From a virus, in IMG/VR virus record IMGVR_UViG_3300020213_000071, positions 1 to 35,873 of that record: 35,873 nucleotides of DNA; one strand, 5' to 3'. Position numbers and translations under genes: made by a program. Below, piece after piece: positions 1 to 35,873 of the stretch; position 1 is the stretch's first letter; each line of letters begins with the position of its first letter. Below the pieces are notes generated by a model. It was given only the letters and a program-made list of their open reading frames with translations. It searched no databases and had not been told where the DNA came from.

Positions 1-16
1 GCGCAGCGTTCGATGA
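1..16 (+). CDS. 3' end of a possible upstream reading frame (partial)
   Basis: Only four codons and a TGA at 14-16 are visible in this frame. The stop overlaps an ATG at 13, as is usual for this genome. If the window is a circular molecule, the frame joins the ATG at 35854 to give an 11-codon open frame. Nothing can be said about function. Confidence 0.2.
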
Positions 17-25
17 GGTCCACCG

Positions 26-268
26 ATGAACGAGATCGACGCCATCAAGGCCCGTGACGCGACGTGGGAGCCGCGGTGCCAGTGGCGGTCCACCCTGGAC
101 AGGCGATGGTGGCCCGACTGTGGCAATCGCATCATCAACCACGATGTCATGGGCAAGCCCCCGTGGGACATGGGTCACCCCTTCGCCTACGACCCCACCC
201 TCGACACCAGCCCCGAGGCCGACCGCCGCGCGCTCCTGGCGATGCTCGCGCGGGAGGCACGCGGATGA
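26..268 (+). CDS. small hypothetical protein
   Basis: An 80-residue protein of unknown function. It is rich in Trp and Pro, with cysteines at about residues 18 and 32 and a His at about 38; these could bind a metal but match no family I recognise. A GAGG at 15-18 lies about seven bases before the ATG. The stop overlaps the next start (ATGA at 265-268), so the next gene is probably translationally coupled. It is the first of eight small genes that form a continuous overlapping chain. Confidence 0.65.
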   Translation: MNEIDAIKARDATWEPRCQWRSTLDRRWWPDCGNRIINHDVMGKPPWDMGHPFAYDPTLDTSPEADRRALLAMLAREARG

Positions 269-465
269 GCACCGCCCTCCCGCCGCAGGTCCTGCAGCGA
301 GCCATCAACCGGGTGTTCGACTCGGACCTGGACATGGCGGACGGGGACTTGGTCGCGATCGGTGAGGCGATCGAGGAGCAGGGCTACATCATCGTCGCGC
401 GCAAGGACATGCACGCCCTGCGCGCGGTCGTGGATCGCGTGCTGCGCTTCAAGAAGGAGACGTGA
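265..465 (+). CDS. small hypothetical acidic/helical protein
   Basis: A 66-residue protein starting at the ATG that overlaps the preceding TGA. The open frame extends further upstream, but that part overlaps the previous gene and has no reason to be used. The sequence is amphipathic and probably helical (hydrophobic residues alternate with Asp/Glu and Arg), and it ends in a basic tail. No family is recognised. Its stop overlaps the next start as TGATG. Confidence 0.6.
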   Translation: MSTALPPQVLQRAINRVFDSDLDMADGDLVAIGEAIEEQGYIIVARKDMHALRAVVDRVLRFKKET

Positions 466-590
466 TGGACTGGCTTGCCGAGTACTGGCGGGTGATCGAG
501 ACGAGCGGCCGTGCTGGCACGATCGAGCTGGGCATGGCGCTCGTCCTGGTGGCGGTCGGCATGGCCGCCTGGGGATGGAGGACCCGCTGA
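465..590 (+). CDS. very small single-pass membrane protein
   Basis: A 41-residue frame between two TGATG junctions. Residues about 19-38 form one strongly hydrophobic segment rich in Gly, Ala, Val, Leu and Trp, followed by a positively charged end (RTR). This looks like a single transmembrane helix with an inside-positive tail. Tight stop/start overlaps on both sides support translation. Function is unknown. Confidence 0.55.
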   Translation: MDWLAEYWRVIETSGRAGTIELGMALVLVAVGMAAWGWRTR

Positions 591-766
591 TGGCGTACCT
601 GCGAAGCCTGGTGGTCAAGTGCCGCGACTGCCCTCGGGCAGCGGTGGAGGAGCTGATCACCAACCGGAACGCCCGGATGGGATCGTTCTGCCGGCGGCAC
701 GGCGCCAGGGCCATGCGCGAGCTGCAGCGACGCGAGTCGGAAGCCGGCGAGCGGGACAGCCGATGA
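590..766 (+). CDS. small basic zinc-finger-like protein
   Basis: A 58-residue protein with the pattern C-x2-C-x19-C-x2-H (the last pair reads CRRH). It is plausibly a single zinc site, followed by an Arg-rich helix. It starts in a TGATG overlap and ends in an ATGA overlap. DNA or RNA binding is possible from charge and zinc ligands, but this is inference. Confidence 0.6.
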   Translation: MAYLRSLVVKCRDCPRAAVEELITNRNARMGSFCRRHGARAMRELQRRESEAGERDSR

Positions 767-1002
767 GCGGGAGGAAGGACCCCACGGCGATGGCGACCGC
801 CGAGAAGCCGTGGCTCGAAGGACCGTGCCGTAACTGCCACGCGCCGGTCGGGTCCATGCACCGGATCGGGTGCGTGGTGTCCATCGCCGGCGCCGACCTG
901 GTGGCGGCAGGAAAGCAGTGGCACCGGGTCGCGCATACCGGACCGTTCGACTCGTGCTCGTCCGCGACCTGCTACAACACCCACCCGGCGGTGATCCGGT
1001 GA
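763..1002 (+). CDS. small cysteine-containing hypothetical protein
   Basis: A 79-residue protein. It contains CRNCHAPVGSMHRIGC, a C-x2-C-x11-C type cluster with nearby histidines, then two more cysteines near the C-terminus (SCSSATCYNTHP). Such metal-binding patterns are common in small actinophage proteins, but no specific family is recognised. Start and stop overlap neighbours by four bases (ATGA and GTGA). Confidence 0.6.
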   Translation: MSGRKDPTAMATAEKPWLEGPCRNCHAPVGSMHRIGCVVSIAGADLVAAGKQWHRVAHTGPFDSCSSATCYNTHPAVIR

Positions 1003-1217
1003 CGACCGATATGCGGTGCACCTGGGCCACGCCCAGTCGCAACGCGGACGTCCCGTGCCACGCTGTTGGCACGCACTGGTGGTTCACTCAGCCCTGGCAG
1101 CACCGGGTGGTCCGGTGCGCCAAGCACTACCGGGAGGCGGCCGGCAACGCGGCTCGCGCTCTCGGATGGGAGGTTCACGATGTCGATGCTCCTGACCCGG
1201 TCGCAGCGGTGCGCTGA
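999..1217 (+). CDS. small zinc-finger-like hypothetical protein
   Basis: A 72-residue protein that starts at a GTG overlapping the previous stop (GTGA). It has a C-x12-C pair and later a C-x2-H pair (CAKH), consistent with one zinc site. Its 3' end overlaps the next gene by 38 bases, longer than the usual four in this genome. A GGGAGG-like ribosome site for the next gene lies inside its coding sequence. Confidence 0.6.
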   Translation: MTTDMRCTWATPSRNADVPCHAVGTHWWFTQPWQHRVVRCAKHYREAAGNAARALGWEVHDVDAPDPVAAVR

Positions 1218-1395
1218 GCAGGACCACCTGCGCTGCACGGTGAGCGCCACATGCGAGTGTCGATGCCACCGGACGTGCTGCTCCGGTCCGCTCCAGGGCG
1301 GCGACGACCACTACCAGATCTACCACTGGCTGACCGACCCCGGCGACGAGTACGAGGCCCTGTCCGAGACGGCCAGCGATGGAGGTGAGATGTGA
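1180..1395 (+). CDS. small Cys/His-rich hypothetical protein
   Basis: A 71-residue protein with a dense Cys/His cluster (QRCAEQDHLRCTVSATCECR, then CHRTCC). This suggests one or two bound metal ions; the C-terminal half is acidic. A GGGAGG lies about eight bases upstream of the ATG. The start inside the preceding gene was chosen because of this site and because the frame ends in an overlap with the GTG of the next gene. Confidence 0.6.
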   Translation: MSMLLTRSQRCAEQDHLRCTVSATCECRCHRTCCSGPLQGGDDHYQIYHWLTDPGDEYEALSETASDGGEM

Positions 1396-1583
1396 CCCAG
1401 ATGCCACCCGGCCAGGTCGTCCCCGACGGATACGCCTTCCAGGGGATGAGCCGCTGCCGATCCTGCCCCGCGGCGATCGCATGGTGCCTGACGAAGGCCA
1501 GCAAGCGAGCGCCGCTCAACCTCGATGGCACGTCGCACTTCGCGGACTGCCCGGGCGCCGCCAACCACCGGAGGGCGAAGTGA
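1392..1583 (+). CDS. small zinc-ribbon-like hypothetical protein
   Basis: A 63-residue protein starting at a GTG (GTGA overlap). It has a C-x2-C motif (CRSC) followed by a third Cys, then HFADC near the end, so four ligands for one zinc ion are available. Small single-zinc proteins of this layout recur in phages of high-GC hosts. The stop overlaps the exonuclease start, which links it to the recombination genes. Confidence 0.6.
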   Translation: MTQMPPGQVVPDGYAFQGMSRCRSCPAAIAWCLTKASKRAPLNLDGTSHFADCPGAANHRRAK

Positions 1584-2683
1584 CCCGACCCTTCATCCAG
1601 GACCGCGCCTGGTACGAGCGTCGACTGGATGGCTTCGGCGCCAGCGAGGCGGGCCCGCTGCTGGGCATCAGCCAGTGGCAGACCGCGCGCTCGGTGGTCG
1701 AGGCGAAGGGACGCCGGGTCATCCCGGACCCCGACGCGCCCGAGCGCTTGCGCTTCCGGCTGGGACGCGACCTGGAGCCGATCCTGCTGGAGCACCTGTG
1801 GGAGACGCTCGTGGAGCGCGATGGCCACGCGCCACGGCCGAGGCGCTCGCTGGTCCAGCACCGGATGCCGGGCTTCCCGTTCGTGACCGCCAACCTGGAC
1901 GGGTTCCTGGGCGACGCGGTGGTCGAGCTGAAGACCGATGAGTACGGGATGCAGCCCTGGGGCCCGGAGGATGGCGACCCCGTGCGGGCGATCCCGCCCA
2001 CGTACTACGTCCAGGTCCAGCAGGGCATGGCCGCGTCCGTGAAGCGGCGCGCCTACCTGTTCGTCCAGATCGGGCTGTCGCGGCAGCTGCTGTACGAGGT
2101 GCCCCGGAACGACGCCTACATCGCGGACCTGATCGAGGTCGAGGCGGGCATGTGGGCGCGCGTGGTGGCCATCCGGGAGCGCCTGGCCGATGACCCGGAC
2201 GCGCCCATCGCGGACCTGCTGCCGCCGCTGGAAGGCACCGAGCTGACCGACCAGCTGAAGCGGGACCATCCGCGGTCGACGGAGGTCATCCGGTCCGTCA
2301 TGCCGGACCAGGAGAGGACCATCCGCACGCTGCGCGCAGCGCGCGGCGCACGCAGGGAGGCCGAGGCAGCGGAGGCGATCGCGCTGGCAGAGGTCCAGCG
2401 CTTCATCGGGGACGCCGCCGGCGCCGCCAGCCAGGAGGGCCTGATCACCTGGCGCACCAGCGACGACGGCAGGAAGGTCGCCTGGGACCTGGTGGCCACG
2501 ACATACAAGGGCGCGCTCCGCACCGCCATGGAGGCGCTCGGCCCCGCCACGGTCGAGGCGCTCCTGGATGCCCGACCCGAGCTTGCGCTGGCGACGCGGG
2601 GCGACCATGATGTCGAGGATCTCTACACGACCCTCCAGCCCGGGAGCCGACGCTTCGTCGTCCCGCGGACCTGGGACAGGTAA
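1580..2683 (+). CDS. YqaJ-like viral recombinase / exonuclease
   Basis: A 367-residue protein of the YqaJ/lambda-exonuclease group within the PD-(D/E)xK nucleases. These process double-stranded DNA ends so that a partner protein can anneal the strands. Family features seen: a Gly-Ser segment near residues 20-31 (GASEAGPLLGIS), GRDLEP at about 62-67, and the catalytic Asp107 with E116-x-K118. A Gln-rich motif follows at about 142-148 (YYVQVQQ). The C-terminal third is helical and variable. The GTG start overlaps the previous stop; the open frame continues upstream but lies inside another gene. The RecT-like gene follows directly, the usual exonuclease/annealase pairing. The family call is well supported; polarity and substrate are not known. 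Confidence 0.9.
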   Translation: MTRPFIQDRAWYERRLDGFGASEAGPLLGISQWQTARSVVEAKGRRVIPDPDAPERLRFRLGRDLEPILLEHLWETLVERDGHAPRPRRSLVQHRMPGFPFVTANLDGFLGDAVVELKTDEYGMQPWGPEDGDPVRAIPPTYYVQVQQGMAASVKRRAYLFVQIGLSRQLLYEVPRNDAYIADLIEVEAGMWARVVAIRERLADDPDAPIADLLPPLEGTELTDQLKRDHPRSTEVIRSVMPDQERTIRTLRAARGARREAEAAEAIALAEVQRFIGDAAGAASQEGLITWRTSDDGRKVAWDLVATTYKGALRTAMEALGPATVEALLDARPELALATRGDHDVEDLYTTLQPGSRRFVVPRTWDR

Positions 2684-2715
2684 GCCCGTCCAACGCGGGC
2701 AGAAGGAGACAACCG

Positions 2716-3834
2716 ATGCCGCGGGAGCAGACCGCACGCCGCCAGGCCCAGCCTGGCAACCAGTCCAACGCGATCACGGTCCAGGAGTCGCAGGTCCAGG
2801 CGATGACCCGGGTCGCGCAGTACGTGACCGCCAAGCGGGACCAGCTGGCCATGCTGCTGGCTGGCGGGGTGGACCCGGAGCGCTTCATCACCGTGGCTCT
2901 CGCCTCGGTCCAGGGATCTCCGAAGCTGCTGGAGTGCAGCCCGCTGTCGATCTTCACGGCCATCCGGGAGGCTGCCACCTACGGGCTGGAGCTGGGCCCG
3001 CTGGGCGATGCCAGCCTGACGCCCTACGGCGGCGAGGCGACCCTCAGCGTCGAGTACCGCGGCTACCGCAAGCTCGCGATGAGGGACGGCACGGTGCGCG
3101 TGATCGCCGCCGACGTGGTGTTCACCAACGACTCCTTCCGCATCATCAGCGGCAGCGAGCAGCCGGCCATCATCCACGAGCCGGCGTTCCCGGAGCGCGG
3201 CGCGGTGGTCGGAGCCTACGCCTGGGCGCGCCTGGAGAACGGCGAGCTGGTCCACGTCGAGATGACCGAGGAGCAGCTGTACCAGCGGCGCAACAGCAGC
3301 CGCTCCTGGCAGACCGCCCTGAAGTACGGGCGGGCCGACAGCATCTGGCACCTGTGGCCTATCGAGATGATGCGCAAGACCGTGATCAAGCGCCTCTGCT
3401 CGGAGCAGCTGCCGCTCACCCCGCTGCTCCGGGAGGTCATCACCAGGGACACGGAGGGCGACCTGGCGCAGCCGACCGCGTCCGTGGTCCAGCCAGGCCA
3501 GCTGCAGGGCGGCGATGCGAAGGCGCGCATCATGGCGGCGATGGGCCTGGAGAAGCCAGCACTGGCCCCAGGAGCCACGGAGACGCCTCCACCGGCGCAG
3601 GACGATGAGGATGCAGCCGCGGAGGCGTACGAGGCCGCTGAGGGCGACGGTGGCGCTCCTGGGGCCAGCGAGGCGCCGGCGCCAGCAGCGGAGACGACGG
3701 GGATCGAGCTGTGCGGGTCCCCGTCGACCTGGGAGGATGGCTCGACCTGCTCCAAGCACGCCGGCCATGGGCTGCTCTGCAGCGATGGCCAGGCGACCTG
3801 GGACAGGCCGAGCGGACTGGCGCGAGAGCGATGA
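2716..3834 (+). CDS. recT: RecT-like single-strand DNA annealing protein
   Basis: A 372-residue protein. Residues about 35-235 match the RecT family core, with typical stretches such as GVDPERFITVALASVQ, a TYGLELGPLG segment, a TPYGG...EYRGYRKLA region and a block with Trp/Tyr/Arg-rich strands. RecT proteins coat single-stranded DNA and anneal it to complementary strands, normally with an exonuclease partner, here the YqaJ-like gene just upstream. The C-terminal about 130 residues are an acidic Ala/Glu/Pro-rich linker followed by a small Cys/His-containing segment (CGSP...CSKHAGHGLLC), which may be an added zinc-binding tip. An AAGGAG lies seven bases before the ATG, and a 32-base gap separates it from the exonuclease. 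Confidence 0.9.
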   Translation: MPREQTARRQAQPGNQSNAITVQESQVQAMTRVAQYVTAKRDQLAMLLAGGVDPERFITVALASVQGSPKLLECSPLSIFTAIREAATYGLELGPLGDASLTPYGGEATLSVEYRGYRKLAMRDGTVRVIAADVVFTNDSFRIISGSEQPAIIHEPAFPERGAVVGAYAWARLENGELVHVEMTEEQLYQRRNSSRSWQTALKYGRADSIWHLWPIEMMRKTVIKRLCSEQLPLTPLLREVITRDTEGDLAQPTASVVQPGQLQGGDAKARIMAAMGLEKPALAPGATETPPPAQDDEDAAAEAYEAAEGDGGAPGASEAPAPAAETTGIELCGSPSTWEDGSTCSKHAGHGLLCSDGQATWDRPSGLARER

Positions 3835-4226
3835 GCCGCCCAGACGCGATCGCCTACATCGCCGGCAGGTATGACCGGCGCCTGGATCTGCAGCTGGTGG
3901 TCCCGCTGCTCGAAGCCGTCCGCATCCACGTCCGGGCGCGATGGCTGACCGGGACGCACGAGGGTGCCACCGACCCCAAGACTCTCGCCTGGTGCGCGGA
4001 GGAGGATATGGAGGACATCAAGAACGCGGACCTGCTCATCGCGTTCAGTGAGCATCCCCACGTCGGGTTCACCAGCGGCGGCCGTCACGTCGAGCTTGGC
4101 TTCGCCCTGGCCTACTGGAAGCGCGTGGTGGTCATCGGCCCGGCCGAGAACCTCTTCCACCACGTCGAGAGGGTCGAGCGCTACGCCAGCCTGAGCGAGT
4201 TCCTGGACGCCGAGGCTGCGCGATGA
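3831..4226 (+). CDS. nucleoside 2-deoxyribosyltransferase-like protein
   Basis: A 131-residue protein resembling the nucleoside 2-deoxyribosyltransferase/DUF4406 group, which has a Rossmann-like fold and acts on nucleosides or nucleotides. Supporting features are the first strand (AYIAGRYDRR), the segment AEEDMEDIKNADLLIAF, and GGRHVELGFALA, where the Glu is the usual catalytic residue. Many phages carry such proteins near recombination or replication genes, possibly for nucleotide salvage or modification. The start is the ATG that overlaps the recT stop (3831-3834), although the frame is open further upstream. The enzyme substrate cannot be inferred. Confidence 0.75.
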   Translation: MSRPDAIAYIAGRYDRRLDLQLVVPLLEAVRIHVRARWLTGTHEGATDPKTLAWCAEEDMEDIKNADLLIAFSEHPHVGFTSGGRHVELGFALAYWKRVVVIGPAENLFHHVERVERYASLSEFLDAEAAR

Positions 4227-4396
4227 GCCGCGCGGAGGACGGCAGGTTCGGCCAGGCCCATGGCCACAAGGCCGCGCCCTGGCAGAAGGAGTCCTGGCGC
4301 GTCGAGAGCACCTGCGAGGTCTGCGATCGACCGGTGGTGAAGTCCCGGGCCAGCGGCGCCAAGCCCGAGCGGTGGCAGCACCAGGCCCAGCGATGA
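4223..4396 (+). CDS. small zinc-finger-like hypothetical protein
   Basis: A 57-residue protein between two ATGA overlaps. It has one CEVC pair and C-terminal histidines (WQHQAQ), with many Lys and Arg residues. It may bind nucleic acid. No family is recognised. Confidence 0.6.
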   Translation: MSRAEDGRFGQAHGHKAAPWQKESWRVESTCEVCDRPVVKSRASGAKPERWQHQAQR

Positions 4397-4854
4397 GCGG
4401 CCCGTGCTGGCTGTGCCGAGGCACCGGCAAGACCACCAAGGGGCCCTGCGCGGACTGCGGCGGAAGCGGAAGCGATCGCACGCCCACCCGAGCAGAGCGG
4501 AGTCGGGTCACCAAGGGCGCCATCGAGGCGGCCGAGTGGGGATCGACCCCGTGGAACATCGTCGCGCGGGCCTGCCTGGAGTGGCTCGCTTGCACCCGGG
4601 AACGGTTCACGTCGGATGCCTTCTGGGCCGCCATGGACCGGGCCGGCATCCCGCGACCACGCGAGCCACGGGCCAACGGTGGTCCGTTCCTCTATGCGGC
4701 GGCCAAGGGCCAGCGGTGGATACGCCAGGAGGGTACGTCGGTCCCGTCCACCAGGACCACCACGGCCCATGGGACCACCCACCACGGCACGAAGGTCCCG
4801 GTCTACGTGTCCCTGATCTACGGCCGCAAGCCGACGCTCGGATGGCCCCGATGA
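4393..4854 (+). CDS. protein with DnaJ-type zinc motif and phage C-terminal domain
   Basis: A 153-residue protein. The N-terminus has two CxxCxGxG-like repeats (CWLCRGTG and CADCGGSG), the zinc-binding pattern of DnaJ central domains. The rest includes an FTSDAFWAAMDRAGIPRPREPR segment and ends in PVYVSLIYGRKP. That combination is familiar from uncharacterised phage proteins in which a helical domain is followed by a conserved short tail. The start overlaps the previous stop; the longer upstream frame lies inside the previous gene. No J domain is present in this protein, so it is not a DnaJ chaperone. Function is unknown. Confidence 0.65.
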   Translation: MSGPCWLCRGTGKTTKGPCADCGGSGSDRTPTRAERSRVTKGAIEAAEWGSTPWNIVARACLEWLACTRERFTSDAFWAAMDRAGIPRPREPRANGGPFLYAAAKGQRWIRQEGTSVPSTRTTTAHGTTHHGTKVPVYVSLIYGRKPTLGWPR

Positions 4855-5162
4855 AGCGCACGCCGCTGACCCGGGCCATCCACCGCGTCACCCCGCACGA
4901 GCGCCAGGTCTACATGGACGTCGAGTTCCGCGACTCAGGCTGCATGGCGCCGCGCCTGGATCGCTCCGTCGACGCCTGCGACGGGCGCATGACCCGCCAG
5001 CACGTCAAGGAGGGCCCAGGCGGGCCACGTCGGACGGAGACGGCGTTCCTGGTGATGCTCTGCTGGCACCATCACCTGGACGGCTGGGCCACCAGCAAGC
5101 CCGCGCTGGATAGGCAGCGCGCATACCTGCGGGCGCTCTACCCCGAGGCTTGGTCCCGGTGA
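4851..5162 (+). CDS. HNH-like / NinG-like nuclease-fold protein
   Basis: A 103-residue protein with a Cys near residue 25, CDGRMTRQHVKEG in the middle and LCWHHHLDGW later. The order Cys, His, Cys, His-His is reminiscent of HNH or NinG-type zinc folds. The C-terminal helix (RAYLRALYPEAW) also resembles the ends of such proteins. I cannot identify the full set of catalytic residues, so nuclease activity is uncertain. It closes the recombination block and is followed by a non-coding stretch. Confidence 0.55.
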   Translation: MKRTPLTRAIHRVTPHERQVYMDVEFRDSGCMAPRLDRSVDACDGRMTRQHVKEGPGGPRRTETAFLVMLCWHHHLDGWATSKPALDRQRAYLRALYPEAWSR

Positions 5163-5168
5163 TAGAGT
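5160..5168 (+). promoter_or_regulatory. candidate extended -10 promoter for lysis genes
   Basis: TGATAGAGT fits the extended -10 form TGn-TANNNT used by housekeeping sigma factors, with no clear -35. It lies at the stop of the previous gene and starts a gap of about 180 bases (5163-5343) in which no credible gene was seen. The gap ends in a strong AAAGGAGG ribosome site at 5330-5337. Location upstream of the lysis genes is the main support. Confidence 0.4.
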
Positions 5169-5343
5169 CCGCCGCAGGTCCGGTGCTCGCTCACGTACTC
5201 CGAAGCCAGATACAAGAGGAGCGGCGCCGAAGGGGCGAGCGCGAACCCGGGTGGGACCGGTGCACGCGCGATGACCCCCCGAGGCGCGTTGGGCGAGACT
5301 TGGCCACCGGACCTGCTGACAACGCGGCGAAAGGAGGACCCGT

Positions 5344-5538
5344 ATGGACCAGGCACTGGTGATCGCATCCGCGTTCGCGGTGATCGCCGCGGTGACGTGT
5401 GCGCTCGGCGCCATCCTGGCGAACGCGCACGCGGTGCTGACCAGATCCCAGGAGCCTTCTCCTGGGATGGGCTGCGCGCTGCTGGGCCTGCTGTGGGCCT
5501 TCATCGCGGCGCTGCTTCTGTGGACGATCCGGGGATGA
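5344..5538 (+). CDS. small two-pass membrane protein upstream of endolysin
   Basis: A 64-residue protein with two hydrophobic segments, about residues 4-30 and 42-61. They are joined by a short polar loop (TRSQEPSPGMG). AAAGGAGG sits six bases before the ATG. Small two-helix proteins beside an amidase are often holins or antiholins, so a lysis role is plausible but unproven. The endolysin frame is also open through this region, but the strong ribosome site and membrane pattern favour this frame. The stop overlaps an alternative ATG of the endolysin at 5535. Confidence 0.65.
   Translation: MDQALVIASAFAVIAAVTCALGAILANAHAVLTRSQEPSPGMGCALLGLLWAFIAALLLWTIRG
5445..5468 (+). repeat. perfect hairpin inside the membrane-protein gene
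   Basis: ATCCCAGGAG and CTCCTGGGAT form a perfect 10-base-pair inverted repeat around a CCTT loop. It encodes the loop between the two membrane segments. It could slow ribosomes or regulate the mRNA, or be chance. Confidence 0.5.
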
Positions 5539-5561
5539 CCCCCGGCGCAAGGAGGACCCCG

Positions 5562-6281
5562 ATGAAGGACCCCGATGGGCTGGGATACCGATACGTCCAG
5601 GCGACGCACGACTTCGGAGAGAGTGGGGTCAGGAAGGAAGGCGTGGTCTTCCACATGGCCGAGGGCGACCGGGTGGTCGAGTACCTCTCGGGCGACAACG
5701 TGGTCCGCAACGTCAGTGCCACGTTCGCCATCACGACCGAGGGCGAGGTCGTGCAGATGCTGCCCCTGGATCACACCAGCGGCAGCCTCAACCCGCGCGA
5801 CGTGCGCACGTCGACCGACCCGGACGGGTTCTGGGGTCGCCGCTGGACCAGGTTCTACGACGCCGACATCCTGACCGGCAGGGCCAACCAGCGGACCATC
5901 AGCATCGAGTGCGCCGGCCGTGGGGTCGATGGCCCCAACGCTAGGCAGGTCGCCGGCGTCATCGAGCTGGTGGAGAAGCTCCGTGCCCGGTATGCGCGCC
6001 CGATCGGGTTCGGCGGGCACCGGGACTTCGCGGACTACAAGCTGTGCCCGGGCAGGAGCGCCGGCGTCAAGGCGCTCATCGCGGAGCTGGGCCATGGCCG
6101 CGAGGACGTTCCCGTGGACCCGCCCGTGCCGGACCCGTGCCGCGCGGTGCGGAAGGAGATGGAGGTGGTCAAGACGAAGCTGTACGAGGCCCAGGACATC
6201 ATCGAGGCGGAGTCGCGCAGGGCCGGCCGGGTGGCCACGAACCTGAAGGCGTACGTGCCTCGACCCAACGAAGAGGAGTAG
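5562..6281 (+). CDS. endolysin, N-acetylmuramoyl-L-alanine amidase (Amidase_2)
   Basis: A 239-residue protein of the Amidase_2/PGRP family, which cuts the bond between N-acetylmuramic acid and L-Ala in peptidoglycan. The expected zinc ligands are His31 (VVFHMAEG), His153 (GGHRDF) and Cys162 (LCPGR). The middle segment RTISIECAG matches the conserved strand with a Glu. Residues about 180-239 form a charged, probably coiled-coil tail. No known cell-wall-binding domain is recognised. The start was chosen for AAGGAGG at 5549-5555; an ATG at 5535 and a much longer upstream frame are possible but less supported. A holin-like gene follows four bases later. Confidence 0.9.
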   Translation: MKDPDGLGYRYVQATHDFGESGVRKEGVVFHMAEGDRVVEYLSGDNVVRNVSATFAITTEGEVVQMLPLDHTSGSLNPRDVRTSTDPDGFWGRRWTRFYDADILTGRANQRTISIECAGRGVDGPNARQVAGVIELVEKLRARYARPIGFGGHRDFADYKLCPGRSAGVKALIAELGHGREDVPVDPPVPDPCRAVRKEMEVVKTKLYEAQDIIEAESRRAGRVATNLKAYVPRPNEEE

Positions 6282-6284
6282 CTC

Positions 6285-6575
6285 ATGGTCGATGAACCAG
6301 CGATCGGGATGCTAGCCACGGCCGCGGGCCTGGCGGTCGTGGTGGCGCTCATCACGAACCTGATCCGGCCGGCGATGGTCGCCGCCACGTTCGACCGCAT
6401 CGGACCGCTCATCGCGGTCATCGTGGGCGTGGTGCTCGCGCTGACGTACGCCTGGGCGACCGAGCCGTCCCTGAGCGGCTCGGTCCTGCTCCAGGCGTTC
6501 CTGGTCGGACTGTTCGGCGGCGCCCTGTCGCAGAACGTGAACACGGTGGTCGCGCGCGCCACCAGGGAGGATTGA
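6285..6575 (+). CDS. holin-like membrane protein
   Basis: A 96-residue protein with three hydrophobic stretches, roughly residues 6-27, 41-60 and 67-88, and a short charged C-terminus. Size, topology and position three bases after the amidase stop are typical of a phage holin, the membrane protein that times release of the endolysin. A GAGGAG ribosome site lies inside the end of the amidase gene. The sequence itself does not identify the holin family. Confidence 0.75.
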   Translation: MVDEPAIGMLATAAGLAVVVALITNLIRPAMVAATFDRIGPLIAVIVGVVLALTYAWATEPSLSGSVLLQAFLVGLFGGALSQNVNTVVARATRED

Positions 6576-6579
6576 GTCC

Positions 6580-7125
6580 ATGGTCAAGAACAAGCCCGTC
6601 GTGGGCCAGATCGCCGTCCAGGCGATGCCCGACAGCACATACGTGCTGAGCGGCGACATCGCATCCGCGGTCGCGCGGGTCATCGCGCGCTTCCCGGACA
6701 AGTTCGGGCACCTGGTGAACGCGAAGCTGGCGTGCCTGAAGCGCCAGAGCAAGACCTCCGAGGATGCCTTCACCGTCGATGGCTCCGGTGGGTCGTTCAT
6801 CCGGTCGGACCGCGAGCGGGGCCTGGACCCGAGCTTCGACGCCGGCGTCTGGTTCCGCACCAAGTGGTGGGACTCGATGGCCGTCGATAAGCGCGAGGCG
6901 TGGATCTTCCACCAGCTGTCGCACCTGCATCCCCGTCCGAGCGGCGGCGGCCTGGTGCGCATCGGCCATGACGTCGAGGCGTTCGCGGACGAGCCGAAGC
7001 ACTTCGGTGCCTGGGAGGAACAGCTGTCGCTGTTCGAGAAGAACCTCGACCAGTACACCCCGGGCGCGGCGCTGATCCGACCCGCCAAGCCGTCGCCGGC
7101 GACGGCGTCTCCGCCGGCGAACTGA
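6580..7125 (+). CDS. putative phage metallopeptidase, degenerate active site
   Basis: A 181-residue protein resembling the putative phage metallopeptidase family. Members carry HELxH followed about 15 residues later by an HDVEEF-type motif. Here the first motif reads H111-Q-L-S-H115, so the catalytic Glu is replaced by Gln. The second motif is intact (H130-D-V-E-A-F) and is followed by a typical FGAW segment. If real, the substitution should prevent normal zinc protease chemistry while the metal site may remain. A GGGAGG lies before the ATG. The C-terminus is Pro/Ala-rich. The gene's role in phages is unknown. Confidence 0.7.
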   Translation: MVKNKPVVGQIAVQAMPDSTYVLSGDIASAVARVIARFPDKFGHLVNAKLACLKRQSKTSEDAFTVDGSGGSFIRSDRERGLDPSFDAGVWFRTKWWDSMAVDKREAWIFHQLSHLHPRPSGGGLVRIGHDVEAFADEPKHFGAWEEQLSLFEKNLDQYTPGAALIRPAKPSPATASPPAN

Positions 7126-7175
7126 CCCCCCAGCAGGGACTTGCTGGATCGCGGGCGGAGCGATGCTCCGGGCCC

Positions 7176-7188
7176 GTTCGCAACGAAC
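7176..7188 (+). promoter_or_regulatory. small inverted repeat before ribosome site in a short gap
   Basis: GTTCG-CAA-CGAAC sits immediately upstream of the AAGAGGAG ribosome site at 7189-7196, in the 77-base gap 7126-7202. A second weak hairpin, CCAGCA/TGCTGG, is at 7130-7147. These could form an operator or weak terminator. No clear promoter was seen. Support is structural only. Confidence 0.25.
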
Positions 7189-7202
7189 AAGAGGAGACCA
7201 CG

Positions 7203-7376
7203 ATGAAGGGGCGCAGCTACCCCTCGAAGGCACACCCGCAGCCGCAGGCCCATCCCTGGCGGCACCCATGGCCCTCCCGCGTCGACGTCGTCCAGAAGCG
7301 CACGGATCTGCGCCGGCTGGCCACGCGACTGCTCTGCTCCGACTGCGAGAGCGAGCCATGCCGGTGCCGGTCATGA
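7203..7376 (+). CDS. small basic Cys-rich hypothetical protein
   Basis: A 57-residue protein. The N-terminal half is His/Pro/Trp-rich and basic; the C-terminus has CSDCESEPCRC, a compact cluster of four cysteines. AAGAGGAG lies six bases upstream of the ATG. The stop overlaps the next start by ATGA. No family is recognised. Confidence 0.55.
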   Translation: MKGRSYPSKAHPQPQAHPWRHPWPSRVDVVQKRTDLRRLATRLLCSDCESEPCRCRS

Positions 7377-7900
7377 GGATCGAGTACCGGACGCTGGACC
7401 CGTGGCCGCACGGGCTGGGCGGCAGGGAGGCGTCGTTCGAGCGCAACCTGCACGGCACGCTCACCCTGCTGGATTACGAGGTCTGGCGCCTCGACGGCGA
7501 CGCCATCCTGATCGGGCTCGGCCTGGGCGCCGCCGACATCACCAAGAGCGGCGTGCCGAGGGTCGGCGCCACCGGTTCCCATCCAGGCGTCGAGGTGAGC
7601 TTCGACACCGCGAAGGGCCGGCTGGTGGTCCCATGCGGCACGTTCACCCACTGGACCGACAACCTGCGCGCGATCGCCAAGGGCCTGGAGGCGCTGCGCT
7701 CCCTGGACCGCTGGGGGATCGCGACCGCAGGCCAGCAGTACACGGGCTGGATGGCGCTGGGCGCCGGCGACCTGGGCGCGGAGCTGGTCAACAGGCACGG
7801 CAGCATCCGGAACGCGCTGAAGGCCACGCACCCCGACCACGGAGGTGACCCCGGGGACTTCAAGGCGGTCATGGGATACAAGACGAGGCTCGGGCTGTGA
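7373..7900 (+). CDS. hypothetical protein with C-terminal J-domain-like segment
   Basis: A 175-residue protein. The first about 140 residues are an alpha/beta region of unknown function. The C-terminus reads ALKATHPDHGGDPGDFKAVM, with the HPD and GG elements and the following aromatic residue seen at the heart of DnaJ J domains. Helix I of a full J domain is not evident, so the segment may be a truncated J-like module. J domains stimulate DnaK-type ATPases through HPD, so host DnaK binding is possible. The start is the ATG overlapping the previous stop; an ATG at 7358 in the same frame is an alternative. Confidence 0.6.
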   Translation: MRIEYRTLDPWPHGLGGREASFERNLHGTLTLLDYEVWRLDGDAILIGLGLGAADITKSGVPRVGATGSHPGVEVSFDTAKGRLVVPCGTFTHWTDNLRAIAKGLEALRSLDRWGIATAGQQYTGWMALGAGDLGAELVNRHGSIRNALKATHPDHGGDPGDFKAVMGYKTRLGL

Positions 7901-8082
7901 GGCGCCCGGAGCCGTGCGTATGCGGTGGGACCATCCTGGGCGACTCCGAGGCGCCTGGGCCCGCTGTGATGGCGCACGGGCGATCCCCGCGGCACCAGGC
8001 GTGGCGCCTCGGGCTGCGGGTGGTGAACGACGGCTGGAGCGGCGACGGCCTGCCCGTCCAGCGTCTGGAGCGTCGGGCATGA
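7897..8082 (+). CDS. small hypothetical protein
   Basis: A 61-residue protein with a GTG start in a GTGA overlap and a stop in an ATGA overlap with the replication gene. One CVCGG motif is near the N-terminus; the remainder is Arg/Trp/Gly-rich. No family or function is recognised. Confidence 0.5.
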   Translation: MRRPEPCVCGGTILGDSEAPGPAVMAHGRSPRHQAWRLGLRVVNDGWSGDGLPVQRLERRA

Positions 8083-8906
8083 GCAGGGACCATCTGACCC
8101 GCATGGACGCCGACACCCGGTGGCTGTACACCGACCACGCGAGGCGCCTCCAGACCAAGCACCCGGAGGCATGGCCGGCCTACTGGTGCGCATACCAGGC
8201 GGTGCTGGCCGAGTCGTGGTGGGAGGGCCGGAGAGTGCCCCTGGAGAGCGCCTGGACACCCCTGATCCCGGGCTCCATGGAGGATGCGCTGGCGGCCCTC
8301 CAGGACGCGAAGCTGCTCGACGCGCGCGGCAAGGTGGTCACAAGTGCGTGGAAGAAGTGGTTTGAACCCGCGAGGGACCGTATCGAGCGTCGGAGTACCG
8401 CCGGAGTCGCCGGCGCCAAGGAGCGCTGGATCAAGCACGCTGAGCGCATAGCGGAGGCAGCTGGCGGAGCTATGCGATCGCATAGCTCCGCTGTGCACCA
8501 AGCCAGCCATCCAAGCCAGCCATCCAAGCCATCCAAGCCAGCCAGCGGAACGCGCGCGCTGGATACACTCCAGGACGTCTCCAGCATCGTCCCGGTGGCC
8601 GGCGACAACCAGGTCATGCCGACGGCGCTGAACGAGCCGTGGAAGACGTTCGAGGAGCTGACCGGAACCCCGATGACCTTCGTCTCCGTCAGGACGTCGG
8701 ATCGGATAGACGGCCTGGTCCTTCGCCGTGACGTCCAGCCCGTGGTCGAAGCGATGCGGGCCGTGGCGTCGTCCATCGCCCAGCAACCCCCGGCCCCGGA
8801 GCAGCTGGTGACCGCGGTCCAGAAGCACCTGGAGCCGATCGGCACCACCAGGACCAAGGGCGCCAACCCAACCACGAAGGAGGCCCGGGATGCGTTCCGT
8901 TCCTGA
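8079..8906 (+). CDS. putative replication initiation / helicase-recruiting protein
   Basis: A 275-residue protein placed directly before a DnaC-like ATPase. The N-terminal about 110 residues look like a winged-helix domain as in phage replisome organisers (WLYTDHARRLQTKHPEAW...). A basic stretch follows (ERRSTAGVAGAKERW). A low-complexity Ser/Pro/Lys/Gln linker occupies about residues 140-156, then a C-terminal domain of about 90 residues. The linker is encoded by tandem repeats beside a long palindrome, much as lambda O carries its origin inside the gene. The last 17 bases overlap the ATPase gene. Similarity is by architecture and context; no catalytic motif exists to confirm it. Confidence 0.6.
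   Translation: MSRDHLTRMDADTRWLYTDHARRLQTKHPEAWPAYWCAYQAVLAESWWEGRRVPLESAWTPLIPGSMEDALAALQDAKLLDARGKVVTSAWKKWFEPARDRIERRSTAGVAGAKERWIKHAERIAEAAGGAMRSHSSAVHQASHPSQPSKPSKPASGTRALDTLQDVSSIVPVAGDNQVMPTALNEPWKTFEELTGTPMTFVSVRTSDRIDGLVLRRDVQPVVEAMRAVASSIAQQPPAPEQLVTAVQKHLEPIGTTRTKGANPTTKEARDAFRS
8464..8491 (+). repeat. 28-base perfect palindrome in the replication gene
   Basis: A perfect 14+14 base inverted repeat centred on GCGATCGC, with centre between 8477 and 8478. A further half-site (CGCATAGCGGAGG) lies upstream at about 8446-8458. It encodes part of the linker that precedes the repeat tract. It could be a protein-binding site or origin hairpin. Confidence 0.8.
8498..8545 (+). repeat. tandem direct repeats, candidate origin iterons
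   Basis: Four head-to-tail units of CCAAGCCAGCCAT or close variants are at 8498-8510, 8511-8523, 8524-8532 (shortened to nine bases) and 8533-8545 (last base G). They lie seven bases after a 28-base palindrome and inside the replication gene. Tandem iterons within an initiator gene are the hallmark of lambdoid-type origins. The alternative is simple coding repeats for a Ser/Pro/Lys linker. Confidence 0.6.
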
Positions 8907-9534
8907 CCGCTATCGCACCAGGACGCTCGCCTCGTTCATCCCCGTCAACGACAACACCCGGCGCGCCAAGGATGCCGCGGAGCGTGTCGTCCGGGGCGAG
9001 TTCCGGTCGATGGTCCTGGTCGGTCCGCCCGGCGCGGGCAAGACCCACCTGGCGGCCGCGATCTGGTCCGCGATCCACCAGTCGACGTACGGCGCCTGGC
9101 AGGAGGCGCGGACCAGAGCACTGGCCGAGTTCATGCCGCCGCCGCCGTTCTACTGCCCCGAGTGGTGCAACGTGGCAGAGCTGGTGTCGGACCTTCGCGG
9201 CGAGATGGGGAGCGAGCTTCACTCGGCCCGTGATCGGTCGGTGCGGCTGCGGTCCTACCCGGCGCTGGTGGTCCTGGACGATCTGGGCCGGGAGAAGGCG
9301 AGCGAGTGGACCGGCGAGTTGATCTACGTCCTGGTCAACGCCCGGTACGAGGCAGGTCTGCAGACCGTGGCCACGTCGAACCTGGGGCCCGACGAGCTGA
9401 CCGCCAACGGCTACTGGCCGGCCATCAGCCGGCTGGCCGAGGACGGGGTGCTGTTCCGGGTCGATGCGCCCGACCACAGGCTTCGGGGGCGCGCCGCGAC
9501 GGCGCGCGTGCTCGACCAGAGGATCACAGGATGA
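8890..9534 (+). CDS. DnaC/IstB-like AAA+ ATPase, putative helicase loader
   Basis: A 214-residue ATPase of the DnaC/IstB group. Walker A is GPPGAGKT at residues 45-52, Walker B is LVVLDD at about 126-131, and sensor 1 is in VATSNL with Asn164. The N-terminal SFIPVNDNTRRAKDAA segment is the usual lead-in of this family. A CPEWC pair at about 89-93 is an insertion between the Walker motifs. DnaC-type proteins load the replicative helicase onto origin DNA. Following a replication protein with origin-like repeats, this is the likely role here. No phage helicase or polymerase was seen, so it probably recruits the host DnaB-type helicase. Confidence 0.88.
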   Translation: MRSVPDRYRTRTLASFIPVNDNTRRAKDAAERVVRGEFRSMVLVGPPGAGKTHLAAAIWSAIHQSTYGAWQEARTRALAEFMPPPPFYCPEWCNVAELVSDLRGEMGSELHSARDRSVRLRSYPALVVLDDLGREKASEWTGELIYVLVNARYEAGLQTVATSNLGPDELTANGYWPAISRLAEDGVLFRVDAPDHRLRGRAATARVLDQRITG

Positions 9535-9791
9535 GCGCGTTCGACCAGGCGATCCCATCCGGCGCCATGCGCGGCAAGGACTACCAGATCGAGCTGACGG
9601 GCGGGCCGATGGACGGCGATCGCCTCGACGTTCGGCCGGAGCACCCGCTGCCGTCGATGGACCCGAAGCCCTACCTGGCCATCACGGTGGGCTGCTGGTG
9701 TTCCTCCTGCGAGCACGGCGGCATGTACCGCCTGGCTGGCCTGGGACCATCCGGCGACTCGATGATCTACGTCTGGAGCCACGATGTCTGA
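9531..9791 (+). CDS. hypothetical protein with GGPMDG motif
   Basis: An 86-residue protein. ELTGGPMDGDRLDV near residue 22 is a conserved motif of small uncharacterised phage proteins, and CWCSSC forms a possible metal site. The ATGA start overlap follows the ATPase gene. The 3' end overlaps the next gene by eight bases. Function is unknown. Confidence 0.6.
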   Translation: MSAFDQAIPSGAMRGKDYQIELTGGPMDGDRLDVRPEHPLPSMDPKPYLAITVGCWCSSCEHGGMYRLAGLGPSGDSMIYVWSHDV

Positions 9792-10026
9792 GTTCAGGGC
9801 ATGGCGGACCTGCGAGGTCTGTGGCCACGCCGCCAACGAGCCGGAGGTCCAGCCATCGGTGGTCAAGCTGCCGGACGAGACGGACAGCCGCGGGAGGGTG
9901 GCCGCTCTCGGCGCGTACCTGGACGTGATCCGCTGCCGGCGCGTGGCGGAGTGCCGGGTCCGGGCCGACGCCGCGGGCCGAGCCTGGCCGTTCGAGCAGT
10001 CCCGCCACGCAGGAGGTCGACCGTGA
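9784..10026 (+). CDS. small zinc-binding hypothetical protein
   Basis: An 80-residue protein with CEVC plus a nearby His (CEVCGHAANEP) and two later cysteines (IRCRRVAEC), enough for one zinc ion. The rest is mixed charge. Its stop overlaps the GTG start of the RusA-like gene, so the two are probably co-translated. Confidence 0.55.
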   Translation: MSEFRAWRTCEVCGHAANEPEVQPSVVKLPDETDSRGRVAALGAYLDVIRCRRVAECRVRADAAGRAWPFEQSRHAGGRP

Positions 10027-10466
10027 CGTTCACCAGGTTCACCGATGGCGCCGGGCAGCCGCCGTCCGTCGAGGGCACGCTGCGCATCCAGATCCCAGGA
10101 CGACCGCCGACGCCGAACGCCCGGTTCGGCAACCGCTACGCCCAGGCATCCGAGACGAAGCGCTGGCGCCGCACGGCCTGGGCGATCGCGCTCGACGTGG
10201 TCAACCGGTCCGGCTGGCGTGCGCCGGCGAAGGCGCGGCTGACGATCACGTTCATCGTCCCGGACCACCGGCCCAGGGACACCGACAACCTGGTGTCGAG
10301 CGTCAAGCCGCTGATCGACGGCCTGGTCGACGCGAAGGCCCTGGTGGGCGACCGGTCCACCGTGCTGGAGTGGGCCGCGCCGATCATCGACGTGGTTCGG
10401 AACGCGAGCGCCACCGAGTTCCTCATCGAGGTCATCGACCCGCCGCCATCGACGCTCGGCCTGTGA
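10023..10466 (+). CDS. RusA-like Holliday junction resolvase
   Basis: A 147-residue protein of the RusA family. Diagnostic segments are an N-terminal strand ending in PTPNARFG, and RPRDTDNLVSSVKPLIDGLV with the metal-binding Asp residues, the Asn and the conserved Lys. KALVGDRS and a final strand (TEFLIEVID) follow. RusA cuts four-way DNA junctions, which form during annealing-type recombination and must be removed before packaging. It fits with the YqaJ/RecT pair upstream. The start is a GTG overlapping the previous stop. Confidence 0.88.
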   Translation: MTFTRFTDGAGQPPSVEGTLRIQIPGRPPTPNARFGNRYAQASETKRWRRTAWAIALDVVNRSGWRAPAKARLTITFIVPDHRPRDTDNLVSSVKPLIDGLVDAKALVGDRSTVLEWAAPIIDVVRNASATEFLIEVIDPPPSTLGL

Positions 10467-10705
10467 TGAGGCGCCGTCCGTACGCCCACACCGACTCCCG
10501 CGGCCGGGCCAAGGTCGCCTTCACGACGCTGGATCGGGCGGTGGCGGTGGCGCGCCGCCAGGCCCGCGAGCATGGCTGGCCCCAGGACGTCTACGTCTGC
10601 CGGCGCTGCTCGTCCTGGCACCACGGCACCGGCAGCACCAGCGCCATCCAGGCGCCACGCGTCATCCGGGTGTGGCCCGATGGCGAGGTGGTGGTCGCGG
10701 GCTGA
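10466..10705 (+). CDS. small basic zinc-finger-like protein
   Basis: A 79-residue protein starting in a TGATG overlap. It is rich in Arg, with YVCRRCSSWHHGTG as a Cys-x2-Cys-x3-His-His site near residue 50. Proteins of this size and pattern sit before terminase genes in many phages but have no known role. It ends the early/replication chain and is followed by a promoter-like sequence. Confidence 0.6.
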   Translation: MRRRPYAHTDSRGRAKVAFTTLDRAVAVARRQAREHGWPQDVYVCRRCSSWHHGTGSTSAIQAPRVIRVWPDGEVVVAG

Positions 10706-10716
10706 CGGACGCGGTG

Positions 10717-10722
10717 TAGGCT
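10717..10722 (+). promoter_or_regulatory. candidate -10 box, possibly leaderless
   Basis: TAGGCT fits the TANNNT -10 pattern common in high-GC Gram-positive bacteria. It lies six bases before the ATG at 10729, the spacing expected if transcription starts at the start codon itself. A near-identical TGTAGGCT occurs at 18658-18665. No -35 was seen. It would drive the terminase and head genes. Confidence 0.45.
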
Positions 10723-10728
10723 ACGGCG

Positions 10729-10877
10729 ATGACCACCGAAGCACCCCCAGCCCTTCGCTCCAGGATCGTCGGCAGCGGCGAGGCCGACCCCGCGGCCCTG
10801 TCCAGCAGGTCATCGTGAACCGGACCACCGGCCACCTGGTGGATGGCCACCTGCGGGAGGCCACCCATGTCGTCTGA
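10729..10877 (+). pseudogene. remnant of a ParB-like nuclease-domain gene
   Basis: The first frame encodes a short start (MTTEAPPALRSRIVGSGEAD...), which resembles the beginning of ParB-like phage proteins, and stops at 10818. Another frame then gives QQVIVNRTTGHLVDGHLREA, the core ParB-like strand and DGH-R motif, ending at 10877. The roughly 30 codons normally between these parts, and everything after the DGH-R motif, are missing. This indicates an internal deletion with a frame change plus a truncation. ParB-like proteins of this type often precede the terminase in phages of high-GC hosts. The 29-codon 5' frame could still be translated. The small terminase starts at 10867, inside the remnant. 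Confidence 0.6.
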
Positions 10878-11370
10878 CGAGTGGGGCGTGGTCGAGCCGC
10901 ACGTCCCGGCCATCCCGGCGACCACGGAGACGACACCACCCAGCCCTGCGCCGGTGTGGCCCAAGTGGGCGCCCGTCTTCCTGGATCTGTTCGCGCAGTC
11001 CGGGAACGTGATGCTCTCGGCCCGCGGCGCCGGCGTCGATCGCACCTGGCCGTACCGGGTGAGGGCCGCGGACCCGACGTTCGCTGCGGCATGGGCGGAG
11101 GCGGACGAGACGAGCACCCAGGTTCTGGAGGCCGAGGCGCGCCGGCGGGCCATGCATCAGTCGGACCGGCTGCTGGTGTTCCTCCTGAAGTCCAGGCGCC
11201 CCGAGGTCTACCGGGAGAACCACCGCATCGAGCACGTGGGCGATGGTGGCGGCCCGATCCAGACGCAGGCCCTGGTGCCCGTCGAGCTCACGGACCATGA
11301 GCGCTCCGCGCTGCGTCGCGCCATCGACAGCGTGCTTGCCTCAGAGGCTGCCGCGGAAACTGTTCAGTGA
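10867..11370 (+). CDS. terminase small subunit
   Basis: A 167-residue protein. A disordered Pro-rich N-terminus is followed by a helix-turn-helix type segment (SGNVMLSARGAGVDRTWPYR), then AADPTFAAAWAEADE, the typical next helices of small terminases, which recognise phage DNA for packaging. The C-terminal part is likely the oligomerisation region. GGGAGG at 10855-10860 precedes the ATG; an in-frame ATG at 10843 is possible but less well placed. The large subunit follows through a GTGA overlap. Confidence 0.85.
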   Translation: MSSDEWGVVEPHVPAIPATTETTPPSPAPVWPKWAPVFLDLFAQSGNVMLSARGAGVDRTWPYRVRAADPTFAAAWAEADETSTQVLEAEARRRAMHQSDRLLVFLLKSRRPEVYRENHRIEHVGDGGGPIQTQALVPVELTDHERSALRRAIDSVLASEAAAETVQ

Positions 11371-12755
11371 AGCAGACACCGCCACGAATAGACCCGTCAT
11401 TGAACCGCCATCCGGCGACGGTGGTGACACTCTCCGCTCAGCCGCGTCACGTCCTGGAGCAGATGCGCCGCGAGCTGGGCCCCCGGTTCGCCTCACCGGA
11501 GCAGGAGCGCTTCTTCGACAGCCAGGCCAGGGAGCTGCTGTACTCCGGCTGGATGGGCGCGGGCAAGAGCCGCATCCTGTGCGAGAAGGGCTGGTACATC
11601 GCGCGGACCTTCCCGGGCGTGACGGTCGGGCTGTTCCGCAAGGTCGCCGCGTCGCTGCCCGCCACCACGCTGCGGACGTTCACCAGGGACGTGATGGACC
11701 TGGGGCTGATCGAGTCGCGGAACCTCACCGAGAGCTGGTACCAGCTGCGCAACGGATCGCGGGTCTACTTCCTGGGCCTGGACCCCAACCCCGTCACGGG
11801 CGTCCCGTCCAAGATCGGCTCGCTGGAGCTGGGGTGGGCCGGCGTCGATGAGGCGGTCGAGCTGAGCGAAGGGGACTGGACGATGCTGATGGGGCGCCTC
11901 CGTGACCCGCGCGTCCCGTACCACCAGATCGCGGCGGCCACCAACCCGGCCGACCCGAAGCACTGGCTGAAGGTCCGGTTCACGCCCGGCGACCAGGAGC
12001 ACGAGTACCTCCAGGCGTCCATGAACCGGATGCTCCCCAGCGACTACCAGGCGATCCTGGACGCCCTGCCCGACAACGCGATCGGCCGGCGCCTGGGCAA
12101 GGGCGAGTGGGCAGCGGTCGAGGGTGCCATCTGGACGCTGCCACCGGACCAGGTCAAGCCGCCGACGCAGGACCCGAAGCGTGTCGTGGCCGGCGTGGAC
12201 TGGGGCTTCGTTCACCAGTTCGCGGTGGAGGTGGTGGGCCAGAGCGGCAGCGGCCGGCTGGGCGTGCGTGCCGAGCTGTACGCCGCGGGCAAGGCGCTCG
12301 ACCAGCTGGTGGAGCCGTGGATCGGTCCTGGCGGCGTGCGCCCGGGGATCGCGCAGCTGTGCGAGGAGCACGACGTCTCGACGCTGGCGTGCGACCCGTC
12401 CGAGCCGTCGTTGATGGCGCAGCTGGAGCGCCTCCTGGGCGAGCACCGCGGACGCCATGGGTCGGCTTGCCGGCTGCGCGCCAGGGTCAAGGCCGCCACG
12501 AACACCGTGAGCACCGGGCTGCAGGCGGTGGACAAGGCGATGCGCCAGGGCATGACCGTCGACCCATCGTGCGCCGGGCTGCTGGGTGAGATCCCTGGCT
12601 ACACCTGGGCGCCGAACCGGGCGGGCGGGTTCCACGAGCGGCCCGTCGAGGTGGGCGATGACGCCTGCGATGCGCTGCGCTACGCGGTGATGGAGTTCGA
12701 GCCTGACACCACCAACCCCTGGGCGGGCATGGTGAGCGCCGGCGGCGTGGCGTGA
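11367..12755 (+). CDS. terminase large subunit
   Basis: A 462-residue packaging motor with both expected domains. The ATPase part has a Walker A variant SGWMGAGKS at residues 60-68 and the Walker B acid pair D161-E162 in GWAGVDEA. The nuclease part has acidic residues D278 (AGVDWGF), D343 (ACDPSEP) and D435 (DDACDALRYA). These match RNase H-like terminase nucleases, which cut concatemers at packaging. Length is normal for the group. It starts at a GTG overlapping the small-subunit stop. The arrangement small subunit, large subunit, portal is standard. Confidence 0.95.
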   Translation: MKQTPPRIDPSLNRHPATVVTLSAQPRHVLEQMRRELGPRFASPEQERFFDSQARELLYSGWMGAGKSRILCEKGWYIARTFPGVTVGLFRKVAASLPATTLRTFTRDVMDLGLIESRNLTESWYQLRNGSRVYFLGLDPNPVTGVPSKIGSLELGWAGVDEAVELSEGDWTMLMGRLRDPRVPYHQIAAATNPADPKHWLKVRFTPGDQEHEYLQASMNRMLPSDYQAILDALPDNAIGRRLGKGEWAAVEGAIWTLPPDQVKPPTQDPKRVVAGVDWGFVHQFAVEVVGQSGSGRLGVRAELYAAGKALDQLVEPWIGPGGVRPGIAQLCEEHDVSTLACDPSEPSLMAQLERLLGEHRGRHGSACRLRARVKAATNTVSTGLQAVDKAMRQGMTVDPSCAGLLGEIPGYTWAPNRAGGFHERPVEVGDDACDALRYAVMEFEPDTTNPWAGMVSAGGVA

Positions 12756-13015
12756 CCACCGCGCGCGATGCGCTGGCTGCGTTCGGGCACCACGCCGACG
12801 ACTGCGAGTACTCGCTGACCGTCTGCACCTGCGGGTTCACCGAGGCGATGCGGGCCGTGTTCGGCCTGGTGCCCGTCACGTCCATCGCGCCGCGCGCTAC
12901 CATCGTCATCGAGTCGCACCGGGTACCGGACGACGGACAGGACCACGAGGCGAGCACGCGGTGCTCGTGCCAGCCCACCGTCCGGGTGGAGCATCGCCCA
13001 AGGGAGGGTCAGTGA
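12752..13015 (+). CDS. small hypothetical protein with His/Cys pattern
   Basis: An 87-residue protein between the terminase and portal genes, starting at a GTGA overlap. The N-terminal part has HHADDCEYSLTVCTCGF, a His-x3-Cys-x6-Cys-x-Cys-Gly pattern seen in small actinophage proteins, and a later CSC. It probably binds zinc. Function is unknown; position alone does not make it structural. Confidence 0.6.
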   Translation: MTTARDALAAFGHHADDCEYSLTVCTCGFTEAMRAVFGLVPVTSIAPRATIVIESHRVPDDGQDHEASTRCSCQPTVRVEHRPREGQ

Positions 13016-13185
13016 ACACCCGCGTCCCGATCCTTGATGTCGTCCTGGTGCTGCTGGTGGTGGGCCTGGCGCTCTCGCCCTGGCCATGGCTGGCGCTCGC
13101 CGCCGCCGCCGCGTACTTCGCGGTGCTGGCGCTCATCATCGACCGCCGCGAGCCGCCGGCGGATCAGCACCAGGACGACCGGTGA
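13012..13185 (+). CDS. small two-pass membrane protein
   Basis: A 57-residue protein with hydrophobic segments at about residues 6-22 and 24-45, followed by an acidic/polar tail (DRREPPADQHQDDR). GTGA overlaps link it to genes on both sides. A membrane protein between terminase and portal is unusual. Possible roles include lysis timing or superinfection exclusion; neither can be chosen from the sequence. Confidence 0.55.
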   Translation: MNTRVPILDVVLVLLVVGLALSPWPWLALAAAAAYFAVLALIIDRREPPADQHQDDR

Positions 13186-15407
13186 GCGTCCGCATCCCTC
13201 CCCGTCTCCAGGGCCCGAACGCGGCAGCTGGCACGCTGGGCGACTTCTCCCGCGCCAGCAAGGCTGGACCGCTGGGGCCTGGGGCGGGCAAGCTGATGAC
13301 CGAGTACCTGCTGCCCGGGATGCTGCCCAGCCAGCCGCAGCAGCGGATGAGGAAGGCGTGGCAGATCGGTGAGAGCGTGGCCTACGTCTTCGCCGCCGAG
13401 CGGGTCATCAGCGGCAAGGTCGCTGGCATGGCCCCTGTCCGGCCGGACGATGAGAACGGCGTGGGCTGGCACCTGGAGGACCCGGACGGCGAGTCGATCA
13501 CCGACGCCTACCCGGCCATGGCGGCCCGCGAGGCGTTCCAGATCCTGAGCAAGCCCATGGGTGGGCTGTCGCTGGATGAGGCCGGTGGCGCCCGCCAGTC
13601 GCGGCGCACGCAGTGGGAGCTGACCAGCCGCCACGCCGGTCTGTGCGGCACGGCGTTCTGGGTCCTGGACGGCATCAACGCCTGGGGCTTCCCGCGGGCG
13701 ATCCTGTACTGCCGACCCGACCGGCTGCGACCCGACGCGCCCAAGGGCGTGCTCCTGGGCTGGCGCCTGGACGCGGGCGAGCCAGGCAACCCGGAGGGCA
13801 CGTTCCTCTCGCGCGACGAGGTGGTGCCGTTCTATCTGCAGGCACCGAACGAGGGCTTCCTGGCGCCCGGGCTGGTGGACGCGGCGGTCACCAAGGCGCA
13901 GCTGAACGGAGCCATCGACCGCTACTTCACCCAGGTCATCGCCGCCGGCGGACGGCTGTCCGGCGTCATCGCGCCGCGCGACGGGCGCATCGACGACGAC
14001 AACGTCTACAACCAGCTGCTGCGGGACTGGCGCAACATCACCGAGCAGCCGGAGGCCGCCAAGCGGCTGCAGGTCGTCCGCGCGCCGGTCGACTTCACCA
14101 GGACGGTGAACACCCCCGCGGAGATGGGCCTGATCGAGCTGATGTCCCGCAACCGAGACGATCTGCTCGCGCTGTGGGGCGTGCCGTACTCCCAGGTCGG
14201 CGGATCGCCCGCGGCAGGTATGGGCATGGGCGAGGCGCGCGACTCCGACCGCCAGGCGCTGTGGGAGAACGCTGTCACCCCCCGGCTGACGATGCTGGCC
14301 GAGCCGATCCAGGATCTGCTGGACCGCCTGGAGCCGGAGCTGGGCTGGGCACCGCGCTTCATCCTGGACCTGCCCGAGCTGGAGCCGGACGCCACCAAGT
14401 GGGACCGCGCCAAGAAGTCCGAGACGGTGGCCATGCGCAACGTCGAGCGCCGCGCGCTGGTCGGGCTGCCTCCCTTCGGGGAGGACGTCATGGGGCCGAC
14501 CGGACGGCCGATGGACGAAGAGGTCTGGATGCCGCTGAACATCCAGCCCATGGACGACGGGTCCATGCCTTCCTCGTTGACGCCACCCGAGCCGGAGCCA
14601 CCACCCGTCCAGGGCGAGACGGATGAGGAGGCCCAGGTCGAGGACGACCAGGAGGACGCGGAGGACGCGATCGAGGAGGGCGCGCCCACCGAAGAGGTCG
14701 GCGCTGCCAAGGCGCGGCTGCCCGGTGGCATGGGCAGGCTGCGCGCCACGCTCGACAGGCGCGTGACGCCGGCGCTCCAGAAGGCCGTCCTGCATGTGCT
14801 CGACCAGCAGCGCGAGGACGTCGCGCGGCGCGTCCAGCGCGCCTGGGCCCGCATCAGTGAGCACCCAGGCGACGAGCAGGCGTGGTGGCCATCCGAGAAG
14901 AAGTCGAACGACGCGATGCTCCGAGCCATCAAGCCGGCGCTCGTGGGCGTGGGCGAGGTGGTGGGCGACCACCTGGAGAAGGCGATGGGTGCACGGAAGG
15001 CCGGAAGCCTGGGCGCCGCGTCCAAGCGCGCCGTCCAGTTCGCTCTCACCCGGGGCTCAGCCCGTGTCACGCGCATCGACCAGACGACCAGGGAGGGCCT
15101 GCGTCGGCTGATCGCGGAGGCCGTCCAGAAGGGCATGTCGCCGGCGGAGGCGGGAGAGCTGGTCCGGTCCTGGTCGGGCTTCGGAAGCTACCGCGCCGAG
15201 CGCATCGCGCGGACCGAGCTGATGTTCGCGTACAACGCAGCAGCGCTGGACTCCTACGCTGCGCTTGGCGCCGAGAAGGTCCAGGCGATCGACGGCGACG
15301 ATGACGAGGAGTGCGCCGCGCGCAACGGCCAGGTCTACACTCTCGCGGAAGCGGAGTCGATCGAGGACCATCCCAACGGGACGCTGGACTGGGCTCCCGT
15401 CCTGTAG
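13182..15407 (+). CDS. portal protein fused to MuF-like head morphogenesis domain
   Basis: A 741-residue protein. Residues about 30-470 are a portal of the HK97/SPP1 type, with typical stretches such as RYFTQVIAAGGRLSG and RNRDDLLALWGVPYSQVGG. The portal is the dodecameric ring through which DNA enters the head. A long acidic linker (about 480-510) leads to a helical region and then a MuF-like domain at the C-terminus with AERIARTELMFAYNAA, a conserved Asp-rich turn (GDDDEECAARNG) and DHPNG. Many MuF proteins have HPNC instead of HPNG. In other phages the two are separate genes; here they form one frame. The GTG start overlaps the previous stop. Confidence 0.85.
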   Translation: MSVRIPPRLQGPNAAAGTLGDFSRASKAGPLGPGAGKLMTEYLLPGMLPSQPQQRMRKAWQIGESVAYVFAAERVISGKVAGMAPVRPDDENGVGWHLEDPDGESITDAYPAMAAREAFQILSKPMGGLSLDEAGGARQSRRTQWELTSRHAGLCGTAFWVLDGINAWGFPRAILYCRPDRLRPDAPKGVLLGWRLDAGEPGNPEGTFLSRDEVVPFYLQAPNEGFLAPGLVDAAVTKAQLNGAIDRYFTQVIAAGGRLSGVIAPRDGRIDDDNVYNQLLRDWRNITEQPEAAKRLQVVRAPVDFTRTVNTPAEMGLIELMSRNRDDLLALWGVPYSQVGGSPAAGMGMGEARDSDRQALWENAVTPRLTMLAEPIQDLLDRLEPELGWAPRFILDLPELEPDATKWDRAKKSETVAMRNVERRALVGLPPFGEDVMGPTGRPMDEEVWMPLNIQPMDDGSMPSSLTPPEPEPPPVQGETDEEAQVEDDQEDAEDAIEEGAPTEEVGAAKARLPGGMGRLRATLDRRVTPALQKAVLHVLDQQREDVARRVQRAWARISEHPGDEQAWWPSEKKSNDAMLRAIKPALVGVGEVVGDHLEKAMGARKAGSLGAASKRAVQFALTRGSARVTRIDQTTREGLRRLIAEAVQKGMSPAEAGELVRSWSGFGSYRAERIARTELMFAYNAAALDSYAALGAEKVQAIDGDDDEECAARNGQVYTLAEAESIEDHPNGTLDWAPVL

Positions 15408-15422
15408 ACGAAGGAGCAACAC

Positions 15423-16385
15423 ATGACCGGTTCCCTGGCCGCTGGCCATGCCGCGCGGGGCGCCGGCATCCTCATGTCGCTGTTCGACCTGCTCAGCACG
15501 GAGGCGGACGAGCCTGAGCAGGTCGCCATGCTCACCGACGCGATCGACGCGGTGAACCGCTGGCTGACCGCGGAGCGCGCAGAGGTCGGATCGCCCGACG
15601 ACCTGGCCGCGTACCAGTCCACGTACCCAGGCGTGAAGGCGTGGCCCGCCGCCATGAAGGCGGAGCCGATCACCGAGGGATCGCAGCTGGACCGCTGGCT
15701 GGGTGGCCTGATCCCGCGCCGCATCCTCATGGTCCCGTTCGGCGGACCGCTGCCTGGTGGCAAGTCAGGGCTCGACATCGACGGCGAGTACTTCGACGGC
15801 GACACCGACCTGTACGGGCCGTTCCCGCTGCTGCGCACGTCCCGCGACCGCCTGGTCGACTGGCACCACGGCATCGACCCCAAGGGCGCCATGAAGGGCG
15901 CCATCCTGGGCCGCGTGGTCATGGACGGGAAGCCCGAGGCGGACGGGCTGTGGGCGGACTTCTGGGCGAACGCAGGAGAGAAGCGGCGCGAGCTGGTGGC
16001 CGCGCTGGAGCGCCGAGGCGTTCCGCTGTTCGGCTCGTCCCAGGCGATCACGTCCGCGGTCCGCGGCGGCAAGGCGTACCGCGACCCATCGCCGGACGGC
16101 CACCTTGACGTGTGGCCTATCGTTCGACATACGATCACGACCAGCCCGCAGAACACCCTCGCCGTGGTGCCCGCCCTGAAGGCGATGCTGACGGCCGATC
16201 TTCCTTCCGACGCCACGAGCAAGGCCGCCTGGCAGGCGGCATTGCTGGGCCAGGACGCACCATCGCGCTCGACCGCTCCCGAGGGATCGGACCCGATCGC
16301 CGCTGGCATGGCGCCCGAGACGTTGAAGAAGCTGGAGCAGGTTCTTGACGGCGTGACCGTCCTGGTGACCGCTCTCCGATCCTGA
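15423..16385 (+). CDS. prohead (capsid maturation) protease
   Basis: A 320-residue protein matching phage prohead proteases. Characteristic parts are ILMVPFGGP, DIDGEYFDGDTDLYG, an HH pair at residues 148-149 (DWHHGIDP) and GSSQAITSAV with Ser205/Ser206. DVWPIVRHTITTSPQNTLA follows, the usual strand before the third catalytic residue. His and Ser are the likely catalytic pair. This enzyme trims scaffold and capsid N-termini during head maturation. The C-terminal helical region could serve as scaffold. AAGGAG lies six bases before the ATG. Confidence 0.82.
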   Translation: MTGSLAAGHAARGAGILMSLFDLLSTEADEPEQVAMLTDAIDAVNRWLTAERAEVGSPDDLAAYQSTYPGVKAWPAAMKAEPITEGSQLDRWLGGLIPRRILMVPFGGPLPGGKSGLDIDGEYFDGDTDLYGPFPLLRTSRDRLVDWHHGIDPKGAMKGAILGRVVMDGKPEADGLWADFWANAGEKRRELVAALERRGVPLFGSSQAITSAVRGGKAYRDPSPDGHLDVWPIVRHTITTSPQNTLAVVPALKAMLTADLPSDATSKAAWQAALLGQDAPSRSTAPEGSDPIAAGMAPETLKKLEQVLDGVTVLVTALRS

Positions 16386-16404
16386 CCCAAGGAGGTCTCT
16401 TCTG

Positions 16405-18033
16405 ATGGACCCCAGCGCGTTCATGCGCTACTCCGGGAACGCGGCCGGCCACGCCGCGTACATGGCCGTCTGGCTCGCGCTCGTCGCGGTCGGGGCGGTG
16501 CCCATCGGCACCCGCAAGAACGGTGATCCCATCTATCCCATCGCGGGCGGCGACGGCACGGGCGACCTGTCCGCCCGTCTCGACACGCTGCTCGGTGAGC
16601 TGCGTCGCGTCACCGAGGTGCGCGATGAGTCGAACCCTGCAGCCAAGGCCGCCGACGGTGGGCGATACGCCGCCGCCATGGACGCGTCCGCGATCCTCGC
16701 TGGCAAGCTGGCCGAGGCCGAGTCGCAGCTGGCTGCACTGAAGGCGACGGACGTCGCCACCGCGCGCAAGGCGGAGATCCAGGCCGCTGTGGTCGAGGCG
16801 CTCCACAACGCACGGAACCCCAGCGTCGCAGGCGCCGTGATGGCTGGAGCCGCCATGGCGGCGAGCCACGGCAGCGCTCGGTTCAAGCCGGGCGCTGGCT
16901 TCTCCGGCAAGGCCCACGCGGTGCTGGACGCGACCTTCCGCGAGTACCAGTCGGGCGAAGTGCTCCAGGCGATCATGGGCTACAAGGGCCAGCTGTCGGA
17001 CGGTATCGACATCGACACCGTCAACGCCAGCAAGGCGAAGCTCGAAGAGCTGGGCATGATCTGGCTCGGCGTCCCGCAGGCGTCGAAGGCGACCCTCGGC
17101 ACGACCAACGCGACCGGCGGCTACGTGCTGCCGAACAACCTGGTCGACACCGTGGTCAAGCCGGCGACGCAGAAGGCCGTCCTGCAGAACCTGGTCACCG
17201 TCATCAACGGCGTGAGCGTCCGTGGCGTCGACCAGCCGTATCGCCTGGGCGCACCCACCCGGATGACGTTCCAGGACTGGGGCACGACCAAGGAGAACGT
17301 CAACGAGACGTACGGCTCCTACACGGCCAACCTGGGCACCCTCGCCCGCGTCATGGACATCTCCAAGCAGTACGCCCGCTTCTCCGCTGGCGCTGCCGAG
17401 GTCGACGTGATGGACGAGCTGACCCGCGCGGCGATCCTGGCCGAGAACTACTACATGATCGCGGGTGCCGGAACGGGCGCCTCCGGCACGGGTGACCCCA
17501 CCACGGGTGTCTACACGGCGCTGAACGGGACGCCGACGTTCCTCGGCTACAAGGGCGCGTTCTCGGGTGCCAGCAACAGCACGGTGGCCGGATCGGGCGC
17601 CGCTGCGATGGCTGCGCTCCTGGGCTCGCTGGCTGGTCGGAACCGCGAGGCCACGGCCATCCTGGTCGACTCGGTCACCTACTGGACGATGATCGCCCAG
17701 GGCTCTGACACGGCCGGCTTCTGGGTGTCGCCAACGGGCGGGCCCACCGGGTTCACCCGCACCGAGTCGGGCGGGCTGGCGTTCTGGGGCGTGCCGCTCT
17801 TCTACGACACGAACCTGGGCACGAACGCTGCCACCAAGGTCGCCATCGCGGCGGACTGGAAGGCGTTCAAGCTCTACCGGGGCATGGAGTTCCGCATCGA
17901 CTCCAGCGACACCGCGGGCGATCGCTGGGACAAGAACCTGATCGGCTTCCGCGCGGAGGAGGAGATCGGCTTCAACGCCATGACCGCCGTCCACGTGGGC
18001 GCGGCGCAGATGCTCACGAGCGTCATCCCGTAG
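16405..18033 (+). CDS. major capsid protein, HK97 fold
   Basis: A 542-residue protein. The first about 200 residues contain a hydrophobic stretch (about 15-34) and a long Ala/Glu-rich helical part that resembles the delta/scaffold region of HK97 coat proteins and is probably removed by the upstream protease. The coat domain begins near residue 238 with GGYVLPNNLVDTV. It continues with segments typical of the HK97 fold such as VDQPYRLGAP, a DISKQYARFS strand, and FWGVPLFYDTN near the end. It forms the icosahedral shell. AAGGAGG at 16389-16395 gives a strong start. A hairpin follows the stop. Confidence 0.92.
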   Translation: MDPSAFMRYSGNAAGHAAYMAVWLALVAVGAVPIGTRKNGDPIYPIAGGDGTGDLSARLDTLLGELRRVTEVRDESNPAAKAADGGRYAAAMDASAILAGKLAEAESQLAALKATDVATARKAEIQAAVVEALHNARNPSVAGAVMAGAAMAASHGSARFKPGAGFSGKAHAVLDATFREYQSGEVLQAIMGYKGQLSDGIDIDTVNASKAKLEELGMIWLGVPQASKATLGTTNATGGYVLPNNLVDTVVKPATQKAVLQNLVTVINGVSVRGVDQPYRLGAPTRMTFQDWGTTKENVNETYGSYTANLGTLARVMDISKQYARFSAGAAEVDVMDELTRAAILAENYYMIAGAGTGASGTGDPTTGVYTALNGTPTFLGYKGAFSGASNSTVAGSGAAAMAALLGSLAGRNREATAILVDSVTYWTMIAQGSDTAGFWVSPTGGPTGFTRTESGGLAFWGVPLFYDTNLGTNAATKVAIAADWKAFKLYRGMEFRIDSSDTAGDRWDKNLIGFRAEEEIGFNAMTAVHVGAAQMLTSVIP

Positions 18034-18039
18034 CGATCC

Positions 18040-18064
18040 GGGGAGGGACATCATGTCCCTCCCC
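18040..18064 (+). terminator. hairpin after the capsid gene
   Basis: GGGGAGGGAC and GTCCCTCCCC form a perfect 10-base-pair stem with an ATCAT loop, six bases after the capsid stop. There is no T-run, so it may be a weak or factor-assisted terminator, or a stability element that limits reading into the next cassette. Confidence 0.5.
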
Positions 18065-18084
18065 ACCACCGAAGGAGACTCGCA

Positions 18085-18657
18085 TTGACCAGACGACCTA
18101 TCGCATGGCCGACGATGACCACGCGGAGGGTCATCGTCGGGGCGATCACGGCGCTGCTCGCGTGTGCGCTCATGGCGCCGGGGCTCGCATCCGCATCCGT
18201 CAGTCACTACATCACGGTGTCCGGCCCGGACGGGCTGGAGTCGTGGCCCGTCACCTACGTGGTGGGTGGGGCCAACGACGGCGCGAGCGTCGTGACCGAC
18301 CCGAAGTGCGGGACGGACGCCCAGGACTTCCGCGCCGTGTTCTACGACCATGGCGACTACAACGGGGACCGGGTCATCCTGTGCCGTTCCCAGCCCGACT
18401 TCTGCTGGGTCCCCGGCCACGGGTACCCGCTTTCCGTCTCGTGCGGGTGGTGGTCGAACAACCTGAACGACGAGGCCCTGAGCATCATCGTCGGGTCCAT
18501 CAAGACCGACGGCGGGTGCCTCCGGTACTTCGAGCACGCCGGATACGACACCGGGGCTCGGACGGTCCGGCTACGGGAGAACACCTGGTATCCGTCGATC
18601 CCGCAGGTCGCGGGTCGCGGGTCATCGGTCAAGAGGCTCTTCGCCGGACAGTGCTGA
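18085..18657 (+). CDS. secreted beta/gamma-crystallin-like protein
   Basis: A 190-residue protein. Basic residues 2-15 and a hydrophobic segment at about 16-34 form a signal peptide with a likely cut after ASA at 35-37. An LLAC at 24-27 is only a poor lipobox. The mature part has six cysteines and two Greek-key-like units: FYDHGDYNG (Y-x4-Y-x-G) with NDEALSI, and FEHAGYDTG with GSSVKRL. These resemble beta/gamma-crystallins and the crystallin-fold protease inhibitors of Streptomyces. GAAGGAG at 18071-18077 points to the TTG start; an ATG at 18115 is an alternative. A secreted protein between capsid and tail genes is unusual. Function is inferred from fold only. Confidence 0.6.
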   Translation: MTRRPIAWPTMTTRRVIVGAITALLACALMAPGLASASVSHYITVSGPDGLESWPVTYVVGGANDGASVVTDPKCGTDAQDFRAVFYDHGDYNGDRVILCRSQPDFCWVPGHGYPLSVSCGWWSNNLNDEALSIIVGSIKTDGGCLRYFEHAGYDTGARTVRLRENTWYPSIPQVAGRGSSVKRLFAGQC

Positions 18658-18659
18658 TG

Positions 18660-18665
18660 TAGGCT
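18660..18665 (+). promoter_or_regulatory. candidate -10 box before the sugar-modification genes
   Basis: TAGGCT, three bases after the stop of the secreted-protein gene, is preceded by the same TG as at 10715-10716. An ATG follows five bases downstream at 18671, close to the spacing of a leaderless mRNA. No -35 is evident. It would drive the methyltransferase and glycosyltransferase genes. Confidence 0.4.
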
Positions 18666-18670
18666 GCGCG

Positions 18671-18745
18671 ATGTCGGTCGGCGGGACGCTTCACCCGCCG
18701 GCCGGCTTCACGCCTTTGGAGCATCGGAAGGGAAGCACCCGATGA
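18671..18745 (+). CDS. possible 24-codon leader peptide
   Basis: An ATG directly after the promoter-like TAGGCT opens a 24-codon frame that ends in an ATGA overlap with the methyltransferase. The first half of this frame lies in a strong hairpin. A leader peptide controlling or coupling translation is possible. It could also be chance, and no protein motif supports it. Confidence 0.3.
   Translation: MSVGGTLHPPAGFTPLEHRKGSTR
18673..18706 (+). promoter_or_regulatory. strong hairpin in the methyltransferase leader
   Basis: GTCGGTCGGCGGG and CCCGCCGGCCGGC pair over 13 positions (two G-T wobbles) around an eight-base loop. It begins eight bases after the TAGGCT box, so it would lie at the very 5' end of that transcript. 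It could be an attenuator, a stabilising 5' structure, or a terminator for the upstream gene. Confidence 0.5.
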
Positions 18746-19458
18746 CAGAGCATCAGATCCAGGACGCCATGTTCCTCTCGCCTCACGGGCAGCCGTACGT
18801 GATGGCGGTCCGCGCAGACACGTCGGACTGGAACACCGCCAACGCCTGCGCCGGCAGCAACGACGAGTACTCGATCCCCACGGGCCTGGCGGGCTGGGCG
18901 GTCGACGTCGGCGCCCACATCGGCGCCTGGTCCGTCCCGCTGCTGATGGACAACCCCGACCTTCGCCTGGTGGCCATCGAGGCGCTCCCGGAGAACGTCC
19001 TGCTCCTGCAGCGCAACCTGGCGGTCAACGGGCTGGACGCTCGCGCCGTGGTGGTCCATGGCGCCGCGAGCGACACGCTCGATCCCGTGCGCATCAGCTA
19101 CACCGAGGGCGACGACCTCCACGAGTTCATCGGCGGTGCCGGCCGGTCAGGGCGGAGCGTCCAGGTCCCCGGCGTCACGCTCGACAGGGCGATCGAGCTG
19201 ACGGGCGCGGAGCGGGTCGCCATCCTGAAGTCCGACTGCGAGGGCTGCGAGTACCCGTTCCTATGGGGGTCGGGCCTGCGCCACGTCGCCTTCATCACGG
19301 GCGAGCACCATGCTGGCTTCGCGCCGCTGGTCGTGGCGCTCCAGGACACCCACACCGTCAAGATCATCGACGGGACCGAGTCGTTCGGGCACTTCGAAGC
19401 GACGCTCCGGTCGTACTACGCCGCGCTGCTCGCACCCGTGCCGGGCACCCCGGAATGA
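18742..19458 (+). CDS. FkbM-type SAM-dependent methyltransferase
   Basis: A 238-residue protein of the FkbM family, which usually O-methylates sugars or polyketides with SAM. SAM-binding signs are VDVGAHIGAWSVPLL (motif I) and IEALPENVLLLQRNL (motif II). ILKSDCEGCEYPFLW is the family's characteristic K-x-D-x-E-G-x-E-type block. The next three genes look like glycosyltransferases, so methylation of a transferred sugar is a reasonable guess. A GGAAGGGAAG ribosome site precedes the ATG. The stop overlaps the next start by ATGA. Confidence 0.85.
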   Translation: MTEHQIQDAMFLSPHGQPYVMAVRADTSDWNTANACAGSNDEYSIPTGLAGWAVDVGAHIGAWSVPLLMDNPDLRLVAIEALPENVLLLQRNLAVNGLDARAVVVHGAASDTLDPVRISYTEGDDLHEFIGGAGRSGRSVQVPGVTLDRAIELTGAERVAILKSDCEGCEYPFLWGSGLRHVAFITGEHHAGFAPLVVALQDTHTVKIIDGTESFGHFEATLRSYYAALLAPVPGTPE

Positions 19459-20498
19459 ACATCCTGCTGCTGACCGCTCACTCGATCGCGGCCTACGACG
19501 ACGTCCGCATGTTCACGGACCTGGGTCACGACGTCTTCAACTTGGACGCCTACATCGACCCCGCCCACCCCCATGTCGACATGCGCCCCGCGCTGCCGGA
19601 TGCACCGCGCCATCCAGAGCTGATCGCGGCTGTGGACAGGATGGGGACGGCAGACAACCTGACCGCGGCCAAGGAGCGGCTGCCCGACGAGCTGATCGCC
19701 TGGGCGGACGTGGCCATCGTCCATCACTACCTGGACGCCTGGATGGCGCCGAACCACGCGCGCCTCCGGGCCGCCGGCGTGCGCACCATCTGGCGGACCT
19801 GCGGCCAGAGCGACCTGGGCCACGAGGACCGGATGAAGGCGCTCGTGCGCCAGGGCATGGAGGTGGTCCGGTACTCGCCGGCCGAGGAGCGCTTCTTCGC
19901 TCCCACCGGGCACTGGGCGGGCCAGGACGCCCTGATCCGCTTCGGCAAGTACCCGTGGGACTATCTGACATGGACGGGCCCACGCCTCGACACGCTGCCA
20001 TACGTGGCCAACGTGACCCAGGACATGGCGGGCCGCGGTGAGCACTGCGGGCTGACGTTCTGGGTCCGCGCGACGGCAGGGCTGAACGGTCGGCCGGCCG
20101 GCAAGGACAGCGAGAAGCTCCCTGGCGGTCTCGGCTTCATGCCCGAGGCCCCCATGCTGGAGTACCTGCGCCAGGCCAGCGCCTACCTCTACGTCGGCAC
20201 CGTCCCCGCGAGCTACACGCTCGGGCTGGTCGAGGCGCTGATGGTCGGCGTCCCGGTCGTCTCCATCAGCGGCGAGTCGTGGATGGGCCCCGCGGCCCTG
20301 TTCGAGGGCGCGGACCTGGCGTCCCCGCTGGTCGCGGACACCCCGGAGCGGGCGCGCGACATGCTGCGGCAGCTGGTGGACGACCCGGCGACGGGCCGGC
20401 GCTACGTCCAGCAGCAGCAGCATCGCGCCGCGGAGCTGTTCGACGTCGCGTTCGTCGGCGCGCAGTGGGACGAGTACTTGACGCGAGGCGGGCGATGA
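19455..20498 (+). CDS. glycosyltransferase-like protein (GT-B fold)
   Basis: A 347-residue protein. The first strand MNILLLTAHSIAAYDDVRMF and the C-terminal SYTLGLVEALMVGVPVVSI block match the two Rossmann domains and donor-sugar site of GT4-type glycosyltransferases. In that block the E-A-L/M-G-V-P-V-V pattern corresponds to the second half of the E-x7-E motif. The first acidic residue of that motif is not obvious, so it may be a divergent member. It is coupled by four-base overlaps to the methyltransferase and to the next gene. Confidence 0.7.
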   Translation: MNILLLTAHSIAAYDDVRMFTDLGHDVFNLDAYIDPAHPHVDMRPALPDAPRHPELIAAVDRMGTADNLTAAKERLPDELIAWADVAIVHHYLDAWMAPNHARLRAAGVRTIWRTCGQSDLGHEDRMKALVRQGMEVVRYSPAEERFFAPTGHWAGQDALIRFGKYPWDYLTWTGPRLDTLPYVANVTQDMAGRGEHCGLTFWVRATAGLNGRPAGKDSEKLPGGLGFMPEAPMLEYLRQASAYLYVGTVPASYTLGLVEALMVGVPVVSISGESWMGPAALFEGADLASPLVADTPERARDMLRQLVDDPATGRRYVQQQQHRAAELFDVAFVGAQWDEYLTRGGR

Positions 20499-21568
20499 TC
20501 CGGGTCCTGTGCGACGCCATCCACGCCGACCTGTGGGAGTCGCTCCGGCTGCTCTTCGAGGTCCGCCTGGGATGGGAGCTGTACCGGCCGGTCGGGATGG
20601 AGTGGCAGGAGCAGGGCATCTGGCGCTTCGAGCAGCACCAGCCCTACGGCGCCGGCGTGGCGCACCAGTTCCTGGACCCCTGGCCGACGGACTTCACGCG
20701 ATCGCCGGACGATCCGCTCGGGTGGTCCGAGCGGCAGGACACGACGCATCCCGACGAGTGGCTACGCCTGGTCACCCACGAGCAGGCGCGCAGCCAGCCA
20801 TGGGACCTGGTGCTGGCCACGCTCAGTGAGAACGAGCAGGGGCTCTGGCGGTTCTCCCAGGACGCCGGCGCTCACTTCGGCATCCAGGTCGGCAACCAGG
20901 GAGCGCAGAACCTCTGGCCGCTCGCGGAGTTCGGGCTGCTCAGTGTGACCACCCCGGGCTTCATCCCGTGGAGGCCGCACGTCTACTACCGCCAGGAGTT
21001 CGACCTGGATCTGTTCGCGGCCGACTACGGCGCCGAGGCCCATGACCTGGTGATGAACCGGGTCCAGTGCACCAGCCAGACGCCCGACCACGAGCGCTGG
21101 CGCCGGATGGCGGCGCTGGTGCCCGAGGCGCGCTTCCGCTGGTACGGGCACTGCGAGCCGCGCGACGAGTGGTTCGGCGGCGACCACCCGACCACGGCCG
21201 AGGTCGCGGACTCGATGCACGCGGCGCGGATCGCCTGGCATCCCAAGCGCTGGTCGGACGGCTACGGGCACGTCATCCACAACTGGTTCAGCATCGGCCG
21301 GCCGGTCATCGGGTCGGCCGGCTACTACGCCGACAAGCTCGCGGGCCCGCTGTTCGAGGAAGGCGTGACGAGCTTCGACATGGACCGCCTGACGGATGGC
21401 GACCTGGCCGGCGTGGTGCGGATGCTGCTCCACGACGAGGACCGCTGGCTGACCATGTGCGAGGCGTCGGCGCGGCGCTTCCGGGACGTGGTCGACTTCG
21501 ACGGCGAGGCCGACGCCATCAGGACGATGCTCCACGGCATCCTGAGCGATCGCCTGGTGCGGTCGTGA
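20495..21568 (+). CDS. putative glycosyltransferase-like protein
   Basis: A 357-residue protein. The N-terminal strand MIRVLCDAIHADLWESLRLLF resembles the first domain of GT-B enzymes. The C-terminal part has HVIHNWFSIGRPVIGSAGYYADKL and later regions like the donor domain of GT4-like proteins (a G-R-P-V-I turn). A middle region rich in Trp/His/Tyr is not recognised. Position between two glycosyltransferase-like genes strengthens the call, but no full active-site signature is visible. It ends in a TGATG overlap. Confidence 0.55.
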   Translation: MIRVLCDAIHADLWESLRLLFEVRLGWELYRPVGMEWQEQGIWRFEQHQPYGAGVAHQFLDPWPTDFTRSPDDPLGWSERQDTTHPDEWLRLVTHEQARSQPWDLVLATLSENEQGLWRFSQDAGAHFGIQVGNQGAQNLWPLAEFGLLSVTTPGFIPWRPHVYYRQEFDLDLFAADYGAEAHDLVMNRVQCTSQTPDHERWRRMAALVPEARFRWYGHCEPRDEWFGGDHPTTAEVADSMHAARIAWHPKRWSDGYGHVIHNWFSIGRPVIGSAGYYADKLAGPLFEEGVTSFDMDRLTDGDLAGVVRMLLHDEDRWLTMCEASARRFRDVVDFDGEADAIRTMLHGILSDRLVRS

Positions 21569-21720
21569 TGCGACATCATCGGACCGCACCCATCCACACC
21601 GAGAACGCGCGGAACGGCCCGCCACGCCTCGATAGGCCCCCAGGTGGTGCGTTCCCATGGTCCGTGGACCTGCGAGGCACACGGGGCGCCGTGGGCGCCA
21701 CACAGGCGATCGGGGCGTGA
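21568..21720 (+). CDS. very small hypothetical protein between sugar genes
   Basis: A 50-residue frame that starts in a TGATG overlap and stops in a GTGA overlap with the next gene. It is basic, Arg/Pro/Gly-rich and without domains. The tight overlaps are the only evidence for translation. Without it, the third glycosyltransferase would have a leader of about 150 bases. Confidence 0.35.
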   Translation: MRHHRTAPIHTENARNGPPRLDRPPGGAFPWSVDLRGTRGAVGATQAIGA

Positions 21721-23048
21721 CGCGGCTGCTGATCCTGGGTGACACCGCCGGCACCGGGTTCGGGACCGTCACCCGCGACCTGGCCAGCGCGATGGTCGAG
21801 CGCGGCGACGACCTGCGCATCGTCTCGATGAACGAGGACGCCTCCCACCGGACAGACCCGGGCTTCCCGCGGAACCTGCGCGATCTCGTGGTGGTCCTGG
21901 GCCACGAGGACGGATGGCTCGCGCTGGGCGCCATGACCGACGATGGCCAGGACGCACGCCTGCAGCTGCTGGACCTGGCGCGGGGGGTGTTCACCGGCGC
22001 CACCATCCCGGGCTGGAAGCCAGAGGCGGTGCTGATCATCGGGGACGTCGCCAGCCTGAAGCTGTCTCCTTGGCCCGCCATGCTGCCGCCGGAGCTGCCG
22101 GCGTTCAACTACGTGCCCATCGAGGGCGTCGGCATCCCGCCGCGGTGGAAGCACGTCTGGGATCGCATCAGGCCCGTGGCCATGTGCGGGTTCGGCGCGG
22201 ACCAGATCGAGGGCGTCATGGGCGAGCGACCCCCGGTCGTGCTCCACGGCGTGGACCCGCACGCCTTCTGGCCCGTCTCCGACAGGCGCCCGCTGACGAT
22301 GCAGGTGGGCAAGCGCAAGCACGTCTCCCTGCGATCGCGCGCGGAGTGCCGGCAGTTCCTGGGCTGGCCGCTGGACGCCACCATCCTGTTCCGCGCGGAC
22401 CGGCACATGCCCAGGAAGAACTACGCCGCGCTGCTCCGGGAGGTCGCACCCGTGCTGGCCAGGCACCCGGAGACGGCGCTCATCTGGCACTGCCGCTCCA
22501 TCGACCAGGGCGGCGACCTGATGGACGAGGCCAGCAAGTACCCGGACTTCATCGCCGCGCGCATGGCCACCACCGGCTTCCACGACGATCCGTCGGTGGG
22601 CGGCGTGCCGCGGCCCGTGCTCAACGCGATGTACAACGCCGCGGACCTGTACGTCACCACCAGCGCGGAGGGCTTCGGGCTGACCATCGCGGAGGCGCTC
22701 GCGGCCGGCACGCCCGTGGTCGGGCTGGACTACTCCAGCGTGCCGGAGGTCATCGGGCCTGCGGGGGTGACAGTGCCCGTGGTCTTGCAGGACAATCCCT
22801 ACAGCTACTTCTGGGCGATGCCCAGGCCAGGCTCCTTCACGGAGGCGGTGGAGCGCCTGGTGGTCGATCGTGACGAGCGTCATCGGCTCGGGCTCATGGG
22901 CCCCGGGCATGTGTCCAGGTTCAGCTGGGAAGCGGCAGCCGAGCAGTTCAGTGCCATCGTGGCGGGAGCCGAGGCCCCGGCCCCCACACCGGTCCCGTTG
23001 GACCGGCGCCTGGCAGCACTCGGGCTCGTAGGAGCGCACCGCCAGTGA
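21717..23048 (+). CDS. GT4-type glycosyltransferase
   Basis: A 443-residue glycosyltransferase with clear GT-B/GT4 features. The N-terminal strand reads RLLILGDTAGTGFGTVTRDLA, with a Gly-rich turn for the acceptor domain. A CGFGADQIEG segment is mid-chain, then ILFRADRHMPRKN marks the start of the donor domain. EGFGLTIAEALAAGTPVVG supplies the classic E-x7-E nucleotide-sugar site. The start is the GTG overlapping the upstream stop, since the Rossmann fold begins immediately; an in-frame ATG at 21657 is possible. Its stop overlaps the head-tail connector (GTGA), so it is co-translated with virion assembly genes. Confidence 0.88.
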   Translation: MTRLLILGDTAGTGFGTVTRDLASAMVERGDDLRIVSMNEDASHRTDPGFPRNLRDLVVVLGHEDGWLALGAMTDDGQDARLQLLDLARGVFTGATIPGWKPEAVLIIGDVASLKLSPWPAMLPPELPAFNYVPIEGVGIPPRWKHVWDRIRPVAMCGFGADQIEGVMGERPPVVLHGVDPHAFWPVSDRRPLTMQVGKRKHVSLRSRAECRQFLGWPLDATILFRADRHMPRKNYAALLREVAPVLARHPETALIWHCRSIDQGGDLMDEASKYPDFIAARMATTGFHDDPSVGGVPRPVLNAMYNAADLYVTTSAEGFGLTIAEALAAGTPVVGLDYSSVPEVIGPAGVTVPVVLQDNPYSYFWAMPRPGSFTEAVERLVVDRDERHRLGLMGPGHVSRFSWEAAAEQFSAIVAGAEAPAPTPVPLDRRLAALGLVGAHRQ

Positions 23049-23764
23049 ACCTCATCGTGACCGCCAGCCAGGTCCGGGACTACCTGGAGCTGAACAGCCC
23101 GGGCTCGACCAGCCGCTACTCCGACCAGACGATCGGGTCGAACATCCGAGGCGCGCAGAGCGAGCTGGAGTCGGTCTGCCATCGCTTCTTCTACGACCAC
23201 CCAGGCGTCACGTGGGCGACCACCACCATGCTCCAGGCGCAGGTCGCCATGCCCGGGTTCCGCACGATCACGAGCGCGGTGTGGGGTGGCGCGACGCTGA
23301 GCGTGGCGGTCCCTGGCGACGGCAACGACTCCCCGTCCGCCTGGGGTCTGTGGGAGGCGTCGCCGGGCGTCCCCGACAACCAGCGCCTGGTGATCGCGCT
23401 CCAGTTCCGCGCATGGCGCGCCGACAACGACATGCCGTGGTGGTACGCCGACCCGCGCTGGTGGGACAAGGCGCTCGACAGCCCGTTCTACCCGGGCAAC
23501 TACGGAGGCGGTTACGCCTGGACGTCCATGCCCAACGACCTGGTCGTCGTGGGCGATGGCGGTTACACCGCGGGCAACGAGCCGGAGGCGGTCAAGGAGG
23601 TGGTCAAGATCTACGCCGCCTGGAAGACGCTGCGGCCGTCCGGGCTCATGGGCGGTATGGGGATCACGCCTGGCGGTGGGACCACCGACTACAGCAGCCT
23701 CCCGCCCGAGGTCCGGGACTTCATCGCGGACTGGTCCATCGGGCAGCAAGTGGCGTCGATGTGA
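23045..23764 (+). CDS. head-tail connector (adaptor) protein
   Basis: A 239-residue protein directly before an HK97-gp10-like gene. The N-terminal helices (VTASQVRDYLEL, then a QTIGSNIRGAQSELESVCHRFF segment) are like those of gp6-type connectors that bind below the portal. The middle is Trp/Tyr-rich with possible beta structure. The C-terminal helix (PEAVKEVVKIYAAWKTLRPSG) also fits. Identification rests on gene order plus helical pattern. The GTG start overlaps the glycosyltransferase stop. Confidence 0.6.
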   Translation: MNLIVTASQVRDYLELNSPGSTSRYSDQTIGSNIRGAQSELESVCHRFFYDHPGVTWATTTMLQAQVAMPGFRTITSAVWGGATLSVAVPGDGNDSPSAWGLWEASPGVPDNQRLVIALQFRAWRADNDMPWWYADPRWWDKALDSPFYPGNYGGGYAWTSMPNDLVVVGDGGYTAGNEPEAVKEVVKIYAAWKTLRPSGLMGGMGITPGGGTTDYSSLPPEVRDFIADWSIGQQVASM

Positions 23765-24222
23765 GCGAGCTCGCAGGGTACGAGGCTCTCGTCGCGCGCA
23801 TCGAGGCGGTCGACTCCACCAAGACCCTGGTGGCCATCGGACGACGCTGGCAGCTGCGGGCCGTCCGAGAGGCGAAGCTGCTGGTGCCGCGCAAGACCGG
23901 CAACCTGGGCAGGACCATCCACGCCGGCGAGGCGGACGCGTTCGGCGCCTCCGTGATCGCGAGCGCCGCCTACGCGCGCTGGGTGGAGGAGGGCACCCGC
24001 GCCCACATCATCCGGCCGGTCCGCGCGTCGGCGCTGGCATGGGGTGGTGCACGTCGCCTCAGCGGGACGCTGCGCGCCGGGTCCGCGCCCGAAAGCTTCG
24101 CGCGCTCCGTGAACCACCCGGGCACCCGCGCGCAGCCCTACCTGCGGCCGGGGGCGATCATCGCACTGAAGCACGAAGACCTGGCCGAGGAGTACGTCCT
24201 GGCCTGGAACGCAGCAGCGTAG
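23761..24222 (+). CDS. HK97 gp10-like head-tail joining protein
   Basis: A 153-residue protein. LLVPRKTGNLGRTIHA followed by SAAYARWVEEGTRAHIIRP is the signature of HK97 gp10-like proteins: the K-T-G-N/x-L block, then a YA-x-W-E-G-T-R block. RAQPYLRPG near the C-terminus is also typical. These proteins help join head and tail. The GTG start overlaps the connector stop by four bases. Confidence 0.85.
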   Translation: MSELAGYEALVARIEAVDSTKTLVAIGRRWQLRAVREAKLLVPRKTGNLGRTIHAGEADAFGASVIASAAYARWVEEGTRAHIIRPVRASALAWGGARRLSGTLRAGSAPESFARSVNHPGTRAQPYLRPGAIIALKHEDLAEEYVLAWNAAA

Positions 24223-24229
24223 GAGCGCC

Positions 24230-24691
24230 ATGACACTCAATGCCGTCGTCGTCCCCGCCAGCTACCAGTCCGACCGCCAGGAGCTGAACGATGCGCTCGC
24301 GGCGATCATCGCGGCGTTCATCGCGTCGAACGCCCACACGATCGTGCGGAAGTTCTGGTCGGAGCTGCCGGCGACGCTGATGGGCGAGGGACCGTTCGTG
24401 GCGGTGGGCGACATCACCGAGGCGATCCAGCACGATCACTCCCTGCGCATCACCGTCTACACCGGATCGCTCTGGTACGTCGACTGGATCACCGACCCGA
24501 GCGAGTACAACGCCCGCTGCAACACCTTCGCGGACCAGATGCGCGACCTGTTCAGTGCGAACCCCACCATCAGCACCCGGGGCGTGCTCCAGCAGGTCGG
24601 CTTCCGGGATGGCGAGCTGCGCCAGGGGACCGCCACGTTCGGAGCGCCCGAGGTGCTCTTCACGTTCAACGTCCAGGAGGGCAAGAACTGA
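24230..24691 (+). CDS. tail terminator-like protein
   Basis: A 153-residue protein located between the gp10-like gene and the tail tube gene. Its alpha/beta composition, with an N-terminal helix (LNDALAAIIAAFIASN) and later strands, fits tail terminator proteins that cap the tube. There is no motif strong enough to settle this. AGGAGC lies before the ATG. The stop overlaps the next start by one base (TGATG). Confidence 0.55.
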   Translation: MTLNAVVVPASYQSDRQELNDALAAIIAAFIASNAHTIVRKFWSELPATLMGEGPFVAVGDITEAIQHDHSLRITVYTGSLWYVDWITDPSEYNARCNTFADQMRDLFSANPTISTRGVLQQVGFRDGELRQGTATFGAPEVLFTFNVQEGKN

Positions 24692-25005
24692 TGCTCCTGC
24701 CGTACGATCGTCCGTGGCTGCCGGGCCTGGTGTTGACGCCGGCGCATGAACCCACGGACCGTCACGGGACACCGGACCGTCCGGGCCCCACGAAGAAGAA
24801 GGACGGCGGCCGCGACCCGAAGGGGCCGAGCAAGCCGAAGAGCGAGAGGAAGCCCGACACCGGGCGCCGGTCTCCATCCAAGAAGGGTCCGAGCCGCCAC
24901 AAGAGCGCGCCGGCGTCGCCTGAGCAAGGCGATCCGACGGGCGTGACGGACCATCGGAACATACGCTCGGCGCCCTGCCGAACAGAGAGAGGAGCAACGC
25001 GATGA
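24691..25005 (+). CDS. basic, disordered hypothetical protein
   Basis: A 104-residue protein. Residues about 20-80 are very rich in Lys, Arg, Pro, Ser and Gly and would not fold alone. One segment reads TKKKDGGRDPKGPSKPK. The start is in a TGATG overlap and the end in an ATGA overlap with the tail tube gene, although the tail tube also has its own ribosome site (AGAGAGGAG at about 24985-24994). A small charged protein here is not a standard tail component. It could also be leader sequence that happens to be open. Confidence 0.4.
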   Translation: MLLPYDRPWLPGLVLTPAHEPTDRHGTPDRPGPTKKKDGGRDPKGPSKPKSERKPDTGRRSPSKKGPSRHKSAPASPEQGDPTGVTDHRNIRSAPCRTERGATR

Positions 25006-26027
25006 CCGTTCAGCCGGCGCCCGGCAACGTTCGGTTCCGGGCCTTCCAGCTGGGACTCCAGACGACCTGGGGCACCCCCGTCAACGCGACGCGACGCGTC
25101 CCGTGGCGCTTCAACCCGTCCACCGATCCGAAGTGGACCTTCCCGGATGTGGACACCGGCACGCTCGACGCGGCGATCGCGCCGTACCGGATGGCGTCCG
25201 ACATCACCGGCCAGGCCACCGGACCGCTGGCTGCGAACGACGCACACATCCTGTGGCAGCTGCTCCTGAAGGGCGGCGTGACCCCGACCGGGGCGGTGGC
25301 CAAGTCCTGGCTGTACCAGCCCGCCAGCACCAGCGCGGATGCCTACGACATCGTGGCCGGCGAGTGGGGCGACGAGGTCACGGGCGACCAGTTCCGCTTC
25401 TACGACGGGATCATCGACCAGCTGCAGCTGACGTTCCCCCAGGATCTGGGGCCCATCCAGGCGCAGGCGGACTTCCGGTTCGGCACCGTCACCTATCCGC
25501 ACACCCGCCAGGCTCTGTCCGTCGACACGAACCCCGAGTGGCTGTACGGCGCGGACACGGCGCTCTACATCGACGACAACGCGGGCTCCATGGGCATCAC
25601 CCGCATGGTCGATACGATGCACGACGCGTCTCTGACCGTGAGCAGCAACACCGACGTCAAGCGGTTCAGCAACGGCTCGAACGCCAACTTCAACGTGGCC
25701 GGCTACGGGCGCGGCGAGCGCACGCTGGAGTCGACGTTCAACCTGGCCAAGACCCCGGCGGCGCTGCAGGAGTTCGCGGACTGGCTGAACGCCAACCCCG
25801 TCGAGCGCTTCGTGGTGCTGGACACCACGAGCCGCCAGTTCGTGACGGGATCGACGCCCTACCAGCAGAAGATCAAGTTCGCCGGCTTCTGGTTCACCCG
25901 GTCGGAGAACGCGGTCGGCAGCAACACCACGGCGCAGCTGGTCTGCCGCCACGTGGTCGACCCGGCACTGACGGCTCCGATCGACGTGCTGGTGGTCAAC
26001 GCGATGAGCACGCTGCTGGCGCCATGA
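25002..26027 (+). CDS. major tail (tube) protein
   Basis: A 341-residue protein in the tube position. The N-terminal FRAFQLGLQTTWGTPVNAT is a common opening of major tail proteins. A mostly beta-strand body follows, with an internal stretch ALYIDDNAGSMG and later SSNTDVKRFSNG and FNLAKTPAALQEF. Tube proteins stack as hexamer rings along the tape measure. Two copies of a similar strand-rich pattern could represent a double-domain tube unit. AGAGAGGAG precedes the ATG. Confidence 0.8.
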   Translation: MTVQPAPGNVRFRAFQLGLQTTWGTPVNATRRVPWRFNPSTDPKWTFPDVDTGTLDAAIAPYRMASDITGQATGPLAANDAHILWQLLLKGGVTPTGAVAKSWLYQPASTSADAYDIVAGEWGDEVTGDQFRFYDGIIDQLQLTFPQDLGPIQAQADFRFGTVTYPHTRQALSVDTNPEWLYGADTALYIDDNAGSMGITRMVDTMHDASLTVSSNTDVKRFSNGSNANFNVAGYGRGERTLESTFNLAKTPAALQEFADWLNANPVERFVVLDTTSRQFVTGSTPYQQKIKFAGFWFTRSENAVGSNTTAQLVCRHVVDPALTAPIDVLVVNAMSTLLAP

Positions 26028-26533
26028 GCCTCGTTCGAGTCGCGGTGGGAGCGTGCCGCTGCCCGAACGCTCCGCACGGTGATGGGGACTGGGTCGACCT
26101 TCGGCCCGCCCCCACCATCGACATCGGCGCCGCGGTTTACGCCGCGGTGCAGCAGTGGAGCGACGACCCCATCCAGCTGCAGGTCTCCTGGACGCGGGCC
26201 TACCTGCGGTACGGGGTGGCCGCCTGGTCGTTCGTGGACGCGGACGGGCCTGTCCTTATCCGCCCCATGTCGGACGGCTACGAGGATCTGGTCAACCGGC
26301 TGCTGCCGTTCGACCAGGGAGGCTTCGAGGTCGCGGATCGCTGCGACGACCTGTACGCCGAGTTGGTGCTCCGCCCATTGCTGACCCGGCTGTCCTTGAT
26401 GCGCTCGCAGGGTGGGCAGACGGACGGGTCGACATCTCCCACCCCCGATACCTCACCTTCGCTCCCGACGCCGTCCGAGCCATCCTCGCCGGACGACATG
26501 GGTGGGAAGCCGTCCGAGGACCAGGACCGATGA
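26024..26533 (+). CDS. tail assembly chaperone (first reading frame)
   Basis: A 169-residue protein between the tube and tape measure genes, the usual site of the G-like chaperone that coats the tape measure before tube assembly. The first 125 residues are a folded alpha/beta region; the rest is Ser/Pro/Thr/Asp-rich. Downstream of about 26397 the -1 frame is also open and gives protein-like sequence running into the next gene, so a G/GT-type frameshift is possible. No textbook slippery heptamer is apparent. Third-position GC over 26400-26530 favours this zero frame. Confidence 0.65.
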   Translation: MSLVRVAVGACRCPNAPHGDGDWVDLRPAPTIDIGAAVYAAVQQWSDDPIQLQVSWTRAYLRYGVAAWSFVDADGPVLIRPMSDGYEDLVNRLLPFDQGGFEVADRCDDLYAELVLRPLLTRLSLMRSQGGQTDGSTSPTPDTSPSLPTPSEPSSPDDMGGKPSEDQDR

Positions 26534-26688
26534 CGCTGCACGAGGCGCTGCTCTCGCTGCAGCTGATGGCGGAGGAGCGTGTCGGGTCCGCCAACCGGGT
26601 GGAGATCCTCGCGGCGAAGGCCGCGGAGGACGCCGCCGCGGAGAACGCCGCCGCGGACGTGCGCTCGATCGAGCGCGGAAGGGAGTAG
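26530..26688 (+). CDS. tail assembly chaperone second part, separate gene or frameshift extension
   Basis: A 52-residue Ala/Glu-rich helical protein starting at an ATG that overlaps the previous stop (ATGA). Its frame is open upstream to before 26341, so it may instead be reached by a -1 ribosomal slip from the chaperone gene, as in lambda G/GT. Its size and Ala/Glu-rich helices just before the tape measure fit a T-like extension. Confidence 0.5.
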   Translation: MTLHEALLSLQLMAEERVGSANRVEILAAKAAEDAAAENAAADVRSIERGRE

Positions 26689-26691
26689 GCC

Positions 26692-28593
26692 ATGGCGCTC
26701 GCGGAGACTGCCGAGCTGGTCGCCAACCTGCGGCTGAAGGACGGCATGTCCCAGGGCCTGGACAAGTCCAAGCGATCGCTCGCGGGCCTGGACGGTGCAG
26801 TCACGAGCACCAGCAGCAAGGTCGGCATCCTGGGCTCCGTCTCCGCGCGCACGTCCGGGTCCATGGCGCACTTCGGTAAGAAGGCCGGCGAGCTGAAGAA
26901 GAGCATGATGCTCGGCCTGGGCGCCGCCGCCGTGGGCACGGTGGCCTTCATCAAGTCCGCGGTGGACGAGGCGCAGGCGTTCGGGGACGCCGTCGACCGG
27001 GTCAACACCCTGAGCGGCCTGGGCGTGAGCCGGACGTCCAAGTTCGTGGATGCGCTGGGCTACTACGGGATCGCGGCCAGCAAGGCGCAGTCCATCACGG
27101 GCATGTACCTGAAGAACGTCAACGCACTCACCGAGAGCAAGAAGACCGCCACCAAGTTCGAGAAGGACTACGGGTTCAGCCTGCGCGACAGCACCGGACG
27201 GGTGAAGGACGCCGAGGAGGTGGTCACGTCGTTCGTCGACTACTTCAACAACAAGAGCTTCCCGGCCAGCCAGCGCGCGGCGGCTGGCGCGAAGCTGTTC
27301 GGGCGCGCATGGCAGGAGCTGCTGCCGATCTTCCAGGCGGGCGGCAAGGAGTGGAAGAAGCAGCTGGCTGAAGGGATGGAGCTGACAAAGGAGGACATCA
27401 AGAACATGCGCAAGGCGCGCGACGCGTCGCGCGCATGGACCGATGCGCTGGGTGACTTCAAGGTCATGGTCGGCATCCAGGTGCTGCCGGTGCTCGCGGA
27501 GCTGGCGCAGACCGCCGCCGACTGGATGAACGACAAGGGCAACCAGCGGACGCTGCTGGGCTTCCTGGACCAGGGCGTGAAGCTCGGCAGGGACCTGGCG
27601 ACCTTCCTCACGGGCACCGTCATCCCGTCCATCACGACCCTGGCCAGTTCCGCGCAGACCTTCTGGGGCATGATCCCGGGCCCGCTGAAAGATCTGCTGG
27701 TCACCGGCATGGTCGCGGACCGCACGATCAAGTACCTGTTCGGGTTCAGCATGACCGGCGTCGCGACCGACGTGATCGGCGGCGTCATCAAGGAAGGGCT
27801 CGGCGGCATCCTCGGCAAGCTCGGGCTGACGCGCGGATCGTCGCCGGCGAACCCCATGTACGTGGCGGCGACCGGCGGGATCGGCGGTGGAGGCGCACGG
27901 GGCGCTCCAGGCGGCGCCGTGGGCGCAGCTGGTGGGACAGGCATCGGCGGGAAGCTGATGGGCGCTGTGTCGATCCTGGGCGCGGTGGCCATCGCAGGCG
28001 GCTCGATCGCCGCGCTGGCCGAGCAGTTCGGGATCTTCCAGGCGCAGGTCGCAGAGGCGCAGGCGAGCCTTCAGGCGAAGGCCGACGCGGCGGCCAGCCA
28101 GGACGCTGACGCGGCGCTCGGCAACCTGCGTCAGATGAACCGGAAGCTCAACGACGTCCAGGGCCTGGACCGCATCCTGGGAGACACCTTCGGCGGCTCG
28201 CAGATCCAGGACGGGCTGCAGAACCTGAGCCACGCGGTGGCCACCAACGGTCGGCTGAGCGCAGGCCAGATCACCGACGCGATCGCTGTGCTCCAGGAGG
28301 CGCAGCGCCAGGCCGTGTCGCGTGGCAACACGAAGGTCGCGGACGCCATCGGCGCGGACATCAGGACGCTCCAGGGACGCGTGACGCGCGGCGCCACCAA
28401 GCAGGAGCAGGCCGTCGACTCGCTGGGCCGGCAGCTTGCGCCGCCGCTCCGGGGCGCCAACGCGAAGCTGGCCACCATCGCCGCGCAGCCCACCCAGGTC
28501 ACGGTCAACACCACGGTCAACACCGGCATCACCGTGCGCGACCAGGAGACTGCCACGAGGACCGCCAGCCGCTACGGGTTCGTGGCCACGTGA
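26692..28593 (+). CDS. tape measure protein
   Basis: A 633-residue protein with long helical stretches, an early AELVANLRLKDG...SRSLAGLD-like start typical of tape measure proteins, a hydrophobic region at about 410-450 and Gln/Ala-rich helices after it. The tape measure sets tail length by about 0.15 nm per residue, giving roughly 95 nm here, a rather short siphovirus tail. The C-terminus has TQVTVNTTVNTGI, a strand-like end. No peptidase or lytic domain was seen. GGAAGGGAG at 26677-26685 precedes the ATG. Confidence 0.88.
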   Translation: MALAETAELVANLRLKDGMSQGLDKSKRSLAGLDGAVTSTSSKVGILGSVSARTSGSMAHFGKKAGELKKSMMLGLGAAAVGTVAFIKSAVDEAQAFGDAVDRVNTLSGLGVSRTSKFVDALGYYGIAASKAQSITGMYLKNVNALTESKKTATKFEKDYGFSLRDSTGRVKDAEEVVTSFVDYFNNKSFPASQRAAAGAKLFGRAWQELLPIFQAGGKEWKKQLAEGMELTKEDIKNMRKARDASRAWTDALGDFKVMVGIQVLPVLAELAQTAADWMNDKGNQRTLLGFLDQGVKLGRDLATFLTGTVIPSITTLASSAQTFWGMIPGPLKDLLVTGMVADRTIKYLFGFSMTGVATDVIGGVIKEGLGGILGKLGLTRGSSPANPMYVAATGGIGGGGARGAPGGAVGAAGGTGIGGKLMGAVSILGAVAIAGGSIAALAEQFGIFQAQVAEAQASLQAKADAAASQDADAALGNLRQMNRKLNDVQGLDRILGDTFGGSQIQDGLQNLSHAVATNGRLSAGQITDAIAVLQEAQRQAVSRGNTKVADAIGADIRTLQGRVTRGATKQEQAVDSLGRQLAPPLRGANAKLATIAAQPTQVTVNTTVNTGITVRDQETATRTASRYGFVAT

Positions 28594-30566
28594 CGCTCTT
28601 CTACTACATCGGGTCGTCTTCGGACCTGGGCGCGCAGGCGGTCCGGCTGGGATCGGGCTTCTCCTTCACCGAGGCGGCGGAGAGCGGCGAGCTGGCCATG
28701 TCGCAGGTCCGGGTGGACGATCCCAGCGGGACGCTGAACATCCCCGGCCACTATCCGTTCCGTGCGATCGAGACGGGCTGCTCCTTCGACTCGCTGTTCC
28801 GCGGCTACTTCGCGGATCGCACGATCAAGCGCGCGGACTCCTACCTGACGGGCGCTGCTCGCGTGTGGGACGCCACCGTCTACGACGTCAACTCCGCGCT
28901 CCAGTTCGAGATCATCCGCGGTACCGGCGCCAAGCGGCCGGCAGAGACGGACACCGCTCGCCTGGCGTGGATGCTCGGCTCGGGCTTCACGGGGCCCATC
29001 AGCACCGACGGCTCGGCGGTGTTCGGTGCTGGCGTCGACCTGGACAAGCAGGACTACCGCGGCATGACCATGGCCGACGTGCTGAGCGATGCCGCCCAGG
29101 TCTCCGGCTGCAACTACTTCGTGACATGGGATGCGCCGATCGGCGCGCCGGTGCTGCACTACTACCTGCCGACCCGGGCGTTCAACAGCAGCACGCTGAG
29201 GATCAGCAACGTCCTGGCGGACGTCGACGGCACCACGGTGTTCGCGCCGTCGATGGACTCCGAGCTGTCGCGCGATCCGTCCCGTGTGTTCAGCGGCGTC
29301 TACTTCAACTATGGCGACTCGATGAGCGCGGCAGTGTACGAGACCAACGCCACGGTCCTGGCCGCGATCGGGCGCAAGCGAGAGACGCAGGTGCTGGACT
29401 CCAGCGTCGGCAGCGCCAGCCGCGCGAGCGCCAAGGCGAACAAGTATCTGAACGAGGCCGAGACGGAGCAGGACACGATCATGTGCACGCTCCACAAGGT
29501 GCCCGTCGCGCAGGTCAACCTGATCCGCGCCGGCCATCGCATCCAGGTGAAGTTCACCCATCTCCCTGGATACTCCGCCTACACGTGGATGCGCGTCACT
29601 CGCCGGACGGTGCGCCAGGACGGCGACACGCAGCTGTACTACTCGCTGTTGCTCACGCTGGTCCTGCCCAAGCAGGGCGGGTCCAGCGTCCGCCACAGGC
29701 CCGGGCGGCGACCGGACGCCGAGACGGGCACGGGGGGGGCTCTCACCCTGGCGCTCAGAGAGGCCCGTAACCGCTTCGATGACTACGCGACCGACCCCGT
29801 CGCGGAGATCGACTATCACAACCCGACGATCAAGAGCATCGGCTCGCTGGTGTTCAACAACGTCGCGTACACGCTCTGCGGCTGTCCGCTTGGGTTCGGG
29901 GGCTGGTCCGGCCTGGCGGAATACGAGGCGTGGTGGGAATACACGACCGGGGCGCTGGCGGACAACGTCATCGGGATACGGTTCACGGTCGCCGCGGCTG
30001 ATCCGACGTACGACTGGGGACGGACCGATCAGGCGTACTACTACGGGTTCCGGACGTCGGCACCGACCGACGTCGGGCAATATGAGGCGCTGGGCGGCAT
30101 CCAGTGGATATCGGCCGGAGCGACGGTCGACATCCCACGATCCGCCATCAACGAAGGCGGGACCTCCTACTTCTGCATCGCGCCCGGTTGGCACGCCGGG
30201 ACGGGCCTGTTCTTCTGTGCGCAAGACCTCGTCGCTGGGCTGTACGGCCCAGCGGGTGACGTCACGTCCGGCGGGGAGGGCAACAGCGGACGTGTCCGGG
30301 CTCCTGTCGTGACGGCGGTCTATCTGACGGCGGGGTCCACCTCCGGGTTCGCTCCATGGGTGGCAGCGCATGGCGCCATCAACGGGTCCAACCGGGTGTT
30401 CACGCCGTACGCCTGGGACCTCACCGGCCGACCGGGCGTGGCGCTCAATGGCGTGATCCTGGGAGCCAGCGACTACGAGGTGGACGACGTCGCCGGGACG
30501 GTCACCCTCCGGCTCGCCCCGCAGATCGGCGACCAGGTCACGTTCCGCTACCAGATGGGGGCATGA
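28590..30566 (+). CDS. tail-tip / baseplate protein
   Basis: A 658-residue protein after the tape measure, where siphoviruses encode distal tail and tail-associated proteins. The first about 370 residues are beta-rich and contain a tail-associated-protein-like region. A low-complexity hinge (about 371-390, coded near a run of eight G) leads to a second part. The end (residues about 600-658) has RVFTPYAWDLTGRPGVALNG then DYEVDDVAGTVTLRLA, a small beta domain common at the ends of tail proteins. One uninterrupted frame supports a fusion of tail-tip and receptor-binding parts. The GTG start overlaps the tape-measure stop. Confidence 0.7.
   Translation: MTLFYYIGSSSDLGAQAVRLGSGFSFTEAAESGELAMSQVRVDDPSGTLNIPGHYPFRAIETGCSFDSLFRGYFADRTIKRADSYLTGAARVWDATVYDVNSALQFEIIRGTGAKRPAETDTARLAWMLGSGFTGPISTDGSAVFGAGVDLDKQDYRGMTMADVLSDAAQVSGCNYFVTWDAPIGAPVLHYYLPTRAFNSSTLRISNVLADVDGTTVFAPSMDSELSRDPSRVFSGVYFNYGDSMSAAVYETNATVLAAIGRKRETQVLDSSVGSASRASAKANKYLNEAETEQDTIMCTLHKVPVAQVNLIRAGHRIQVKFTHLPGYSAYTWMRVTRRTVRQDGDTQLYYSLLLTLVLPKQGGSSVRHRPGRRPDAETGTGGALTLALREARNRFDDYATDPVAEIDYHNPTIKSIGSLVFNNVAYTLCGCPLGFGGWSGLAEYEAWWEYTTGALADNVIGIRFTVAAADPTYDWGRTDQAYYYGFRTSAPTDVGQYEALGGIQWISAGATVDIPRSAINEGGTSYFCIAPGWHAGTGLFFCAQDLVAGLYGPAGDVTSGGEGNSGRVRAPVVTAVYLTAGSTSGFAPWVAAHGAINGSNRVFTPYAWDLTGRPGVALNGVILGASDYEVDDVAGTVTLRLAPQIGDQVTFRYQMGA
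29732..29739 (+). repeat. run of eight G in the tail-tip gene
   Basis: An eight-base G run at the junction between the N-terminal tail part and the C-terminal part. The reading frame passes through it intact. Such runs can slip during replication or sequencing. Confidence 0.7.
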
Positions 30567-30570
30567 TCCC

Positions 30571-31470
30571 GTGGGTCTGATCAATCTCTGGACGCAGGTC
30601 CGCAAGCAGCTGCGTCCCCAGCACGGCGGAACCGGCAACGTCGAGGGCTGGTCGACGGGCGTCATCAAGATCAGCACCAACCGGACCGGGTCGACCATCG
30701 CGCTCGACACCCTGGTCAAGCTGGAGGGCGCGTACAACGATGCGCGCATCACGCCCACCACCGGGACCAGCGACAAGGTCGTCGGCGTGGTGGTCGGCCA
30801 CTGGACCATCGACGATCCGGACACGCTGATCTACGCGGCCGCGCCCAGTCCGTCGACCGTCGCGGTGATGACGCACGGAACCGCCCGGGTCAAGCTGGCA
30901 TCGGGTGGCGCCACCCGAGGCCAGTACGCTTTCCCGACCGCCACGAGCGGCGCAGCGTCGAGCTCGGCCACGGCGGCAGCAGGAGCGTTCGGGGTGTTCC
31001 AGGGATCGGGCGGCGCCAGCGGCACCGCCCTGGTGACGCTGACCGGCACCCAGGGCGCCGGCATCGGAGCGGCCACGAGCTTCGCCACGCCGGCGCTCAC
31101 GCTCGGCACCGCCAACGCGGCCGGCGCAGCATCGACCGCGATCCGCACGGATGCCACGGTGCTGGCCTTCGACGTCACCACGCCAGCCGCGCTCACGCTG
31201 GCCGGAGCGGGCGCCGTGGGCGCAGCTGCGGTAGCAGCGCGCCGGGACCATGCGCACGCCGTCACGGGCGCCCTGGACGCCATCAGTGACGTGACCGCAC
31301 CCACCCCCGCGTCCGGGGACCGTCTGGTCTGGACGGGCTCCGCGTGGGTCAACCGTCCGCCCGCCGCCGATACGCTCATCTGGCGACCGCTCATGGACGG
31401 GGCCGTCCCGGGTGCCATCATCCTTGACGGGGTGACCGGCGAAGCCATCATGGCCCTGAGTCCACCCTAA
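30571..31470 (+). CDS. tail fibre protein with one RDHxH module
   Basis: A 299-residue protein. GTG is taken as the start because the only nearby ATG in the gap (30563) opens just five codons. The N-terminal part (about 1-150) is beta-rich. A 60-residue module ending in ARRDHAHA spans residues about 171-230, and a short C-terminal domain follows (SGDRLVWTGSAWVN...). The H-x-H motif resembles fibre segments that hold metal ions in trimeric phage fibres. It sits four bases after the tail-tip gene, so it is likely part of the receptor-binding apparatus. Confidence 0.7.
   Translation: MGLINLWTQVRKQLRPQHGGTGNVEGWSTGVIKISTNRTGSTIALDTLVKLEGAYNDARITPTTGTSDKVVGVVVGHWTIDDPDTLIYAAAPSPSTVAVMTHGTARVKLASGGATRGQYAFPTATSGAASSSATAAAGAFGVFQGSGGASGTALVTLTGTQGAGIGAATSFATPALTLGTANAAGAASTAIRTDATVLAFDVTTPAALTLAGAGAVGAAAVAARRDHAHAVTGALDAISDVTAPTPASGDRLVWTGSAWVNRPPAADTLIWRPLMDGAVPGAIILDGVTGEAIMALSPP
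31081..31260 (+). repeat. RDHxH fibre module, copy A
   Basis: A 60-residue repeat in frame. It starts FATPALTLGT, has a central IRTDATVLAFDVTTP segment, then AARRDHAHA. The same pattern occurs twice in the next gene with equal length. Confidence 0.75.
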
Positions 31471-31488
31471 GGAAACGAGGTACCAGTC

Positions 31489-32412
31489 ATGGCCGCCACC
31501 GTCGTCGGCATCCTCCTCTCCGGGACCCATGCCGCGCGGCCGGCCGCGAGCGTCCCACCCGTGGGGTCCATCTACTCGTGCTCCGACCATGCGCTCGTCT
31601 ATGTCACGGACGGGACGACGTGGACCACGTGGGCCACCCTCGGAGGGTCCGTCCCCGCGTTCGCCGTTCCTGGCATCGCGCTCGGCACCGCTGCCGCCGC
31701 GGGCGCCGCCGGGACCGTCATCCGGTCGGATGCGACCATCCTCGCCTTCGACGCCACCAACCCGAGCACCCAGGCGTTCGCCGACGCCGCCGTCGTGGGT
31801 GTCGCGACCGTCGCCTCTCGGCGGGACCATAAGCACGCGATGCCCAGCGCTCCATCAGGGGCATCGGCCGGCACGCCGGCCGTGGTCCTTGGCACCGCCG
31901 CCGCCATCGGAGCCGCGGACACCTTCGTCGCGACCGATGCCACCCTCCTGGCCTTCGACGCGACATCCCCCGCGGCATCGACTCCGGGCGACACCGCCGT
32001 CGTGGGCGCCGCCACGGTGGCCGCTCGGCGGGACCACCGGCACGCTCGCGCGACCGAACGGGTCGTGTACGAGTTCATCATCGACGGGGGTGGGGTAGCC
32101 ATCACCACCGGAGTCAAAGGCGACCTGTACTTCCCGGACGCCTTCACGATCACCGGCGTGGTGATGCTGGCGGACCAGTCGGGCTCCATCGTCGTGGATC
32201 TATGGGAAGACACGTACGCCAACTATCCGCCCGTGGTGGGCGACACCATCACGGCATCCGCCAAGCCGACGATCAGCAGCACGACCAAGAGCAAGGACAC
32301 GACGCTGACCGGATGGACCGCGGCCGTGGCGGCGGATAGCACCATCCGCTTCAACGTGGACTCAGCCACCACGGTCACGCGGGTGGTCGTAGCTCTGTTC
32401 GGCTTCCGATGA
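31489..32412 (+). CDS. tail fibre protein with two RDHxH modules
   Basis: A 307-residue protein. The N-terminus has SVPPVGSIYSCSDHALVYVTDG followed by a Trp-rich TWTTW, a common tail-fibre opening. Two 60-residue RDHxH modules follow (about residues 58-117 and 127-186). The C-terminal 110 residues begin VVYEFIIDGGGVAITTG and contain VDLWEDTYANYPPVVGD, a domain common at the ends of phage fibres and likely to touch the receptor. GAGG at 31477-31480 precedes the ATG. The final codons overlap the next start by ATGA. Confidence 0.75.
   Translation: MAATVVGILLSGTHAARPAASVPPVGSIYSCSDHALVYVTDGTTWTTWATLGGSVPAFAVPGIALGTAAAAGAAGTVIRSDATILAFDATNPSTQAFADAAVVGVATVASRRDHKHAMPSAPSGASAGTPAVVLGTAAAIGAADTFVATDATLLAFDATSPAASTPGDTAVVGAATVAARRDHRHARATERVVYEFIIDGGGVAITTGVKGDLYFPDAFTITGVVMLADQSGSIVVDLWEDTYANYPPVVGDTITASAKPTISSTTKSKDTTLTGWTAAVAADSTIRFNVDSATTVTRVVVALFGFR
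31660..31839 (+). repeat. RDHxH fibre module, copy B
   Basis: Second copy, 60 residues, beginning FAVPGIALGT, with IRSDATILAFDATNP and ending SRRDHKHA. It is the same length as the copies at 31081-31260 and 31867-32046. Confidence 0.75.
31867..32046 (+). repeat. RDHxH fibre module, copy C
   Basis: Third copy, 60 residues, beginning AGTPAVVLGT, with DATLLAFDATSP and ending ARRDHRHA. Its first residue differs from the Phe of the other copies. A short linker of nine codons separates it from copy B. Confidence 0.75.
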
Positions 32413-33107
32413 CCCAGCGCTTCTATCTCCCCATCGCCGCCGGCGCGGCCGCGGCCATCAACATCGGTGGAGCGGTATCCGGACCGGGATTGTGGGAAAA
32501 GGTCGAGGGCACCATCACCACGCGCAAGCTGGTCCTGTCCAAGACGGGATACAGCGACGCCACCACGGCCACGGTATCGACCGTCGGCAACGGGACGTCG
32601 CCGAACGACACTCTCATGGGCTCGTACCTCACCGACGCGCTGGCCGCTCAGACCATCAGTGGCTTCTTCAAGTCATGTTGCCGCGGGAAGGAGTCCAACA
32701 GCGGGGCCAACGCCAACTGGCAGGTCGGCGTCTATGTCGTCAACTCCGCGGGGGCGTGGCAGTCGACCCTCTACGCAGGGACATCCGGTTCTTCCGACGA
32801 GTTCAGTGCGGTCAACAACTGGGCTCGGCCGATACCGGGTGGTGCAGGCGTCAACGGGGTGACGATGACATCCCGGTCATGCTCCGCGAACGACCGCGTC
32901 CTGGTCGAGATAGGCGTCCGGTTGACCACCACCAACACCACCCACACCGCTTCCGCGTTCTTCGGAGCGAACAGCGCCAACGGGGACTGCGTCTATCCGG
33001 ACGACTCCGCGGACGTGCTCAACGGTTGGGTCGAGTTCGCCACCGACCTCGTGTTCGCCGGTGGGGGTGGTGGTTCCCGGTCGGTCGCCGCCGTGGCGAT
33101 GGGATGA
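32409..33107 (+). CDS. tail fibre-associated beta-rich protein
   Basis: A 232-residue protein with few charged helices and many Ser/Thr/Gly/Ala residues, suggesting a beta-sandwich. It has five cysteines, an unusual number for a tail protein here. A terminal VFAGGGGGSRSV turn ends the chain. It follows the fibre gene by an ATGA overlap. A carbohydrate- or virion-binding accessory role is possible. Confidence 0.55.
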   Translation: MTQRFYLPIAAGAAAAINIGGAVSGPGLWEKVEGTITTRKLVLSKTGYSDATTATVSTVGNGTSPNDTLMGSYLTDALAAQTISGFFKSCCRGKESNSGANANWQVGVYVVNSAGAWQSTLYAGTSGSSDEFSAVNNWARPIPGGAGVNGVTMTSRSCSANDRVLVEIGVRLTTTNTTHTASAFFGANSANGDCVYPDDSADVLNGWVEFATDLVFAGGGGGSRSVAAVAMG

Positions 33108-33223
33108 CAGCGATGGAGGCTCTGGTGGAAGGACTGGTCGTCGGGATCGTTCTCGGGTGGCTGCTGCACGACGTGGTTCTCCCTGCCTGGGTGGCCAGGC
33201 ATCGTCGCCACCATGGCCGATGA
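33104..33223 (+). CDS. tiny membrane protein
   Basis: A 39-residue frame starting in an ATGA overlap. It has one hydrophobic stretch (ALVEGLVVGIVLGWLLHDVVL) followed by a basic tail (ARHRRHHGR), an inside-positive membrane anchor. It overlaps the next gene by 11 bases. It is the first of three small membrane proteins after the fibres. Confidence 0.5.
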   Translation: MTAMEALVEGLVVGIVLGWLLHDVVLPAWVARHRRHHGR

Positions 33224-33452
33224 GAACCGCACGCCGAGCCGCACGCCGGATGAGCTTGCGGACCTGCGTCGCTGGGCGGTCAAGGTGTTCCTGGCGCTGA
33301 GCGTCCTGATCGTGGTGGTGGACATGGCCGGCCGGCTGTTCAGGGACCCGGCCTTCCGGGTGGACGCCGTGGTGTTCGGCCTGGTGTTCGGGACGCTGCT
33401 GGCGCTGCTCGGGCTGGAAGGCATCAACCGCGCGCTGGGGTCGGGGAAGTGA
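33213..33452 (+). CDS. small two-pass membrane protein (holin-like)
   Basis: A 79-residue protein with hydrophobic segments at about residues 21-42 and 52-70. They are separated by a short charged loop (RLFRDPAFRVD). Size and layout resemble holins, but the recognised lysis genes are at 5344-6575, so a second holin, antiholin or other membrane role is possible. The stop overlaps the next GTG. Confidence 0.55.
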   Translation: MADENRTPSRTPDELADLRRWAVKVFLALSVLIVVVDMAGRLFRDPAFRVDAVVFGLVFGTLLALLGLEGINRALGSGK

Positions 33453-33748
33453 CCGTCCAGGCCATGGTCCCGATCGTGTCGGCGCTGGCGCTGCTCTCCT
33501 GGCTTGGGGTGCTGATCCGGAACAGGCACTCCGTCCGGCACACCGAGCTGATGCCGGATGCGGTCACGGAGGGCGCGCTGGTCGCGGTCCTGGCCGCGAC
33601 CCTCGGCGGCACGCTCGCGAGCCTCGGGTTCATCGGGGTGGTGGGATCGGACCCGAGCGCGGTGCTGGCGATCGCCTGGAGGATGGCCGTCCTGGTGTGC
33701 GGCGTCTACGCCTTCATCGGGTCCGCCATGGGCGCGCGCCGAGGCTGA
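33449..33748 (+). CDS. small three-pass membrane protein
   Basis: A 99-residue protein with hydrophobic segments at about 4-22, 43-64 and 70-94. The GTG start overlaps the previous stop. Together with the two genes before it, it forms a membrane-protein trio right after the tail genes. No family is recognised. Confidence 0.5.
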   Translation: MTVQAMVPIVSALALLSWLGVLIRNRHSVRHTELMPDAVTEGALVAVLAATLGGTLASLGFIGVVGSDPSAVLAIAWRMAVLVCGVYAFIGSAMGARRG

Positions 33749-33811
33749 GAGCAGCCCAGGCAAGAACGACGCCGGCGGCGAGGCCGAAGGGGAAGAGGTC
33801 CATGACGTGAT

Positions 33812-33841
33812 GATGCGCGGACCTTCGCAGGTCCGCGCATC
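33812..33841 (+). terminator. strong hairpin closing the late operon
   Basis: A perfect 13-base-pair stem (GATGCGCGGACCT with AGGTCCGCGCATC) with loop TCGC, in the 280-base gap 33749-34028 after the last late gene. No T-run follows. Its strength and position suggest a terminator of the tail/membrane genes. The gap shows no credible gene. Confidence 0.6.
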
Positions 33842-33843
33842 GG

Positions 33844-33849
33844 TAGGAT
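33844..33849 (+). promoter_or_regulatory. candidate -10 box for the last gene group
   Basis: TAGGAT two bases after the hairpin is a near-consensus TANNNT box. It is followed by about 180 bases without a gene and an AAGGAG ribosome site at 34016-34021. It would serve the genes from 34029 on. A -35 box would fall inside the hairpin and is not seen. Confidence 0.4.
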
Positions 33850-34028
33850 TGCTTACCTGCGCGGGTGCGTCAGTCGGGCATGTCGCCTCCCTGGATCGAG
33901 CCACCCGATGGTCCCACGTTGCGCTGCCGCACCTGGGACTTCTGGATGGCTTGCTCCTGCCGCCATGGCGGAGCGATGATGGTCTCCGAAGGCGCCTCCA
34001 ACGGGCGCCAGCACCAAGGAGAAGCACC

Positions 34029-34289
34029 ATGTGCCACACCAGCGACTACGACCACCTGATCTCCGACGCCTACGAGCGCGCCGCCATCCGCGATGAGCAG
34101 CGCACCAGGCCGCGCGACGTGAGCGGCGAGCCGCGCGAGGACTTCGGGCGGATGGAGCCTGATGAGATCGCGGACGACCTGGCATGGCGCCTGGGCCTGC
34201 GCTGCATCGCCGCACCCAGCAGGCCCTGCCAGGTCCCTGGGCCCTGCGCGATCCACCACCCGGGAGTGTTCGCGGGCCTGGTCGCATGA
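34029..34289 (+). CDS. small acidic hypothetical protein
   Basis: An 86-residue protein with a strong AAGGAG seven bases before the ATG. It has a charged helical first half (about residues 1-55) and two later cysteines (APSRPCQVPGPCAIHHPG) with two His residues. No family is recognised. It opens the terminal gene group and overlaps the next gene by ATGA. Confidence 0.6.
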   Translation: MCHTSDYDHLISDAYERAAIRDEQRTRPRDVSGEPREDFGRMEPDEIADDLAWRLGLRCIAAPSRPCQVPGPCAIHHPGVFAGLVA

Positions 34290-34834
34290 GCCACCACCCC
34301 ACCAGCGCGGAGCTGGCAGCCTTCCGCCTGGCGCTCCTTCCGGGCGCGGTGCACGTCGCCATGAAGTTCGGTGGCTTCTGCCACCCCGATGCGGGCGCCT
34401 GGCCGGAGGAGGTCGCGCTCGGCATCGGCCGCTCCACGGGCTGGGGACGGACGGACGCGGACGCCGTGAGCAGCATGGGTGCGCGGGCCATCCACGAGGC
34501 TTCCGTCATGCGCACGGCGGCCTTCGCCACCACGAGCCACATGCTCCCGAACGTCTGCGAGGCGCCCGGCCATCCCCTGGGCGTCCAGACGATCCTGGAT
34601 CAGACCTTCCGCCCGGGCGATCGCCTCTACACCGCGGCGTGGTTGGACGAGCGTGAGCGTGGCTGCCCAGCATGGCGCTGGCCGGCCAAGGACGATCCCT
34701 GCTCCGACGGCTTCGAGTGCGAGCGCTCCTGCTACCAGAGCCGCGGGCGCTGGGTGCATGACGCGGTGGTCGGCGTCGGTGGCTTCTCTGCCTTCGACGT
34801 CCAGGCGTACTGCTACTGCGAACACCACCGATGA
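34286..34834 (+). CDS. hypothetical cysteine-rich protein
   Basis: A 182-residue protein. The N-terminal part is a mixed alpha/beta region with MKFGGFCHPDAG and a WGRTDADAV stretch. The C-terminal half has a Cys/Trp-rich segment (RGCPAWRWPAKDDPC...GFECERSCYQS) and ends in YCYCEHH. At least seven cysteines suggest bound metal or disulfides. No family or function is recognised. Overlaps on both sides support translation. Confidence 0.6.
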   Translation: MSHHPTSAELAAFRLALLPGAVHVAMKFGGFCHPDAGAWPEEVALGIGRSTGWGRTDADAVSSMGARAIHEASVMRTAAFATTSHMLPNVCEAPGHPLGVQTILDQTFRPGDRLYTAAWLDERERGCPAWRWPAKDDPCSDGFECERSCYQSRGRWVHDAVVGVGGFSAFDVQAYCYCEHHR

Positions 34835-34983
34835 GGCGCTGCCCGATGACCTGGCCCCGGGCCTTCGACCCGGACGACCCCGCCAAGGCGACCTGCTGGT
34901 GCGGCAGACCCATCCGGCTGATCGTGGCCATCAACCGCCAGGACCACTGGCGCCATGCACCCAAGAGGAGGCACCTGACATGA
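34831..34983 (+). CDS. small zinc-binding hypothetical protein
   Basis: A 50-residue protein between ATGA overlaps. It contains a CWC pair (ATCWCGRPI) and a later His near Trp (DHWRHAPK), a short zinc-binding layout. It is basic overall. Function is unknown. Confidence 0.5.
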   Translation: MRRCPMTWPRAFDPDDPAKATCWCGRPIRLIVAINRQDHWRHAPKRRHLT

Positions 34984-35690
34984 CCCCCGCTGACATGCGA
35001 GACGCGCTGCTGAGGGAGCTCGACCGCCACGAACGACACTGGGCCGCCGACGAGATCGACGCCATCATCGCCGCAGCCCGGCAGGAGACCATCACCGACA
35101 TCCGCGGTGAGGTCGAGCGTCATCGGCTGGAGTTCCCGCCCCACCCTGACGGCTTCTGGATGTCGTCGGCGCTTTGCCTGTGCGGCACCTTCCAATGGGA
35201 CGCCCCCACCCCCGAGACGCTCGACCGTGACGCCTGCTGGAGCGACTGGTGGGATCACGTCATCGCCCGGTTCTCGCGCGGCGCCCGATGGACCCCGCGC
35301 GATCGCGGCATCCCCGAGTTCCAGCCAGCCGCCCCCACCCCCGAAGCCGTCGCGCTGCTGGCCCTTGCCATCGAACGCGAGCACAGCCTCCCCATCTTGC
35401 GTGGCATCGACTCCACGGAAGCCTGGGCGCAGGAGAAGGCCGAACGCATCCTGACCTACCCACCCCTCGCCGCCGCACTGGAGACGGACGCCATCATCCG
35501 CGCAGAGGTCGAGCGGCTGACGGCGGCGCTGCGGGTGCTCCGCATCCAGCAGGTCCACGGGGTGCTGTCTCCGGGCTGGGTCTGTCGTGTCATCGACGCG
35601 GCTCTCAGGCCGCCTGACGGGACCTGCGCCTGCCAGACGACGATGCGTCACTTCGAGGGCTGCCCCGACCGCTCGCCTCGCGCTTCATGA
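34980..35690 (+). CDS. hypothetical protein with two Cys clusters
   Basis: A 236-residue protein. A charged helical N-terminus (about 1-50) is followed by a segment with CLCGTFQW and Trp-rich strands, a Pro/Ala linker and a helical C-terminal part with CACQTTMRHFEGC near the end. It may be two fused small domains. No family is recognised. Overlaps flank it. Confidence 0.55.
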   Translation: MTPADMRDALLRELDRHERHWAADEIDAIIAAARQETITDIRGEVERHRLEFPPHPDGFWMSSALCLCGTFQWDAPTPETLDRDACWSDWWDHVIARFSRGARWTPRDRGIPEFQPAAPTPEAVALLALAIEREHSLPILRGIDSTEAWAQEKAERILTYPPLAAALETDAIIRAEVERLTAALRVLRIQQVHGVLSPGWVCRVIDAALRPPDGTCACQTTMRHFEGCPDRSPRAS

Positions 35691-35857
35691 CCGCCGATGA
35701 GAACGCCGAGGCCGACTTCGAGGGCCTATGGTATCGCTGGAGGTGCTCCGACCAACGCTGTGACCTCATCACCGACAGCGAGGACGACCCGCGCAGGCAG
35801 GAGGTCACCTGCGACGGCTGCGGACTCGTGCAGACGGTCAGCGACGGCGTGGCATGA
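35687..35857 (+). CDS. small zinc-ribbon protein
   Basis: A 56-residue acidic protein with C-x5-C (SDQRC) and C-x2-C (CDGC) pairs, the arrangement of a zinc ribbon. It may bind nucleic acid or protein. It begins and ends in ATGA overlaps. Confidence 0.55.
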   Translation: MTADENAEADFEGLWYRWRCSDQRCDLITDSEDDPRRQEVTCDGCGLVQTVSDGVA

Positions 35858-35873
35858 GGCGTGGCCCCCACCC
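35854..35873 (+). CDS. 5' end of a reading frame cut by the window end (partial)
   Basis: An ATG overlaps the previous stop and the first codons run to the window end. If the molecule is circular, the frame continues into 1-16 and stops after 11 codons, so it may not be a real gene. Confidence 0.2.

Follow-up and report, generated by a model that had tools for sequence, protein, structure and literature searches.

A few mycobacteriophages have been shown to carry sugars on their virions, and there this modification affects recognition by the immune system. The closest known case to the locus analyzed here appears, by gene content and placement, to be the cassette of mycobacteriophage Corndog (cluster O), whose gp35-38 comprise a methyltransferase, two glycosyltransferases and a GlcNAc transferase encoded between portal and protease and have been proposed to modify the capsid (PMC4351075). 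In another report, virion glycosylation is described for Corndog, Che8 and Myrna, and Corndog gp38 is named as essential for it (PMC12363180). The DNA stretch analyzed here, hereafter the window, belongs to a tailed phage and comprises an IMG/VR virus record of 35.9 kb. Like Corndog with its O-methyltransferase, it harbors a methyltransferase gene (MT) and three genes for glycosyl-type transferases (GT1, GT2 and GT3, in gene order) inside the structural operon; however, the set occupies the interval between capsid and connector genes instead of that between portal and protease, the slot is variable, and relatives of the window phage add genes for sugar and acyl biosynthesis. Corndog was compared by description, while searches of phage records returned no mycobacteriophage match to GT3 and no phage match at all to GT1 or GT2.

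Similar arrangements occur in two annotated phages. In Microcystis phage Mae-JY09, a glycosyltransferase resembling GT3 is encoded between the genes for the capsid and the head-tail adaptor, and in Synechococcus phage S-CBS4 a glycosyltransferase, a galactosyltransferase and a SAM methyltransferase are encoded between the portal and capsid genes, but the similarity of both to the window is confined to 22-27% identity over part of GT3, and a block corresponding to MT-GT1-GT2 was recognised in neither. Outside of phages, the viosamine island of Pseudomonas syringae (vioA, vioM, vioT, vioS, vioB, vioR, acp) is responsible for part of the flagellin glycan (PMC3927599). The island modifies a glycan carried by a polymeric protein (PMC3927599), and its logic of KAS III, ketoacyl reductase, ACP, acetyltransferase and glycosyltransferase closely resembles, in vioS, vioR, acp and vioB, that of a module found in two relatives of the window phage, the contigs L003 and L076; however, the viosamine island is bacterial, chromosomal and directed to flagellin, whereas the phage module includes an FdtA isomerase and no aminotransferase was recognised in it. 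The phage slot also shares constant flanks, exchangeable sugar-synthesis modules and type switching with bacterial O-antigen and capsule loci, but it is situated inside a head operon, and polymerase, flippase or lipid-carrier enzymes were not recognised in it. Searches of open-licence papers found no description of a phage whose head operon includes a glycan locus open to exchange.

All features of this region described below lie on the plus strand. On the 5' side of the cassette, Pfam and PHROG matches identified the terminase large subunit, a portal protein fused to a MuF-like head morphogenesis domain (13182-15407; PHROG portal/head morphogenesis) and the major capsid protein with HK97 fold (MCP, 16405-18033; PF05065 Phage_capsid, E 1e-13; phrog_10), with an unnamed gene (15423-16385) that is kept in relatives directly preceding the latter. 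On the 3' side, the gene in the connector position (23045-23764), which was assigned by synteny across relatives and has no family match of its own, is followed by the tail genes. The first-pass annotation, made from the sequence of the window, had placed a sugar-modification cassette at 18085-23048 between the capsid and the head-tail genes. This assignment holds for a FkbM-type methyltransferase and three GT-B enzymes but fails for the gene at 18085-18657. The GTGA overlap of the last cassette gene, GT3, with the connector gene was likewise rightly observed (23045-23048), and the gene 3' of the connector also starts within a GTGA overlap. A consensus scan for promoters and terminators around the cassette gave a single promoter-like site within GT3, which corresponds to the chance level, and no terminator, and a tRNA search yielded no hit.

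Directly 3' of the capsid stop codon a near-perfect hairpin was identified in the sequence (18041-18065), which is possibly an attenuator or an mRNA end element. Perfect stems of at least 9 bp, unrelated to each other, occur 3' of the capsid gene in 13 of 85 relatives and after the position of the major tail gene in 10 of 61, while they are hardly ever found after other genes, counts in which the difference between intergenic and coding sequence acts as a confounder. It might be possible that the post-capsid hairpins are attenuators that keep the capsid in excess of the cassette transcripts. The hairpin is followed by the gene at 18085-18657, with its start at the TTG 18085 or at 18115. Its product is small, has a hydrophobic stretch near the N-terminus and is predicted to be secreted, and its sole homologue occurs in the related contig L004 (62% identity). 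Searches of Pfam, PHROGs and NCBIfam gave no family above cut-off for it, and PDB sequences yielded no convincing match; the product is neither a methyltransferase nor a glycosyltransferase. In some relatives, short proteins with approximately 40% Ser, Thr and Pro are encoded directly 3' of the capsid gene (L017:11584-11754, L021:11554-11730, L024:9206-9382), which are candidates for glycan acceptors.

The four enzymes of the cassette proper could be assigned with the help of family matches and structure prediction. MT (18742-19458) belongs to the FkbM family of SAM methyltransferases (PF05050, E 1e-12; TIGR01444 above cut-off), and the alignment displayed an intact and conserved SAM-binding motif; its target is, according to the neighboring genes, probably a sugar hydroxyl. 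GT1 (19455-20498) and GT2 (20495-21568) are both joined to the preceding gene by ATGA overlaps. GT1 matched Glyco_trans_1_2 just under the cut-off and GT2 has no Pfam family, while both are predicted to adopt the GT-B fold. The AlphaFold2 models reached a pLDDT of 96.7 for GT1 (50 relatives) and 94.6 for GT2 (46 relatives), with GT-B enzymes as best PDB matches, for example BshA for GT1 (E 3e-11) and HepE and PglA for GT2 (E 7e-10). GT3 (21717-23048) is a GT4-type enzyme with PF13692 and PF00534 above cut-off and an E-x7-E motif (E338 and E346) that is invariant in the homologue alignment; codon usage and the same kind of alignment indicate the GTG at 21717 as its likely start. Hence, all three glycosyltransferases of the window are GT-B enzymes, GT1 and GT2 according to their models. 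By hydropathy, MT, GT2 and GT3 are free of strongly hydrophobic segments, and GT1 has a borderline one. In comparison with L004, dN/dS values of approximately 0.27-0.35 were obtained for GT1 to GT3, which are close to that of MCP and therefore point to purifying selection, whereas MT reached approximately 0.9 versus approximately 0.3 of its neighbors. The MT protein thus changes much faster and is possibly under diversifying or relaxed selection. Relatives of GT1 and GT2 were not found in 50,697 phage records, so there is no sequence tie to any experimentally tested virion glycosyltransferase, and Chloroflexota genomes provided only partial, generic GT-B matches to the two proteins, which give no functional clue.

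The distribution of the cassette was followed in viral contigs that were collected in scans with the capsid alignment (72 loci) and with the GT1 alignment (73 loci), to which the L numbers refer. Profile searches found a GT3 homologue between MCP and the connector-side gene in each of the 45 capsid-fetched contigs holding both genes, some few of which are near-identical copies. The glycosyltransferase search did not produce this result, since the capsid by itself suffices to retrieve these contigs. GT1 and GT2 are also present in 28 of the 45 contigs, mostly in the order MT-GT1-GT2-GT3, and are missing in 17. The identity of MCP among these relatives falls to about 30-36%, and adjacent cassette genes overlap by 1-8 nt in 257 of 376 pairs. 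The cassette is neither a chance arrangement nor an accident of one contig, because the block keeps its slot in dozens of diverged relatives. Relatives of MCP were not found among isolated phages.

In contigs that lack GT1 and GT2, a GT-A gene follows the capsid gene and GT3 precedes the connector gene, as seen in 23 typed contigs, and the module between these two glycosyltransferases differs by contig; several of its genes are named from a reading of the sequence. The module of L003 and L076 encodes an FdtA-type isomerase, a GNAT protein, a putative ACP, an SDR protein and KAS III, that of L028 and L031 an epimerase, an Asn-synthase-like, an SGNH-like and a hexapeptide transferase protein. 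A cytidylyltransferase is found in L019, L026 and L030, and methyltransferase-like genes with further glycosyltransferases in L044 and L050. Some contigs with the other arrangement (type A) also carry an epimerase or extra GT-A-like genes. The FkbM-type MT and the three GT-B enzymes of the window fit an assembly of glycans, as do the gene products FdtA, GNAT, SDR, KAS III, epimerase, cytidylyltransferase, Asn-synthase-like and hexapeptide transferase in relatives. Where the first-pass annotation saw a single static cassette, the comparison shows a variable and exchangeable glycan locus.

On the capsid tree (87 rows), well-supported branches record five or more changes of cassette type; for example, L005, which has type A, is the sister of L019 with type B. 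The cassettes of L003 and L076 share approximately 98% DNA identity across approximately 4.9 kb, and this homology extends from the position where translation of the leading cassette gene starts to just 5' of GT3, whereas outside of the cassette MCP is only 30%, GT3 46% and the connector protein 40% identical. Such a pattern is what type switching via module exchange would be expected to look like. A simple assembly chimera is unlikely as explanation of the match, because both contigs come from different metagenomes and the shared block is 98% and not 100% identical and differs by insertions or deletions. The window also encodes a pair of a RecE-like exonuclease and a RecT-like annealing protein (1379-3834), which might aid the swapping of modules among phages.

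The association is not restricted to one type of capsid. GT1, GT2 and GT3 were found within kilobases 3' of the capsid gene in L130 and L139, which have a phrog_1623-type capsid, as well as in L121 with a phrog_14242-type capsid (weak match), and MT is also part of the blocks in L121 and L130. The occurrence of the glycosyltransferase set near several capsid types indicates that the cassette is associated with virion genes generally and not with a single capsid lineage. The slot is not absolute outside the capsid family of the window phage, as the glycosyltransferases are located upstream of a terminase-like gene in L140 and after the connector gene in L143, in both cases at another place among the virion genes. 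In L139 the cassette is extended (4297-12745) and contains, according to its sequence, an epimerase, several GT-A-like genes and a PIG-L-like deacetylase in addition to GT1-GT3.

Collectively, it is probable that the interval specifies the glycans of the particle, i.e. that it is a locus for glycosylation of virion proteins with exchangeable modules between capsid and connector genes. From the constant slot in 45 of 45 contigs, the unrelated capsids, the soluble enzymes and the lack of promoter and terminator signals around the cassette we infer late expression and decoration of the phage's own virion, which the first-pass annotation had proposed and which is the best-supported reading. The cassette would be translated together with the late head genes, as the observed gene overlaps suggest, and presumably co-transcribed late with them. 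The three soluble GT-B glycosyltransferases would then build a short glycan, most likely attached directly to a virion protein, for example the capsid or a tail-tube subunit, and the FkbM enzyme would probably O-methylate a sugar of this glycan as cap or decoration; an O-methyl sugar, as initially supposed, is plausible. The late-operon position alone does not pinpoint the acceptor. Across the family, the slot is occupied by different glycan modules that can be exchanged and that all close with the constant GT4 gene GT3, and related phages would be expected to differ in the type of their particle sugars and to switch it by recombination at the borders of module genes.

Alternatively, the enzymes could act late in infection on sugars of the host surface, either masking receptors and thereby preventing loss of progeny on cell debris or blocking superinfection. 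The epimerases, FdtA, glycosyltransferases and methyltransferases indeed resemble loci for cell-surface polysaccharides, and the variability of the cassette would suit diverse host surfaces. However, we regard this explanation as unlikely, because the enzymes are soluble apart from the borderline segment of GT1, the cassette position follows the capsid genes of unrelated lineages, and GtrA/GtrC-, flippase- or polymerase-type membrane proteins were not recognised in the variable cassettes. Multi-span membrane proteins, which characterize Gtr-type serotype conversion, were found neither in MT and GT1-GT3 nor in the cassette families. Moreover, there was no sign of lysogeny. In a scan that covered a single genome per species for 84,980 species of bacteria and archaea, relatives of MCP appeared in only two genome sets, on short contigs, which makes serotype conversion in lysogens unlikely.

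Glycosylation of hypermodified bases in the phage DNA, which would guard against restriction, appears very improbable. Phage DNA glycosyltransferases may have the GT-B fold and the GT1 model gave a distant fold match to the phage glycosyltransferase structure 9iqz, but no hydroxymethylase, thymidylate-synthase-like or other base-modification gene was detected among the scanned genes of the window, which is maybe less than the whole genome; the cassette is placed in the head operon, and the acyl and amino-sugar modules of the relatives better suit glycans of proteins or polysaccharides. Least probable of all is that the genes are passengers of the moron kind, which settled in a permissive slot and have no role in the particle. 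Morons do accumulate in phage operons and the modules move horizontally, yet passengers would be expected to be patchy, whereas the cassette is present in every informative relative, is under purifying selection and is bracketed by constant glycosyltransferases.

Regarding the host, the two MCP relatives from the species scan are both found on contigs binned into Chloroflexota MAGs, and a third strong relative occurs on a 4.8-kb contig in a sample of 400 Chloroflexota genomes. These findings favour Chloroflexota rather than the actinobacterial context of the first-pass annotation, although mis-binning is possible for such viral contigs. Hence, we tentatively propose, with somewhat less than even confidence, that these are phages of Chloroflexota with a capsid-linked serotype locus, in which whole modules are swapped at fixed borders and the machinery is common to unrelated capsid lineages. 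If the proposed virion glycosylation is true, a locus that is always present, variable and swapped in environmental phages would imply ongoing selection on particle sugars in settings that lack antibodies, for which host surface binding, protist grazing, soil adsorption or sugar-recognising defences are possible sources. The purpose of virion glycans would then become testable by comparing different cassette types on one capsid. Finally, on the tail side of the window, two neighboring genes (30571-31470 and 31489-32412) share a common segment with 56-65% identity, and the product of the former matches a structural cement protein family slightly under the cut-off.
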